Shown here one piece after another: positions 1 to 64,000 of a stretch of 64,000 bases of DNA (position 1 is its first letter; the number at the start of each line of letters is the position of its first letter). Under the pieces are notes generated by a model. That model worked only from the letters and a program-made list of their open reading frames with translations, had not been told where the DNA came from and did no database searches. The stretch lies in the NCBI GenBank assembly GCA_027023805.1, contig JALVUF010000064.1:1-64000 (forward strand), in the 5' to 3' direction. Both the position numbers and the translations under genes were made by a program. The stretch comes from Helicobacteraceae bacterium. Its GTDB lineage: Bacteria; Campylobacterota; Campylobacteria; Campylobacterales; Sulfurimonadaceae.

Positions 1-1
1 T

Positions 2-970
2 AATGCAGCGGCTGCCGTGTATGCTTCGTGGGATATATTACCACTTTCAGGGGATATCAGTCAAGGACATCAAAACTATGAGCTCTCTTCTACTAGTGGT
101 AAATATACAAGCCTCGCAGAAGCGTATGTTAACTATAATCATGACAATTTCAACCTAAGAGCAGGAAGACAGGTTTTACAAAACCCGCTTGTAGATAACG
201 ACCCTATACGAATCATTCAAGATACTTATGAAGCATATATCGCTACATATCTATATCGTGATTTGACTTTTACTGCGGGTAATGTACAAAAATGGCAAGG
301 ATATGACGCAGGGTTGATAAATCATTTTACTACCGTCGGCAAAAACGGTTTATGGCTTGGCGGTGTGGAGTTTTCAAATAAAAACATAGATAGCAGTCTG
401 TGGTTTTACAATATACTTGATATGACCAATGCGACATATGCGGACATCTCGTATCATGACAATCTAACACCAAATCTGTTTTTACATGTAAGCGCGCAAT
501 ATATAAACGAGCAAGAGATTAACAATAGCGGTATAAGTTCAAATGTATATGGAAGCATGATAGAGCTCATATCTCATGGATTTAATTTTTTTGCTGCTTA
601 TAACGGTGCCATAGTTCCAAAGCACAAACAAAGTTTTAGCGCTTTTGGAGGCGGTCCTCTTTATACGAGCATGGATACGATGATAATTGACAACATAGCA
701 ATAGGCAGAGATGCGCAGGCATTTGTTATCAGTCCGTCATACACATATAAAAATCTTAGTTTTATCTATGCATACGGGAACTTCACGGGCAATGCAAATT
801 CACAGAGAATAAAAGCACATATAATAGAGCAAGATGCCAGAGTGCAGTATAAGCCAAATGATAAACTCACTCTAGCACTTATGACTGCAGTTTATAACAA
901 TGTTCAAGATCCACGTGAAGCCGGTGGTCATTGGACAAGAGTAGAGGGATACATGGCATATAATTTTTAG
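2..970 (+). CDS. Outer-membrane porin, C-terminal part (5' end outside window)
   Basis: The reading frame is open from base 2 with no stop, so the start lies upstream of the window; a GTG at 17 is probably internal. The visible ~320 residues alternate short hydrophobic/aromatic strands with polar turns (for example LFLHVSAQYIN, FVISPSYTY, LTLALMTAVYNN), as in a beta barrel, and the protein ends in MAYNF, the terminal aromatic residue expected of an outer-membrane protein recognised by the BAM machinery. Length and style fit the Opr/OprD-like porins common in Campylobacterota, which form diffusion channels for small solutes. The next gene is the Fur-controlled feo locus, but whether this porin is iron-related cannot be seen. 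The porin class is reasonably sure; the substrate is unknown. Confidence 0.75.
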   Translation, partial: NAAAAVYASWDILPLSGDISQGHQNYELSSTSGKYTSLAEAYVNYNHDNFNLRAGRQVLQNPLVDNDPIRIIQDTYEAYIATYLYRDLTFTAGNVQKWQGYDAGLINHFTTVGKNGLWLGGVEFSNKNIDSSLWFYNILDMTNATYADISYHDNLTPNLFLHVSAQYINEQEINNSGISSNVYGSMIELISHGFNFFAAYNGAIVPKHKQSFSAFGGGPLYTSMDTMIIDNIAIGRDAQAFVISPSYTYKNLSFIYAYGNFTGNANSQRIKAHIIEQDARVQYKPNDKLTLALMTAVYNNVQDPREAGGHWTRVEGYMAYNF

Positions 971-973
971 ACA

Positions 974-994
974 ACGATAATGACTATCATTTTA
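974..994 (+). promoter_or_regulatory. Fur box upstream of feoA
   Basis: GATAATGACTATCATT lies at 976-991 and contains the dyad AATGA-CTA-TCATT. It matches the known Fur consensus (GATAATGATAATCATTATC) closely over its left two thirds. A weak -10 (TAAAAT, 1019-1024) follows and feoA starts at 1061, so a bound repressor would sit about where the -35 region is. The site and its position are seen directly; iron-dependent repression is inferred from the family. Confidence 0.8.
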
Positions 995-1060
995 AGTATT
1001 AATTAATTAGATTATGGATAAAATATCAAATAATAAATAAAAAAATGCAAAGGATTGGAG

Positions 1061-1288
1061 ATGCAAACTAAAACAATTTCTGATTTACAAATATCTCAAG
1101 AAGCAACAGTACAAAAAGTTATAGCAAAAGAGCCGGTAAAAAGCAGGCTCTTTGCCATGGGAATAGTAAAAGGTGCAAAAATTAAAGTGCTGGAGCATAC
1201 TTTAGCAAAACAAACATGGGATATCTTAAGCAACAATACAAAAATAGCCCTAAGGCAAGAGGAAGCAAGGCAGGTGGTAGTGCAATGA
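1061..1288 (+). CDS. feoA: FeoA, ferrous iron transport accessory protein
   Basis: A 75-residue SH3-like FeoA protein (ISDLQISQEATVQKV, then SRLFAMGIVKGAKIKV and the basic C-terminal strand). FeoA proteins bind the cytoplasmic G domain of FeoB and support Fe(II) import. I chose ATG 1061 over the TTG at 1055 because AGGA at 1051-1054 gives a correct ribosome-binding spacing to 1061. The stop codon overlaps the feoB start (ATGA at 1285-1288), so the two are translationally coupled. A Fur box precedes the gene. Confidence 0.9.
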   Translation: MQTKTISDLQISQEATVQKVIAKEPVKSRLFAMGIVKGAKIKVLEHTLAKQTWDILSNNTKIALRQEEARQVVVQ

Positions 1289-3387
1289 ACAAACAGATAA
1301 AAGTAGCTATAGTAGGACAGCCAAACGTAGGTAAATCTTCGCTAATTAACGCCATGAGCAACGCAAAGCTGCATGTAGGAAATTTTACGGGTGTTACGGT
1401 TGAAAAAAAAGAGGTTTTTGTCAAGTCCGATCTTTTTGACATTAAAATGACTGATTTACCCGGGATTTATGCCCTAAATGCTTATACGCCTGAAGAGACG
1501 GTAGCAAAAAACTTTTTACTAAATGAACAGTATGACATTATCTTAAATGTAGTGGATGCAAATGTACTCTCAAGAAATTTGATGCTTACGCTGCAACTTT
1601 TAGATATGCATAAAAAAATGATACTTGTCGTAAATATGATAGATGAGATTGAAGCAAAAAAAGGCAGTATCGATGCTAAAAAACTAAGTATCCTTCTTGG
1701 CATTCCTGTTATCTTAACATCGGCAAAAACATCTCAGGGGATAGACGAGATAAACAAAACGATTATTCAGACCTACAGGGCAAAACAAAATGACAACAAA
1801 ATATACTATACGCAAAAAGTAGAAGAACGCATTAAAGAATTGACTAAAGTACTGCAAAAATCTCCACATTTTAAAGACAAGGACTATGCAAGATTTATAG
1901 CCATCAGGCTTATAGATAAAGATGAAAATGTATATAAGATTATACATGACCTCCCTATCTTTATCGAAGCTCATAACGTTTTAGAAAAGATATACAGCTC
2001 TCTAACAGCAGAGCTTGATGAAGACAGCACAGTAGATATCCTATCAAACGAACGAGTAGCGATTGCACACAATCTACATATTGAAACAGTCAATATAAAA
2101 GAAGAAAGCAAAAACTTGAACGAAAAGATAGATAACCTCTTAATTCATCCTATCCTTGGACTTCCTATCTTTTTATTTTTCATGTGGGCGCTGTTTCAGC
2201 TTACATTCGTGCTTGGCAACTACCCTATGAACATCATCGGAGATATTTTTACATATACCGCAACAACATTAGCAGACATTTTACCAAATGGAACCGTTAA
2301 CTCTGCATTAACACAGGGTATTATACCTGCCATAAGTGCAGTAGTTATGTTTTTACCAAATATACTGATACTGTTTTTTGGGCTCAACCTGCTAGAACAA
2401 ACAGGCTACATGAGCAGAGCGGCGTATCTGATGGATGGATTTTTAAAACGCTTTGGACTGCAAGGCAAGGCCTTTGTACCGCTTGTTAGCGGTTTTGGAT
2501 GCACAGTGCCTGCGTATATGGCTGCTAGAACACTAAAAAATCCAAAAGATAGAATTATCACGATGCTAGTTCTTGGATTTATGAGCTGCGGAGCAAGGCT
2601 TCCCGTCTATATCTTATTAATAGGAGCGTTTTTTCCAACTCATGATGCAGGCAACGTACTCTTTGCAATCTATATAAGCGGTGCGATTTTGGGTCTGATA
2701 TTTGCAAAAATATTAAGAGTAGTACTATTTAAAGGCGAACCTGAACCATTTGTTATGGAGATGCCGCCATATAGGCTCCCCTCATACAAAGCATTATATA
2801 TGGACCTATGGTACAAAACTAAAATGTTTTTAAAAAAAGCCGGTACTTTTATCGCACTAGCTGCACTCGGTATTTGGTTTTTAAGCACATATCCGCACAA
2901 TAGCGCACTGGAAAAATCATATGAGATAAAAATACAACATACTAAAAATATCCAAATAAAAAAGCAACTGCAAAATGAACTAAGCGCAAAATCTCTTGAA
3001 GAGAGCTACATGGGACATATAGGTAAATTTATAGAGCCTGTTTTTAAACCGCTTGGTTTTGACTGGCGAATGAGCGTCTCAGTCATTGCCGGACTTGCAG
3101 CCAAGGAGGTCGTAGTCTCCACTATGGCAACACTATATTCAGTCGGAAATGCAAGCAATACAAGCAAGGGGCTGATACAAAAAGTAAGAGAAAATGTCAG
3201 CTTCAACTCAGCAATAGCTTTGCTTATCATCATCATGATATATTCTCCGTGTGTTGCTGCTATGAGTACATTTTATGCAGAAATTCCGCAGTGGGCATGG
3301 AGAGCATTTTACACAATATATCCAAACGTAGTAGCATGGCTGTTTGCTTATGGGGTATATAGACTGCTAAGCGCAGTGGGACATTAA
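1285..3387 (+). CDS. feoB: FeoB, ferrous iron transporter
   Basis: A 700-residue inner-membrane Fe(II) permease with an N-terminal GTPase domain. G1 is GQPNVGKSS (11-19), G3 DLPG (57-60), G4 NMID (117-120) and G5 near SAKTSQG. A long helical linker leads to the membrane part from about residue 285, with two inverted gate repeats carrying the family's cysteine motifs GFGCTVPAYMAART and GFMSCGARLP. The open frame extends 23 codons upstream, but the ATG at 1285 overlapping the feoA stop, followed directly by the usual N-terminus MNKQIKVAIVG, is the real start. It forms an operon with feoA under the same Fur box. Confidence 0.96.
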   Translation: MNKQIKVAIVGQPNVGKSSLINAMSNAKLHVGNFTGVTVEKKEVFVKSDLFDIKMTDLPGIYALNAYTPEETVAKNFLLNEQYDIILNVVDANVLSRNLMLTLQLLDMHKKMILVVNMIDEIEAKKGSIDAKKLSILLGIPVILTSAKTSQGIDEINKTIIQTYRAKQNDNKIYYTQKVEERIKELTKVLQKSPHFKDKDYARFIAIRLIDKDENVYKIIHDLPIFIEAHNVLEKIYSSLTAELDEDSTVDILSNERVAIAHNLHIETVNIKEESKNLNEKIDNLLIHPILGLPIFLFFMWALFQLTFVLGNYPMNIIGDIFTYTATTLADILPNGTVNSALTQGIIPAISAVVMFLPNILILFFGLNLLEQTGYMSRAAYLMDGFLKRFGLQGKAFVPLVSGFGCTVPAYMAARTLKNPKDRIITMLVLGFMSCGARLPVYILLIGAFFPTHDAGNVLFAIYISGAILGLIFAKILRVVLFKGEPEPFVMEMPPYRLPSYKALYMDLWYKTKMFLKKAGTFIALAALGIWFLSTYPHNSALEKSYEIKIQHTKNIQIKKQLQNELSAKSLEESYMGHIGKFIEPVFKPLGFDWRMSVSVIAGLAAKEVVVSTMATLYSVGNASNTSKGLIQKVRENVSFNSAIALLIIIMIYSPCVAAMSTFYAEIPQWAWRAFYTIYPNVVAWLFAYGVYRLLSAVGH

Positions 3388-3399
3388 GGAAAAATATAT

Positions 3400-3405
3400 T
3401 ATAAT
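3400..3405 (+). promoter_or_regulatory. -10 box giving a probable leaderless start for the second feoA
   Basis: TATAAT lies 6 nt before the ATG at 3412. Initiation normally falls about 6-7 nt after the -10, so the transcript would start on or next to the ATG. The only purine-rich run (AAGGA at 3386-3390) is about 21 nt away, too far to act as a ribosome-binding site. Read-through from feoB is also possible. Confidence 0.5.
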
Positions 3406-3411
3406 AATTTT

Positions 3412-3720
3412 ATGAAATTAAGCCAATTAACAATAGGTGCAAACGCCATTATTCAATCAGTAGATCTACAAGAGCCTCTTAAGTACCGGTTTATGGAAAT
3501 CGGGCTGAGAGTCGGTACGGTAGTGCAAATTTGTTCCAAAACTTTAACGAGCGACAATTTGTATTTAAAACTTGATAACAGTTCATGTATATCTATAAAT
3601 AAAGACGAGGCAGCTCATATCAAAATCTTACCCATTGATCAACGAGACCAATGGGCTCATTATGGTAAGATATCAGATTCACATGATTGTGTATATCCAA
3701 ATTGCATCATCGAAAAATAA
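3412..3720 (+). CDS. Second FeoA-domain protein
   Basis: A 102-residue protein with the FeoA SH3-like fold: KLSQLTIGANAIIQSV, then KYRFMEIGLRVGTVVQI, the family's MGhxxG region written here as MEIGLRVG. About 20 extra C-terminal residues contain two cysteines and two histidines (HDCVYPNC), which are not part of the basic FeoA fold. It lies 24 bp after feoB. Two FeoA-type proteins around one FeoB are common in this phylum. The role is taken to be FeoB support; metal sensing by the tail is only a guess. Confidence 0.8.
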   Translation: MKLSQLTIGANAIIQSVDLQEPLKYRFMEIGLRVGTVVQICSKTLTSDNLYLKLDNSSCISINKDEAAHIKILPIDQRDQWAHYGKISDSHDCVYPNCIIEK

Positions 3721-3735
3721 AACCAGAGGTAACAT

Positions 3736-4290
3736 ATGAGTTTTTTATATAAAGAATCTTCACATTTTAATCTTGCCAATTTATTTACGATAGTAAATAT
3801 AACGGCTGGATTAACGGCGACATATTTTATATCAAAACACAGCTTTGCAACTGCTATTATTTTAGCATGGATTGGCGGAGCATTTGATATCTTTGACGGT
3901 AAAATCGCCAGAAAATACAATCTTTCAAATGAGTTTGGTATCCAACTTGACAGCTTTGCCGATTTTTTATCTTTTGTACTTGTGCCTGTCTTTTTAATAT
4001 TTGAGGCAGTTTCTTTAAAGCTTAACGGTTTTATGTTTATTCTTGCATCTGCTGTTAGCGTCTATTATGTCATCTCTGGATTAAGACGTTTGATACAATT
4101 TAACATAAATGCCAATGCCGGACAAATTGAAAACTTTTTTACGGGTGTGCCGACACCTCTTGGTGCAATTTTACTTTGGATTATGTATTTATCTGATAGT
4201 TATGGCATCATACCTTCATATTTAGCCATAGTTTTAATGGCGGTGATCGCATGGAGCTTAAATTCTAAAGTAAAGATACCTCATCCCTGA
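3736..4290 (+). CDS. pssA: CDP-alcohol phosphatidyltransferase, probable phosphatidylserine synthase
   Basis: An integral membrane enzyme of 184 residues with the complete CDP-alcohol phosphotransferase signature, DIFDGKIAR followed by NEFGIQLDSFAD (the D-x2-D-G-x2-A-R-x8-G-x3-D-x3-D pattern). The segment FFTGVPTPLGA resembles the phosphatidylserine synthase subgroup, which condenses CDP-diacylglycerol with L-serine. It has about six hydrophobic helices and is somewhat shorter than typical type II PssA. It lies 15 bp after the second feoA with an AGAGGT ribosome-binding site, so it may share that transcript. The family is certain from the motif; serine rather than glycerol-3-phosphate as acceptor is likely. 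Confidence 0.75.
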   Translation: MSFLYKESSHFNLANLFTIVNITAGLTATYFISKHSFATAIILAWIGGAFDIFDGKIARKYNLSNEFGIQLDSFADFLSFVLVPVFLIFEAVSLKLNGFMFILASAVSVYYVISGLRRLIQFNINANAGQIENFFTGVPTPLGAILLWIMYLSDSYGIIPSYLAIVLMAVIAWSLNSKVKIPHP

Positions 4291-4321
4291 TAGTTTCAGC
4301 AAACTTAACTTTTTATTTCGC

Positions 4322-4538
4322 TATAATTCCATTCCGCAAATATTGTGGAAAAATTAACCAAGGGCACCTCTAAGTCTTACAACTAGTTTTACATGTAGGA
4401 TTAATCTTATACTTATTTGCAACCAAAGCATCAAACTGCTTGATTATCAATAAATTGTAAAGTTTTGTAAAAGCATAAACGCTTATATTGTTTTAAGCAG
4501 ATGTAAGATTGAGTCGTGTCCTTATCATAGGAAGATAA
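4322..4538 (+). promoter_or_regulatory. Promoter and ~205-nt structured leader of the DEAD-box helicase
   Basis: A TATAAT at 4322-4327 predicts a start near 4334, leaving about 205 nt before the ATG at 4539. Directly at the predicted 5' end TTCCGCAA (4332-4339) and TTGTGGAA (4343-4350) form an 8-bp hairpin. TCTTACA (4375-4381) is fully complementary to TGTAAGA (4502-4508) and would close a large domain that contains smaller hairpins. TCCT (4519-4522) pairs with AGGA (4529-4532), so the ribosome-binding site may be masked. No ORF of note is present. Regulatory function is inferred from these pairings. Confidence 0.55.
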
Positions 4539-5993
4539 ATGCAAGAAATAAAACAGATGACATTTGAAGATTTCGGCTTCAAAAAAGAGCTTCTAAGATC
4601 TATAAACAATGCAGGCTTTAAAGTACCAAGCCCAATACAAGCAGAAGCTATGCCTCTTATCATGAAGGGCAAAGATATAGTAGGTCAGGCTCACACAGGA
4701 ACAGGTAAAACCGCAGCTTTTGGATTACCGGCGATTAACGCTATGGATATGAAGTCCGGTGTAGAGGTTTTAGTGATTACGCCTACAAGAGAGCTTGCTA
4801 CGCAAGTAAGTGATGAGCTTTTTAAATACGGGCGAAACTTAGGAGTCAATACCGTGACTATTTACGGTGGAAGTTCTTATAGCCGCCAATTAGATTTAAT
4901 AAAACGAGGTGCTAAGATAGTCGTAGCAACACCGGGTCGTTTACTAGATATGCTAAAACGCGATATGCTTAAAAACTTTAATCCCAAAACAGTTGTTCTT
5001 GATGAAGCTGATGAGATGCTGGATATGGGATTTTTAGATGATATCAATGATATCTTCAAATATCTCCCTACTAGCCGTCAAACACTTCTTTTTTCAGCCA
5101 CTATGCCTGCTCCGATTAAAACGCTGGCAAATAAAATCTTAAAAGATCCTTCTTTTGTGTCAATCACTCAAGGCGAGACAACAAATAAAGATATAACACA
5201 AGAATATTATGTCATAGAAGAGAGTGAGCGCGATGCCGCACTTATTCGCTTGATGGAATCTGAAAAAATGGATAAAGCTATCGTTTTTTGTCGAACAAAA
5301 CGTGAGGTTGATCGTCTGGCAAACGTGCTCTCTGCTTCTGGATTTATAGCAAACGGACTTCATGGAGATATGGAACAACGCCAGCGTGAAACAGTTATAA
5401 AAGCCGTAAAAGCCGGAAAAGTTCAGGTATTAGTCGCAACCGATGTTGCAGCACGCGGAATACATGTAAATGATATTACTCATGTTTTTAATTACCATAT
5501 TCCTTTTGACCCAGAGAGTTATGTACATAGAATCGGCCGAACTGGACGGGCAGGTAATGAAGGAAAAGCTATCACACTGCTTACTCCGTTAGAGTTTAAA
5601 GAACTCCAGCGCATCAAAGCAAAAGTCGGCACCACTATGAAACATGCATATATCCCAAGTAAAAATGATATGAAAATATCTTCAATAGATACTTTAGTAA
5701 GCAGTATAGAAGATCAAAAGATTTTTGACGAAGCTCACACTATTTTAGACAAGCTCAAAGACAATATAGACGAAGAAACTATTTTATTTAAAATGGCTTC
5801 GATGCTACTTCAATCACAATCCATACAAGGACCAAACAATATCGGAATCCCTGCTGATAGACTAGACGGTATTTTAGCAAGAATGAACAGCAGAAACGAT
5901 AGAGGGTCAAGCAAAAACAATAACAGAAGAGGCGGGTACAGAGGTCGTCGCTCAAATACTCCTCAACGTTCACGCAACTCAAGACGAAGATAA
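4539..5993 (+). CDS. deaD: DEAD-box ATP-dependent RNA helicase
   Basis: A 484-residue RNA helicase with all core motifs in order: Q motif (FKVPSPIQAEAMP), Walker A AHTGTGKT, PTRELA, VLDEADEML, SAT in FSATMP, and HRIGRTGRAG in the second RecA domain. The C-terminus (last ~35 residues) is an Arg/Gly/Asn-rich basic tail (NNNRRGGYRGRR), typical of RNA-binding tails of DeaD/CsdA-like or RhlE-like helicases that act in ribosome assembly and mRNA turnover, often in the cold. It stands alone on its own promoter behind an unusually long leader. The exact subfamily (DeaD, RhlE, CshA) cannot be fixed from motifs. Confidence 0.92.
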   Translation: MQEIKQMTFEDFGFKKELLRSINNAGFKVPSPIQAEAMPLIMKGKDIVGQAHTGTGKTAAFGLPAINAMDMKSGVEVLVITPTRELATQVSDELFKYGRNLGVNTVTIYGGSSYSRQLDLIKRGAKIVVATPGRLLDMLKRDMLKNFNPKTVVLDEADEMLDMGFLDDINDIFKYLPTSRQTLLFSATMPAPIKTLANKILKDPSFVSITQGETTNKDITQEYYVIEESERDAALIRLMESEKMDKAIVFCRTKREVDRLANVLSASGFIANGLHGDMEQRQRETVIKAVKAGKVQVLVATDVAARGIHVNDITHVFNYHIPFDPESYVHRIGRTGRAGNEGKAITLLTPLEFKELQRIKAKVGTTMKHAYIPSKNDMKISSIDTLVSSIEDQKIFDEAHTILDKLKDNIDEETILFKMASMLLQSQSIQGPNNIGIPADRLDGILARMNSRNDRGSSKNNNRRGGYRGRRSNTPQRSRNSRRR

Positions 5994-6021
5994 CAACAGC
6001 TATTATTTTAGCTCGCGTTAA

Positions 6022-6177
6022 CTAGTAATACCAATCCCGGCTAAAAGGATGAATGCAAAATAAAAGATAAGTCATCATCCCGCTGCGTTCGATAATTTTC
6101 ATATTTTGCATATAAAAATAAACACGAACAAACAAAAGCCCTAAAGCTACAACGGCAAACGTGATTATTGCACTCAC
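6022..6177 (-). CDS. Small single-span membrane protein, 51 residues (hypothetical)
   Basis: A short ORF opens with GTG at 6177-6175, 12 nt after the yciH stop, in the same reading frame. The product has a hydrophobic first third (IITFAVVALGLLFVRVYFY), then a polar stretch MQNMKIIERSGMM and a C-terminus rich in aromatics (HPFSRDWYY). One membrane helix with a short tail is a plausible small-protein layout, and it fills most of the gap between deaD and yciH. The ribosome-binding site is weak. I recognise no family. It could instead be a chance open frame, but the clear helix and the position at an operon end argue for a real gene. Confidence 0.5.
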   Translation of the reverse strand: MSAIITFAVVALGLLFVRVYFYMQNMKIIERSGMMTYLLFCIHPFSRDWYY

Positions 6178-6189
6178 AAATTTTCTTTT

Positions 6190-6516
6190 TTAATTAAATC
6201 CAAGCTCTTTAAATTTTGCTCTTAGCAGATCTTGCATATCACCTTGGAGCTGCATATATCCATCTTTGCATGTACCCCCGCATCCTAGCTGACTTTTAAT
6301 ATCTTTTAGTATCTGCCCAATCTCTTTGTCGCTGATAAAAAATTCTCCGACAAGCGTTACTGTTTTACCGCGTCTTTTTTCTTTGATAAATTTCAATGTA
6401 TGCTCATGTGGTTTTAATCTAGGCTTGTTTTGTTTTGTTTTAATCTGCTCAATCTTACTCCAGCCATCTTGAATGTCTGCGCCTATAAAAATATCAAGCT
6501 TTTTGCCTCTACTCAC
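6190..6516 (-). CDS. yciH: SUI1/eIF1-like translation factor (YciH family)
   Basis: A 108-residue SUI1-domain protein. The conserved core is KEKRRGKTVTLVGEF followed by the CGCGG-like turn LGCGGTCKDGYMQLQGD, as in bacterial YciH and eukaryotic eIF1, which influence start-codon selection. It begins with a GTG that overlaps the stop of the upstream gene (GTGA), so it relies on translational coupling; no better in-frame start exists. It is the third gene of a minus-strand operon with the ABC-F protein and a DUF5718-like protein, giving that operon a translation theme. Confidence 0.88.
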   Translation of the reverse strand: MSRGKKLDIFIGADIQDGWSKIEQIKTKQNKPRLKPHEHTLKFIKEKRRGKTVTLVGEFFISDKEIGQILKDIKSQLGCGGTCKDGYMQLQGDMQDLLRAKFKELGFN

Positions 6517-7343
6517 AAAACTACTTTTTGAACCAACATGCTGATACCTTTACCTTCATACTCTTTTTTTGAAACCTTGGATAAAATATTATTTTGACAA
6601 TATTGCCGCCCATCGTAAACGGCTACTATGATCTCATCACCCTCTTGTAAAAACATACTCTCTCCATAAGAGGTATATCTGGTTGAACCTATGGTAATTA
6701 AAGCATCTGAAATATCAGGTGACGCACTTAAAAGTGTTTTTAAATCTTCTAATGGTCCAAAATCAGTCTGCGTATTTATCTGATTTTTCATCCACTCTAA
6801 AAGCTTTTCGTTAAAATAACTATAATTTGAAACAGCAACATCTTCGCCATATCTGTACAAATTTTCATCGCGTCTTAAAAAACTGGCTATATGAAAATAT
6901 TCAATTTCACCCTCTTTTGTAAATGAATCTATTTCTATTGCGGTATCGCTCACACCTTTAGAGCATTCTCCCCAATTTTTCTTCATACTAATTTTTGCTC
7001 TTTTTTCTCTGATAGATATATCATTAAATGCCGTAAAATGCGTGGGAGTAATATCTAACAAGTTATTATTATCATCAAATGCAAGCTTACACACAAGAGC
7101 CATTTCAGGCTCGGCCTGCACTTTTACATCAGCGTTTGGTAATTTGATAATATCAGTAGATAATGGATATACACCCAAAAAAGTCTTATCCTCTGGTATA
7201 TAAAAGGGAAATATGCCTTTAGGGGCAGATTCTTCCTTAGTTACAATCTCCTTAAAATCTTCCAGTTCACCCGCTTGTTTTAAATGAAGGGCAAAATTGC
7301 CCGCAACACCAAGTCCCAAATAGTTTTTATAAATCTCACTCAT
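6513..7343 (-). CDS. DUF5718-like conserved protein
   Basis: A 276-residue soluble protein beginning YKNYLGLGVAGNFALHL, with PFYIPEDKTFLGVYPLSTD and PEMALVCKLAFDD and ending in AVYDGRQY...KVSKKEYEGKGI. The parts resemble the beta-rich fold of fumarylacetoacetate-hydrolase-like proteins (Y-x-Pl, PE-A-V), and I believe it matches the Campylobacterota family catalogued as DUF5718, although I could not search. No catalytic role is known to me. Its ATG overlaps the stop of the ABC-F gene and its stop overlaps the yciH start, so the three genes form one tightly coupled unit. Confidence 0.65.
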   Translation of the reverse strand: MSEIYKNYLGLGVAGNFALHLKQAGELEDFKEIVTKEESAPKGIFPFYIPEDKTFLGVYPLSTDIIKLPNADVKVQAEPEMALVCKLAFDDNNNLLDITPTHFTAFNDISIREKRAKISMKKNWGECSKGVSDTAIEIDSFTKEGEIEYFHIASFLRRDENLYRYGEDVAVSNYSYFNEKLLEWMKNQINTQTDFGPLEDLKTLLSASPDISDALITIGSTRYTSYGESMFLQEGDEIIVAVYDGRQYCQNNILSKVSKKEYEGKGISMLVQKVVL

Positions 7344-8947
7344 TACAACTCCTTATTTGCTTTTGCTTGCGCATATTGCTCATATGTGCCTTTAAAATCT
7401 ATATATTTACCATTTGGCAGTATCTCTATAATCCTGTTAGCAAACGCATCTAAAAGCTCACGGTCATGCGAAACACATATAACATTACCCTTAAAATTAA
7501 AAAGTCCTTCGCCTAAAGCTACTATCGCTTCGAGATCTAAATGGTTGCCCGGCTCATCTAAAATCAAAAAATTTCCCTGCTCAAGCATCATCTTTGAGAG
7601 CATCATGCGGTGTTTTTCACCACCTGAGATTTTCTCTACCGATTTTTCCTGCTGTTCACCGTTAAAAAGCATCCGTCCAAGGCAGTTTCGTATCTCTGAA
7701 ATATCACTCTTTGGGTCAAAGCCTCTAAGCCAATCATAAAGAGTACCGTCGCCCGATATTTTATCTGCAGTATCTTGCGGAAAATAACTCGGCTCTATCG
7801 TAGCGCCCCACTTTACCTCTCCGCCTGTAGGCTCAATCTCCTGCATAATAATTTTGCACAATGTCGTCTTGCCCACTCCATTAGCGCCGATAAGCCCTAT
7901 TTTATCACCCGGCTCTATTTTAATTGTCATATTTTTTAATACTTCCAAATCATCATAAGAGTGTGAAATATTCTCAAGCGTCAGCGCCTCATCACCCATC
8001 TGTCTTTTAGCTTTAAAAACTATACTGGGATCTCTTCTTGAAGACGGTTTAATATCTTCAATATTTAACTTATCAAGTTGTTTTTGTCTTGAAGTTGCCT
8101 GTTTTGCTTTTGAAGCATTTGCACTAAAGCGTCGTACAAAAGCTTCAAGCTCCTCTTTTTCTTTTACTCTTTTAGCATTATCCGCTTCGCTTTGCTTGGC
8201 AATCATAGTTGCAGCTATATACCAGTCATCAAAATTACCGGTAAACTCACGAATTTTTTGATAATCAACGTCAAGTATATGCGTTACAACCGAATTTAAA
8301 AAGTGTCTATCGTGCGAGATAACAACAAGGGTCCCCTCGTGGCGCTTCAGCTCATTTTCAAGCCATGCAATCGTCTCCATATCCAAATTGTTTGTCGGCT
8401 CATCCAAAAACAAAATATCCGGCTTTAAAAAAAGCACTTGTGCCAATAAAACCTTAAATTTATCAGAGCTCTTCAGGCTGGACATAAGATCAAAATGTAT
8501 ATCTACAGAAATGCCTATATTTTCTAATATTTTTGCTATTTGTGTTTCATATTCATAGGTAGGATCCTCTTCAACACAGATAACCTCCAGTTCCGCCAAA
8601 CGGTTATTGACCGCATCATCTTCAAAATCACCGGTCTCATACAATATCTCTTTCTCTTTTATCGCATCATACAAACGCTTATTGCCGTATAAAACGGCAT
8701 CAACGAGGGTATAATCCTCATAAGCAAACTGATTTTGCTCAAGCACTCCCACTTTCAGTCCTGAACCTATTACCACTTCACCTTCATATTCTTTATTTTT
8801 ACCGCTTAAAATATTTAGAAATGTTGTTTTACCTGCACCGTTTGCACCTATTAGGCCGTACCTCTTATGTCTATCTAATTTAATATTAATATTTTCAAAT
8901 AAAATTCTATTGCCATATCTTTTTGTCAAATTTATCGTTGTTAACAT
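7343..8947 (-). CDS. ybiT: ABC-F family ATPase (YbiT-like)
   Basis: A 534-residue soluble protein with two tandem ABC ATPase domains and no membrane segment. Domain 1 has GANGAGKTTF and ILFLDEPTNNLD; domain 2 has GANGVGKTTL, KISGGEKHR and LILDEPGNHLD. Between them lies the charged linker (MIAKQSEADNAKRVKEKEEL) that in ABC-F proteins reaches the ribosomal P/E site. Size and linker fit the YbiT/EttA-type translation factors rather than transporters. A -10 (TATAAT on the minus strand, 8973-8978) lies just upstream and GGGCAG precedes the ATG. It leads the operon with the DUF5718-like gene and yciH. Confidence 0.9.
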   Translation of the reverse strand: MLTTINLTKRYGNRILFENINIKLDRHKRYGLIGANGAGKTTFLNILSGKNKEYEGEVVIGSGLKVGVLEQNQFAYEDYTLVDAVLYGNKRLYDAIKEKEILYETGDFEDDAVNNRLAELEVICVEEDPTYEYETQIAKILENIGISVDIHFDLMSSLKSSDKFKVLLAQVLFLKPDILFLDEPTNNLDMETIAWLENELKRHEGTLVVISHDRHFLNSVVTHILDVDYQKIREFTGNFDDWYIAATMIAKQSEADNAKRVKEKEELEAFVRRFSANASKAKQATSRQKQLDKLNIEDIKPSSRRDPSIVFKAKRQMGDEALTLENISHSYDDLEVLKNMTIKIEPGDKIGLIGANGVGKTTLCKIIMQEIEPTGGEVKWGATIEPSYFPQDTADKISGDGTLYDWLRGFDPKSDISEIRNCLGRMLFNGEQQEKSVEKISGGEKHRMMLSKMMLEQGNFLILDEPGNHLDLEAIVALGEGLFNFKGNVICVSHDRELLDAFANRIIEILPNGKYIDFKGTYEQYAQAKANKEL

Positions 8948-9053
8948 ATCTGCCCATTTTAGTGTTTTTGGTATTATAGCTAATGTATGCTAAAACTCTA
9001 AGTTAAAAAACGATAGAATTGTCTAAATTAAACAAAAAAGAAGTTACACAACT

Positions 9054-11189
9054 ATGACTCTATTTAAACAATTTAAAACAGAAGAAATTTTAAATTTGAT
9101 ACCTGATCCTATACTTATGATTGATACATACGGGACAATACTATTTTTTAATCAATCGTTTTCAAAGCTCTTAGGATATAGTTACGATGAACTGTATCAT
9201 CAAAATATTATTAATTTTCTTGTGGATGACTCTATATTTCAAGAGTGTCTTTTGCAGTTGCAAGCAACAAACAGCTGCACTCAGCAAACAACACTGTTTA
9301 TCGCAAAAAATCAACAGCATATCGTAACAACAAAAAATGTCAGCCTTATAACAATAGATAGCCAAGAATATGTGCTTGTTTCTTTAAGAGATATTAGTCA
9401 AATTGAACAAATCAATCAAGAGCTCAAATATTCAAAAGAGATATTGGAAGCAAAATCAAAACATATGACAAGAATGTTGCTAGAACACAAACAAGAGATT
9501 GCTAAACAGCAGATACAGCTAGATGAGATTATCAATTCAATTGACGAGATTATATGGTATATAAATGATAAAAATATGCAGATACAATATGTCTCCGATG
9601 CGATTGAGAAAATTTTTCAAGAAAAAAAAGAGAGCTTTTTGTACCAATCATCATTATGGATGGATATGATTTATGATGCGGATAAGCAAAAAGTGATGGA
9701 TGCATTTGCCCAGCTTCAAGCTCATGAATCCACAACGATTGAATTTAGAATCAAGCTATCAAACGGCGATATAAAATGGTTATCTAATACAATAAAACAT
9801 CATCCCTCACTTGAATTTTTTATAGGCGTCACTCATGACATTACAAAACAAAAAGAGGATCAGGACAAAATTGAGTTCATGGCATATCATGACGCACTCA
9901 CCGGGCTTCCAAATAGATCATATCTGAAAAAAAATATCGAATTAATGTTAAAAAAATCTCAAATAATACAACAGAATTTTACAATTTTATTTTTAGATCT
10001 AGACAATTTTAAATTTATTAACGATTCTCTCGGACATGATATCGGCGACAAACTTTTAATTAAAATAAGTAAAAGACTGCAAGATGCAACAAAAAAATAT
10101 GGGGAATGCGTCAGATTTGGCGGTGATGAATTTATCATTATTATAAATAATACAAATAATGAAAAAAATATTAGGATTATTACATCAGAACTCATAAGTA
10201 CTATAGGCAAATCCATAACTATACAAGAGCGTGAATTTTTTATCTCATGCTCTATTGGTATAGCTATGTATCCTAAAGACACCAACAGCTTTACCGGACT
10301 CATAAAAGCCGCAGATACCGCAATGTACACGGCAAAAATATCCGGTAAAAATAGATATGAGTTTTATGAAAATGGTATGGATACAGATATGGAAAGATTT
10401 TTTGAGATTGAACATATTATAAAAGATGCGCTAAATCATAACTACTTTCACCTCTATTTTCAACCGTTAGTCACCGCCGATACTTTAATGATATGCGGCT
10501 TTGAAGCTCTGCTTAGGCTTAATCACCCTGAGTTTGGTTTTGTTTCACCAGAAGAGTTTATACCAGTGGCCGAAGCAAGTGGTGATATCATTAAAATAAG
10601 TGATTTTGTAATTTCTATGGCATGTAGTTTTGTAAAAGAGGTTAATAAAAAAAGCAAGCAGGACTTAACTGTCTCTATAAATATATCAGCAAGACAATTT
10701 AAAGAAAAAAACTTTGCTCAAAACTTTTTAAAATGTTTAAAGTCACATGAAATCAAACCGCATCTTATAAAAATCGAGATAGTTGAATCAGCGATTATGG
10801 AAAATACGGGCCTAACTATAAAAACGTTAAAATTACTGCGCCAGGATGGAATTAAAATATCTTTAGATGACTTTGGCACCGGTTATTCATCGTTCGCATA
10901 TCTTGCACAGCTTCCTCTTGATACCATAAAAATTGATAAATCATTTGTACTGCAAATGCTTAAAGATGAAACAAATCAACATATTGTAAAAGCGATCACA
11001 TCGCTAGCACATCACTTAGGTAAAGATGTTGTTGCAGAAGGTGTTGAAACACTGGAGCATATTCAATTACTGCAACTTGATAAAGTAGATATACTGCAGG
11101 GCTTTTATTTTCATAAAGCCCTGCCACCTAAGGAAATCTTAGATAATTTTGACAATCTCAAGCAAATTTTTAATCTACAAAACTGCTAA
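9054..11189 (+). CDS. PAS-PAS-GGDEF-EAL cyclic-di-GMP protein
   Basis: A 711-residue signalling protein without membrane segments. PAS 1 covers about residues 10-110 (IPDPILMIDTYGTILFFN) and PAS 2 about 145-260, joined by a helical linker. The GGDEF domain (~275-430) keeps an intact RFGGDEF near residue 357 but lacks the upstream RxxD inhibitory site. The EAL domain (~450-700) keeps FEALLRL near 483 and DDFGTGYSS. Both the cyclase and the phosphodiesterase look catalytically possible; which dominates cannot be told. A TAGAAT at 9014-9019 is the likely -10. It is monocistronic or drives the small gene that follows. Confidence 0.92.
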   Translation: MTLFKQFKTEEILNLIPDPILMIDTYGTILFFNQSFSKLLGYSYDELYHQNIINFLVDDSIFQECLLQLQATNSCTQQTTLFIAKNQQHIVTTKNVSLITIDSQEYVLVSLRDISQIEQINQELKYSKEILEAKSKHMTRMLLEHKQEIAKQQIQLDEIINSIDEIIWYINDKNMQIQYVSDAIEKIFQEKKESFLYQSSLWMDMIYDADKQKVMDAFAQLQAHESTTIEFRIKLSNGDIKWLSNTIKHHPSLEFFIGVTHDITKQKEDQDKIEFMAYHDALTGLPNRSYLKKNIELMLKKSQIIQQNFTILFLDLDNFKFINDSLGHDIGDKLLIKISKRLQDATKKYGECVRFGGDEFIIIINNTNNEKNIRIITSELISTIGKSITIQEREFFISCSIGIAMYPKDTNSFTGLIKAADTAMYTAKISGKNRYEFYENGMDTDMERFFEIEHIIKDALNHNYFHLYFQPLVTADTLMICGFEALLRLNHPEFGFVSPEEFIPVAEASGDIIKISDFVISMACSFVKEVNKKSKQDLTVSINISARQFKEKNFAQNFLKCLKSHEIKPHLIKIEIVESAIMENTGLTIKTLKLLRQDGIKISLDDFGTGYSSFAYLAQLPLDTIKIDKSFVLQMLKDETNQHIVKAITSLAHHLGKDVVAEGVETLEHIQLLQLDKVDILQGFYFHKALPPKEILDNFDNLKQIFNLQNC

Positions 11190-11207
11190 AAAAACTGAAG
11201 GTATTCA

Positions 11208-11465
11208 ATGAAATATTTTATATATATTCTAAAATGTAACGACGATACTCTTTACACGGGTATAACCACCAATATACAAAGACGAATACATGAGCATAAC
11301 TTTTCTAAAAAGGGTGCAAAATATACTAAGACCAGAAGACCTGTTATTTTAGCACATACAGAAATCATGCAAGATAAAAGTAGTGCCGCTAAACGTGAAT
11401 ATGCTATCAAAAAATTAACCAGATCAGAAAAATTAGCACTGATAAGTAATACCAAACCCAACTAA
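11208..11465 (+). CDS. GIY-YIG domain protein
   Basis: An 85-residue stand-alone GIY-YIG fold: FIYILKCNDDTLYTGIT (the GIY and YIG halves), then RRIHEHN, KKGAKYTKTRRPV and AAKREYAIKKLTR, with the catalytic Arg and the Glu in REYAIK. This is the compact YhbQ/UPF0213 type found in most bacteria, thought to act on nucleic acids. It is not a homing endonuclease since it has no DNA-recognition extension. It lies 18 bp after the GGDEF-EAL gene. Confidence 0.88.
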   Translation: MKYFIYILKCNDDTLYTGITTNIQRRIHEHNFSKKGAKYTKTRRPVILAHTEIMQDKSSAAKREYAIKKLTRSEKLALISNTKPN

Positions 11466-11541
11466 AGAGTAGGTATTTAAACGAACATATTGCGGCAATA
11501 GTACAAGGCAAGGGAATGCAGCTATTTAATTTTTTTTTGGA

Positions 11542-11547
11542 TATAAT
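11542..11547 (+). promoter_or_regulatory. -10 box of tRNA-Ala
   Basis: TATAAT preceded by a run of T (11531-11538), as in Campylobacterota promoters that often use periodic T tracts in place of a -35. It lies 16 nt before the tRNA. Confidence 0.6.
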
Positions 11548-11563
11548 ACTAATTCAAAAACCA

Positions 11564-11639
11564 GGGGATATAGCTCAGCTGGGAGAGCGATACGCTGGCA
11601 GCGTATAGGTCAGGGGTTCGAGCCCCCTTATCTCCACCA
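11564..11639 (+). tRNA. tRNA-Ala (anticodon GGC)
   Basis: A 76-nt cloverleaf. Acceptor GGGGATA pairs with TATCTCC (one G-T), D stem GCTC/GAGC, anticodon stem ATACG/CGTAT with loop CTGGCAG (anticodon GGC), T stem AGGGG/CCCCT with TTCGAGC. The CCA end is encoded. It stands alone between the GIY-YIG gene and gpmA. Confidence 0.95.
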
Positions 11640-11723
11640 ATCTTTCATTTTAACTCTTATCACATTTACACTTTATATATTCTATTGTGTTAGACTACTA
11701 GATACTCTATTAAAAGGTAAAAC

Positions 11724-12416
11724 ATGAAAAGACGTTTAATACTACTTAGACACGGACAAAGTATTTTCAATAAAGATAATCTTTTTACAGGATGGACAGA
11801 TGTAAACTTGAGCAAACAGGGAGAACAAGAAGCTTCAAAAGCGGGACAACTGCTTATAAAAAATAATATTTTTCCTGATATATGTTTTACTTCTTGGCTC
11901 AAACGAGCAATTGATACCACAAATATAGTATTAAAGCAGATGGATTGGGAGCATATTGATATTATTAAAAGCTGGAAGTTAAATGAACGACACTATGGCA
12001 CATGGCAGCAACAAAATAAAGCCGAGATTCAAAAAGAAGTAGGTGATAAATTTTTTCTAAGTGTTAGGCGTGGATACGATACGCCACCGCCGCCACTGCC
12101 TACAAATGACGAAAGATTGCCTCAAAATAACAGCAAATATAAATATATAAACCCAAATATTTTACCGTTAAGCGAATCATTAAAAGATACAAAACAAAGA
12201 ACAATTCAATATTTTTTTGAAGCAATCATTTCTGAGTTAGCACAAAATAAAACAGTGCTTGTCTCCGCCCATGGTAATTCGCTACGCTCTTTGGTTATGT
12301 ATTTTGATGAACTAAACGAAGAGGAAATTACAAAAGTTGAAATCGCAACAGGAGTTCCTATAGTGTATGAATTAAGTGAGGATATGAAAGTAATAAAAAA
12401 ATCTATATTAAACTAA
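11724..12416 (+). CDS. gpmA: 2,3-bisphosphoglycerate-dependent phosphoglycerate mutase
   Basis: A 230-residue cytoplasmic enzyme interconverting 3- and 2-phosphoglycerate. The phosphohistidine motif LLRHGQSIFN is at the N-terminus, followed by FTGWTDVNLS, LNERHYGTW and the second active-site histidine in VSAHGNSLRSL. Length is only slightly under the usual ~250. The ribosome-binding site AAAAGG precedes the ATG. Several Campylobacterota use the unrelated cofactor-independent enzyme, so a dPGM-type gene may be an addition or a replacement; the rest of the genome would tell. Confidence 0.92.
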   Translation: MKRRLILLRHGQSIFNKDNLFTGWTDVNLSKQGEQEASKAGQLLIKNNIFPDICFTSWLKRAIDTTNIVLKQMDWEHIDIIKSWKLNERHYGTWQQQNKAEIQKEVGDKFFLSVRRGYDTPPPPLPTNDERLPQNNSKYKYINPNILPLSESLKDTKQRTIQYFFEAIISELAQNKTVLVSAHGNSLRSLVMYFDELNEEEITKVEIATGVPIVYELSEDMKVIKKSILN

Positions 12417-12434
12417 AACTACTAATAATATAAT

Positions 12435-12466
12435 AGCAACGAGCAGAGATAACTCTGCTTGCTGCT
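12435..12466. terminator. Hairpin between convergent gpmA and groEL
   Basis: AGCAGAG (12442-12448) pairs with CTCTGCT (12453-12459) around a 4-nt loop, and AGCA/TGCT extends the stem beyond a small internal loop. It sits between two convergent stops and could end transcription from both sides. The T tract is poor on either strand, so efficiency is uncertain. Confidence 0.55.
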
Positions 12467-12472
12467 ACCGTT

Positions 12473-14098
<1,626 letters not shown>

Positions 14099-14111
14099 TT
14101 ATATCCTTTTA

Positions 14112-14372
14112 TTATTTGATTATTCCGAAAATATCGTCAGTATCGATTATTAGATATGTTTTACCGTCTAAAGATAATTCATTACCGGTATATTTACCAA
14201 AAACTACTTTATCTTTACAAGAGATATTTTTTACCTCTTCACTAGCAGCTACTACGATACCCTCAGATGGTTTCTCTTTTGCGCTATCTGGGATAATTAT
14301 CCCACTTGCCGTAGTAGCGGCCTCTTCGATTCGTTCTACTAACACACGTTTTCCTAATGGTTGAAAATTCAT
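14112..14372 (-). CDS. groS: GroES co-chaperonin
   Basis: An 86-residue lid protein for Gro[18 protein letters not shown], the mobile loop region [17 protein letters not shown], and [12 protein letters not shown]. It is first in the groESL operon with a perfect AGGAGG ribosome-binding site (14377-14382 on the minus strand). Confidence 0.97.
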
Positions 14373-14400
14373 ATAACCTCCTAATAATTTATTTTGTGTA

Positions 14401-14429
14401 ATTCTACATCATATTTACTAAAATGTCAA
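14401..14429 (-). promoter_or_regulatory. Sigma-70 promoter of groESL
   Basis: On the minus strand TTGACA (14424-14429), a 17-nt spacer and TAGAAT (14401-14406), followed by AGGAGG and the groES ATG. This is the strongest canonical promoter in the window, consistent with high constitutive expression. Confidence 0.85.
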
Positions 14430-14489
14430 TACTTTGATAGATATAGACTAAATAATAGTTATCCTATATGACTATAGTTTATTGATGTA

Positions 14490-14503
14490 TAGTATATATA
14501 CTA
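14490..14503. repeat. 14-bp perfect palindrome between groES and tRNA-Met
   Basis: TAGTATATATACTA is a perfect dyad. A partly similar ATATATACTTTATA follows at 14511-14524. It lies between the divergent groESL promoter and a -10-like TATAAA (14544-14549) of tRNA-Met. It could be an operator or only AT-rich sequence. Confidence 0.35.
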
Positions 14504-14565
14504 ATAAAATATATATACTTTATAAAGATTAAAGGTTACATAGTATAAAATTCTGCCTCTAAATT

Positions 14566-14642
14566 GTCAAGGTAGCTCAGCTGGTTAGAGCGCTGGTCTC
14601 ATAAGCCGGAGGTCGAGAGTTCAAGTCTCTCTCTTGACACCA
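14566..14642 (+). tRNA. tRNA-Met (anticodon CAT)
   Basis: A 77-nt cloverleaf with acceptor GTCAAGG/TCTTGAC, D stem GCTC/GAGC, anticodon stem CTGGT/GCCGG with loop CTCATAA (anticodon CAT), T stem GAGAG/CTCTC with TTCAAGT, A73 and encoded CCA. The paired first base (G1-C72) excludes the initiator. Elongator Met is most likely; a lysidine-modified tRNA-Ile2 cannot be fully excluded from sequence alone. Confidence 0.9.
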
Positions 14643-14669
14643 TATGTTTAATCTTTCATGAATTTATCT

Positions 14670-14720
14670 ATCTAACTACAAACTCATTACTTTTATTATG
14701 ATAAAATCTAACTACAAACT
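14670..14720 (+). repeat. 15-bp direct repeat upstream of the biotin carboxylase gene
   Basis: ATCTAACTACAAACT occurs exactly at 14670-14684 and at 14706-14720, 36 bp apart from start to start. The second copy runs into AAAGTAA, which makes a 12-mer (AAACTAAAGTAA, 14716-14727) also present in the hxlR/nitroreductase intergenic region. A paired regulator site is possible. Confidence 0.45.
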
Positions 14721-14774
14721 AAAGTAAAATAATAGACTTCTTGCAAATTAACATAGATTTTTAAAGGATAATTT

Positions 14775-16226
14775 ATGAATCAGATTAAAAAAATTCTCAT
14801 AGCAAATCGGGGTGAGATTGCTCTTAGGATTATACGAGCCTGCAAAGAGATGGATATTATCAGTGTTGTCATATTTTCTGAAGCAGACATAGAAGGTGCT
14901 TGGCTAAAAAAAGCAGATGAATGCTATCCGTTGTTAGGTGACCCTATCAAAGCATACTTGGATTATGAACGTATTATTGCCACTGCCAAAAAAGCTAGTT
15001 GCGACGCCGTACATCCTGGATACGGATTCTTATCAGAAGATGCCGATTTTGCCCAATGCTGTCAAGACAATAACTTGATTTTTATTGGTCCTAAACCTGA
15101 ACATATTGCCCTTTTTGGTGATAAAATAGCATCAAAACGCGCGGTAAAAGATATAGATGTCCCGATATTGCCGGGAACTGACACACCCATTACTGATATA
15201 CAAGAAGCCTTACATGTAGCCGAAAATATCGGGTTTCCGGTTATTATAAAAGCTGCTTTTGGGGGCGGTGGAAGAGGCATGAGAATTGTTAATAGCGCAG
15301 ATGAGTTTCAAAGCATGTATGAAGATGCCACAAACGAATCAAAAAAATTTTTCGGTAAAGATGAGATGTTTATAGAAAAATACCTCTTAAATCCTCATCA
15401 TATCGAAGTTCAAATATTAGCCGATAAATATGGAAATGTTCTGCATCTAGGCAACAGGGACTGCTCAATACAAAGAAGACATCAAAAGATTGTAGAAATA
15501 GCACCCTCGCCCTATCTAAAAGCAAGCGTCAAAGCAAAGCTATATGAGATTTCGCTCCTAGCGATTAAGAAGCTCGGATATGAGAGTGTTGCCACTATTG
15601 AGTTTTTAGTGGATGATTTTGATAATATCTATTTTATTGAGATAAACACCAGAATTCAAGTTGAGCATCCAATTACCGAGATGATCAGCGGGATAGATCT
15701 AGTAGAGCGAATGATTGAAGTAGCCCAAGCAAAAAAATTGACCATCAAGCAAAAAGATATAGCCCTAAGAGGCTATGCAATAGAGTTTCGTATAAACGCC
15801 GAAGATCCAAATCATAATTTTACACCATCGCCGGGAAAATTAACACAATATTTAGCCCCCGGAGGTCCGGGTGTAAGACTTGATTCTATAGCATATCAAG
15901 ATTATACGATTTCACACTTTTATGATTCACTCATTGCAAAACTTATAGTATGGGGGATCTCATGGGAAGAAGTTGTTAAAAAATCAAAGCGGGCTTTAGA
16001 TGAATTTTTAATTGCTGGAGTACCTACAAACATTTCATTGCATAGACAAATAGTAAAAGATAATGATTTTGCACATGGGCATTTTAATACAGGGTATTTA
16101 GAAAAGAAATTATCTCTATTTAATTTAGAGGTTGTCGATGATATCAAAAAAGAGCAGGAAAAAATGCAACGCATCAAAGATGTCATAGATGCAATTAAAA
16201 GAAACCATCTAAATGTCAGATATTAG
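14775..16226 (+). CDS. Biotin carboxylase subunit (pyruvate/2-oxoglutarate carboxylase-like or AccC)
   Basis: A 483-residue ATP-grasp enzyme that carboxylates the biotin of a carrier protein. It has the N-terminal biotin carboxylase fold (KILIANRGEIALRIIRACKE), HPGYGFLSED, the glycine-rich ATP loop KAAFGGGGRGMR, RDCSIQRRHQK and EINTRIQVEHP. It is longer than standard AccC (~450) through a C-terminal extension (EQEKMQRIKDVIDAIKRN), and the AAFGGGG loop reads more like the separate A subunits of pyruvate or 2-oxoglutarate carboxylases. No carrier or transferase gene is adjacent. Subunit type is sure, the complex it serves is not. Its end overlaps the convergent hxlR gene by 11 bp. Confidence 0.85.
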   Translation: MNQIKKILIANRGEIALRIIRACKEMDIISVVIFSEADIEGAWLKKADECYPLLGDPIKAYLDYERIIATAKKASCDAVHPGYGFLSEDADFAQCCQDNNLIFIGPKPEHIALFGDKIASKRAVKDIDVPILPGTDTPITDIQEALHVAENIGFPVIIKAAFGGGGRGMRIVNSADEFQSMYEDATNESKKFFGKDEMFIEKYLLNPHHIEVQILADKYGNVLHLGNRDCSIQRRHQKIVEIAPSPYLKASVKAKLYEISLLAIKKLGYESVATIEFLVDDFDNIYFIEINTRIQVEHPITEMISGIDLVERMIEVAQAKKLTIKQKDIALRGYAIEFRINAEDPNHNFTPSPGKLTQYLAPGGPGVRLDSIAYQDYTISHFYDSLIAKLIVWGISWEEVVKKSKRALDEFLIAGVPTNISLHRQIVKDNDFAHGHFNTGYLEKKLSLFNLEVVDDIKKEQEKMQRIKDVIDAIKRNHLNVRY

Positions 16227-16548
16227 CTTTGTCCGCATAATCACTTCCCCAATCGTACATGCTCTTTAAAACCGGTTTTAATTTCTTACCGATTGGCGTA
16301 AGCGAATAAACAACTTTTGGAGGAACTTCCGCAAAAACTTCTCGTTCAATGATATTTTTTTCCTCCAACTCTTTTAGTTTAACGATGAGGGTTTTTTGAC
16401 TAATTTCATGAATATCTTCATGCAACTCTTTAAATCTTTTAGCGCCGTCGAGTAAATACCAAATAACCGCCAACTTCCATCTGTCGTTAAATATATCAAG
16501 CGTAATTGCCACCGGGCAAGTATATTCTTTATTATCTACATAATACAT
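16216..16548 (-). CDS. HxlR-family transcriptional regulator
   Basis: A 110-residue winged-helix repressor/activator: CPVAITLDIFNDRWKLAVIWYLLDG, KRFKELHEDIHEISQKTLIVKLKELE (recognition helix), then the wing and YSLTPIGKKLKPVL. A cysteine sits in the N-terminal TCPV position, where YodB-like HxlR proteins sense thiol oxidants. I chose ATG 16548 because AAGGA lies 5 nt before it; an upstream ATG at 16566 would leave almost no leader after the -10 (TATAAT on the minus strand, 16577-16582). It is divergent from a nitroreductase, the classic arrangement for a quinone/redox-responsive pair. Confidence 0.88.
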   Translation of the reverse strand: MYYVDNKEYTCPVAITLDIFNDRWKLAVIWYLLDGAKRFKELHEDIHEISQKTLIVKLKELEEKNIIEREVFAEVPPKVVYSLTPIGKKLKPVLKSMYDWGSDYADKANI

Positions 16549-16605
16549 GCATTTCCTTTTTGGCATAATACTACATATTATAACATATATGACTATCATC
16601 TATCT

Positions 16606-16627
16606 TTACTTACCTAAACTAAAGTAA
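16606..16627. promoter_or_regulatory. Candidate HxlR operator
   Basis: TTACTT (16606-16611), a 10-nt spacer, and AAGTAA (16622-16627) form an inverted repeat between divergent hxlR and the nitroreductase gene. TTACT...AGTAA dyads are typical for HxlR/YodB sites. The nitroreductase -10 (TATAAT, 16651-16656) lies 24 bp downstream, so the site would overlap its -35 region. Confidence 0.5.
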
Positions 16628-16689
16628 GAGAAGTATAAGTTTACTACTGATATAATCTTTGCATGATAACTTAAAATATGGAGAAACAA

Positions 16690-17319
16690 ATGAATAACCA
16701 ATGTATGAAAGCCATGGATTTTAGACATGCTTGTAAGATATTTGATGAGAAAAAGAAAATTTCTGAAGAAGATATGCGTTTTATTTTAGAGGTCGGCAGG
16801 AAATCGCCATCATCTTTTGGTATGGAGGCATGGAAATTTTTAGTTATTACAAATGAAGAACTAAAAGCAAAACTAAGACCTGTCTGCTGGGATCAAGTGC
16901 AAGTTACATCTTGTTCACATTTAGTCATTGTATTAGCAGGGATTGATAGTGTAAAAGTACAATCAGGAGAAGTGAAAAAACGATTTGCCAGAAAAATAAA
17001 CAAGCAAGAAACACTGGATTTTTATATGCAACTTTATGCCAGCCATCTGAAAAACACGCTTGAGAGTGATGAAAATATCTATGCATGGACGTCCAAGCAG
17101 AGCTATATCGCTGCTGCGAATATGATGACATCTGCTGCTTTTATAGGCATAGATTCTTGTCCTATTGAAGGATATGAAAAAGACAAAGTTGAACAAATTT
17201 TACAATTAGATACAACAAAATTTCAACTCTCACTTGTTTTACCATTTGGCTACAGAGCACAGCCACAACCGGCACAAATAAGACTTCCATTTGAAGATGT
17301 TGTAGAATTTATACAGTAA
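16690..17319 (+). CDS. Nitroreductase-family NAD(P)H flavin oxidoreductase
   Basis: A 209-residue FMN enzyme of the NfsB-like type: DFRHACKIFDEKKKI, the phosphate/FMN loop GRKSPSSFGMEAWKFLVI, a central region with SYIAAANMMTSAAFIGIDSCPIEGY, and LVLPFGYRAQ. These enzymes reduce quinones, nitroaromatics or enones with NAD(P)H. ATG 16690 is preferred over 16678 since GGAG (16680-16683) gives correct spacing. The facing HxlR regulator suggests induction by electrophiles or quinones. Confidence 0.87.
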   Translation: MNNQCMKAMDFRHACKIFDEKKKISEEDMRFILEVGRKSPSSFGMEAWKFLVITNEELKAKLRPVCWDQVQVTSCSHLVIVLAGIDSVKVQSGEVKKRFARKINKQETLDFYMQLYASHLKNTLESDENIYAWTSKQSYIAAANMMTSAAFIGIDSCPIEGYEKDKVEQILQLDTTKFQLSLVLPFGYRAQPQPAQIRLPFEDVVEFIQ

Positions 17320-17328
17320 TACAGTAAT

Positions 17329-18297
17329 ATGGATAGATTTAAGCCATCAATCATAATTCAAAATCGTCATATCCAAACTGTCGGTGCAATGATTTTTACA
17401 AAACCGGCAGATATTAAGATAGAAATTGAACAGTTTGAGTTAGATGATGGTGATTTTTTAGAATGCTTTTGGTATAGATATTCAAACGATCCGACTACTC
17501 CAATTGTTATACTGTTTCATGGGCTTGCCGGCTCATTTAAGTCTCATTACATTCAACAAATTATGCCTAAGCTGGCAACCAATAATTTTAACGCGGTTAT
17601 CATGCATTTTAGAAGTTGTTCAGGAAAGATGAATAGGCTCCTACGCTCTTATCATAGTGGAGAAACAGGCGATGCAAAGGCTTTTATAAAACATATACAA
17701 CATCTATATCCAAAAGCAAAACTTTTTGCAGTAGGGTATTCTCTTGGTGCAAATATGCTTCTTAAGATGTTAGGTGAATATAAAGACATAGCGCCCATAA
17801 CAGCGGCTGTGTCTGTTAGTGCTCCGATGCAGCTAGATATATGTGCCACACAACTAAATACCGGTACATCTAAAATATATCAAGCTTATCTGATGAAAGA
17901 TTTAAGAAAATTCTTATACACAAAAGTAAAAATGCACGATACAAAAAAAATGATTGGGCTGGATATTAAAGATATTAAAAATATTAAAACTTTTTGGGAT
18001 TTTGATGAAGCATATACTGCGCCCGCACATGGATTTGCCTCTGCACAAGATTATTATAATAAATCAAGCTCAAAGCAATATCTTAGATTTATACAAACAA
18101 AGACCTGTATAATCCAAGCTCTTGATGATCCTTTCATGACCCCCAAAATTCTGCCTCATCAACATCAATACACAAAAGATACGCAACTGCTTATTTGTAA
18201 GCATGGTGGACATGTAGGATTTATACAAAACCTATTTCCAAAACCGAGATTTTATTTAAATGATACGATAATAAAATATTTTAACAACTTTATCTAA
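17329..18297 (+). CDS. yheT: YheT-like alpha/beta hydrolase
   Basis: A 322-residue hydrolase starting [17 protein letters not shown], the family's typical opening. [15 protein letters not shown] holds the oxyanion loop, GYSLGAN the nucleophilic serine, DDPF the acid and GGHVGF the catalytic histidine. YheT/ABHD1-type proteins act on ester or acyl substrates that are not well defined. It follows the nitroreductase by 9 bp, with a weak ribosome-binding site, so it is probably co-transcribed. Confidence 0.88.
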
Positions 18298-18313
18298 TAA
18301 ACAACTCCTCTGC

Positions 18314-18319
18314 TATAAT
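18314..18319 (+). promoter_or_regulatory. -10 box giving a leaderless uvrB transcript
   Basis: TATAAT ends exactly 7 nt before the ATG at 18327, so transcription should start on or beside the A of the start codon. No ribosome-binding site is present (ATTTCACTA). Confidence 0.6.
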
Positions 18320-18326
18320 TTCACTA

Positions 18327-20309
18327 ATGAAAAAGAAATCAAATTTTAAAGTGGTATCACCATACGAACCGGCAGGCGATCAACCTACAGCCATAAAAGC
18401 ACTTTCAGATTCTATTCTTGAAGGTAATCGCTATCAAACACTTGAAGGTGTTACAGGAAGCGGCAAGACGCATACAATGGCTCGTATTATAGAAAATGTA
18501 CAAATGCCGACAATAATTATGACACACAACAAAACTTTAGCTGCACAACTTTACTCAGAGTTTCGCCAATTTTTTCCAAATAATCATGTCGAATACTTTG
18601 TCTCATATTATGATTATTATCAACCAGAAGCTTATATACCGCGCCAGGATCTTTTTATAGAAAAAGATAGTGCTATAAATGATGAACTTGAGCGTTTGCG
18701 GTTGTCGTGTACTGCCAATTTGTTAAGTTATGATGATGTTATCGTCATAGCATCGGTATCGGCAAATTATGGTCTAGGAGATCCCAAAGAGTATCTAAAA
18801 ATGGTGCAAGCTCTCGGCGTAGGAGACATTATCTCTCAAAAAAAGCTTCTGTTGCGACTAGTTGATATGGGATATACAAGAAATGATAACTATTTTGATA
18901 GCGGTAATATACGCGTCAGTGGAGATGTGATTGATATTTACCCACCATATCTTCAGGATGAAGCTTTACGGATAGAGTTTTTTGGCGATGAGATAGATTC
19001 CATCTATAAGTTCGATCCACTGCAAAATAAGCGTTTGGAGGATTTTAAATCCATAACAATATACGCAACAAGTCAGTTCAGTGTTAGCCATGAACGCTTA
19101 GTAGTAGCTATCAAACGAATAGAAGATGAGTTAGATGAAAGATTGGATTATTTTTTAAAAGAGGGGAAACTGGTTGAAGCACAAAGACTAAAACAAAGAG
19201 TGGAATTTGATCTTGAAATGCTGCAAACAACAGGTATGTGTAAAGGAATTGAAAATTATTCCAGACTTTTAACTGATAAAAAAGCGGGAGAAACTCCTTT
19301 TACGCTGCTTGATTATTTTGCAGTAAAACATAAAAATTATTTAACTATTATTGATGAATCACATGTGAGTCTGCCTCAATTTCGAGGAATGTATGCCGGC
19401 GATCGTGCCAGAAAAGAGGTATTGGTTGATTACGGCTTTAGGCTTCCAAGCGCACTTGACAACAGACCTCTTACGCTTGATGAATATATCAATAAAATGC
19501 CGCACTATCTATTTGTATCAGCCACACCCTCCCAATACGAGCTTGACCTCTCAGTCATCAAAGCAGATCAGATCATCAGACCTACCGGCTTGCTTGACCC
19601 CATAATAGAAGTAAAACCGCTTAGTAACCAGGTCGAAGATATCCATGATGAGATTAAAAAAGTAACTATTAATGACGAACGCATATTAATTACAGTTTTA
19701 ACAAAGAAAATGGCTGAAGCACTGACCAAATATCTTGCGGATCTTGGCATAAAAGTACAATATATGCATTCAGACATTGACACCATACAAAGAAACCAAA
19801 TTATTCGCTCTTTAAGAATTGGAGAGTTTGATGTGCTAATTGGAATAAACCTGTTAAGAGAAGGGCTTGACTTACCTGAAGTGAGCTTAGTGGCTATTCT
19901 TGATGCTGATAAAGAGGGATTTTTAAGAAGTGAAACTGCTTTGATTCAAACAATAGGACGTGCCGCTAGACATCAAAAAGGGCGGGTTATACTGTATGCC
20001 GACAAAATGACAGGTTCAATGCAGCGAGCTATCGAGAAAACAAAAATACGAAGAAAACTACAAGAAGACTACAACAAAGAACACAACATCATACCAACAA
20101 CTACTAAACGTGCATTAGATACAGATCTAAAAGCTGAAGACCATGGTGACTTATACTCAAAACATAAAAAAATGGATAAAATGCCCGCTAGCGAGCGTAA
20201 AAAAATTTTAAAAGAGTTAACTGATAAAATGAAAAAAGCAGCTAAAGAATTAGAATTTGAAGAAGCAGCCCGCCTGCGCGATGAAATAACAAAAATTAAA
20301 AAATTATAG
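18327..20309 (+). CDS. uvrB: UvrB, excinuclease ABC subunit B
   Basis: A 660-residue helicase-like damage-verification subunit of nucleotide excision repair. Walker A is [10 protein letters not shown], the DNA-gripping beta hairpin is at [12 protein letters not shown], followed by [21 protein letters not shown] and QTIGRAARH. The C-terminal UVR motif ([14 protein letters not shown]) binds UvrC/UvrA. Length is normal. The start lies just after a -10 box with no ribosome-binding site, so a leaderless mRNA is predicted. Confidence 0.97.
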
Positions 20310-20323
20310 CCTTAAGGACAAAA

Positions 20324-20893
20324 ATGCAAGACATGCTACATCACTTAGTGACATACGGTTATATAGGATTGTTTATCTATTCTCTAGGTGGTGGATTTGT
20401 AGCGCTAATGGCTGCATCAGTGCTATCATATATGGGCAAAATGGATTTAGCCACATCTATGGCAATCGCATTTACCGCAAATGTTATAGGAGATAATTTA
20501 CTGTTTTATTTAGCCAGAAACCAAAAAGAAGTTTTACATACATATCTAAAAAAACATCGAAGAAAACTGGCTCTTGCTCATTTAAAGATGAAACAATACG
20601 GTTCTTGGATCATATTTATACAAAAATTTATATATGGCATTAAAACGCTGATTCCAATAGCCATAGGGTTGACAAAATATGATTTGAAAAAATTTACTAT
20701 ATTAAATATCCTATCAGCCGTTATCTGGACGTTTACAGTAGGACTTGGGAGCTTTTATTTTGGCGCAACACTCATGCATCTCTATGGCATTCTAATATCC
20801 AAACCATATATTACTATTATTTTTGTTTTATTATTAATAGCACTTATATGGGCATATCTAACATTGGCAACTAGAAAAAAAACAAAGAGATAA
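20324..20893 (+). CDS. DedA/SNARE-associated membrane protein
   Basis: A 189-residue inner-membrane protein of the DedA (VTT domain) family: ALMAASVLSYMGKMDLATSMAIAF, NVIGDNLLFYLAR, then QKFIYGIKTLIPIAIGLTKY. Members are undecaprenyl-phosphate or phospholipid scramblases and transporters. The conserved arginine of the G-x-R-T motif is lysine here (GIKT). A good ribosome-binding site (AAGGACAAAA) and 14-bp spacing from uvrB indicate a shared transcript, ended by a strong hairpin that overlaps the stop. Confidence 0.85.
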   Translation: MQDMLHHLVTYGYIGLFIYSLGGGFVALMAASVLSYMGKMDLATSMAIAFTANVIGDNLLFYLARNQKEVLHTYLKKHRRKLALAHLKMKQYGSWIIFIQKFIYGIKTLIPIAIGLTKYDLKKFTILNILSAVIWTFTVGLGSFYFGATLMHLYGILISKPYITIIFVLLLIALIWAYLTLATRKKTKR

Positions 20894-20915
20894 AAGGGCA
20901 ATTTGCCTTTTTATC
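20889..20915. terminator. Bidirectional terminator between dedA and icd
   Basis: GATAAAAGGGCAA (20889-20901) is matched by TTGCCTTTTTATC (20903-20915) with one mismatch, giving a GC core GGCAA flanked by A on one side and T on the other. It serves both convergent genes. Confidence 0.85.
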
Positions 20916-20925
20916 TATCGGTGGC

Positions 20926-23136
20926 TTAGAAGCTGTCTATAATGCTGTTAAATGTTGCGCTTGGACGCATTGCAGAGTTTGCTTTTATATTATCAGGTCT
21001 ATAATAACCACCTATATCCTGAGGTCTTCCCTCAATTGACAATAATTCTTGTAGTATTTTTTCTTCATTATCTTTTAAGCTTTTAGCAATATCTGTAAAT
21101 TTATTTGCAAGAACACTATCATCAGTCTGATTGGCAAGAGCATCTGCAAAATACTGTGCAAGAAAAAAGTGGCTTGCTTTATTGTCAGGTTCCCCAGCCT
21201 TTCGTGACGGTGCTTTATCGTTATCAAGATATGCCGCATTTGCTTTATCTAATGCCAATGTAAAGGTTTCAATCTCTTGTGAGTCATATTTTCTGGCTAT
21301 AAATCTGAGCGATTCAGCAAGCGCTAAAAACTCACCCAACGAATCCCATCTCAAATGTCCCTCTTTTAAAAATTGGTCAACATGTTTTGGCGCAGAACCG
21401 CCGGCACCTGTCTCAAACAATCCTCCTCCGGCAAGAAGCGGAACTATTGAAAGCATTTTAGCCGAAGTTCCAAGTTCTAAGATAGGAAATAGGTCGGTTA
21501 GATAATCTCTTAACACGTTTCCTGTAACGGAGATCGTATTCAGACCCTCACGAATACGCTTAAGTGAATATGCCATGGCATCTTGTGGTGCTAAAATTTG
21601 ATATTCTATGTTATCTACGTCAAATTCAGGTAGATACTGCTGTACTTTTTTGATCACATTTGCATCATGTGCACGATTTTTATCTAGCCAAAAAATAGCG
21701 GGAACGCCTTCAATCTCTGCACGCTCAACCGCCAATCTAACCCAGTCTTTAATAGGAACATCTTTAGCGCGCGACATTCTCCATATATCTCCCTTTTGAA
21801 CATTAAAACTCATCAATACAGAACCATCGCTATCTTTGACTTCAACGATTCCATCTTCCTCAATCTCAAAAGTTGTCGGATGAGAACCATACTCCTCTGC
21901 TTTTTGAGCCATAAGCCCTACATTAGAAACTGAACCCATAGTAGTCACATCAAATTGCCCGTTACGTTTTGAATCTTCAATGATTTCGCTATACATTGTT
22001 GCGTAACATCTATCCGGAATAGTAACGATTGCCTGTTTAGGCTTGCCGTCAGGTCCCCACATTTTACCTCCGTCACGTACAACAACAGGCAAAGATGCGT
22101 CTATAATAATGTCATTTGACGCATGTAGATTTGTAATACCTTTATCTGAATCAACCATGGCTATAGCTGCTTGCTTTTTATAAACATCAGAAATTGCATC
22201 TTTGATCTCTGTTTGCTTATCAGCTGATAGCTTTTGTATCTTTTTATATAAATCTCCAAGACCAAGGTTAGCACTCACCCCTATCTCTTTAAACTCTGCT
22301 GCATATTTGTCAAATACATCTTTAAAATAAACTGACACCGCATGTCCAAATATAATTGGATCAGAAACCTTCATCATCGTAGCTTTTAGATGTAGCGACC
22401 AAAGAATATCATCAGATTTTGCTGTTTGTATAGTATCAAAAAGAAAACTGCGTAACTCTGTAACGCTCATAAATGTACCGTCTAGTATCTCTTTATCTTG
22501 CGCATCTATCTCTTTTAATACTTTGCCGTTTAACGAAATAGTAACCTTACCGTCTTTATTTTTAATAACCGACTGTTCATTGGCATAAAAATCACCTTTA
22601 TCCATTGACATGACTTTGGTTTTTGAATTATCATCCCATGGACGAAGCTTATGTGGATGTTTCTTTGCATATTGCTTAACAGCCTCAGCTGCTCTACGAT
22701 CTGAATTGCCTTCACGCAAAACTGGATTTACAGCAGAACCTAAACATACTGAATATTTTTCTTTTATAGCTTTTTCTTCAGCTGTTTTAGGATTCTCCGG
22801 ATAATTAGGAATGCCATATCCTTTCTCCTGCAATTCTGCTATTGCTTCTTTTAGCTGCGGAATCGAGGCCGAAATGTTAGGTAATTTAATAATATTGGCA
22901 ATTGGTTGATGCACCAGTTTGCCTAAATATCCTAACGCGTCCTCTGTTTTTTGAGAATCTGTTAAATACTCTGAAAAATTTGCAATAATTCTTCCAGCCA
23001 ATGAAATATCTCTTGTCTGTATATCAACACCAACCTTTCTTGAAAAAGCCTGTACAATTGGCAATAACGAATACGTAGCTAATGCCGGCGCTTCATCTAT
23101 TGCTGTCCAAATTATAGTTGGATTTGTTTGTGCCAT
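20926..23136 (-). CDS. icd: NADP-dependent isocitrate dehydrogenase, monomeric type
   Basis: A 736-residue monomeric IDH (IDH-II family), converting isocitrate to 2-oxoglutarate and CO2, reversible in the reductive TCA cycle. Typical stretches are IIWTAIDEAPALATYSLLP, NLPNISASIPQLKEAI-like region, HLKATMMKVSDPIIFGHAV, DSDKGITNLHASNDIIIDAS and GAGGSAPKHV. Length is exactly that of the family (~740), about twice the dimeric enzyme. It has its own AGGAGT ribosome-binding site and promoter region, separated from the upstream GNAT gene by a terminator. Confidence 0.96.
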   Translation of the reverse strand: MAQTNPTIIWTAIDEAPALATYSLLPIVQAFSRKVGVDIQTRDISLAGRIIANFSEYLTDSQKTEDALGYLGKLVHQPIANIIKLPNISASIPQLKEAIAELQEKGYGIPNYPENPKTAEEKAIKEKYSVCLGSAVNPVLREGNSDRRAAEAVKQYAKKHPHKLRPWDDNSKTKVMSMDKGDFYANEQSVIKNKDGKVTISLNGKVLKEIDAQDKEILDGTFMSVTELRSFLFDTIQTAKSDDILWSLHLKATMMKVSDPIIFGHAVSVYFKDVFDKYAAEFKEIGVSANLGLGDLYKKIQKLSADKQTEIKDAISDVYKKQAAIAMVDSDKGITNLHASNDIIIDASLPVVVRDGGKMWGPDGKPKQAIVTIPDRCYATMYSEIIEDSKRNGQFDVTTMGSVSNVGLMAQKAEEYGSHPTTFEIEEDGIVEVKDSDGSVLMSFNVQKGDIWRMSRAKDVPIKDWVRLAVERAEIEGVPAIFWLDKNRAHDANVIKKVQQYLPEFDVDNIEYQILAPQDAMAYSLKRIREGLNTISVTGNVLRDYLTDLFPILELGTSAKMLSIVPLLAGGGLFETGAGGSAPKHVDQFLKEGHLRWDSLGEFLALAESLRFIARKYDSQEIETFTLALDKANAAYLDNDKAPSRKAGEPDNKASHFFLAQYFADALANQTDDSVLANKFTDIAKSLKDNEEKILQELLSIEGRPQDIGGYYRPDNIKANSAMRPSATFNSIIDSF

Positions 23137-23238
23137 TTACCTACTCCTAAATAATTTTATAACTAAACTATATTATCACACTTTTATAAAACAGTTAAAC
23201 AATAAAGCTTTAATATTCTTCATTTATTTAAATAGTGT

Positions 23239-23272
23239 AAAAAAGTAACAAATTCATTTTTTAATTGTTACT
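23239..23272 (-). terminator. Rho-independent terminator of the GNAT-like gene
   Basis: On the minus strand AGTAACAA (23265-23272) pairs with TTGTTACT (23244-23251) around a 13-nt loop and is followed by a T run. It lies just after the stop of the gene at 23284, isolating it from icd. Confidence 0.75.
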
Positions 23273-23283
23273 AAAATACTCAC

Positions 23284-23910
23284 TTAAAGATGATATTCTA
23301 AAACGATGGCTCTATTTTCTCTAAGTTGATCTTGCAAGAGGCTGCACTCTTTTTGCAAAAGCGTCTTAAATCCTAATTTGTGATACATCAAAATTACATC
23401 GGCCTTCTTAGCACTAATAATAGTACGAACAATCCTATAGCCCTTTAAACTTGCTTGTAATAAACTTTTTTGTATAAGCATTTTTGCAATATCTAAACTG
23501 TCAGCCCCCTCTTTTTGAGTAAGAAAATCAAGTATCCAAACTTTTTTGTCTGTATCTATCTCGCAATATGACAACATAGAGATATACTTATAATCCTCTT
23601 TCAAAATATCTAGCTGTTGCAAAACATCTTCAATATATGTATTTGTAGCTAGCCTAGGTTCATAATTACATAGTATCGCAACATTTGTTTTGTTTAGAGA
23701 TGCAATTAAAAAATTTTTATAATAGCAATATATTTTCTTATCAATTGTTATTAATTTTTTAATATTTTCTACCAAGTCAGTTTCTTTTTTGGAGGCAAAA
23801 AGCAAGTCAAACATACCTATCTTTTTATTATTTCTTGAGTTTTGCAATACCATGGTTGCTAAAAAATCAATATCATTTTCATTGGCAGTTCTTATTGTAA
23901 TTTCGTTCAT
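23284..23910 (-). CDS. GNAT-like acyltransferase (function unknown)
   Basis: A 208-residue protein with a GNAT-type start ITIRTANENDIDFLATMV and a later strand/helix region WILDFLTQKEGADSLDIAKMLIQKSLLQA followed by MYHKLGFKTL, which is the usual end of the acetyl-CoA fold. The Q/RxxGxG/A loop is not clearly kept, so activity is uncertain. It is a single-gene unit with its own terminator. I do not recognise the substrate. Confidence 0.6.
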   Translation of the reverse strand: MNEITIRTANENDIDFLATMVLQNSRNNKKIGMFDLLFASKKETDLVENIKKLITIDKKIYCYYKNFLIASLNKTNVAILCNYEPRLATNTYIEDVLQQLDILKEDYKYISMLSYCEIDTDKKVWILDFLTQKEGADSLDIAKMLIQKSLLQASLKGYRIVRTIISAKKADVILMYHKLGFKTLLQKECSLLQDQLRENRAIVLEYHL

Positions 23911-24083
23911 AATTGTGCTTTATTTTAAAATTTAACACAATAGTAGCATACTTTATAGTATAACTTTTCTTAAAGCAATAATTTAATTGTCTATGTTATA
24001 CCAAAACCCGTCACTCTCATCTTAACTGTTGACTCTTTCAGTGATAGATTTAGGCTTATAAAGAAGTTTATTGTTTTGAAGTT

Positions 24084-24464
24084 TTAAGAGTAAACTCTTT
24101 TAAATATATAAATTGCGATAATGGTAGCTAAAATACTAAAGAGAACATTTACAAAAATATTAAGAGCAACTCGAATATAATCTCCCTCTTGGAGCATATT
24201 TACATTCTCAAGCGAAAAAGTAGAAAAGGTGGTAAGAGCACCTAAAAAACCCGTCATTACCATCGCTTTATACTCCGGTGCTATAATATTTTCAAAATAC
24301 ATAGCTGCAAGACCGATAATAAAGCTGCCGACGACATTAACACTTAATGTGCCAAACGGAAATAAGCTGCCAGATGTTTTTTGAACAAAACCAGCCAGCA
24401 AAAATCTCGATATAGCACCTACAAATCCACCTGCTCCAATATATAAAAAAATTATAAAATTCAT
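24084..24464 (-). CDS. crcB: Fluc/CrcB fluoride channel
   Basis: A 126-residue four-helix membrane protein: IGAGGFVGAISRFLLAG, NVVGSFIIGLAAMYF, and the key TGFLGALTTFSTFS loop that lines the pore. CrcB proteins dimerise in antiparallel fashion and export fluoride. It follows a DUF190 gene by 8 bp, a frequent partnership. No fluoride riboswitch was found; it is the last gene of a long operon. Confidence 0.93.
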   Translation of the reverse strand: MNFIIFLYIGAGGFVGAISRFLLAGFVQKTSGSLFPFGTLSVNVVGSFIIGLAAMYFENIIAPEYKAMVMTGFLGALTTFSTFSLENVNMLQEGDYIRVALNIFVNVLFSILATIIAIYIFKRVYS

Positions 24465-24472
24465 TTTATATC

Positions 24473-24808
24473 CTACTTATGCTTATATTTAATAACATGC
24501 GTATCGGTAATTGTAACTAAACCCTCTTCTATCATATCATCTGCGATATCTAAAAAGTTTTCAATATTTTCTTTAGAATCGATAATCTCAATCACAACAG
24601 GCAACTCCTGAGATAATACAAAAACGCTAAAACTTTTTATCTCACTATGCGCTCCAATACCTCCGACGCCTTTAAAGACTGTTGCTCCGGCCAATCCACA
24701 CTCTTTTACCTTTTTTAAAAGCTCTTGCCAAAGAGGTTTACCGTTAAATTTGTCTTCATTATCGATATAAATTCTAAGAATTTTTTTTGCACCTAAATAC
24801 TGCTCCAT
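24473..24808 (-). CDS. DUF190 PII-like protein
   Basis: A 111-residue protein of the DUF190 family with the ferredoxin-like fold of PII proteins: AKKILRIYIDNEDKFNGKPLWQELLKK, then GLAGATVFKGVGGIG and LPVVIEIIDSKENIENFL. It regularly neighbours crcB and is thought to modulate it, perhaps by binding a nucleotide or ion; this is not proven. It lies between argS and crcB in the same operon. Confidence 0.85.
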   Translation of the reverse strand: MEQYLGAKKILRIYIDNEDKFNGKPLWQELLKKVKECGLAGATVFKGVGGIGAHSEIKSFSVFVLSQELPVVIEIIDSKENIENFLDIADDMIEEGLVTITDTHVIKYKHK

Positions 24809-24831
24809 GTCATTCCTTTAGATTGGTTGTA

Positions 24832-26427
24832 TTAATATTCATCTTTTATCATACTGTCTTTAGCCTCAATACCCAGCAAAGACATCCCTGTTTTTAATGA
24901 AAGTGCAACTACCTGCAGTAGCTTCAAAAGCTTGGCTTCATCTGAGGTACCTAAAATTTTACAATCATAATAAAATTTATGCAGTTTTGCCGCCAATGAT
25001 CTTAGATAGTCGGTTAGTTTTTGTATCTGTCTGCTATGAAAGGCATCATCTACTATTTCAGGCAACAGCAATGCTTCAAAAAGCAGTGAATTTGCATCAT
25101 GACTCAAGGAGTGTAGGGTAGCATTTAATATCTCACCCGAAGATAAACCACTTTTACGAATCATAGTTTTAATACGCGCATGAGCATACTGTATATAATA
25201 CACCGGATTTGAACTGTCTTGTTTTTTTAATGCCTCTATGTCAAACTCTAGTGCAGTATCACATTTCTTAGATGCAAATATAAATCTCAGAGCATCCGAG
25301 CCTATCTCATCTAAAATATCACTCATCAAGATAACATTTCCGGCGCGCTTACTCATCTTATAAGGCTCACCGTCTTTTAATAGACTTACCATTTGTGATA
25401 AAAGCACTTCTAGTTTTGAACTGTCGTAGCCTAAAAATTCTATCGCAGCTTTCACGCGTGCTATATATCCATGATGGTCTGCACCCCATATATTTATATA
25501 ATGGTCAAACCCACGCTCAAATTTTTGGTTATGGTATATAATATCTCCGGCTAAATATGTAGGTCGTCCATCTTCGCGAACAACTACTCTGTCATTATCG
25601 TCACCTTTTAACGAAGATGCCAAAAAGATTTTATTTTCTTTTTCATATACACCGTTATGAATTTTCTCTAATACATCGTCCCACGCATCATAAAGTGCGG
25701 ACTCATACACAAAACTATCAAAGGCAACATGGGTATCATCTAAAGTTTGCACGATCATTTTCATAACTATATCTTTAGCCCACAAAGCTAGCTCTCTTTG
25801 TCTTGATATATCTGTCAAAATAGATATTGAAAACTCCTGAACAGCCTGATTTGCCAACTGTGAAATATATTCGCCACGATAAAAACTCTCCGGCCACTGA
25901 ACTGTTTGTTTTAATATACTGTTTTGTCCCTCTAACTGTATCGATAATCCAAGTAAATCAATCTGATTGCCTGCATCGTTAATATAATATTCTGATGTTA
26001 TATCATAGCCTAAGTGACGCCCTAATCTAGCTAAGGTATCGCCAAAAACAGCGCCTCTTGCATGACCTATATGCAACGGTCCGGTTGGATTAGCGCTTAC
26101 AAATTCTATAAGTATCTTTTGTTGATTATTGGCTTTTGCAAATTCTTTTTGATTATTGAGCGCCCAAGATGCATATTCATCTAAAAATGATTCACTAAGC
26201 TTGAAATTAATATACCCTTTAACGGAGGAAACTTCGCTAAACATATTATTTTGAGCAAACAAGACACTAAACTCTTCTGCTATTTTTACAGGTGATTTTC
26301 TTAACTCTTTGGCTAGAGAAAAAGCAATAGGAGTTGCAAAATGTCCAAAGCTTCTATCTTTAGGCTTTTCTAAAATAATGTCACCGTCATACTGAGTTTG
26401 TAAAAAAGATTTTACGCGCTGTTTCAA
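24832..26427 (-). CDS. argS: Arginyl-tRNA synthetase
   Basis: A 531-residue class I synthetase. It has the N-terminal additional domain, the HIGH motif in GPLHIGHARGAV, the KMSKS-like KMSKRAGN, and the C-terminal anticodon-binding domain (VYYIQYAHARIKTMIRK). It couples arginine to tRNA-Arg in the cytoplasm. Its start is 2 bp from the tatA stop, and the order gmk-tatA-argS is conserved in Campylobacterota. Confidence 0.97.
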   Translation of the reverse strand: MKQRVKSFLQTQYDGDIILEKPKDRSFGHFATPIAFSLAKELRKSPVKIAEEFSVLFAQNNMFSEVSSVKGYINFKLSESFLDEYASWALNNQKEFAKANNQQKILIEFVSANPTGPLHIGHARGAVFGDTLARLGRHLGYDITSEYYINDAGNQIDLLGLSIQLEGQNSILKQTVQWPESFYRGEYISQLANQAVQEFSISILTDISRQRELALWAKDIVMKMIVQTLDDTHVAFDSFVYESALYDAWDDVLEKIHNGVYEKENKIFLASSLKGDDNDRVVVREDGRPTYLAGDIIYHNQKFERGFDHYINIWGADHHGYIARVKAAIEFLGYDSSKLEVLLSQMVSLLKDGEPYKMSKRAGNVILMSDILDEIGSDALRFIFASKKCDTALEFDIEALKKQDSSNPVYYIQYAHARIKTMIRKSGLSSGEILNATLHSLSHDANSLLFEALLLPEIVDDAFHSRQIQKLTDYLRSLAAKLHKFYYDCKILGTSDEAKLLKLLQVVALSLKTGMSLLGIEAKDSMIKDEY

Positions 26428-26429
26428 GA

Positions 26430-26675
26430 TTATGCTTGTTTAGTGGTATTTGGTGTGTCTATTGTTTGATCGTTGGCTGTACTCTTATCTGTTTCAACTT
26501 TTTTAACAGACTCTTCAGTTTTTACCGTATCATCAGAGACATCTTTCATCTCTTCTTTAAAATCTTTTATGCCTTTACCCAAGCCTTTTGCTAGTTCCGG
26601 AATCTTTTTTCCGCCAAACATTACTATTATCACAAGAACTATGACTATTAGCTCCCATCCGCCTGGTAGTCCCAT
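26430..26675 (-). CDS. tatA: TatA, twin-arginine translocase pore subunit
   Basis: An 81-residue protein with one N-terminal membrane helix (WELIVIVLVIIVMF), the hinge GGKKIPELAKGLGKGI, an amphipathic helix, and a charged tail rich in Lys, Glu and Thr. It builds the pore for folded, twin-arginine signal proteins. It lies between gmk and argS; tatB and tatC are not in the window. Confidence 0.92.
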   Translation of the reverse strand: MGLPGGWELIVIVLVIIVMFGGKKIPELAKGLGKGIKDFKEEMKDVSDDTVKTEESVKKVETDKSTANDQTIDTPNTTKQA

Positions 26676-26745
26676 TATTACTCCTTTTGTATTACCGTCA
26701 ATAATTTTAAGCTTATAGTATATCTTTGATTTGCTGTAAATGTCC

Positions 26746-27366
26746 TTAGTTTTGCAACCATTTACTTACAAAATCATCTATCTCTGCAGCCGGTTTTTTC
26801 AGCTTTGCTGCTTGAATGATATCCAATAATGCATTTACCGTTTGTTCAAAATCATCATTTACTAAAACATAATCATACTCTTTTATATGCAACAGCTCTT
26901 TTTTAGCTATATTTAATCTCTCTTGCATAATCTCATTAGTCTCAGTCGCTCTACCGCTTAGACGATGTTTCAACTCAGCTAGCGACGGCGTCGTAATAAA
27001 TATAGATGTGATGATATCGGGAAACTTATCTCTTATGGCAGCGTGCCCTTGCACATCTATATCAAAAAGCACAAGCCGTCCTTCTTGCAAAGCCGTTTGA
27101 ACGGGCCTTATAGATGTTCCATAATAATTGCCATGAACAACGGCATGCTCTAAAAAACAATTATCTCTTATATCTTTTAAAAACTCCTCTTTGGATATAA
27201 ACAAATAATCTTCTCCATTGATTTCTTGATTTCTTGCGGGTCTGGTTGTAGTAGAGATAGATATATAATAATTATCAAGCTTATCTTCAACCCTTTTCAT
27301 AAGAGAACTTTTGCCGCTCCCGCTAGGTCCGGACAAAACAACAATAACACCACTTTTTGTTTGCAT
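26746..27366 (-). CDS. gmk: Guanylate kinase
   Basis: A 206-residue kinase converting GMP and ATP to GDP and ADP. It shows the P-loop LSGPSGSGKSSLM, the GMP-binding STTTRPARNQEINGEDY, and LFDIDVQGHAAI. Its ATG directly follows the stop of the acidic protein gene upstream, so the two are coupled. Confidence 0.96.
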   Translation of the reverse strand: MQTKSGVIVVLSGPSGSGKSSLMKRVEDKLDNYYISISTTTRPARNQEINGEDYLFISKEEFLKDIRDNCFLEHAVVHGNYYGTSIRPVQTALQEGRLVLFDIDVQGHAAIRDKFPDIITSIFITTPSLAELKHRLSGRATETNEIMQERLNIAKKELLHIKEYDYVLVNDDFEQTVNALLDIIQAAKLKKPAAEIDDFVSKWLQN

Positions 27367-28500
27367 CTACTCTTTTCCTATTGAAATATTTATATTTATA
27401 TGCATCCCTTCAAGTGATGCCTGAATATCTTTATCGTTTAAAACTTGTAGTAAATCATGTAAAACTTTTACACCACTGCCGGCTAAATTTTCGGATGAAA
27501 TATTACCCTTGTTTACCTCTTGTGGCATCTCTTTTACTTTTGAATTGTCTTCATCTTTCATCTCTTCACCGAGTACGCTTCTTAATGTTTCCTCATCAAT
27601 ACCAAGCAATTCATCATCAAAATCTTCAATTATGTCATCAGAGATTTCAGCATCTAGCTCCTCATTACTTAATCTGTCTGTTTCATTTGTGATTGTTTGC
27701 TCTATAGCATCTATGGTGTCTTTTTCTGTGCCTTGATCTACTGTATCTAAGACTTCACTATCCTCAATATCTTGCAAATCTTTTGATTCATCTTTATCCA
27801 CCGTTTGAGGCGTGGAAACTGTATTATCGTCTTGTAAATTTGCTTGTTCATCCTCATGAAGATCTATAATTACGGGCTCAATATCGTCATGAGCAGACGC
27901 ATCAATATTATCAGTATCATCCAACAGAGCCTGAACCTCCTTAACATCATCCGTATCTAGTACAGGTGCCAAAGTATCTGCATCTTTGCTTAAAGAATTT
28001 GTCTGCATATCATCACTGCCGTCTTGTGTCATTGAGGGTATGGCATCATCATTTTGGGCATTATCTATTTCATCTAGATCCGGTATCAAAGCATTATCGC
28101 TATCTTGCTCTTGAACCTCATTGAACTGTGCTTCTGATGTTTTAGTCTCATCTTCTTGTTTTTGTGTTGATTTCCCGGTAGATGAATGTGACGAAACCTT
28201 GCTTAATAATTCTACCAAATCAGTAGGCAAGAAAGGTTTTGTCAGTTGAAAGTCAAATGTTTCAATGGGAGGTGAATTTTTAAAATGGATATACAGGGAT
28301 TTTTCATAATCTATATTTTGTTCTTTAGAGGAGAAAAAATCGTATGACTCATCATCCACTATTATAAGATCAAACTTATCATGCCCTGTTTTATCTTCTT
28401 CATCCGTGCCAATCTTTACAACAGCCGATCCAATTTTTTGAGCACTGAGTGTAACTAATTTTTCTACAACAGGATTACTGTTAAACAACGCTATATTCAT
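27367..28500 (-). CDS. Acidic protein with degenerate receiver domain (poly-E-rich type)
   Basis: A 377-residue protein in three parts. Residues 1-105 read like a response-regulator receiver (DLIIVDDE on strand 3 and TKPFLPTDLVELLSK with the conserved Lys). Residues ~110-310 are extremely Asp/Glu-rich and low in complexity (for example DDTDNIDASAHDD). The last ~70 residues form a conserved-looking helix-strand end (GSGVKVLHDLLQVLNDKDIQ). It corresponds by position and style to the poly-E-rich gene beside gmk in Helicobacter. Its place between fliR and gmk suggests a flagellar or polar role, but function is not established here. Confidence 0.75.
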   Translation of the reverse strand: MNIALFNSNPVVEKLVTLSAQKIGSAVVKIGTDEEDKTGHDKFDLIIVDDESYDFFSSKEQNIDYEKSLYIHFKNSPPIETFDFQLTKPFLPTDLVELLSKVSSHSSTGKSTQKQEDETKTSEAQFNEVQEQDSDNALIPDLDEIDNAQNDDAIPSMTQDGSDDMQTNSLSKDADTLAPVLDTDDVKEVQALLDDTDNIDASAHDDIEPVIIDLHEDEQANLQDDNTVSTPQTVDKDESKDLQDIEDSEVLDTVDQGTEKDTIDAIEQTITNETDRLSNEELDAEISDDIIEDFDDELLGIDEETLRSVLGEEMKDEDNSKVKEMPQEVNKGNISSENLAGSGVKVLHDLLQVLNDKDIQASLEGMHININISIGKE

Positions 28501-28587
28501 CTTTTACTTCTCCCGCAATCATTTACTGTTTTATTCATTTTGTATATTGCCATACATAATACAAGTCCTTAATTGTACCCAAAAATA

Positions 28588-29352
28588 TCAAAAAAGTGTC
28601 TGTAAAAAGTTGAAGGCATGCTGCATTTGTTGTTGTAAAATAAACATCATGGAGCCAAGTGTTGCAATAAGCACCAACAAAGAGAGCATTATTTTAATCG
28701 GGAACCCGATAACTAGCAGGTTAAACTGAGGCATCGTCTTCATAAGCATTCCAAACATAATATCAGAAAGCCAGGAAAGTGCAAGGACTGGAAACGCTAT
28801 CATAAAACCTACCAAAAACATATTAGATGCCGCATGTACTATATAAGTAAATACATGTTTACTTATCAAAAAGCCACCCAATGGAATAGCTGATAATGAT
28901 TTAGATATATATAAGATCATCCATTGATCCAAATTAAGCGTAAAAAGAGCCATAAGAGCCATAAGAGACAAAAACTGACTTATAATAGGCATAGAAACTC
29001 CTGTTTGAGGATCTATGGCACTTGCCATTGAAAAGCCCATTACAAAAGATATCTGACCGCCTGCAAATGTTATAATATTAAAAGATAACTGCAATACAAG
29101 CCCGATAACTAATCCAAACATAAACTCTCCAAAAATAGCTAATACCAGATTGAGCGTATTGATTTCAAAAGTTAATGCCGGCATTATGGGATAAAATATT
29201 ATCGTAAAAAAAAATGCCATAGCAGCTTTTACTACAGCAGGAATGCTTTGATGAGAAAAAATAGGAACCGCTATAAATAATGCGGCAAATCTAAAAAATA
29301 GTAGCAAAAAACCTACAACATGACGATCTAAAAATATTGTTGATATATCCAT
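28588..29352 (-). CDS. fliR: FliR, flagellar export gate protein
   Basis: A 254-residue membrane protein with six or so hydrophobic helices, including FLLLFFRFAALFIAVPIF, GFSMASAIDPQTGVSMPII (the family's most conserved stretch) and LVIGFPIKIMLSLLVL. FliR with FliP and FliQ forms the gate of the flagellar type III secretion system. Its ATG overlaps the stop of the upstream lolD-like gene (TAATG). It sits within a housekeeping operon, away from other flagellar export genes. Confidence 0.93.
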   Translation of the reverse strand: MDISTIFLDRHVVGFLLLFFRFAALFIAVPIFSHQSIPAVVKAAMAFFFTIIFYPIMPALTFEINTLNLVLAIFGEFMFGLVIGLVLQLSFNIITFAGGQISFVMGFSMASAIDPQTGVSMPIISQFLSLMALMALFTLNLDQWMILYISKSLSAIPLGGFLISKHVFTYIVHAASNMFLVGFMIAFPVLALSWLSDIMFGMLMKTMPQFNLLVIGFPIKIMLSLLVLIATLGSMMFILQQQMQHAFNFLQTLF

Positions 29353-29996
29353 TATCTAACTCTATTTAGCTTTTTATCTTCAAGATGAAAAATTTTATGG
29401 CAACTGTTTGCAATACTCATATCATGAGTTACCACCACCAACGCAGCTTCTTGATTTGTAACATAATCATCAAAAATATCCATAATCTCTTTTGCGGTAT
29501 TAGCATCTAGGTTTCCAGTCGGCTCATCGGCAAAGATAATTTTTGGTTTTTTACTCAATACCCTTGCGATAGATACGCGCTGCTGCTGCCCGCCCGAAAT
29601 ATCGCTTATTTTTTTATTTATGATATTGAATATTTTTAGTTTTTTTAACAACTCATCATCAATATTTTGTCCGCTTAAGATTGTGGCTACTTCTATATTT
29701 TCCAGTGCGCTAAATCCCTTAAACAGATAATGTGACTGAAAAATAATACCAATATCCCTGCACCGTAGATTATCCAACTCGCCTCTTTTTAAAAGAGCTA
29801 TATCTTTATGGAGTATTTTAACTCTCCCGCTTACCGGCTTTAATAAGCTAGATAAAATATGCAATAATGAAGATTTACCGCTTCCGCTTTCACCGGTAAT
29901 AGCTATTTTTTCACCTTGCTTTACATGTAAAGATATATCTGAAAAAAGCTCATAATCAAATGAGTGGGAAATCATATCAGCTGTTAATAAAGTCAT
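29352..29996 (-). CDS. ABC transporter ATPase, LolD-like
   Basis: A 214-residue ABC ATPase of the LolD/MacB type: Walker A GESGSGKSSLLH, Q-loop IGIIFQSHYLF, signature ISGGQQQRVSIARVL, Walker B IIFADEPTGNLD and VVTHD. Such proteins power lipoprotein release (LolCDE) or FtsEX-like machines. No permease gene is adjacent. It follows tsf by 68 bp with a perfect palindrome in between, and overlaps fliR by one base. Confidence 0.85.
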   Translation of the reverse strand: MTLLTADMISHSFDYELFSDISLHVKQGEKIAITGESGSGKSSLLHILSSLLKPVSGRVKILHKDIALLKRGELDNLRCRDIGIIFQSHYLFKGFSALENIEVATILSGQNIDDELLKKLKIFNIINKKISDISGGQQQRVSIARVLSKKPKIIFADEPTGNLDANTAKEIMDIFDDYVTNQEAALVVVTHDMSIANSCHKIFHLEDKKLNRVR

Positions 29997-30022
29997 ATGA
30001 TATTATACTAAAATAACGCGGT

Positions 30023-30046
30023 AGATATGCAAATATTTGCATATCT
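30023..30046. repeat. 24-bp perfect palindrome between tsf and lolD-like gene
   Basis: AGATATGCAA (30023-30032), a 4-nt loop ATAT, and TTGCATATCT (30037-30046) form an uninterrupted dyad. There is no T run on either side, so it is not a normal terminator. As RNA it would form a 10-bp hairpin between two genes of one operon; as DNA it is an ideal homodimer site. Confidence 0.6.
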
Positions 30047-30064
30047 TAAAATAAAAGGAGTTTT

Positions 30065-31129
30065 TTAAGCCATCTGAGCAGCAACTTCTGCTGCAAAATC
30101 ATCAGCTTTTTTCTCTAAGCCTTCACCAACCTCTAGGCGTACAAATGCTACTATTTTTGCAGTCCCGCCAATCTCTTTTGCAGCAGCATCTACTGCCTGC
30201 GCAACTGTCAGTTTATCATTCATAACATAATCTTGATCAAGCAATGCCTGCTCTTTATCTAAAGATGTATTATCCTGAACATATCGTGCCAACTGTCCCG
30301 GTACAATCCTATCCCAAATTTTTTCAGGCTTATTTTGCTCTTTTAGAGCTTTTTTTATATTTTCTTCGGCTTTGGCTAATACCTCTGTAGTTAATTGACA
30401 CATAGATATAAAATCCGGAATATTTTTCAAAGGTTTTTTAAGTCTTGCCAACTCTTCATTTTCCTTTTTGATAGCCTCTATGCGACCTTTTGTTTCTTCT
30501 TCAACAAATGCCCTGTCAAAATCTTTATAACTAAGCGTTGTAGGTTTCATAGCTGAAGCATGCATTGCAACATTTTTAGCCATAGGAATCATAGCTTGTG
30601 CTGTTTTTTCACTATCGCATTCTACTGCAACAATAACGCCTATTCTGCTGTTTGAGTGAAGATATCCATTTACAATGGTATTTTCTTTAGCGCTTAGAGC
30701 CGCTATTCGCCTAACCTCAATTTTTTCACCAATTCTGGCAACAGACTCATCAAAGTATGCACTAAACTTTTTGCCTTCAATCTCTGTATCACGCAAAGCT
30801 TCTACTGTTTGAGATTCTGTCTCAAATGCTTGTGTTACTGTTTTGCTGACTAAATCTTTAAAGCCGTCATTTTGTGCAACAAAATCTGTTTCTGAATTTA
30901 CTTCTACCAGTGTAGCTCTTTTATTATCTACTGAAATCTTCAAACCTATAGAACCTTCAGCTGCTATTCTGTCTGCCTTTTTAGCAGATTTTGCAACACC
31001 TCTTTCACGAAGAAACTCTACCGCTTTATCAAAATCATTGTCACATTCCGTCAATGCCTTTTTACAGTCCATCATCGGCGCATCTGTAGCTTGACGTAAT
31101 TTTTTAACATCTGCTGCTGTTACTGCCAT
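30065..31129 (-). CDS. tsf: Elongation factor Ts
   Basis: A 354-residue nucleotide exchange factor for EF-Tu. The UBA-like N-terminus is [30 protein letters not shown] and the conserved [13 protein letters not shown] follows. It is longer than E. coli EF-Ts (283), as usual in this phylum, with the C-terminal coiled and dimerisation modules. It lies 2 bp after rpsB. Confidence 0.96.
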
Positions 31130-31131
31130 AA

Positions 31132-31890
31132 TTATGCCTCCTTTGCCTCTGTTGCTTCGATCTTTTCTTCAACTTCTTCTATCATTTCTACATCTTCAGC
31201 CGATTGATTATCTGCTAATGCTTTTCCTTCGTTAATGGCATCTGCCATCTCACGGCAAAAAAGTTGGATAGAGCGTATAGCATCATCATTTCCGGGTATA
31301 GGATATGTTATCAAGTCCGGATCACAGTTAGTATCTAGCGGTGCAACAACCGGAATATTTAAACAACGTGCTTCTAAAACAGCTATATGCTCTTTTGCGG
31401 CATCAATTACAAATAGCATATCAGGAAGAGTCGTCATGTTTCGTACACCACTAAAATATGATGATAGTTTTTCCTTTTGACGAGACAGCATCAGTGCCTC
31501 TTTTTTGGTCAAAAGATTCATTTGGCCATTTTCTTCCATCTGCTCAATTGCTTCAAGCTTTCTAATACTTTTTTGAATCGTATTAAAATTTGTAAGCATA
31601 CCGCCCAGCCATCTGTTTGCAACATAAGGCATATTGCATTTAATCGCTGCTTCTTTTACCGAGTTGCTTGCCTGTTTTTTTGTACCTACAAATAATATCG
31701 TTTTGCCCTCTGCGGCCACATTTACAATGATTTTGTATGTTTCACGAAAATAACGCAAAGTCTTTTGCAGGTCAATAATATATATATTTTTACGAACTCC
31801 GAAAATATACTTTTTCATTTTTGGATTCCAACGACGAGTCTGATGTCCAAAGTGGACGCCACATTCCAATAAATCTTTCATAGTTACCAT
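31132..31890 (-). CDS. rpsB: 30S ribosomal protein S2
   Basis: A 252-residue ribosomal protein starting [20 protein letters not shown], with [14 protein letters not shown] and [18 protein letters not shown] as expected. The last ~20 residues are a Glu-rich tail. AAGGA precedes the ATG. It leads the operon rpsB-tsf and on to crcB behind a long leader. Confidence 0.97.
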
Positions 31891-32126
31891 AAATCAAATC
31901 CTTGTATAGACATCATAAGCATGAGGTAATATATACAACCAACTAGACTCTAGCCTTGCTAAAGTAATCGCTGAATATATCCACTTTACATCATTATGTC
32001 TTAATTTGGTCAGTTTGCTTTAGTACCGCCGAACATCACTTCTTATTTTTTCAAAAAGGATGCACTGACTTTTTGGCAGATACTTGTTTGTTTTTCTAAA
32101 ACTCTTTAGAAAATCGTGAAATTATA
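31891..32126 (-). promoter_or_regulatory. Promoter and ~220-nt leader of rpsB
   Basis: The gap between bcp and rpsB holds no gene. On the minus strand a TATAAT (32121-32126) predicts a start near 32114, about 225 nt ahead of the rpsB ATG. Within it GTCAGT (rc of 32064-32069) pairs with ACTGAC (rc of 32009-32014), closing a stem-loop that presents GGCGGTACT in its loop side. Feedback by free S2 on such a leader is known in other bacteria; here it is inferred. Confidence 0.55.
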
Positions 32127-32162
32127 CAATCAAAAAGCTTAAATTACCTACAAACAATATAT

Positions 32163-32675
32163 CTATCGTTTCTCTTTTTGCAATTCTAAGAGCTTTTCTT
32201 TTACTAAGTCTGTATGTAAGCGTTGTGTTATGACTCCATTTTTTGTGCGTTTTGTTCGCACTTTCACATTGCTCCATGAAGCTGCAACCTTGCCATCGGG
32301 AGCTATGATATATGTTGTTCTTACTATGCCCATATATTCTTTTCCGTAATTTTTCTTCAGCTTCCATGCACCATAATCTTGCATCATCTGTGTTGACTCA
32401 TCACTTAAAAGCGTAATGCCCAGACTGTGTTTGGCTATAAAATCCTGATGTTTTGCAGCAGTATCAGCGCTAACTCCTAAAATCATCGCATTCAAATCGC
32501 CAAAATCATCTTTTGAAGCGGTAAAATCACATGCTTCAGTCGTACAACCGGGCGTATTGTCTTTTGGGTAAAAATACAACACTATCCATGCGCCAAGCAG
32601 ATCTCTTAGACATATCTCAACATTGTCTTGATTGGGCAGGCAAAACTCAGGTGCTTGTTGTCCTATTTCTAGCAT
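32163..32675 (-). CDS. bcp: Bcp-type peroxiredoxin
   Basis: A 170-residue thiol peroxidase (PrxQ/BCP). The peroxidatic Cys44 sits in YPKDNTPGCTTEACDF and the resolving Cys49 five residues on, the atypical 2-Cys arrangement. The long open frame begins 13 codons earlier, but AAGGATAATT directly before the ATG at 32675 marks the true start. It overlaps the end of murG by 29 bp, so the two are translated from one message. Confidence 0.95.
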   Translation of the reverse strand: MLEIGQQAPEFCLPNQDNVEICLRDLLGAWIVLYFYPKDNTPGCTTEACDFTASKDDFGDLNAMILGVSADTAAKHQDFIAKHSLGITLLSDESTQMMQDYGAWKLKKNYGKEYMGIVRTTYIIAPDGKVAASWSNVKVRTKRTKNGVITQRLHTDLVKEKLLELQKEKR

Positions 32676-33714
32676 AATTATCCTTTTTTTTAAAATTATA
32701 GTATGTTTTTTCAAATAACTCTAGCATCTGCACAGCTGTATTTTTATTTGAATACTGCATCAGTTTTTCACTTTTTCTCTGCAAAGAAGTATCTAGTATA
32801 TCCAATAATTTTTGTTGTAGATTTTCATCCTCTTGCGCACACCAACCCATCTCTTCATCAACTATAAATCTTGCGTTATAATACTGATGATTTGATGCAG
32901 CATAAGGATATGGAACAAAAAGTGCAGGTAAGCCATTTGCGCAAAGTTCCCACAAGGTACTAGCTCCCGCACGGCTAATAGCTAAGTCGGCATTTGACAC
33001 TAAAGATGCCAAATCTTGACAAAACGGATAAAGCTCAACTTCAATGCCAAGATTTTCATAAGCTGTTTTAACATCTTCATAATGCTTTGTTCCGCATTGA
33101 TGAATGATATTTATACCTCTGCTATATAACTCTTTAGCTACATGTAAAGCTAAGCTATTTATAGCTGTAGCGCCTTGAGAGCCTCCTAAAAAAATAACTG
33201 TTTTGACTTTATATCTTACTCTTGCTAAATCAAAAAACTTTTCATCTACAGGATATCCCCGCAACAAATCAACACTCTCATAAGAACTTATAAAAAGCTT
33301 CGCATAAGGTCTAAGCAATGCGTTTAATCTGCCTGCTATAGCATTTTGCTCATGAATAAAAAGTGGTGCACCTATGGTAAAAGAGGCCAAAGAAGCAGCG
33401 GCGGCTGAGAACCCTCCGACACTGATCACTGCTTGAATGTTGTTCTCTTTTAAAATTTTTCTTGACTGCATAATGGCGCGTAAAATTTTAACTGTGGCTT
33501 TAATCTTTCCTATTGTATTTTGATTGACCACACCGGAAGTATTTAAAAAATAAACTGCACTAAATATCTCATTATCTTTAAACCACATCTCGTCTTGTCC
33601 GCTAGTAGAACCTATAAAAATTACATCATGCCCCATTTTAACAGCAGCCTCGCCTAATACTTTTGCTATATTTAAATGACCGCCGGTACCTCCGCCTGTG
33701 ATACAAAATTTCAC
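32647..33714 (-). CDS. murG: MurG, UDP-GlcNAc transferase of peptidoglycan synthesis
   Basis: A 355-residue GT28 glycosyltransferase that turns lipid I into lipid II at the inner face of the membrane. It has the glycine-rich loop TGGGTGGHLNIAKVL, GGFSAAAASLAS, IHEQNAIAGRLN, GGSQGATAIN and SRAGASTLWEL. The first loop carries LNIA in place of the common IFPA, a usual variation in the phylum. It follows ftsW by 9 bp. Confidence 0.95.
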   Translation of the reverse strand: MKFCITGGGTGGHLNIAKVLGEAAVKMGHDVIFIGSTSGQDEMWFKDNEIFSAVYFLNTSGVVNQNTIGKIKATVKILRAIMQSRKILKENNIQAVISVGGFSAAAASLASFTIGAPLFIHEQNAIAGRLNALLRPYAKLFISSYESVDLLRGYPVDEKFFDLARVRYKVKTVIFLGGSQGATAINSLALHVAKELYSRGINIIHQCGTKHYEDVKTAYENLGIEVELYPFCQDLASLVSNADLAISRAGASTLWELCANGLPALFVPYPYAASNHQYYNARFIVDEEMGWCAQEDENLQQKLLDILDTSLQRKSEKLMQYSNKNTAVQMLELFEKTYYNFKKKDNYARNRTTST

Positions 33715-33723
33715 GATAAGTCC

Positions 33724-34911
33724 TTATTTGCTCTTTTTATCTTTTTTCATCCCCATATTAGCGCGCTTGGAGGCCATTAAGACCATTGCAATTGCCATAC
33801 TTTCAGCAATCATACTAGACCCGCCATAACTCATAAAAGGAACTGAAATTCCTTTAATCGGCGTTAATCCGCTTATACCGTATGCGTTAATCAAAAAAGC
33901 CATTACAAGCATCATGCCTACGCCTATGCTAAAAAGATAATTAACAGTACTGACAGAGCGGTTTGCTATCTTAAAAATACGCTGCACCAGCAATACAAAT
34001 ATAAACACAATGATAGCAACACCGACAAATCCTAACTCTTCTGCTATACCCGCTAATACAAAATCAGTTTGAACCTGACTTAAAAATCCAAGCTTGAAAG
34101 ACCCATTGCCAAGCCCTGCTCCAAATATTCCTCCATGATGAATCGCATCTAGTGAATTACCGATTTGATACGGCTGGGCAACTGTAGCCACTCTCAAATG
34201 AGATGCTATGGAAGATGGAAAAAACGCAAGTATAAAATTTTGTGCACCCGACCACCACGACATAACCCGCGCTATTCTATGTGCGGAGGTTAGTATAAAA
34301 AATACAAAAAATCCAAGAGTGCCCAAAAACAGTGTACTGAAAAATTTAAAACTACTCCCAGCTAGCATCAGCATAACTAGCAACGTAACTCCAAGCACTA
34401 TAACCTGTCCTAAATCATTTTGAACAAAAGCGATAATAAACATAATTATTACAAACAAAACTCCATAAGGCAAAAAACGCATAAACTCTTTTTTTAAACC
34501 TATATTGCCATGGTAGCCAAGTTTTCTAGAAAAACTCCAAGCTAAAAAATAAACAAAGCCTAATTTAAAAAATTCCACAGGAGCCAATGATATGGGACCT
34601 AGCTTAATCCATCTCTTTGCCCCACCGACGGCAAAAACCAAACTTGACGGTAAAAATGGCATAATTATCATTAATATCATGGATACGATAAGCAGAGTAA
34701 ATCCAAGTCTTGGAAGCCATATATCGGGATTTAATTGCGCCAATGACCACATTAAGATAATCGAAGCAACACCATAAATAAATTGTCTTATAGCAAAATG
34801 AAACTGATTAACATCATAAAACAACACAGTATAGGTTGTAAGAGAATATGACATTATCATAGAAATTACAATGAGCGTTGTAGTCAAAAGAAAGAGTTTT
34901 TTATCGGCCAT
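33724..34911 (-). CDS. ftsW: FtsW/RodA/SpoVE-family glycosyltransferase (FtsW)
   Basis: A 395-residue SEDS protein with about ten membrane helices. GGAKRWIKLGPISLAPVEFFKLGFV and VQNDLGQVIVL are the signature regions, and GISGLTPIKGISVPFMSYGGSSM closes the fold. It polymerises septal glycan with a partner PBP. Adjacency to murG supports FtsW rather than RodA. Confidence 0.92.
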   Translation of the reverse strand: MADKKLFLLTTTLIVISMIMSYSLTTYTVLFYDVNQFHFAIRQFIYGVASIILMWSLAQLNPDIWLPRLGFTLLIVSMILMIIMPFLPSSLVFAVGGAKRWIKLGPISLAPVEFFKLGFVYFLAWSFSRKLGYHGNIGLKKEFMRFLPYGVLFVIIMFIIAFVQNDLGQVIVLGVTLLVMLMLAGSSFKFFSTLFLGTLGFFVFFILTSAHRIARVMSWWSGAQNFILAFFPSSIASHLRVATVAQPYQIGNSLDAIHHGGIFGAGLGNGSFKLGFLSQVQTDFVLAGIAEELGFVGVAIIVFIFVLLVQRIFKIANRSVSTVNYLFSIGVGMMLVMAFLINAYGISGLTPIKGISVPFMSYGGSSMIAESMAIAMVLMASKRANMGMKKDKKSK

Positions 34912-34919
34912 ATATGTTT

Positions 34920-35426
34920 CTATCGTAATTTATTAATTTTCAATACAAATTCAACTTCAGTTTTCGATAGATGAAGCTCTTTGCAAATCGCGTCAATTTC
35001 GCGTCCATTTTTAAATAAAGAGATAATTTTATTGTCATCATTCCCATGCACAGACGACGGCATAGATATCTGCTTTATTCCACCCTCTAAATTTATCAGC
35101 CTTGTATCTACAACTGTTGCTAAATCAGATAGATCCTGCCTTAGAGTGTTTACATGTAAAGAAATAGGATGGACAATATCATAAACACTTCGCTCAATTT
35201 CTTGGTAAATCTCTTCATCATTCATCTCCCTTTCTTTCTCACCGTTTAGCTTTTTTTCTATATTAAATATTTTTTTTTCAAGCATATATATCTGCCTGTT
35301 GGCATCTTCTACGGCAGAAGCTATTGCTCTAAGATTTTTATTTGTATCAATATCTTTGGAGAAGATATAATACATAATATAAATTACAGCAATACCGATT
35401 GCAATTAGCATATATTCTAAAGTCAT
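34920..35426 (-). CDS. Membrane-anchored protein with C-terminal HTH-like region
   Basis: A 168-residue protein. It starts MTLEYMLIAIGIAVIYIMYYIF, one membrane helix, followed by a coiled coil (DANRQIYMLEKKIFNIEKKL) and a C-terminal helix-turn-helix-like end (IDAICKELHLSKTEVEFVLKIN). I placed the start at 35426, where ATG overlaps the upstream stop, since the longer frame starts within the previous gene. It resembles DUF2802/DUF6115-type Campylobacterota proteins. Position between ftsW and a coupled unknown gene hints at an envelope or division role. Confidence 0.7.
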   Translation of the reverse strand: MTLEYMLIAIGIAVIYIMYYIFSKDIDTNKNLRAIASAVEDANRQIYMLEKKIFNIEKKLNGEKEREMNDEEIYQEIERSVYDIVHPISLHVNTLRQDLSDLATVVDTRLINLEGGIKQISMPSSVHGNDDNKIISLFKNGREIDAICKELHLSKTEVEFVLKINKLR

Positions 35427-35947
35427 TAAAATTTTGCCTCTTTTGATTCTCGAATTAAAACGCGTTCTCTGGATCTGACATAAAGATTCCATGCTCTTTG
35501 ATCCCTGTCATGTATCTTAATAATTTTTGCCAATAAAGGTGTAACGGCTTCAAAAAAAATACCTACATCACGCTTTGGATATGTAGGCATGTCAAGACGA
35601 CCATAGTATAACTTTTCCGGCTCAAGCCCAGTGGTTAAAAATTCAAAATGCTCAAACCCAATCCTGCTGATATCTCCGTAAAAAGGCAAAGAGACTCTGT
35701 CTGGCTCCTCCTGTTTCATCATTTTTTCCAGATTATCTATTTTTCTATGCAGCTCAATCATCAAATTGAGTAGCACTGGATCACTGTCATTTGCCTCACC
35801 TTTTGACTTTACAGACTGTAGCCATTTTGATAATTCACCGTCATCCGCCTGTCCTAGCTGATGATATTCACGCATATAGTCATCCATATTTTCATCTTGC
35901 AGCCCATACGATATAGCTATAGGGGCATCTACCAAATATATACTCAT
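35426..35947 (-). CDS. Conserved hypothetical protein
   Basis: A 173-residue soluble protein that I do not recognise. The N-terminal 50 residues are acidic (DENMDDYMREYHQL), a helix with leucine spacing follows (LLNLMIELHRKIDNLEKMM), and the C-terminal half is mixed strand and helix (GFEHFEFLTTGLEPEKLYYGRLDMP, VGIFFEAVTPLLAKIIKIHDRD), somewhat like a PilZ-type barrel but without the RxxxR motif in clear form. It overlaps mqnP by 4 bp and the next gene by 1 bp, so it is certainly translated in this operon. Confidence 0.75.
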   Translation of the reverse strand: MSIYLVDAPIAISYGLQDENMDDYMREYHQLGQADDGELSKWLQSVKSKGEANDSDPVLLNLMIELHRKIDNLEKMMKQEEPDRVSLPFYGDISRIGFEHFEFLTTGLEPEKLYYGRLDMPTYPKRDVGIFFEAVTPLLAKIIKIHDRDQRAWNLYVRSRERVLIRESKEAKF

Positions 35948-36807
35948 ATCACAACAACCTTATCTAAAATAATAAAAATTAAAAATATAATACCCAAGTA
36001 GCCGTTGACGGTAAAAAAAACTCTGTCTATTTTCGTAAAATCTTTTCTTACTAGATAATGCTCATACAAAAGCATCAAAGCGCTAACACAAACAGCCATA
36101 TATCCAAAAAAATGCAAATGCGCAAACAGCACAAACAGTCCCCAAAAAAGAATCGTAAGCACATGAAATAAAGCAGACAGAGTAAGTGTTGTTTTAGCAC
36201 CATATCTTGATGGTATGGAATAAAGGTTATTTTCTTTATCGAAATCTATATCTTGCAAAGAATAAAGAAGATCAAACCCCGCAACCCAAAACATAACACC
36301 GACACTAAGGAAAATAGACCACAATGTGATACTCCCCTGCACTGCCACAACTCCGGCAATCGGTGCAAGAGCCAGCGACAGACCAAGAATAATATGCGCC
36401 ATTTCGCTAAACCGTTTAAAAAAAGAGTAGCTGGCTAAAATCCATAAAATCGGAAATGAAAGCCAAAAAGCAAGCATATTAATCAAATAAGCAGTTGCTA
36501 TAAAGACAATTGCGTTGATTATTACAAAAACAGCAATTGATTTGCTATCCAATCTTCCGTCAACACTTGGCCTGGAAGCTGTGCGAGGATTTAAGATATC
36601 ATATTTTCTGTCTGTCCATCTGTTAAACCCCATAGCAAAATTACGCGCACTAAGAGCTGCTAAAACTCCCAATACAAAAAGTTTAAATCCAAACCAACCG
36701 TTAGCTGCTACAATCATAGATATAAAAATAAACGGCATAGAAAAAATAGAGTGCTTAAACATGACCAATTCATTAAAATCACTTAGTTTATCTATATATT
36801 TTTGCAA
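35944..36807 (-). CDS. mqnP: UbiA-family prenyltransferase (MqnP-like)
   Basis: A 287-residue membrane prenyltransferase with the first aspartate motif in NRWTDRKYDILNPRTASRP and the second in DLLYSLQDIDFDKENNLYSIP, and seven to eight hydrophobic helices. The enzyme attaches the polyprenyl tail to the quinone ring precursor. Campylobacterota make menaquinone by the futalosine route, so MqnP is the best name. It leads the minus-strand operon down to bcp and faces miaA. Confidence 0.88.
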   Translation of the reverse strand: MQKYIDKLSDFNELVMFKHSIFSMPFIFISMIVAANGWFGFKLFVLGVLAALSARNFAMGFNRWTDRKYDILNPRTASRPSVDGRLDSKSIAVFVIINAIVFIATAYLINMLAFWLSFPILWILASYSFFKRFSEMAHIILGLSLALAPIAGVVAVQGSITLWSIFLSVGVMFWVAGFDLLYSLQDIDFDKENNLYSIPSRYGAKTTLTLSALFHVLTILFWGLFVLFAHLHFFGYMAVCVSALMLLYEHYLVRKDFTKIDRVFFTVNGYLGIIFLIFIILDKVVVI

Positions 36808-36855
36808 ATGCCAGCCTTTTTTACTTTATACAGCATTTTACCAAAATAAAGCTGA

Positions 36856-36861
36856 TATAAT
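36856..36861 (+). promoter_or_regulatory. -10 box giving a leaderless miaA transcript
   Basis: TATAAT ends exactly 7 nt before the miaA ATG at 36869, the same geometry as at uvrB. The 7 nt between (TTTATAC) contain no ribosome-binding site. Confidence 0.6.
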
Positions 36862-36868
36862 TTTATAC

Positions 36869-37759
36869 ATGAAACAAATAGCCATTATCGGACCTACCGC
36901 TTCTGGGAAAAGTGATTTAGCGCTTGAATTAGCCCAGCAAACAAGTGCATTCATATTGTCCCTTGACTCACTTAGCATATATAAAGAGATTGATATTGCA
37001 TCTGCAAAGCCCTCCAAGCAGGATTTAAAAAAGATTAAGCATTTTGGTATAGATGAGATATATCCAAATGATACTTTTAATGCCTATACCTTTGCAAAAA
37101 TATACCGACGGGCATTAGATCAGGCAAAAATATCGGATAAGAATCTTATAGTAGTCGGGGGAAGCTCATTTTATCTAAGCTCTATGCTAAATGGCTTATC
37201 CCCGCTACCTACAATAACCAAGCAGGTTCAGCAGGATGTGGATGAGATGCTGTTACATGTAAATGATTGCTATGAGTTGTTACGGCATATAGATCCTAAA
37301 TATATGCAAAATATCAAACCAAACGACAAATATAGAATACAGAAGATGCTTTTAATTTATAAGGCCTCATCTTATACACCCTCACAATGGTTTAGCATGC
37401 ATCCGCCTCGCCCAGTCATTAAAGAGTTGCCAATTTACAATATAGCCGTGCAAAAAGATAATCTAATTCAAAGAATACATGACAGAACAAATATGATGAT
37501 AAAAAAAGGCTTGATTGATGAAGTTGCCGCTTTGGAGCAAAAATATTTCCGCTCATGCAGCAGTATGAAGGCTATAGGTATTATTGAGACTCTGCAATAT
37601 CTTGACGGGCTGCTAACAAAAGAACAGTTAGTCCAAGAGATTGATCTACATACTCGTCAGCTTGCAAAACGACAACAGGTTTTTAATAAAACACAATTTA
37701 AAAATCCTGTAACGGCTTCTCTAAAACAGCTCAGGCAACTGCTTTTCACAAAAGATTAA
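36869..37759 (+). CDS. miaA: tRNA dimethylallyltransferase
   Basis: A 296-residue enzyme that isopentenylates A37 of tRNAs reading UNN codons. It has P-loop GPTASGKSDLA, the DSLSIYKEIDIASAKPS motif, and VGGSSFYLSSML. The open frame extends far upstream through the mqnP region, but ATG 36869 with the standard N-terminus MKQIAIIGPTASGKS is the start. It lies behind a -10 with no leader, and its end overlaps pflA on the opposite strand by 14 bp. Confidence 0.95.
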   Translation: MKQIAIIGPTASGKSDLALELAQQTSAFILSLDSLSIYKEIDIASAKPSKQDLKKIKHFGIDEIYPNDTFNAYTFAKIYRRALDQAKISDKNLIVVGGSSFYLSSMLNGLSPLPTITKQVQQDVDEMLLHVNDCYELLRHIDPKYMQNIKPNDKYRIQKMLLIYKASSYTPSQWFSMHPPRPVIKELPIYNIAVQKDNLIQRIHDRTNMMIKKGLIDEVAALEQKYFRSCSSMKAIGIIETLQYLDGLLTKEQLVQEIDLHTRQLAKRQQVFNKTQFKNPVTASLKQLRQLLFTKD

Positions 37760-40064
37760 TAGCCTCCTTTGAGAGTTGTGCCCAAGGCGAAGACTTATCG
37801 GCTTTAATAGATGCTCTAAATGCATCTTTTGCTTTTTTATTTTTCCATTCTTTCTCAAAAAGCGTACCAAGAAGATATTGTTGTCTTGATTTTTGAAGAG
37901 GTGTTAGCGATTTTAGTGACAGCAGTATCTTAATAGCTCTTTGCGTATGATCAATATTGCTGTATGCTTGAGCTAATGTAAATCCTATATAAGGACTGTA
38001 TGGATATGTTTTGTATCTGTTTTGAAGTTTATATACATACTCTCCGTAAGTAGTAATGATATTATTATCTTTTAAACTCACGCCTAAGCGAACCAACTTT
38101 ATATATCTTGAAATATCTTTAAAGCGTATTGAAAATATATTTATAATTTTTTGCATAGAAGATAACATTTTTTCATGGTTATGCAGTTTGGCGTATGAAT
38201 CAAACATAACCCTGTAAATCTCGTCGTATGGCGATTTCGTATTATTTTGGAGCAAAATCCTTAAATCATCTCCTATTTGCAATACTTTATGATAATGTTT
38301 AAGATGATACAAGCTCAAAGCATCATAATACATCCATTTTATACGCTTTGAAATATCTTTTGAAGATACAAACTGCTTCACAATCTTATGAGCTGTTTTA
38401 TAACTAAGCGTCTGCATAGCACATTGATACATATCAAGTGCCAAGGGGTATTTAGCTGCAAGCTTGTATCTCTTGTATATCTCTACAGCTTTATAGCAAT
38501 GATGTTTGGTTACCATCTCTTGCATTAGGTCCTGTGCGCTTTTTGCTACGATATCATCAAAGCCTTTTAGGTTCAGTGATAATATCTGTAAATATTGCTT
38601 AGTTTTATATAAAAGTTGCACTTTTTTCTCCAATGCTTTTTTAGCAATACTCTTACCTTTGTACATTTTAATAAGATAATCATAATGCCTTAATTTTTGT
38701 GCTACATTTAATGTTTTAGTATTAAAAAAAAGGGCGTATTTGGCTTCTTTTACAGTATCTATATACTTCGAATTTGGAAACTCTTTAATATACCTGTTAA
38801 AAACCTTTACCGCCTCACTCTTATCTTTTATTTTTGCCAACCATACACCTTTATTTTTTAACAATAATGAATAAAATTTATTCGATAGCTTTAAGGTATC
38901 AAGAGCCATATCCGTAATTTTCAATGCAAGCTTGTACTTTTTATATCCTGCTAAGACTTGCGATATGCTCAATACTCTTTTAGGTTCTTTGGCAAAAAAA
39001 GATGGATTTGCATTTAATACCTTATTGATATATTTAATTCCATCATTTAACATTTTATTCTTTAGGCTAAAAAGTGCTATCTTGTAAGCTGCAAGAGATG
39101 CCACGTTAATGTCTTTAGCCCTGTCAAGGGCTTCGGTATATTTATCTACAGCCTGCTGTTTTTTATGATGTGATAATAATATATCTCCGATTTTAATTAA
39201 TGCCAAGCTTGCATACTTTGAGTTTTTATGTTCGGTTAAAAGCCTATTGTAAAAATATTTTGCCTCAGCCGCATGCTTTAGTACCTGATTGCTATTAGCT
39301 GTTAAAAGTAAAATCTCAGCCGTATGCGCATTACCGGAATATTTTCTCAAAAATTGTTCAGACAAATTGAGTAGCCTGTGATAATTAGCCATCTTGTAAA
39401 ATATTTTGATTTTATAATACATATATAAGCTATCAAACATAGAATATGGGTATAGTTGCAAAGCCTTGTTTATCAAAGACAAAGTTTTAGTATATTGTTT
39501 ATTTTTATACGCTTGTTTTATAGAGATGTAGTATTTGATATTCTTTAACTGCTTAATGCGTATAGGTTTGCCACTTAAATCCAATCCACCCACATATGCA
39601 GGTTTCATATTTGAAAATGTAACAGGTAAGTTTAAGCCATTATATGACTTTTTGTTTATAAGGGGCAGACTGTTCTTATATCCGATGACAATCCACCGTC
39701 TTGCTATTTTTATATCTGTTTGAAATACGGTTTGATTGAAGATAAGATCAAAGGGCATAGAGTGCATGAACATCTTATATTTTGGTTTAATGATGATGAA
39801 AAAAATATTATCTTTTATTTTGGGTGCAATACTAAAATAATTATTTGAAAGATTTTTAAAAATATGATGTGGTTTTTTGGTAAAGGCGCAAATTATACCC
39901 GATGGTATTGTTGAATTTATATCTCTTTTTTCACATATAAAAGGCTGGCTGCTACTAAGATACAATATACTGTAAAACTCAGAATGTTGTATCGCGGTAT
40001 CAATTCTTAACTGCAGAGCATACAGTTGTAAAGAATATACAATCAATAGGATATATTTAAACAT
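37746..40064 (-). CDS. pflA: PflA-like periplasmic flagellar motor protein (TPR)
   Basis: A 772-residue protein with a signal peptide (MFKYILLIVYSLQLYA), a beta-rich domain over about 170 residues, then a long run of TPR-like helix pairs (KQYTKTLSLINKALQLYPYS; AKYFYNRLLTEHKNSKYASLALIKIGDILL). In Campylobacter jejuni pflA (paralysed flagellum A) has the same length and lies directly after nuoN, the same place as here. PflA with PflB builds the periplasmic scaffold that holds extra stator units in Campylobacterota motors. It starts 24 bp after the nuoN stop and may be co-transcribed with nuo. Identification rests on architecture and synteny. Confidence 0.82.
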   Translation of the reverse strand: MFKYILLIVYSLQLYALQLRIDTAIQHSEFYSILYLSSSQPFICEKRDINSTIPSGIICAFTKKPHHIFKNLSNNYFSIAPKIKDNIFFIIIKPKYKMFMHSMPFDLIFNQTVFQTDIKIARRWIVIGYKNSLPLINKKSYNGLNLPVTFSNMKPAYVGGLDLSGKPIRIKQLKNIKYYISIKQAYKNKQYTKTLSLINKALQLYPYSMFDSLYMYYKIKIFYKMANYHRLLNLSEQFLRKYSGNAHTAEILLLTANSNQVLKHAAEAKYFYNRLLTEHKNSKYASLALIKIGDILLSHHKKQQAVDKYTEALDRAKDINVASLAAYKIALFSLKNKMLNDGIKYINKVLNANPSFFAKEPKRVLSISQVLAGYKKYKLALKITDMALDTLKLSNKFYSLLLKNKGVWLAKIKDKSEAVKVFNRYIKEFPNSKYIDTVKEAKYALFFNTKTLNVAQKLRHYDYLIKMYKGKSIAKKALEKKVQLLYKTKQYLQILSLNLKGFDDIVAKSAQDLMQEMVTKHHCYKAVEIYKRYKLAAKYPLALDMYQCAMQTLSYKTAHKIVKQFVSSKDISKRIKWMYYDALSLYHLKHYHKVLQIGDDLRILLQNNTKSPYDEIYRVMFDSYAKLHNHEKMLSSMQKIINIFSIRFKDISRYIKLVRLGVSLKDNNIITTYGEYVYKLQNRYKTYPYSPYIGFTLAQAYSNIDHTQRAIKILLSLKSLTPLQKSRQQYLLGTLFEKEWKNKKAKDAFRASIKADKSSPWAQLSKEAINLL

Positions 40065-40088
40065 CGTATCCTCTTGATCGCCTAATAA

Positions 40089-41597
40089 TTAAAATCCACT
40101 ATTATACACAAATGATGTAATAATTTCCAGTAGCGGATTTACCACAAGAATCGCAAATATTGTAACAATCGCAGCAACTCCTATAACGGTCGATAAAGCC
40201 TTGGAAGTATTCATTGTATAAATTCTACCATGCACATTAGATACCGGTTCTTTCATAAACATATAAACAATTAATTTTAAATAATAAAATGCGGCTATCG
40301 CAGAGTTTAAGACCATAATAACAGCCAAAACGGTAAAGCCGGAAGTAACAGCTGAGGATATCATATACATTTTACCCCAAAAAAGAGCAAATGGAGGAAC
40401 GCCAGCTAAGCTAAGCATAAATATCCCCATAATAACGGCTGCCACAGGTGAAGTATGTATCATTCCTGAAAATTTTTCATAAGGGTGATCTGAACTCTTC
40501 CATTTATCAAGATTTTTTTGACGTGAAATCCATAGCATACTAAATGCACCTAGATTTGTAAAAGTAAATAAAATCCAATATAAAAACAAGGCTGTATTTG
40601 CTTGTGTTGTACCAATTAGTATGGCTGAGAGTACAAATCCTGCGTGAGATATAGAGCTATAAGCTAACATTCTCTTAACGTCTGTTTGAACAAGCGCCCA
40701 GATATTTGAAGCAGTCATGGTTATAACTACGCTGGCATATAATATCACCTCAATCCATGGCAGGCCGCTGTGGACTAAAAACTCAAATAGCCGCATCATG
40801 ACTACAAAGCCGGCAATTTTAGGCACAATAGACATATACCCCGCCATTGATGCGCTTGCCCCCTCATAAACATCCGGCGCCCAGGTATGAAACGGTATGA
40901 TAGCTACTTTAAACGCTAACGCCGCAAATAAAAATACTATACCTATTAAAACATAGGCTAAATTAACATAATGATTGGCAACTAAAATCGAAGCGATTTG
41001 GTGTATCTCTACAGATCCCGTAATCGCATACAAAACCATAGCTCCAAAAACATACAATCCTGCAGCTACTGCACCCATAGTAAAATATTTCACTGCGGCC
41101 TCAAAGGATTTACTACGGTTATGCAGTGCGATGAGAGTATAAAGGGCCAATGAAGCAGACTCTAGTCCCAAGAAGATTAAAATGAGATTATCAGTTGATA
41201 CCATAATCTGAAACCCTGCAATCATAAATAAAAACAGTGCAAAAAATTCAGAATATGAAAACTCATGAAATCTTTTAGATGATAATGCCAACGGCACAAA
41301 TAATAAGGATGCGCCGACAATAATAAACTGTGCAATTAATGAAATGCCGTCAACAACTACTAAATTAAAAAACCCGGTAAAAGTTCCATTTGCAGCAAAG
41401 AAAAATGACAAATCAATTAAAAACCCAAACGACATTATTAAAAACAATAAACTAATAACTACATAGAGGGATTTATTTAGATCTTTTTTAAACAAATCCA
41501 TGATCAAAATAAACAATCCGCCTGCAATCGTTACTAAAATAGGTGCAATAGTTTCAATATTTAGGGACTGCATAGAAAAAGAAATTGGGACTAACAT
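40089..41597 (-). CDS. nuoN: NuoN, complex I membrane subunit
   Basis: A 502-residue antiporter-like proton-pumping subunit with about fourteen membrane helices. The conserved GLESASLALYTLIAL, AFKVAIIPFHTWAPDVYEGA (with the pump lysine) and MLAYSSISHAGF are present. It is the last nuo gene and its start overlaps the nuoM stop by one base. pflA follows. Confidence 0.96.
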   Translation of the reverse strand: MLVPISFSMQSLNIETIAPILVTIAGGLFILIMDLFKKDLNKSLYVVISLLFLIMSFGFLIDLSFFFAANGTFTGFFNLVVVDGISLIAQFIIVGASLLFVPLALSSKRFHEFSYSEFFALFLFMIAGFQIMVSTDNLILIFLGLESASLALYTLIALHNRSKSFEAAVKYFTMGAVAAGLYVFGAMVLYAITGSVEIHQIASILVANHYVNLAYVLIGIVFLFAALAFKVAIIPFHTWAPDVYEGASASMAGYMSIVPKIAGFVVMMRLFEFLVHSGLPWIEVILYASVVITMTASNIWALVQTDVKRMLAYSSISHAGFVLSAILIGTTQANTALFLYWILFTFTNLGAFSMLWISRQKNLDKWKSSDHPYEKFSGMIHTSPVAAVIMGIFMLSLAGVPPFALFWGKMYMISSAVTSGFTVLAVIMVLNSAIAAFYYLKLIVYMFMKEPVSNVHGRIYTMNTSKALSTVIGVAAIVTIFAILVVNPLLEIITSFVYNSGF

Positions 41598-43147
41598 TAT
41601 CTTACCTTCCTTGTTGCTTGACTTGCAAGCGCTAATTTCTCAGATCTTTTAACAAGTGACAATGTGCCGGCTTGTGCTTCTTTATCTTTCATTATTTGTA
41701 CAATATGTGTCACACTTTTTGTTATAGGTCTTAATAGTGGATTTGGATAAACACCTAGCCATACAGCTATAACGACAAGAGGCACTAATGCTAATAATTC
41801 TCTCGTATTAATATCTGGCAAGTGTCTATTTGCTTCATTGGTTATATTACCAAAAAAGACTTTTTTATATGCCGTAAGCATATAAATAGCCCCTACTACT
41901 ATCGCAAAAATAGCTATAATAGCCAAAATATGCGATACTTTAAAAAATCCAAGTAAACTTAAAAACTCTCCTATAAAGTTGATAGTAAGCGGCAATCCGA
42001 CAGATGCCATCATTATAATACCAAAAACAGTAGCATACCTTGGCATAACGTGAGCTAAACCACCAAATTCATCCATCATTTTTGTATGTCGTCTGTCATA
42101 AATTACGCCGACTAGCAAAAACAATGCGCCTGAAACAATACCATGAGCTATCATTAGAAAAACAGAGCCTGAAATACCTATAATATTTAACGAAAAAATA
42201 CCAAGAATAATAATCCCCATGTGCGATATTGAACTATATGCGACAACCTGCTTCAAATCTTTTTGGGCATATGCAACCATAGCAGTATATATAATCATAA
42301 TTAATGACAATATTGCTATTGGATAAACAAAATATTGCGATGCATCAGGAAACATCGGCAGTGAAAACAGAATAAAAGCGTATGTACCCATCTTAAGTAA
42401 AATAGCGGCTAAAATAACAGAGCCTATCGTGGGTGCTTGACCATGAGCGTAGGGGAGCCAAGTATGAAACGGAAACATTGGTACCTTGACGGCAAATCCT
42501 ATAAAAAATGCTATAAAAAGCCAAATCTGATAATTAAGTGGCAGCACAAGATTATACCAATCAGGTATAGAAAAACTCCACACTCCAGTTGTTTGATAGT
42601 AAAAATATGCCATAAAAAGTAAACCTACCAGCATAATCAAAGAGCCGGTAAACGTATATAAAAAGAATTTTACCGAAGCATATATTCGTAAAGGTCCACC
42701 CCATGCACCTATAATATAAAGCATAGGTACTAATGAAAATTCCCAAAAGGCATAAAATAGCATCGCATCAAGAGCTAAAAATACACCGGCCATAGTCATT
42801 TGTAAAAGCAGTAATGTTATAACCATATTTTTGATATTTTTTGTAGGAGTTAATGAAGCTATGCCGATCATAGTAAAAAATGACGCCATAATCACAATAA
42901 AGAGTGAAATACCATTCATTCCAACTTGATAATTTATACCAAAACTTGCAACTACGGGAATCTTCTCAATTAGTTGAAATCCGGCTATATTCGGATTATA
43001 TTTCCACCATAAATCAAGAGATAAAATAAACTCAATAACACCAACTGCTACACCATAAGACCTCATGCTGTTTTTATCAATAATAAATCCGAGAATAGCT
43101 GCTACTGCCGGAAAAAATATAACAATAGATAATATATAATCTTGCAT
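41597..43147 (-). CDS. nuoM: NuoM, complex I membrane subunit
   Basis: A 516-residue antiporter-like subunit. Key regions are YAFWEFSLVPMLYIIGAWGG (conserved glutamate), FAVKVPMFPFHTWLPYAHG (pump lysine) and QVVAYSSISHMGI. It shares one base with nuoL and one with nuoN. Confidence 0.96.
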   Translation of the reverse strand: MQDYILSIVIFFPAVAAILGFIIDKNSMRSYGVAVGVIEFILSLDLWWKYNPNIAGFQLIEKIPVVASFGINYQVGMNGISLFIVIMASFFTMIGIASLTPTKNIKNMVITLLLLQMTMAGVFLALDAMLFYAFWEFSLVPMLYIIGAWGGPLRIYASVKFFLYTFTGSLIMLVGLLFMAYFYYQTTGVWSFSIPDWYNLVLPLNYQIWLFIAFFIGFAVKVPMFPFHTWLPYAHGQAPTIGSVILAAILLKMGTYAFILFSLPMFPDASQYFVYPIAILSLIMIIYTAMVAYAQKDLKQVVAYSSISHMGIIILGIFSLNIIGISGSVFLMIAHGIVSGALFLLVGVIYDRRHTKMMDEFGGLAHVMPRYATVFGIIMMASVGLPLTINFIGEFLSLLGFFKVSHILAIIAIFAIVVGAIYMLTAYKKVFFGNITNEANRHLPDINTRELLALVPLVVIAVWLGVYPNPLLRPITKSVTHIVQIMKDKEAQAGTLSLVKRSEKLALASQATRKVR

Positions 43148-45057
43148 TAATGTACCCCTAAGCTAAGTAAGATTTCGGCTATTTTTGATGGATATTCAAA
43201 TGCTAACCCATAAGCAACCGCCATCAACAGTAAAAAGACCAGACCAAAGACCATCCATTTTAACATAGAAGACAAATTGCCATCTTGAACATATCTTGTT
43301 TTTTTGCCGGTTTTATATAGTGTATCTGCGATTAAGTCAACTGTTGCATCAACAATTTTTAAATCAATACTCACCCAAAAGAAGTTTGACACTCTTGTAT
43401 AGGGAACAACGATACATTTGTTATAAAAATTTGGTATATAGTACTGGTTAAAGAGTAGCTTATAAATAAAATGCTGTTCAAACACTTTGTCTGCCCCCTT
43501 AAATTTTGCATATTTTTGCCATGGATACCAGATAAACAAAACAACAAGAGCCTGAGTTGCTATATTCATGCCCCAAGCCAAAGCTTCAGGATGAACCTCA
43601 TAGATAGTTGACGGCAGCATGTTGGTAATAAAATCGTAAAAAGGCGTTCTAAAAAAGCCTATTATAATCGATAAAATACCAAGTGGTGCCATAGCGAGTA
43701 ACATAAATCTATATGCCTCATGTGGATGAAAACCAAATATTTTATATCTCTCTTCTCCAAAAAATACAAGCCCAATCATTCTAAATGAATAAAATGCAGT
43801 GAGTCCCGCAGTTATCCATATCATCGCATAAATAATATAATGATGATCAACAAAGCTCGCTTCTATGATCGGATCTTTTGAAAAATAACCTGCAAACGGT
43901 ACTAATCCTGCTAATGCCATAGAGGCAATTACCATTAAAATAAGTGTCCATCTCATCTTTTTGCCAAGACCACCCATTTTAAACGGATCCAACTCATCAT
44001 CCATAGCATGCATAACATTTCCCGCACCTAAAAATAAAAGGGATTTAAAAAATGCGTGAGCCACCAAATGAAACAGCGCTATCCAGTATGCCCCCAAACC
44101 AGCTGCAACAAACATATATCCTAGCTGTGAAAGGGTGGAATATGCAACAATGCGTTTAATATCACGATTAACAAGCGCCATTGAGGCTGCAAAAATTGCA
44201 ACAAATGCGCCTAGACTAGCTATAAATTCCCCTATATTTGGAATCATTTGATAAAGAGCATGCGACCTTATAATTAAAAACACTCCTGCTGTAACCATTG
44301 TCGCTGCATGTATCAATGCAGATACTGGAGTTGGACCCTCCATAGCGTCAGCTAGCCATGTATGAAGCGGAAACTGTGCGGATTTACCCATAGCTCCTAT
44401 AAATAAAAACGAACCTATCAAAGTAACGATATAAGGGCTAGCAGACGGCAATGCAGTAAAAACCTTATCATACTGAAGTGACCCTGTAGTATAGTAAATC
44501 ATAAAAATGCCTATCAGCATTCCAACATCGGCTATTCTGTTCATTATAAAAGCTTCATTTGCCGCCCAACTTGCACTCTCCTTATGATACCAAAATCCTA
44601 TTAGTAACCACGAACAAAGACCGACACCTTCCCAGCCTATAAACAAACCGGCAAAATTATCACTCATAACCAATATCATCATTGAAAAGACAAACGCTGA
44701 GAGGTATGAAAAAAATCTATTAAATCCTTCATCATGATCCATATAGCCGATTGAATAAATATGAACAAGCATTGAAACAGTTGTCACCACCATCATCATA
44801 GTAACAGAAATATTATCGACAATAAACCCAAACGGAATATATAGCCCTCCCGTATTAATCCAAGTCATAAGATGGACATGAGCGCTTCCACCGTGCCAAA
44901 CGTCATAAAGCAATATACTACTTGCCGCAAATGAAACAAATAGTAAAAATGATGCAACATACCCAGTGATCTTATTGGCTTTTTTAGCTGTAAACAAAGC
45001 TGAAAATAAAGATCCAACAAGCGGTGCAAACAATGCTATATATAAATAAAATTCCAT
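43147..45057 (-). CDS. nuoL: NuoL, complex I membrane subunit
   Basis: A 636-residue distal antiporter-like subunit with GWEGVGLCSWLLIGFWY, GAMGKSAQFPLHTWLADAMEGPTPVSA and RIVAYSTLSQLGYMF, plus the long lateral helix and its anchor near the C-terminus. Length is normal. It lies 2 bp after nuoK. Confidence 0.96.
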   Translation of the reverse strand: MEFYLYIALFAPLVGSLFSALFTAKKANKITGYVASFLLFVSFAASSILLYDVWHGGSAHVHLMTWINTGGLYIPFGFIVDNISVTMMMVVTTVSMLVHIYSIGYMDHDEGFNRFFSYLSAFVFSMMILVMSDNFAGLFIGWEGVGLCSWLLIGFWYHKESASWAANEAFIMNRIADVGMLIGIFMIYYTTGSLQYDKVFTALPSASPYIVTLIGSFLFIGAMGKSAQFPLHTWLADAMEGPTPVSALIHAATMVTAGVFLIIRSHALYQMIPNIGEFIASLGAFVAIFAASMALVNRDIKRIVAYSTLSQLGYMFVAAGLGAYWIALFHLVAHAFFKSLLFLGAGNVMHAMDDELDPFKMGGLGKKMRWTLILMVIASMALAGLVPFAGYFSKDPIIEASFVDHHYIIYAMIWITAGLTAFYSFRMIGLVFFGEERYKIFGFHPHEAYRFMLLAMAPLGILSIIIGFFRTPFYDFITNMLPSTIYEVHPEALAWGMNIATQALVVLFIWYPWQKYAKFKGADKVFEQHFIYKLLFNQYYIPNFYNKCIVVPYTRVSNFFWVSIDLKIVDATVDLIADTLYKTGKKTRYVQDGNLSSMLKWMVFGLVFLLLMAVAYGLAFEYPSKIAEILLSLGVH

Positions 45058-45059
45058 AA

Positions 45060-45368
45060 CTACCCCTTCATCGAATTCATCTGATCAAGATTAATATTAT
45101 TTTGTCTTTTATACCAAACAATCAATAATCCCAATCCAACTGCAACTTCTGAAGCGGCAACAGCAATAATAAATAGAGCAAACATCTGACCTGTCAGATC
45201 ATGATGAAAATGTGATATTGCCACAAAACCAATATTTACTGAATTTAACAAAATCTCTGTAGAGAAGAAAAGCAGTAATAGATTTTTTCTCCTCATAACT
45301 CCTACTAAACCTATGGCAAATAAAATAATAGATAAAATTAAATAGTGCCCCAACCCAATGCTTATCAT
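45060..45368 (-). CDS. nuoK: NuoK, complex I membrane subunit
   Basis: A 102-residue three-helix subunit: LGHYLILSIILFAIGLVGVM, LLLLFFSTEILLNSVNI with the conserved membrane glutamate, and FALFIIAVAASEVAVGLGL with the second. It overlaps nuoJ by 4 bp. Confidence 0.95.
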   Translation of the reverse strand: MISIGLGHYLILSIILFAIGLVGVMRRKNLLLLFFSTEILLNSVNIGFVAISHFHHDLTGQMFALFIIAVAASEVAVGLGLLIVWYKRQNNINLDQMNSMKG

Positions 45369-45937
45369 ACTAACACCTTGTTTTTAGCTTCTTGTTCCAT
45401 AGCAATCTCTTCTTCTGTCATCAACGTAAGCGATCTATCCATTTTTTTACCCGCAAGCACTATACCGGCGACCATAGCAACTAAAAGCATTATGGCGGCA
45501 AGTTCAAACGGTACTAGATACTTAGTAAACAATACCATGCCTATAGACTGAGTATTTGTAGCACCTTGCAGGGGTGGATATAGAGATACCATTTTATCTC
45601 CTATAATTGGCCCTGCGAAAATCATAATCACAAGTATGGCAGCAACAGTAGACAATGTCACAACAGCACCAGAATCATGCCGTGGCTCTTTAATCTCCTT
45701 AGTTGTATTAAAAAACATCATACCAAAAGCATACAAAGCCATAATGGCACCCGTATAAACAATAATCTGAACCACACCCAAAAAGTCGGCCCCCAACATA
45801 AAAAAGAATCCTGATATAAGTATCATCCCTGCGCCTAGCGAAGTTAATGCATATAACGGCTGCTTAGTAGATACCGTAATATAAAACATGATAATAGTCA
45901 AAATTGAAAATATATAAAATGCTATCGCTTCAAACAT
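45365..45937 (-). CDS. nuoJ: NuoJ, complex I membrane subunit
   Basis: A 190-residue subunit with five helices; VVQIIVYTGAIMALYAFGMM holds the strongly conserved third helix with its pi-bulge region. The C-terminus is a charged tail. It lies 9 bp after nuoI. Confidence 0.94.
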   Translation of the reverse strand: MFEAIAFYIFSILTIIMFYITVSTKQPLYALTSLGAGMILISGFFFMLGADFLGVVQIIVYTGAIMALYAFGMMFFNTTKEIKEPRHDSGAVVTLSTVAAILVIMIFAGPIIGDKMVSLYPPLQGATNTQSIGMVLFTKYLVPFELAAIMLLVAMVAGIVLAGKKMDRSLTLMTEEEIAMEQEAKNKVLV

Positions 45938-45946
45938 AATCTCTCC

Positions 45947-46561
45947 TTAATAAGACAGAGGTGTTTTTTTAACACTCTCATCTTCATGTGGGGTAATTGC
46001 ACCAAAACCTTCAAATTCCTTTTGTGCTCCTGCTTTTAGCATATCCATGGGGGTCAACATATCATCATACATAATAAAGTGTGCCCTTTGTTCAGATGCA
46101 TTTTCATATCTCCCGCCATGAGTAATAGCTAATTCCGGACAAACCTCAGCACAGTATCCACAAAATATACATCTGCCAAGATTAATACTGTACTCACTAA
46201 CCTCTTTTCGAGATTCTTCGTCAATTCTCGTATCTATGCGAATACAATCGGAAATACATATTTTTTCACACAAACCGCACCCGATACAACGCTCTGTTCC
46301 CGATTCCCACAGCCTCTTCATCTCATGAACTGCACGATAACGAGGTCCTATTGGTAGTTTTTCTTTTGGATACTGTACCGTATGGATATTAAATTTAAGC
46401 ATTTCTCGCATTACGACCCATAAACCTACCAGAAGTTCTGCTTTAAATGTACGCTTAATGACTCTTGTAAACTTACCAAGATTAGTAGTTGGATAATCAT
46501 CTATATCTACTAAATAATAATCATCAGATATATTTCTATTTTTAAATTGTTCTATACTCAT
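45947..46561 (-). CDS. nuoI: NuoI, complex I 2x[4Fe-4S] subunit
   Basis: A 204-residue peripheral-arm subunit with two ferredoxin motifs, CIGCGLCEKIC and CIFCGYCAEVC, ligating clusters N6a and N6b. It passes electrons from NuoG towards NuoB. All eight cysteines are in place. Confidence 0.96.
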   Translation of the reverse strand: MSIEQFKNRNISDDYYLVDIDDYPTTNLGKFTRVIKRTFKAELLVGLWVVMREMLKFNIHTVQYPKEKLPIGPRYRAVHEMKRLWESGTERCIGCGLCEKICISDCIRIDTRIDEESRKEVSEYSINLGRCIFCGYCAEVCPELAITHGGRYENASEQRAHFIMYDDMLTPMDMLKAGAQKEFEGFGAITPHEDESVKKTPLSY

Positions 46562-46570
46562 AATACCCCC

Positions 46571-47560
46571 TTAAAACATAACTACAAAGCCGGTAATTAC
46601 AATATTAATGACAGCTAACGGCATCAATACCTTCCAGCATAACCACATAAGCTGATCGGGCCTGACATCAGGCCATGCCGCTCTCGTCCATAAGAAGAAG
46701 AAAAAGAAAAATGCAACTTTACCTAAAAATGCTAAAGCACTAAGTACACTGCCGTCTCCAAAGCCCCCCATAAACACTAAAACTATAACAAAGGAGATAA
46801 AGAACATATTGGCATATTCGCCTATAAAAAATAATCCCCATCTCATGCCCGAATATTCTGTACCAAAACCGTCAATTATTTCATGATCGTTAGCAATTAA
46901 GTGAAATGGGGTACGACCCGTCTCTGCAAACGCAGCTATCCAAAACAAGATAAATGCTATCGGCTGTTTCCAGACAAGCCAATTAGATATTCCACCTACT
47001 TGGTAAGCATTAAAATTAACCAAAGACAAAGATCCTACAAGCATAATCGGAGCTAGTAGTGCTAAACCGGTAATAACTTCATATGACAAAAAAACAGCAG
47101 ATGAACGTGCTGCCGAAATCAAAGAATACTTATTTGATGATGCCATCCCCCCTAAAAGAACTCCAAACAGTCCAACAGCCATCACACCGATAACATACAG
47201 TAGTCCAACAGAACTATCTGTTATAATAGGCTGAACTCTGTATCCAAAAATTGTAAAATCAGGCCAAAAAGGTATGGTTGCTGCTGCCATAAAAGCAGTT
47301 GATGCTGTAATTATAGGTGCTATTTTAAAAATTTTACCTACTACACTCGTGGGTATAATGTCTTCTTTAGTAAAGAGCTTAATTCCATCTGCCATAATTT
47401 GCAATATACCATATGGACCAACACTCATAGGTCCCAAGCGGCGTTGCATAAATGCTAAAATTTTACGCTCAAAATATGTTCCAAAACCGGCTAACGCTGA
47501 AAATACAAGCATAACGATAACTATTTTTATGATAGTCGCGATAATATAATCTATTCCCAT
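46571..47560 (-). CDS. nuoH: NuoH, complex I quinone-channel subunit
   Basis: A 329-residue membrane subunit forming the quinone chamber. GTYFERKILAFMQRRLGPMSVGP is the signature N-terminus, ETGRTPFHLIANDHEIIDGFGTEYSGMRWGLFF carries the conserved acidic loop, and WTRAAWPDVRPDQLMWLCWKVL is the usual end. It starts 1 bp after the second nuoG stop. Confidence 0.96.
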   Translation of the reverse strand: MGIDYIIATIIKIVIVMLVFSALAGFGTYFERKILAFMQRRLGPMSVGPYGILQIMADGIKLFTKEDIIPTSVVGKIFKIAPIITASTAFMAAATIPFWPDFTIFGYRVQPIITDSSVGLLYVIGVMAVGLFGVLLGGMASSNKYSLISAARSSAVFLSYEVITGLALLAPIMLVGSLSLVNFNAYQVGGISNWLVWKQPIAFILFWIAAFAETGRTPFHLIANDHEIIDGFGTEYSGMRWGLFFIGEYANMFFISFVIVLVFMGGFGDGSVLSALAFLGKVAFFFFFFLWTRAAWPDVRPDQLMWLCWKVLMPLAVINIVITGFVVMF

Positions 47561-47561
47561 T

Positions 47562-50051
47562 TTATACTCCCCTTATTGTTGCCTGAGCAAATCTGTAGTG
47601 TCCAAACAGTTTGGATGAATTTAACTCTAAATCAAAAGTAGGTAGCAATGAAATCGTCCCGTCAATTTTATTACTATAAACTACAACTGTTTGTAAGGTT
47701 CCAAATTCGGTCTCTATGATAACACTTTCTCCATCTTTAAAACCATACTCTGTTAATGCGCATTCACTCATATAAATACCTGCTTTTTCATGCAAATTAG
47801 TAGCTTTATTGGTAAATGCATTAAATTGTCGAACAGGATTTGCTAAATATATTATACTATTTTCTAGCTTTAAGCTTCCAAATGGCTCTACACTCTCATT
47901 GGCGTCTTGATTGAACTTCAATACCTCAAGCTTATAGCCCCTTACTTGCGTGCCGTCATTTTTATAAAAATTATCTAAATCATCAAAAGCTACACTGCTA
48001 AACCCTTTGCTTGTTGGCAATTTTTGCGTATATTCTATCGTAAGATCCGCTTTAATTCCAAGTGCGTTAGCAATATCATTTAGTTCATATCCTTTATAAG
48101 CAAGTGCGGCATTAGTCGGCACTACCCGTTTATCTATGTTGGTAAATGTACCCTCTTGCTGATTAATAGCAGGCATATCTAAATCTCCACCACCAAGAGC
48201 CGATAGTACAAAATCTCCTGTATCATTATAGCCTATACAATACTCTCCCGCACTCTCATCTAAGTCACAAATCAGCGAAACTCCAAGCGTATTTGTAGCG
48301 GTCGGTATCATTACTAGTTCAAACTGTGTATATTTTTCTATCAGCGCTACAAGCCTTGCAATATTATTAGACTTTGGATGAGTATATAAGTCAGGTCCGA
48401 CAATTAAAGAAAAGGTATCCTTTTTCTTTAAGAATTTCTCTAATGTTTCAGTAAAATTATCAGGTGCGCCTACAATATCCAAAAGTGCGTTGTCATCAAC
48501 TTCAATCTCTTTGGATACTTTTTTTGGCACCATTTTACTCTTTTGCTCTTCAACCTCTTCCTCTTCACCCGTCTCTTCGTTTTTCTTTTTGACTTTAACT
48601 GTTTGGATCACTTTCTCTTTAATTGTTTCTTCAACAGTAATTGTCTTTTGGGAATGAAAAGATGCTAAATAGTCTTTTAGTTCTTGAGGTAACTGCTCTT
48701 TATCGGCAAACAGATCAAGTAAAAGATATAAAACCGCTTCTTCGGCTAATGGAGCATGATTTATACTCATAACATTTTTACCTATGCCGTTGATAATCGG
48801 ATCTTTAACAGGATGAAAATATAAACCTGCACCTTTGTTCATAATGATAGAGTTATTAAATGCGTATCTTGCAACAGGATTGTCTGTTTTTAATGCAGTC
48901 CCGACAGAGACGACAAAATTTGATGAATGCACCTGCTTTAAATCACTGCCATATAAAGATGTGCCGCTTATTTTGCTGTACTGCTCAAGAAACAACTGAA
49001 AATCTTTTGCATCTTTGTTTATAAGTTTATAGCCAAATTTCTCTTTTAGGTTTTGCAGTATCGATGCTTCTTCATTAGTTATCATTGATGTAAATCTGAT
49101 GCTGTCTGCTCTTTTAAAAGCTTCGATAGCCCTATCAAAAGCTTGTTTATCTTTTTGCTTGACATCGTTTTGATAATCAAAACCATATCTGCCTGCACCG
49201 CAAAGTGAAACATAATTCCATTCATTCATAACACGGTAAATTTTATCATCTGAATTTGAGATATCTGTATGTTTTACATCATAATTGATATGGCATCCAG
49301 CGCTACAATGTCCGCATGCCGCAGGAATTTGTCGAAGCTCCCATGCGTTTGATTTGTACATAAAATGAGTATCCACTAACGCGCCGACAGGACAAACAGA
49401 CGCACATTCACCACAAGACGTGCAATCTAGCATTTCGCTGCCGGAAGTTGTTCCAATAAGTGACTTATTTAACTTATTCCACATAGCATAAGCATCTTTT
49501 GGCATGCTCTCTTTAAAAGTTGTATCAATAGCATCTGCGCCTCTTGGCACGGTTTTTAAAGCATTATCGCCTATCATATCTTTACAAACAGTTACACAAC
49601 GTTCACAGACGATACAAAGACCCGGATCATAATGAATATGTCCCCAATCTTTAGCAGGTCTGTCCACATCTTTTATGCTGTAGCTTTGAAAATCAACATT
49701 CATCTCTAAAGTATAGTTTTGCAGTTCACACTCGCCCGATTGATCGCACACACCGCATTGAAGAGGATGGTTCACATCATAAACTTCCATAATGGAACGT
49801 CGCTCAGTTTCGATATTGTCAGTTGAAGTAACAATATTCATACCCTCTTTAGATTTTGCATTACATGCATAAACCTGCTTACCGTCAGCCTCAACTAGAC
49901 AAAGCCGGCATGCTAAAGTCGGACTACATCTAGTAAGATAACAGATTGCCGGGATAAATATATCATTTGCGCGAGCAGCATTTAAGATATATTCCCCTTG
50001 TGTTGTTTCAATTTCACGTCCATCTATATTTATTTTAATTTTATTACTCAT
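47562..50051 (-). CDS. nuoG: NuoG-like subunit, second copy (829 residues)
   Basis: A molybdopterin-oxidoreductase-like subunit with the full N-terminal cluster set: the 2Fe-2S ligands C37, C48, C51, C63; the His-type motif HPLQCGVCDQSGEC; two 4Fe-4S motifs (CIVCERCVTVC, CTSCGECASVC); and the N7-type CGHCSAGC with a later C in LCGAGRYG. A Lys/Glu-rich insertion of about 48 residues (472-519) is absent from the other copy. It overlaps the first copy by 8 bp. Tandem NuoG genes occur in related free-living Campylobacterota. Confidence 0.9.
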   Translation of the reverse strand: MSNKIKINIDGREIETTQGEYILNAARANDIFIPAICYLTRCSPTLACRLCLVEADGKQVYACNAKSKEGMNIVTSTDNIETERRSIMEVYDVNHPLQCGVCDQSGECELQNYTLEMNVDFQSYSIKDVDRPAKDWGHIHYDPGLCIVCERCVTVCKDMIGDNALKTVPRGADAIDTTFKESMPKDAYAMWNKLNKSLIGTTSGSEMLDCTSCGECASVCPVGALVDTHFMYKSNAWELRQIPAACGHCSAGCHINYDVKHTDISNSDDKIYRVMNEWNYVSLCGAGRYGFDYQNDVKQKDKQAFDRAIEAFKRADSIRFTSMITNEEASILQNLKEKFGYKLINKDAKDFQLFLEQYSKISGTSLYGSDLKQVHSSNFVVSVGTALKTDNPVARYAFNNSIIMNKGAGLYFHPVKDPIINGIGKNVMSINHAPLAEEAVLYLLLDLFADKEQLPQELKDYLASFHSQKTITVEETIKEKVIQTVKVKKKNEETGEEEEVEEQKSKMVPKKVSKEIEVDDNALLDIVGAPDNFTETLEKFLKKKDTFSLIVGPDLYTHPKSNNIARLVALIEKYTQFELVMIPTATNTLGVSLICDLDESAGEYCIGYNDTGDFVLSALGGGDLDMPAINQQEGTFTNIDKRVVPTNAALAYKGYELNDIANALGIKADLTIEYTQKLPTSKGFSSVAFDDLDNFYKNDGTQVRGYKLEVLKFNQDANESVEPFGSLKLENSIIYLANPVRQFNAFTNKATNLHEKAGIYMSECALTEYGFKDGESVIIETEFGTLQTVVVYSNKIDGTISLLPTFDLELNSSKLFGHYRFAQATIRGV

Positions 50052-52299
50052 TATTCACTCTTTTAATTTGTGATTTTTGAAATCTATATTTTATAATCTC
50101 ATGTCCCATATCAAATATAGGATTTAATGCGATCATTCCCTTTAAAGAAGCATCCTCTTTAAATTTACGCATCAACACTACTTGATTGGGAAGAGTTATC
50201 TCGATATTATCCCCATCTTTAATTCTGGCTGCAATTGCAAATTGCGCCGAACCTCTTAACGATGTATCTTTTTCAAGTAATTTAGTTAAATTTGTATAAC
50301 TGTTAAACTGTAAGACCGGATTTACGTGATAAACAATAGTACCGTTAAATTCCGGTAAATCATCAATCTCTTGTAAATCTGACGGATTATTTATTTCAAT
50401 CTCAGTGAGCTTATATCCTCTTACATCTTCACCAAGTTCAGATAAGAAATTATTTAACTCGTCAAACTCTACTCTCTTAAATCCGCAATCTAGCGGAAGC
50501 TCTTTTGTTATATCAATAGTATGCCTATAGCCTAATCCAAATACCGATGCTATGTCATTTAACTCATATCCGCCAAAAGAAAGCGCAGGATTTGTTGCAA
50601 GTACACGTTTATCAATGCTCGTAAATGTACCTTCTTGCTGATTAAGAGCAGGAATTGTCAAATCATGACCCGGTAAACTTGATATAATAAAATCTCCATC
50701 AGCATTATAACCAACTGTGTTTTTTACTGCCTTGTCTTTATCTAAATCACATATCAGACTAACACCCAAAGTATTGACATCTTTAGGAACAATCAGCACA
50801 GAAAAATTACTATATTTTTCTATTAAAGCTACCAGTTTGGCAATATTGGTGGCTCTTTTATGAGATATCACATCTATGCCGACAACTAGAATATTATTTC
50901 TAGTTCTAGATAGTGATTTCATCATAAGTTCCAGCTCATCTTCACCTATGTTGCTCTCAGCACTTAAATACCCTACATCCAAATTCTCAAGATATTCGTT
51001 AGTTTTTGAATCGACTTCACAACGGCTTAAAATATATTTAGCTAAAAGTACTATCACGCCCTCTTCTGTGGCTACTTCATATTTTAAAAATTGCGTGACT
51101 ACATTTTGCATCAAAGCATCTTCAACAGGATGAGCATAAATAATTTTAGCTCCGTTATGCTTAGCGGCAGTTGTCATAGCATAACGCACTCCAGGATTGT
51201 CGCTAGCTATCATAGAACCTATCATAATAATCCCATCAGCCCTTTTTAGTTGAGAAAGGTCTGCACTATAATGTTTTTTACCGCTAACGCTTGAGTATGC
51301 ACTCATAAACTCCGCAAAGAGTCTTGCATCTTCATTGAAAAGTTTTATGCCAAGCTTATCTTTGAGTCTGTTAAGCAGCCATGCCTCTTCATTTGTTATC
51401 ATAGAGGTAAATCTTATAGCACTAGCATTTTTTAATGCTTCTGTAGCCTTACTAAAAGCTGAGATATCTTTCTCTGCTTTTATATCAAAATCAAAGCCAA
51501 ATCTACCCGCTCCGCATAATGATGTAAACTCAAAATTATTTGTAACTCTATAAATGGTATCATCTGCTAAATCAATGCTGGTATGCTTGACCTCATACTC
51601 TAGCGGACAACCTGCGCTACAATGTGCACATGTTGCCGGGATTTTATTAAGCTCCCAAGCATTTGACTTGTACTGAAAATCACTGCTAACTAATGCGCCT
51701 ACCGGACATACAGCTATGCATTCCCCACAAAATGTACAATCAAGAGTATCGGAATTTTTTGGAATTACTTTTGAACTATAGCCGCCAAACTGTATGGTTA
51801 TGGCATCATCACCTATAACTTCATTACATACATGAGTGCACTTTTCGCATAAGATACATAGTGCGGGGTCATAATTTATCAATCCCCAATGCTCAATTGT
51901 ACGCCGCTCATCACGTGCAGAAAAATCTTGTGTACCAACATTAAATTCTAGTGTTTTATTTTGTAAATCACATTCTCCGGATTTATCGCAAACACCGCAC
52001 TCCAACGGATGATTAACATCATAAAGTCTCATGATATTAGTCCGCTCTACATGTAGATCGTGACTATCAGTACTCACTTCTATGCCATTAGCAGCGGGAG
52101 TATTGCAAGAAAGTACAAACCCGTCAACACCTTTTACCTCAACAACGCACATTCTGCAAGATGCGCATGGCGTTGTTTTAGAGATGTAACACATTGTAGG
52201 GATATATATCCCCTCACGGCGTGCTGCTTGTAAAATCGTTTCACCTCTTTGTGCCTGTATATCTCGACCGTTTATCTTAAAATCAACCATGCCGCTCAC
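50044..52299 (-). CDS. nuoG: NuoG-like subunit, first copy (751 residues)
   Basis: A NuoG paralogue with the same cluster set as the downstream copy: CASCRMC for the 2Fe-2S site, HPLECGVCDKSGEC, CILCEKCTHVC and CTFCGECIAVC, and N7-type CAHCSAGC with LCGAGRFG. The C-terminal half has the molybdopterin-oxidoreductase fold, which in complex I has lost its cofactor. GTG 52299 is chosen because AAGGG lies 6 nt before it; an ATG three codons in is possible. It lies 9 bp after the FAD fusion gene. Confidence 0.9.
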   Translation of the reverse strand: MSGMVDFKINGRDIQAQRGETILQAARREGIYIPTMCYISKTTPCASCRMCVVEVKGVDGFVLSCNTPAANGIEVSTDSHDLHVERTNIMRLYDVNHPLECGVCDKSGECDLQNKTLEFNVGTQDFSARDERRTIEHWGLINYDPALCILCEKCTHVCNEVIGDDAITIQFGGYSSKVIPKNSDTLDCTFCGECIAVCPVGALVSSDFQYKSNAWELNKIPATCAHCSAGCPLEYEVKHTSIDLADDTIYRVTNNFEFTSLCGAGRFGFDFDIKAEKDISAFSKATEALKNASAIRFTSMITNEEAWLLNRLKDKLGIKLFNEDARLFAEFMSAYSSVSGKKHYSADLSQLKRADGIIMIGSMIASDNPGVRYAMTTAAKHNGAKIIYAHPVEDALMQNVVTQFLKYEVATEEGVIVLLAKYILSRCEVDSKTNEYLENLDVGYLSAESNIGEDELELMMKSLSRTRNNILVVGIDVISHKRATNIAKLVALIEKYSNFSVLIVPKDVNTLGVSLICDLDKDKAVKNTVGYNADGDFIISSLPGHDLTIPALNQQEGTFTSIDKRVLATNPALSFGGYELNDIASVFGLGYRHTIDITKELPLDCGFKRVEFDELNNFLSELGEDVRGYKLTEIEINNPSDLQEIDDLPEFNGTIVYHVNPVLQFNSYTNLTKLLEKDTSLRGSAQFAIAARIKDGDNIEITLPNQVVLMRKFKEDASLKGMIALNPIFDMGHEIIKYRFQKSQIKRVNNE

Positions 52300-52308
52300 A
52301 ACAAACCC

Positions 52309-54345
52309 TTACACGGCTGTCATTGCTATATAATAGCAACGCATGCATCTGTCTGCTTCGTTCATAGCTTCATCTTGAGTAAAACCAAGATTGACCTCTT
52401 TATTGTTATATTTACGATTATGAGCGTCTAGCTTTATGCTTACTTCGCGTGCAAGTCCTGGCAGCCAGCCTGTTACTTTTTCATTTTTGTCGTAAACACG
52501 CATTTTTCTTAAGTGGTCTTCCATTATCTCATCATCACTTAAACTTATTTCTCCTGTTTGAACATATCTGGCAATAACTGAAGATGCACGTTTTGCCTGT
52601 CCTACGGCATTAACAATAGTCATTGGACCATATTCACAGTCACCTGATGCAAAAATACCTTTGCGTGATGTCATGTAATCCTTACCGTTAGTTTTAATAG
52701 TTGCCCAGGATGTCATTTTTAACTCCCACTCAGAAGGCAATAGATCCAAATTAGCACTTTGACTAACCGCAGGCACTAAATAATCAGCCTCTATATTGTA
52801 TGACTCGCCTTCAATCTTAACAAGTTGTGCGCGACCTCCATTTGGATCCGGCACCAATTCAAATTTATCTATAAGCAAAGAAGTTATTTTGTCATCCTCG
52901 TCAGTTATAATAGTATTAACTGCCGAATGAAATAAAAACTCAACCCCCTCTTCTACTGCTTCATGGTATTCTTCATAAGTAGTATTTCTTATAATTGTTT
53001 TCTCATCACGGCGATATATCATGTAAACTTTTTTAGCATTAGCGCGTATAGAACATCTAACTACATCCATAGAAGTGAATCCGCCTCCCACACAAACAAC
53101 CGTCTTGCCTGTTAGATCAATATGGCTGGCAGGGAGCATATACCGCTCCTGCTCCTCTTTAGAGATGGTGTATCCATATTTTTCAAATAAGTTGATCTTA
53201 TCTAAAAAATCTATAGCACCCCAGTATCCCTTTATCTCTTCGCGTTCATTGTTGCAACGAACTTTTTTAGATATTCTAGTACCTGTTGCAATCATAACAG
53301 CATCATAATCGTTTTCAAACTCTCGCATCATATCAGCATTAACTCTAGTGTCTGTTATAAAGTTCACACCCAAATCTTTAACACACTCTATATCTTTGTT
53401 GTATTTCTCAATAGGCATACGATACTGAGGTACACCCACAGCCACTTCTCCGCCTAACACCGGCAACTCTTCATAAACATCAACATCAATACCTTCTAAT
53501 GCTAGATAATATGCGGTTGTGAGTCCCGCGGGGCCTGCACCGACAACTACGACTTTTTTGTTAATTTTAGGTTTTTTCTCAGCAGGATGAAAAAATCCAA
53601 ATCCATGATCTGTTTCATAATCAGCACCGAGACGTTTTAATTCCATAATAGATATCGGTTCATCCAAGTTTGTTCTTCTGCATGCATCTTCACACGGATG
53701 TGGACAAACACGACCACAGGTATGAGCCAATGGCATAGTTTGCCTTGTAGCTATAAGTGAGTCATCTAACCTCAAATCTCTTACGCCTTCTATATAACCG
53801 GGGATATCGACATGCGCCGGACATGCATCTGTGCAAGGAGCTGTAATTTTTGCAATATAGTCGATATCTGCATCATAATGCTTAGAAGGTTGTTTTTCAT
53901 GGATACATCTCATAAAATCATCTTCAAAATGTGTAATAATATCCAATATTGGAGTCGGTACTGTCTTGCCAATCTCACATTTTGAAGTGGTTTGCATAGT
54001 TTTGGAAACCTCTTTTAGATGCTCTATATCTGATAGCTCACCTTCGCCTCTTGCGATTTTGTCAAGCATATCATACAATATTCTGCCACCCCAACGTCCC
54101 GGTGCACATCTGCCGCAAGCCTCAGAATAAACTTGATACTGTGCCGCATATTCAGTAGCTAAGCGAATAACATCCACATCTTCATTGAATATCGCAACGC
54201 CATCCCAGCCAATAAAGGCTTTAGATTCACGATAACTATCATACATAACCGGTAAATCATAAGCTGACTCTTCCCACTCCTCTTGCCGCTTGTTTATGTT
54301 ATTGATAAATTCACCGTTCCAAGTGGAAAAATATACTTTACTCAC
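52309..54345 (-). CDS. NuoF-type Fe-S domain fused to GltD-like FAD/NAD(P) oxidoreductase
   Basis: A 678-residue protein occupying the nuoF position. Residues ~40-150 match the C-terminal 4Fe-4S domain of NuoF: EACGRCAPGRWGGR (C77, C80) and SKCEIGKTVPTPI (C123), but the third cysteine of CxxCxxC is Gly83. Residues ~170-225 are the GltD-type double cluster region (C171, C175, C210, C214, C218, C222). Then come FAD-binding VVVVGAGPAGLTTAYYL (266-282) and an NAD(P) site VCVGGGFTSMD followed by YRRDE, whose arginines favour NADPH in GltD relatives. It likely feeds electrons into NuoG in place of NuoEF, by inference. Confidence 0.85.
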   Translation of the reverse strand: MSKVYFSTWNGEFINNINKRQEEWEESAYDLPVMYDSYRESKAFIGWDGVAIFNEDVDVIRLATEYAAQYQVYSEACGRCAPGRWGGRILYDMLDKIARGEGELSDIEHLKEVSKTMQTTSKCEIGKTVPTPILDIITHFEDDFMRCIHEKQPSKHYDADIDYIAKITAPCTDACPAHVDIPGYIEGVRDLRLDDSLIATRQTMPLAHTCGRVCPHPCEDACRRTNLDEPISIMELKRLGADYETDHGFGFFHPAEKKPKINKKVVVVGAGPAGLTTAYYLALEGIDVDVYEELPVLGGEVAVGVPQYRMPIEKYNKDIECVKDLGVNFITDTRVNADMMREFENDYDAVMIATGTRISKKVRCNNEREEIKGYWGAIDFLDKINLFEKYGYTISKEEQERYMLPASHIDLTGKTVVCVGGGFTSMDVVRCSIRANAKKVYMIYRRDEKTIIRNTTYEEYHEAVEEGVEFLFHSAVNTIITDEDDKITSLLIDKFELVPDPNGGRAQLVKIEGESYNIEADYLVPAVSQSANLDLLPSEWELKMTSWATIKTNGKDYMTSRKGIFASGDCEYGPMTIVNAVGQAKRASSVIARYVQTGEISLSDDEIMEDHLRKMRVYDKNEKVTGWLPGLAREVSIKLDAHNRKYNNKEVNLGFTQDEAMNEADRCMRCYYIAMTAV

Positions 54346-54354
54346 AGCATGTCC

Positions 54355-54579
54355 CTATTCTTTTTTTACTACGATAGTCCAATCGACTTCGTTAAATTTT
54401 AATGAATTTAATAATTCATATTGAGCTTCTTTTACTATATCTGCCGAACGCTGAATTGGAGAAAAATCACCAATTTCAAACAAGAATATACCGACTTCAC
54501 CTTTTGGATGAGACGATAGAATCTCTTTCATTCTAGGTTCAAACTCTTTTTTTAAAGGTCTTAAATCATATCTTTTCAT
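54355..54579 (-). CDS. Small NuoE-position protein (74 residues)
   Basis: A 74-residue soluble protein where nuoE stands in other bacteria. It has no thioredoxin-like 2Fe-2S cysteines at all; visible stretches are [15 protein letters not shown]-like ([19 protein letters not shown]) and [10 protein letters not shown]. It corresponds by size and place to the Cj1575c type of Campylobacter. It overlaps the nuoD stop by 4 bp. A structural adaptor between the input module and NuoC/D or NuoG is plausible. Confidence 0.75.
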
Positions 54580-55814
54580 CTATCTACCTCACCAAAAACA
54601 ATATTTGTAGTACCTATAATAGAGACAACATCCGGAATATAATGCCCGGGAAGCAGATCTGTCAAAACACCGGTGTGCCAAAATGACGGCGCGCGCAATT
54701 TTAATCTATACGGATAAGGACCGCCTTGAGAATTGATATAAAAGCCAAGCTCACCTTTTGGAGATTCTGTCGCTACATAAACCTCTCCAACCGGCGGTCT
54801 CATACCTTGAGTTATAAGCACGAAATGCTGCATTAAAGAGTAGTTTTGCGTCATGATATCAATTTTTGGCGCCGAAATATATCTGGGCGAATGAGCCATA
54901 AGTGCCGTGTCGTTATCTTTTACGACTTTATCATACATATCTGCTACTTGCTCTAAAATATGCGCTGATTGTCTCATCTCCTGCATATAGATACGATATC
55001 TGGCATAGTTGTCGCCTTTATCTGAGACGGGGACTTTAAAATCAACCTCATCATATAGTTCATAAGGCTCTTCTTTGCGAATATCCCAAGCTATGCCGCT
55101 GGCTCTTAGCATTGGACCGGTACATCCCCATGAAAGCGCCATCTCTTTTGATAAAACACCGACATTCTCCATCCTCATCAGCCAAATACGGTTTTTATCA
55201 AGCAGATCTTCATAATCTTTAATATCTTGTGGAAATTTTGCTAAAAATTTTCTTAAATTTGCTATAAAATTGTCCGGCAGATCAAGGGGAACACCACCTA
55301 TCCTGATAGCTGCGTGGGTTAATCTAGCTCCACAATAGTCCTCAATTAAGTCCATCAAATACTCACGTTCTCTAAAGCCGTATAAAAATACCGTCATAGC
55401 TCCGATATCAAGAGCTGTCGTAGCTAGCCAAAATAGATGAGACATTAGTCGGTTTATTTCCAGCAAAAGCATACGAATTACTTTAGCACGTCTTGGTACC
55501 TTGACATCAATTAGCTTTTCAACCGCTAAAGCAAATCCATAATTGTTTGAACTTGATGCAATATAATCCATCCTATCAGTTGTCGGCATAAATTCATTAT
55601 AAATCATATTTTCCGCCATCTTCTCCATACCGCGATGAAGGTAACCGATATCCGGATGAGCTTTTGTTATCATCTCTTGCTGTAGATGAAGCATAAGGCG
55701 CAACTGTCCATGAGAAGATGGGTGTTGGGGTCCAAAGTTTAAAATAGCTTCATTATCTTCGCGCTCAAATGTTATATTTTCAAAAAACGGTCTTAATCTG
55801 TTTGGTTGCTGCAT
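54576..55814 (-). CDS. nuoD: NuoD, complex I 49-kDa subunit
   Basis: A 412-residue subunit related to the hydrogenase large subunit that lines the quinone pocket. [36 protein letters not shown]-type stretch [12 protein letters not shown] and [29 protein letters not shown] are conserved. It is separated from nuoC by 6 bp, not fused with it. Confidence 0.96.
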
Positions 55815-55820
55815 ATTCTA

Positions 55821-56627
55821 CTACCTATCTCTATCTGTAATAATTATAGATTTATTTTCATCAAACTTATCTATCATAAACACGCCGCCCTCTTCTTGAT
55901 AGGCTAAAGGCTGCTTTTGTTCATTTCCTGTAATCTTTGTTCCTTTTGGAACTTCATGACCCAGTCGTGCAAAGCGCTCGCTATCATACCTGTCAACTCT
56001 GGCGGTATCACGAATCTCAGGACCTATAATTTCTCGCGCCTCTTTGCCGTAAATCTTATCTACCTCATACCATGCGGCAAACTCATCACCTTCTAGCGGA
56101 TAAGTTTTAAGCAGCGGATAGCCTTCCCAGTCATATGGCATTAAAATACGTTTTAAAAACGGATGATTATTTGCTTTTATCCCAAACATATCATACATTT
56201 CTCTTTCAGACCAATCAGCACTGCGAAAGAGCTTTTCAACACTATTGATTGCTTCATCTTTGTCTATAAAACATTTTATGCGAATACGTTTTCTTTTTTC
56301 CATTGATAATAATTGATAAAAAATCTCAAACTGATTTTGTTTAGCCAACCAGTCAATAGCACTCATTTCAGAGAGCTGTGTATAATCCAGTTTATCCCGC
56401 AATAACTTCAAAACTTTATAATTATCGCTTGCATTAATATACACAACCATCTGTCCTATTTGGATATAGGCATCATGAATTGTAAAGTTTTCTTTTAAGA
56501 CAGTCAAATCAGAAGCGAAAACCTCATCACTGCTAACATCTTGTTTTGGTACCTGTGGAGATACATAAAATCTATCTGTATAATAAGGCTTCGCCTGTAC
56601 ATTATCTTTAGGTTTATAAGTTCTCAT
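55821..56627 (-). CDS. nuoC: NuoC, complex I 30-kDa subunit
   Basis: A 268-residue subunit. [23 protein letters not shown] and the signature [34 protein letters not shown]-type region identify it (only key parts: [25 protein letters not shown]). It has about 60 N-terminal residues beyond the core and a C-terminal extension ([13 protein letters not shown]). Confidence 0.94.
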
Positions 56628-57137
56628 CTATATCAACCTCTTTTTCACTTGTGATTTATCTGCTTTTTGAGCCCTTATCTTTTTTTGCAGCAACATAACA
56701 CCATACTGTAGTGTCTCAGGACGCGGTGCACAGCCTGGCAAGTATAAATCAACAGGAATTATCCTGTCAACGCCTTGAACAGTAGAGTAAGTGTTAAACA
56801 TGCCACCTGTATTTGCGCAAGAACCCATGGAGATAACCCATCTAGGCTCTGCCATTTGGTCATATAGTCTTTTAATAAATTCGGCATGTTTTTTTGTTAG
56901 AGTCCCGGCAACTATCATAACATCAGACTGCCTTGGAGAAGCTCTAAATATCGTACCGTATCTATCAAAATCAAAACGAGAAGCACCCGATGCCATCATC
57001 TCTATACCACAGCATGCAAGGCCGTATGTAAGTGCCCATACTGAATTGGATCGTCCCCAGTTTACAACTTTGTCAATCGTTGTAAGTGCAACAGGCAAGC
57101 CGCCATCTTGTGAATAATTTACTTTATGCTGTGCCAT
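56628..57137 (-). CDS. nuoB: NuoB, complex I N2-cluster subunit
   Basis: A 169-residue subunit holding the terminal cluster N2, ligated by the tandem cysteines in [16 protein letters not shown] and GCAPRPE. I moved the start from 57221 to ATG 57137, which has AAGGAG at proper distance and gives the usual N-terminus; it then overlaps nuoA by 19 bp. Confidence 0.95.
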
Positions 57138-57508
57138 TGCAGGGCTCCTTTTCTCCAAGCGTATATAAAACCGATTGCTAATAAAACTATAAAACCTATC
57201 ATCTCCGTAAAGCCAAACCAACCAAGATATTTAAAATCAACCGCCCAAGGAAACATAAAAACTATCTCCACGTCAAAAAGTATAAAAAGCAAGGCAAATA
57301 GATAAAATTGCGGTGACAACCTGTTTGGCTGTTTTGTAACTTCAGGCCCACATTCATAGATAGAGAGCTTTATCTTTTCCGTATCTTTAGATGCTAAAAA
57401 ATGACTTACAAAATGTGCCATTTTTGTAGTTAAAGTAAAAGCACCGAAAGTTAATGCAAATAATAAAAATGCACCTAGATATGCGTGCGCATGATATATA
57501 TGCTCCAT
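57119..57508 (-). CDS. nuoA: NuoA, complex I membrane subunit
   Basis: A 129-residue three-helix subunit: [24 protein letters not shown] (signature), and [10 protein letters not shown]-like [23 protein letters not shown] 57508 is chosen over 57559 because GGGGA precedes it by 5 nt. It is the first gene of the operon. Confidence 0.95.
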
Positions 57509-57738
57509 GTAATCCCCACTTATGTTATTGTTTACTCTAATCACGATAATACCAAGCAAAGCATAAAGACCCGCTTATATAATTTTGCCGCAAGCCAAAT
57601 ATTATCGAAAGAATAATTTGCATTACTATAACAAAATAAATATTAAATAAATAAGTAATCTTATAGTTCAATCTAAGCTATGTTACAAATTGTAATAGAT
57701 ATATATTTTAGATTACAAAAGTGTGTCAACATGTAACA
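57509..57738 (-). promoter_or_regulatory. Intergenic region upstream of the nuo operon
   Basis: About 230 bp without a supported gene. On the minus strand TTGACA (rc of 57724-57729) is followed 17-18 bp later by TATATA, a weak promoter, and ATTATATAAG near 57580 is another candidate -10. A 13-bp dyad TTACAAATTGTAA (57683-57695) and inverted TGTTACA/TGTAACA at 57681-57687 and 57732-57738 look like operator DNA. Which of these acts cannot be told by eye. Confidence 0.4.
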
Positions 57739-59472
57739 CTATTTTATAAATCCCATCAATCTTTCATTATCAAAGTTGCCGGATTGCTCTTTTTGAATCT
57801 GTGCCTTAAATTCATCTAGTGTAAAAACCGGACTCTCCTTAACGGCTACACTATAAGCGGTATTTTTGATAATTAAGCTTATCTGCCCTCCGGTTAATGG
57901 ATATTTAACAAGTTCATCAATGCTAAACGTATCTTCAAAATCTGCATTTTTAGGCAACATCATCCGCCACAGTTGGCGTCTTTGTTTCTCATCCGGCTTT
58001 TTAAATTCTATTTTGTAGTTAAAACGCCTTGAAAAGGCGGTGTCAATATTTTCAAGAAGATTTGTCGTAGCAATCAAGATACCTTTAAAGTTTTCTATCT
58101 GTTCTAAAAATATATTTTGCATCTGGTTATGCATCTGCTCAACTCCGCTACCCGCCCCGCTTGTTCTGGCACTCAAAAACTGATCTGCTTCATTTAATAA
58201 AAGTATCGGTTCAGTTTTTGATTTGGCAACTAAATCATAATATGTATCAAAAATCTTACGTACATTTTTCTCACTCTCACCGACATACATGGAGAGTATT
58301 TTAGAACAGTCAAAGCTCAGCACCTGTCGTTTTAAAGTTTTTCCAAGCGAGTAAGATGTAAGCGTTTTGCCCGTACCTGGGGGTCCGTAAAAGATTATAC
58401 GAGCATCAATACCGCTTTTTTTATCTTTGATGCCCCATGCAACAAGCCTGGCTACAACATCTTTATCCACCTGTTTAATCAGAGCCTGAAGTGTTGCTTT
58501 TGTTTTGTCATGTAACACCACGTCATCTAGTGTCGTTTCAGGATCTACAAGTTCAAAAATCTCCTGCTCTTTAATAAGCGTATCTAGTTTTAATTTGATA
58601 GCTTTTTTCTTTTTTTGAGGATGGATAATCGACTGCAATACCTCTTCAGAGATAAAAAACGACCTTGCAATTCCCCCAAACGGATTGAGCATCTCTTCAT
58701 AATCCATAATACCGCTGCCAATAAGCCTGGAGCCCTCTTCAAGCAATGATCTGTTTTTTATGCGCTCATATTCATCGGTTGATATCAAATCAATCAAAGT
58801 GTTCATATCCCTTAGCGAAGCTTCTGATGAGCCGTACTCTTCACGTAAGAGAGCTAAAAACAGTATCTCTTCTTTTGTATCAAGCTTCTTTTGCTTAAAA
58901 AATTTATTTAGCGCTATATCATCTTTCGTTTGAGCAATTCTATCAGATATTCTTGCTTCTAAAAGTTTTAATTTACTGCTAATCCTATCGATACCCAATG
59001 AATTTTCATGAACATTATGTCTTATAGTACTCATCTTCTGATAAAGCTCAATGCGATAAAATTGATCTTGCAAATACTCTAAATGATCTGTATAAGGTTT
59101 GATGGCCGGCAGCTCAACATCCAAACTGCCCTCTTCTAAAACTTTCAAAAATGATGATGTAAGAGCCACTACGCTATTTAGCAGTTCAAGCATTGTGGCA
59201 TCTGCAATCTTAATTGGTGTAAATGTTTTTTGATGCAGCCATCCTAGCTCCAATAACTCTTTTACCTCTTGCAGATGATACAGATATTCATATTCCTGCT
59301 CGCCATAAATATCTTGCATAATCTCTAAAACAATAATTTCCTCACTGCCTTGTATATATCTTTTGCTCATATATTGGAGAATTTTTGCTTCATCTGTACT
59401 GCATTTTAACTGCGGATACAAAACAGTTGTCTGTACATCTTTTGTTTCAATAAAATCGATTACATTTTTCAA
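57739..59472 (-). CDS. AAA+ ATPase of unknown function
   Basis: A 577-residue protein. Residues 1-300 are helical with no family I recognise; the AAA+ module follows with Walker A FYGPPGTGKT (361-370), Walker B LLLNEAD (424-430, Asn in place of the usual first Asp), and an arginine-finger region in FSRRFNYKIEFKKPDE. The C-terminal lid helix ends GGQISLIIKN. Such classical AAA domains remodel proteins. It overlaps the AMP-ligase gene by 4 bp, so the two are expressed together. Confidence 0.8.
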   Translation of the reverse strand: MKNVIDFIETKDVQTTVLYPQLKCSTDEAKILQYMSKRYIQGSEEIIVLEIMQDIYGEQEYEYLYHLQEVKELLELGWLHQKTFTPIKIADATMLELLNSVVALTSSFLKVLEEGSLDVELPAIKPYTDHLEYLQDQFYRIELYQKMSTIRHNVHENSLGIDRISSKLKLLEARISDRIAQTKDDIALNKFFKQKKLDTKEEILFLALLREEYGSSEASLRDMNTLIDLISTDEYERIKNRSLLEEGSRLIGSGIMDYEEMLNPFGGIARSFFISEEVLQSIIHPQKKKKAIKLKLDTLIKEQEIFELVDPETTLDDVVLHDKTKATLQALIKQVDKDVVARLVAWGIKDKKSGIDARIIFYGPPGTGKTLTSYSLGKTLKRQVLSFDCSKILSMYVGESEKNVRKIFDTYYDLVAKSKTEPILLLNEADQFLSARTSGAGSGVEQMHNQMQNIFLEQIENFKGILIATTNLLENIDTAFSRRFNYKIEFKKPDEKQRRQLWRMMLPKNADFEDTFSIDELVKYPLTGGQISLIIKNTAYSVAVKESPVFTLDEFKAQIQKEQSGNFDNERLMGFIK

Positions 59473-61043
59473 ATTTGTTCTTCTTTCTTAATCTGTTCTT
59501 TTAGTACCCGTTTTAACACTTTTCCCGTTGCTGTTTTAGGAAGATCATCTACAAAATACACTGCTTTTGGTATCTTAAAATTAGCCAATTTGTCTTTTAG
59601 ATCATTCTTGACTCTCAACTGGGTTATTGATTTTCTATCAACATTATCTTCAAGTTCAACAAATGCGACAGGTACTTCACCGTTTTTTGTATCTTTTTTG
59701 GCTACTACGGCAGATGTTTTTATATACGGTAGATGAGTGAGTGCCTCTTCTATCTGACGAGGGTAGATATTTATACCTTTTGAGATTATCAAGTCTTTAA
59801 TACGATCAACTATATAAATAAAACCGTCTTCATCCATTTTGCCCATATCTCCGGTTTTGAGCCAACCGTTACAAATTGTCTCTTTAGTTTTCTCTTCATT
59901 ATTTAAATATCCCATCATAACACAATCACCATGCACTATAATCTCACCGGTTTCCCCGCGCGGCACTTCAACCATATCTTCATTGACTATTTTCACCTCA
60001 TATCCGGGTAAAGGCTTGCCTATGGAATATGGACGCTGATGCTCCAATGTATTTACGCTGACACCCGGTGAGCATTCGCTAAGACCGTACCCCTCCAGCA
60101 TCTTAGCACGTTTAAAAACTCGTGTATATTTATTTAATGTATCTTCGCTTAGTGCGGATGCGCCTGATATAAACAAACGAATAGAATTAAACCAAAGAAA
60201 ATACCACGGTAACTTAGCACGAATAAGAGCATTATATACATCCGGAACGCCTAAAAATACCGTTACTCTCTTTAAAAGAGTCTGTTTTAAAATATTGCTA
60301 AAAGGATGCAGTTTTTTAATAATAAGTATAGAAGAGTTGGTAAAAATCGGCAACATCGTCATGATAGTAAAAGTAAAAGCATGAAACATAGGCAGATACA
60401 CTATAAATCTATCTTTGGTAGTTACTTTAAAAAGCATGCTTCCGCTAATCATATTTGAAAAAATATTTCTATAACTAAGCATGGCGCCCTTTGGATTACC
60501 GGTAGTGCCTGATGTGTAAAAGATAACCGCTAACTCGTCTAAATCTTTATTTGCAGGCAAAACTGATGATTGACCCAATCCGTCTTGCATGTCGCTAAAG
60601 AGTATATTATGCTCATCTAGCATGGGAGCATCGTCAATCCATATAATTTTATCAAGCCCGGTTATCTCGCGTAATCCGTTTATCTCTTTTTTAAACTTAT
60701 CAGACGTTATCAAGAGCTTGGCACTACAATCGTTTAGGATATATCTATACTCATCTTGTTTTAGCATGTTATTCAGCGGTACCGCAACAGCACCTAGTTT
60801 ACAAATCGCAAAGACACTTACTATAAATTCATAACAGTTTGGAGCAATAATGGGAATCATATCCCCATCTTTAGTGCCCAAAGCATCCAAAAAATATGCA
60901 AACGCATCAACTTTTGCCAATAACTCTTTGTTTGATATATGTAAGTCATCTATTAATATAACTTTTTTATGAGGATTTGTACCGGCATTATGCACTAACA
61001 TTTCATAAAAATTTTTATATGGATATTTTAATGTTTCTACCAC
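59469..61043 (-). CDS. AMP-forming acyl-CoA synthetase / fatty-acid ligase
   Basis: A 524-residue ANL-superfamily enzyme that activates a carboxylate as acyl-AMP and usually transfers it to CoA. Motifs are YTSGTTGNPKGAMLSY (A3), GYGLSECSP (A5), GWLKTGDMG (A7), IVDRIKDLIISKGINIYP (A8) and PKTATGKVLKR with the catalytic Lys (A10). The sequence reads like long-chain FadD relatives. Coupling to an AAA+ ATPase is unusual and its substrate is unknown. Confidence 0.85.
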   Translation of the reverse strand: MVETLKYPYKNFYEMLVHNAGTNPHKKVILIDDLHISNKELLAKVDAFAYFLDALGTKDGDMIPIIAPNCYEFIVSVFAICKLGAVAVPLNNMLKQDEYRYILNDCSAKLLITSDKFKKEINGLREITGLDKIIWIDDAPMLDEHNILFSDMQDGLGQSSVLPANKDLDELAVIFYTSGTTGNPKGAMLSYRNIFSNMISGSMLFKVTTKDRFIVYLPMFHAFTFTIMTMLPIFTNSSILIIKKLHPFSNILKQTLLKRVTVFLGVPDVYNALIRAKLPWYFLWFNSIRLFISGASALSEDTLNKYTRVFKRAKMLEGYGLSECSPGVSVNTLEHQRPYSIGKPLPGYEVKIVNEDMVEVPRGETGEIIVHGDCVMMGYLNNEEKTKETICNGWLKTGDMGKMDEDGFIYIVDRIKDLIISKGINIYPRQIEEALTHLPYIKTSAVVAKKDTKNGEVPVAFVELEDNVDRKSITQLRVKNDLKDKLANFKIPKAVYFVDDLPKTATGKVLKRVLKEQIKKEEQI

Positions 61044-61125
61044 TTTTTTCCTTTTTTAAGCAATATCTTAACATTATTGTAGCTTATCATACAAAAAAAA
61101 CACTTAAGAACGCCTCTATAAATTA

Positions 61126-61971
61126 TCAGCCTTCTATTAAAGAGTACAGCAGTTTAATCTCTTGCGGCCATAAACTCTCATCTATAGTTTCTAAGATAAG
61201 AGGAATATCATCCATTCTCTCGTCATTCATGATAAATCTAAATGCATCAAGTCCAATCTTGCCCTTGCCTATGCTATCGTGCCTATCTACATGTGAACCA
61301 AGATCCGGTTTTGAATCATTTAGATGCATACCTCTTAGATACTTAAACCCTATTATACTTTCAAATTGTGCCATTGAGATATCATAAGCCTCGCGTGTTC
61401 TTATGTCATAGCCCGCTGTAAACATATGACATGTATCAATACAGATACCGACTCTGCTTTTATCTTCAACCAGTTCGATAATACGTGCTAAATGTTCAAA
61501 CTTCCAACCAAGATTACTTCCCTGACCTGCCGTATTTTCAAGTACCAAAGTAACACCTTTTGTTTTATCTAACGTTTTGTTCATTCCATCTGCTATGCGT
61601 CTTAGACACTCCTCTTCGCTTATCTGTTTCAGATGGCTTCCCGGATGAAAATTTAGTCTGTCAAGACCCAAAATCTCACATCTTTGCACCTCATCTAAAA
61701 AAGCATTTATCGATTTATCACGTTTTTCATGATCGGGATGACCTAAATTTATCAGATATGAATCATGCGGTAAAACATGGCGGGGCAATATTCCGCTTTT
61801 ATCTAAAAGCTCTTTAAACTTGTCGATATCTTTGCTTTGCAGGGGCTTTGCTTCCCATCTTCGCTGATTTTTTGTAAACATAGCAAAAGCTTTTGCGCCT
61901 ATGGACTGCGCATTGATTATGGCATTATATACTCCACCGCTTGTTGATGTGTGTGCTCCTACATATTTCAT
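61126..61971 (-). CDS. nfo: Endonuclease IV (AP endonuclease)
   Basis: A 281-residue TIM-barrel DNA repair enzyme that cleaves 5' to abasic sites. [53 protein letters not shown] and [20 protein letters not shown] show the three-zinc site residues. Length is standard. Confidence 0.96.
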
Positions 61972-62006
61972 CTGTCCCCTTTATATCAAGAAAAGTTTTG
62001 TTGAGA

Positions 62007-62012
62007 TATAAT
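62007..62012 (+). promoter_or_regulatory. -10 box of the PAS/chemoreceptor operon
   Basis: TATAAT between divergent nfo and the PAS gene; the ATG at 62039 follows a clear ACGGAG ribosome-binding site. Confidence 0.6.
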
Positions 62013-62038
62013 CTTAGCAAAACTTTACGGAGAAACCA

Positions 62039-62542
62039 ATGCCAAAACAAACAGTAACAAATAATGAAGTTTTTTTTAAACAAGATGAGATGATTATTTC
62101 TAAAACGGACACAAAAGGTAAAATTACCTATTGTAATACTGCTTTTATCAATATCAGCGGTTACAGCGAAGCCGAACTCTTAGGCAGACCTCACAATATA
62201 GTCAGGCATCCCGACATGCCGCGCTGCATATACAAACTGCTTTGGGATACCATCAAGAACAAACAGGAGATTAATGCCTATGTGAAAAATCTCTGCAAGG
62301 ACGGCTCATTTTACTGGGTGCTGGCAAATATCACGCCTTCATTTGACGATCATGATAAAATCATCGGATATTTTTCAGCAAGAAGAAAACCAAAAAAAGA
62401 GGCGGTCTTGTTTATACAAGATATTTATAAACGACTCTTAGATATAGAAAAACATCAAAACATGGACGAATCATACAAATTTTTACAAAATTTTATAGAA
62501 AAAAAAGGAACTACTTATGAGCAATTCATCCTCTCTATCTAA
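62039..62542 (+). CDS. cetB: PAS-domain energy-taxis sensor (CetB/Aer-like)
   Basis: A 167-residue soluble protein made of one Aer-type PAS domain: [39 protein letters not shown], and [16 protein letters not shown]. These are the FAD-binding PAS features of Aer and of Campylobacter CetB. It has no membrane segment or signalling domain of its own. Its end overlaps the chemoreceptor gene by 26 bp, which supports a bipartite CetA/CetB-like receptor. Confidence 0.82.
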
Positions 62543-63932
62543 AATACAATATACCAATATAGCAATTTTAATTACTGTTTTTGCCTCTACCGGCGTAGTG
62601 TCGTACCTTTACGGCTTTCATCTGTTAACCGCCGGGTTAAACATCTTAAATATAATATTTGCAATTATGATTTATATGTATCTTCGTAAGATCAACATCT
62701 CCCTTGATGCTTCAAAAAATGTTCTTGAAGAAGCGGTAAAAGGAAATTTTGAAGTCAGAAAAACAAATATAGCCGAACCTGGTCTATTGGGACAGCTCTC
62801 TAGAGATGTGAACGATTTTTTAGATGAACTTGAAGTTTTTATGCGTGAAACCGATACGGCGATAGATTATGCTTCAAAAAGTAAATTTTTCAGACGGATA
62901 AACACACAAGGGCTAAACAGCGCTTTTACAAAAACTGCAATTAAAATCAATCAAGCAATAGATGCCATGGAACATGAATACAATATACAAACAGAGAAAA
63001 ATTTTGCAGGTGAACTCGGTAAAACGGGAAAACCGCTTGCAGTGAGTTTTTCTATGGTACAAGAACAGTTGTCCGATGGTGTTGGCAGACTAAACCAAAC
63101 AGCCAAAAATGCCGATAAAACGGCAGAACAATCCAGCCAAAGCATTGATGAGGCAAATGAAGTTATCGCAAAACTATCCACGCTGACACAACATATTGAT
63201 AACAACAATCAATCCGTTCAGTCTCTTCAAAACAGAGCAGATGAAATAGGCGAAATTGTAAATCTGATCAAAGATATAGCAGAACAGACAAATCTGTTAT
63301 CTTTAAATGCGGCTATAGAAGCAGCGCGCGCGGGTGAACATGGACGCGGGTTTGCCGTTGTTGCCGATGAAGTTAGAAAGCTAGCCGAGAGAACGCAAAA
63401 AGCTACCGGCGAGATAAACATCTCTATCCAAACCTTACAGCAAGAAACAGGCACCATAGCAGACTCGGCAGAGACTATGAGCAAAGTCTCAAATGAATCC
63501 ACTAAAATGATTGAAAGCTTTAAAAAGATTTTAGACGGCTTTAATGTCAGCGCAAATGAGATGAAAACAGACGCACAGCAACTAGAATCAATGCTTATGA
63601 TTACGCTTGTAAAAATTGACCATATACTTTTCAAGTCCGATATTTTTAGTCGGGTTATGGCTCACAAAGGCGAAGAGGGTATAAGTTCACACACGATGTG
63701 CAGGCTTGGAAAATGGTATCTTGGCGAGGCTAAAGAAAAATTCGGTAATCTTCCGGCATATTTTAAAATAGATAAATTCCACGAAGATGTACACAAGAAT
63801 GCTATTTTAGCTGCGCGGTTATCAAAAGAGGGGTATAGTGAAAAAACCAGAGATAAAATATTAACAAGCTTCAAAGAGATGGAAGATGCCAGTGTTACTT
63901 TATTTGAATTGCTCGATCAGCTAAGGACTTAA
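62517..63932 (+). CDS. Methyl-accepting chemotaxis protein with C-terminal CZB domain
   Basis: A 471-residue chemoreceptor. Two close membrane helices lie at about residues 10-60 with almost no periplasmic loop, then a HAMP-like/coiled region, the signalling hairpin ([37 protein letters not shown]), and a C-terminal zinc-binding CZB domain with His in [10 protein letters not shown], Cys in TMCRLGKWY, and two His in [12 protein letters not shown] 62517 has AGGAA 6 nt before it. With the PAS partner it forms a two-protein energy-taxis unit; CZB domains respond to oxidants such as HOCl or to zinc in other bacteria. Confidence 0.88.
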
Positions 63933-63974
63933 CGGTGATATTTTTAAAAAGATATGATTTTTAAAATCTTTAAA

Positions 63975-64000
63975 TATAATTACATGAGAAATAACGCTAT
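63975..64000 (+). promoter_or_regulatory. -10 box and possible gene start at the window edge
   Basis: TATAAT (63975-63980) lies 3 nt before ATGAGAAATAACGCTAT, which runs off the window. The spacing is too short for the ATG to be transcribed fully, so the true start may be further on. Confidence 0.25.

Follow-up and report, generated by a model that had tools for sequence, protein, structure and literature searches.

A tandem NuoG pair and a NuoF-GltD fusion in the complex I operon of Campylobacterales

The nuo operon in the window (the 64,000 nt stretch of DNA analysed, from a genome of 1.64 Mb in 73 contigs that its named relatives place in the Sulfurimonadaceae) contains two adjacent nuoG genes, nuoG1 and nuoG2. 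The key to this pair is the gene upstream of nuoG1, which stands where nuoF is expected and joins the C-terminal 4Fe-4S domain of NuoF (PF10589) to a GltD-like FAD/NAD(P) enzyme (the GltD fusion). Together, nuoX, the GltD fusion gene and nuoG1 form a three-gene module, and in the loci examined every gain, loss or transfer of NuoG1 involved the GltD-like subunit too. We consider it probable (roughly three chances in four) that NuoG2 is the in-line subunit and that the same complex I carries an extra NAD(P)H-linked arm made up of NuoX, the GltD fusion and NuoG1. The pair is the product of one old duplication, is widespread in the Campylobacterales and is not unique to the window. The open literature searched yielded no account of the pair, nor of a kinship between NuoY and NuoG; Sievert 2008 and Weerakoon 2008 may mention it.

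The nuo operon

The operon is encoded on the minus strand between about 57.5 and 40.1 kb, in the order nuoA, B, C, D, nuoX, the 678 aa fusion gene, nuoG1, nuoG2 and nuoH to N (Table 1). The conserved nuoA-D and nuoH-N core of complex I (NDH-1) is thus contained in a single operon. The NADH-oxidising NuoE and the NuoF with an FMN domain are missing, NuoE being replaced by an HP1264-like protein, and no gene for a full-length NuoF or HydB (FMN, NAD) was found in the window's nuo operon. The AAA+ ATPase gene that adjoins nuoA was also found in 25 of the compared nuo loci (families f1, f8, f9, f10, f11 and f12), and its product is possibly a complex I-linked chaperone or regulator. A TPR protein gene lies immediately 3' of nuoN.

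Table 1. Features of the nuo operon and its flanks (positions in the window)
Feature	Position	Strand	Remarks
TPR protein	37746-40064	-	N-terminal DUF7494
nuoJ, K, L, M, N	40089..45937	-	
nuoI	45947..46561	-	
nuoH	46571..47560	-	
nuoG2	47562..50051	-	829 aa; ATG start 50051, stop 47562; read as the in-line NuoG
NuoG2 Lys/Glu-rich insertion (residues 472-519)	48495..48638	-	variable loop, predicted beta-hairpin
nuoG1 stop/nuoG2 start overlap	50044..50051	-	8 nt, ATGAGTAA
nuoG1	50044..52299	-	751 aa; GTG start 52299, stop 50044; read as the NuoG of the NADPH-type module
Region coding for NuoG1 residues ~340-750	50050..51282	-	includes ~340-515 and ~640-750, both surviving as NuoY
NuoG1 motif LDVGYLSAESNIGEDE (residues 440-455)	50935..50982	-	common to NuoG1 and NuoY, absent from NuoG2
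GltD fusion gene	52309..54345	-	678 aa; NuoF C-terminal 4Fe-4S domain and GltD-like FAD/NAD(P)H oxidoreductase; occupies the NuoF place
N3-like site CGRCAPG of the GltD fusion (residues 77-83)	54097..54117	-	third canonical Cys is Gly
nuoX	54355..54579	-	74 aa; homologue of FMN-binding HP1264 (PDB 2lxr); occupies the NuoE place
nuoD	54576..55814	-	
nuoC	55821..56627	-	
nuoB	56628..57140	-	ATG start likely
nuoA	57119..57511	-	ATG start likely; named from position and listed translation
AAA+ ATPase	57739-59472	-	577 aa; winged-helix and AAA domains

For comparison, some 70 nuo loci were retrieved from across the order, and all genomes listed in the phylum searches belong to the same order as the window host or are nearer to it. 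Among the numbered families, f1 corresponds to Sulfurimonadaceae (named records) and f2/g30 to Helicobacter (identity of NuoX to HP1264), while f3 and f10 were assigned, more tentatively, to Campylobacteraceae and Sulfurospirillaceae.

The two NuoG copies

A first-pass annotation had described tandem NuoG copies, both with all cluster motifs and neither decayed. The gene coordinates proved exact, and 20/20 cluster ligands are present in each copy. NuoG1 and NuoG2 score 899.6 and 1198 bits, respectively, against the Campylobacterota NuoG equivalog NF006305 (cut-off 591 bits). Both have the features of the NuoG family, namely the 2Fe-2S cysteines (37/48/51/65 in NuoG1 and 37/48/51/63 in NuoG2), the His-type 4Fe-4S site (H-x3-C-x2-C-x5-C), further 4Fe-4S ligands (two CxxCxxCxxxC and one CxxCxxxC...C) and an FdhF-like C-terminal fold. 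The predicted structure of NuoG2 is of low confidence in the cluster domain. No further NuoG of either type was found elsewhere in the whole genome.

Among relatives, the ligands of NuoG1 are intact in 33 of 34 sequences, the exception (L153) having lost six, and dN/dS for pairs of full-length NuoG1 is 0.03-0.17. Those of NuoG2 are conserved in 68 sequences, except for the N7-type set, which is lost in 24/68, and two other ligands lost in L220. The N7-type losses are in the NuoG2 of families f3, f7, f9 and f10, where CCCC is replaced by N, S, E, H and other residues. They track clades rather than the state of NuoG1, and were rejected as a correlate of NuoG1 loss.

Across loci, nuoG1 and nuoG2 are close or overlapping (-92 to +6 nt, mostly -8 or -4), and because the genes overlap they are very likely co-expressed. 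A NuoG1 query found matches in 150/151 Sulfurimonadaceae genomes, some of which could stem from NuoG2. Among 80 named-organism loci retrieved with NuoG2, NuoG1, NuoG2 and the GltD fusion were complete in 56, and the remainder were broken by contig ends or lacked the module. The nuoG2 gene was present in every examined nuo locus of this type, and among complete loci there was no case of NuoG1 without NuoG2. In a tree of the cluster domain, NuoG1 and NuoG2 group together (98/96), separate from canonical NuoG; NuoG2 forms one clade (100/100) and NuoG1, weakly, another (60/81). This topology indicates a single duplication that preceded the split of the sampled families.

The first-pass annotation had also drawn attention to a charged insertion in NuoG2 at residues 472-519. 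The insertion is real (K or E at 24/48 residues) and is K/E-rich where present, but the aligned segment (466-522), 57 aa long in the window, varies from 3 to 83 aa among relatives, and there is hardly any insertion in f6, f9 and some of the f2/f3 loci. The emphasis placed on it therefore found no support, and it was rejected as a functional feature. AlphaFold models it as a two-stranded beta-hairpin with moderate confidence (pLDDT about 60-75), and we regard it as a variable surface loop.

The GltD fusion and NuoX

The GltD-like part of the fusion carries a conserved FAD motif, GAGPAG at residue 269, as in GltD/NfnB-type enzymes, and the GltD Fe-S cysteines (Cys 171, 175, 210, 214, 218, 222, 667 and 670) are invariant in 34 homologues. 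The N3-like site reads CGRC[AT]PG, with Gly at the position of the third canonical Cys in 34/34 homologues. The canonical route may therefore not hold for electron transfer between GltD and NuoG1. By homology to the NADPH-dependent GltD/Nfn/Stn chains, the fusion would be predicted to use NADPH rather than NADH. A search for it on plasmids gave a single distant match. Loci L235-L238 (family f2, genus g49, a Helicobacteraceae-type genus) have longer versions of the GltD fusion (890-962 aa), of NuoG1 (805-1046 aa) and of NuoG2 (919-1012 aa), whereas their NuoD and NuoH are not enlarged.

NuoX is homologous to HP1264 (E 4e-21), which has been shown by NMR and fluorescence to bind FMN (PMC6269979). 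Its location between nuoD and nuoG is that of the epsilon-type (NuoXY) complex I. The short, cluster-less NuoY of that type is missing from the window, where the full NuoG1 is found instead.

NuoY as a remnant of NuoG1

A full NuoG1 accompanies the GltD fusion in 33/33 loci (the L155 copy, 507 aa, is broken by a contig end) and is found in none of the 36 loci that lack the fusion. In 35 of these 36, a protein of 229-343 aa is encoded between nuoX and nuoG2. Against a background of 1779 ORFs, an HMM of the NuoG1 C-terminal part matched all 35 short proteins (E 1e-18 to 1e-65). It always did so far better than the NuoG2 C-terminal profile, which was the better match for none. They align to NuoG1 residues ~340-515 and ~640-750, and the cluster domain and residues ~515-640 are missing. 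The motif LDxGYLSAESNxGEEE (NuoG1 440-455) is found in 27/34 NuoG1 and 33/35 NuoY, and in 0/68 NuoG2. Three of the short proteins were tested against Pfam and NCBIfam; none matched a Pfam model, and two matched the NuoG model weakly, far below the cut-off. Derivation of NuoY from NuoG2 or from a canonical NuoG was rejected by the profile comparisons.

Over 74 residues, the nuoX product of locus L223 shows 100 % identity with HP1264, and the gene that follows nuoX therefore corresponds by position to HP1265, which has been listed as NuoF (PMC3561388). In Campylobacter, Cj1574c and Cj1575c have been described as replacing NuoE/NuoF (PMC4178425). As far as that source reports, citing Weerakoon and Olson 2008, Cj1574c, probably with Cj1575c, passes electrons from flavodoxin to complex I in C. 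jejuni. Judged by these profile, motif and position data, NuoY (HP1265/Cj1574c, named NuoF or hypothetical) is a NuoG1 stump without clusters.

Loss and transfer of the module

Some Sulfurimonadaceae lack the GltD fusion. Of ten such loci assessed (L251, broken by a contig end, was excluded), six have stumps of 271-312 aa, one (L255) has a 483 aa intermediate that lacks the cluster region only, and three (L252, L254 and L256) have no usable NuoG1. The recent stumps share about 40-47 % identity with NuoG1 over the best segment. At L252 and L213 no remnant of NuoG1 was found, L254 has pseudogene traces and L256 has an 88 aa piece. The stump is thus not indispensable, and NuoG2 with NuoX alone seems to be viable.

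At least 11 changes in the state of NuoG1 are required by a tree of the core nuo genes from 79 loci. In a tree of stumps and NuoG1, the Helicobacteraceae-type stumps nest with the full copies of their own family, and a single origin of all stumps was rejected (p-AU 0.02, with a caveat for long-branch effects). The dN/dS of the NuoY stumps is 0.10-0.29, which indicates purifying selection and hence a NuoY that is functional rather than decaying. The cluster domain and GltD are lost together, and the C-terminal domain of NuoG1 is usually retained.

One locus records a transfer. In L239, a single MAG from family f10, the best matches of nuoB, C, D, G2, H, I and J are in f10, whereas those of the GltD fusion (79 %) and nuoG1 (64 %) are in f4 and those of nuoX likewise in f4/f8; trees agree with the similarity result. 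From these affinities, a foreign nuoX-GltD-nuoG1 block appears to have replaced the resident one beside the native nuoG2. An assembly error is possible, and would need two junctions within one operon.

Proposed arrangement and alternatives

The first-pass annotation had offered two ideas for the pair, one longer electron wire, or alternative subunits for different donors. The overlap of the genes, the loss of NuoG1 with GltD and the retention of NuoY favour the longer wire and count against alternative subunits. That NuoG1 travels and vanishes with the GltD subunit, and that its stump is NuoY, suggests that both NuoG are in one machine. As complex I of Campylobacter and Helicobacter runs with NuoG2 as the sole NuoG-type cluster carrier, NuoG2 would have to be in-line. 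Gene content, joint loss, the homology of NuoY, the module transfer and purifying selection are results of the comparison, whereas assembly into the same complex, the electron path, NADPH specificity and direction are what we infer; the structure models are of single chains.

In the proposed arrangement, the two NuoG of this Campylobacterota-type complex I would be non-redundant. NuoG2 would hand electrons to NuoI, with NuoX, the NuoF(4Fe4S)-GltD fusion and NuoG1 docked on the same complex as an additional arm. Electrons would pass, in either direction, between NAD(P)H, the FAD of GltD, the GltD 4Fe-4S clusters, the N3-like site, the NuoG1 clusters and the NuoG2 clusters, and from there via NuoI and NuoB to menaquinone. 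In autotrophs the wire would probably be reversed, with quinol and the proton-motive force yielding NADPH and/or a low-potential carrier; a proposal for Nautilia has reverse electron flow reach NAD(P)H by way of a partial complex I (PMC2628731). NuoX, with FMN, is a plausible entry for flavodoxin/ferredoxin common to all lineages. A lineage that drops the NAD(P)H function would shed GltD along with the cluster domain of NuoG1, whose C-terminal domain would usually persist as a structural subunit, NuoY. In StnC, GltD feeds a NuoG-type wire within one chain, and Stn assembles through StnC-StnC contacts made by the FdhF-like and N-terminal domains (PMC10482914). A similar contact between NuoG1 and NuoG2 would account for the survival of the NuoG1 C-terminal domain after the clusters have gone.

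Were the two copies instead alternatives, one or the other would enter each complex I particle as set by donor or growth condition. The complete ligand sets, and the match of both copies to the same equivalog, suit this. However, the genes overlap in one operon, the copies have diverged to form distinct groups and one motif is confined to NuoG1/NuoY, NuoG1 is never without NuoG2 in complete loci, and a stump under purifying selection lies beside NuoG2 in 35/36 GltD-less loci; we regard alternative use as quite improbable. Nor can much weight be given to NuoG1 as a redundant copy kept by inertia and heading for loss. Many independent truncations and some complete losses are what such a copy would show, but the duplication predates the sampled families, ligands and dN/dS in full-length copies point to constraint, and loss of the cluster domain is always tied to loss of GltD, leaving redundancy very unlikely indeed.

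It is also unlikely that NuoX, the GltD fusion and NuoG1 make up a soluble NAD(P)H:ferredoxin-type oxidoreductase of the Stn/Hyd kind, independent of complex I and having no more than an operon in common with it. The three genes do act as one module able to move en bloc, and soluble StnC unites GltD and NuoG domains (PMC10482914). Against this, the operon lacks the NuoF or HydB gene noted above, the NuoG1 C-terminal part usually persists between nuoX and nuoG2 after GltD and the clusters are lost, and Cj1574c of C. jejuni is, in the account of PMC4178425, active in complex I.

Relationship to known systems

Of the closest known systems, the epsilonproteobacterial NuoX/NuoY complex I (Cj1575c/Cj1574c in C. 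jejuni; HP1264/HP1265 in H. pylori) has the same operon order, NuoX and a NuoG2-type NuoG. It differs in that the window has the GltD fusion and a full, all-cluster NuoG1 at the nuoY position. In the Stn transhydrogenase (Sporomusa ovata StnABC, PMC10482914; PDB 8oh5), a NuoG-type cluster chain whose FdhF-like C-terminal domain is inactive is likewise connected to a GltD-like FAD/NADPH domain. However, Stn is soluble and bifurcating and has StnAB (HydBC-like), whereas the window module sits in a nuo operon that encodes no StnAB-like FMN subunit. The partner of GltD is NuoG in StnC and the NuoF 4Fe-4S domain in the window, where GltD and NuoG are on separate chains. Canonical NuoEFG (Escherichia coli, Thermus thermophilus, Aquifex) shares the NuoG fold and ligands and the rest of the operon, but the window lacks full NuoE and NuoF and has two NuoG, each with two complete ferredoxin-type 4Fe-4S motifs.

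Significance

On balance we lean, by no means firmly, towards a wider picture in which many free-living Campylobacterota have a complex I with two NuoG in series and two entries, an NADPH arm and flavodoxin/ferredoxin at NuoX, and the NuoX/NuoY of Helicobacter and Campylobacter would be the remains of a system whose NADPH arm was lost repeatedly. The graded series of losses and the one module transfer found in nature make the model directly testable. It would give an origin and a likely role to a subunit, now listed as NuoF or hypothetical, that has long been a puzzle in the complex I of two major genera of pathogens. It also predicts a two-NuoG complex I with an NADPH arm in autotrophs of vents and sediments, and bears on how bacteria that use the rTCA cycle make NADPH and low-potential electrons.
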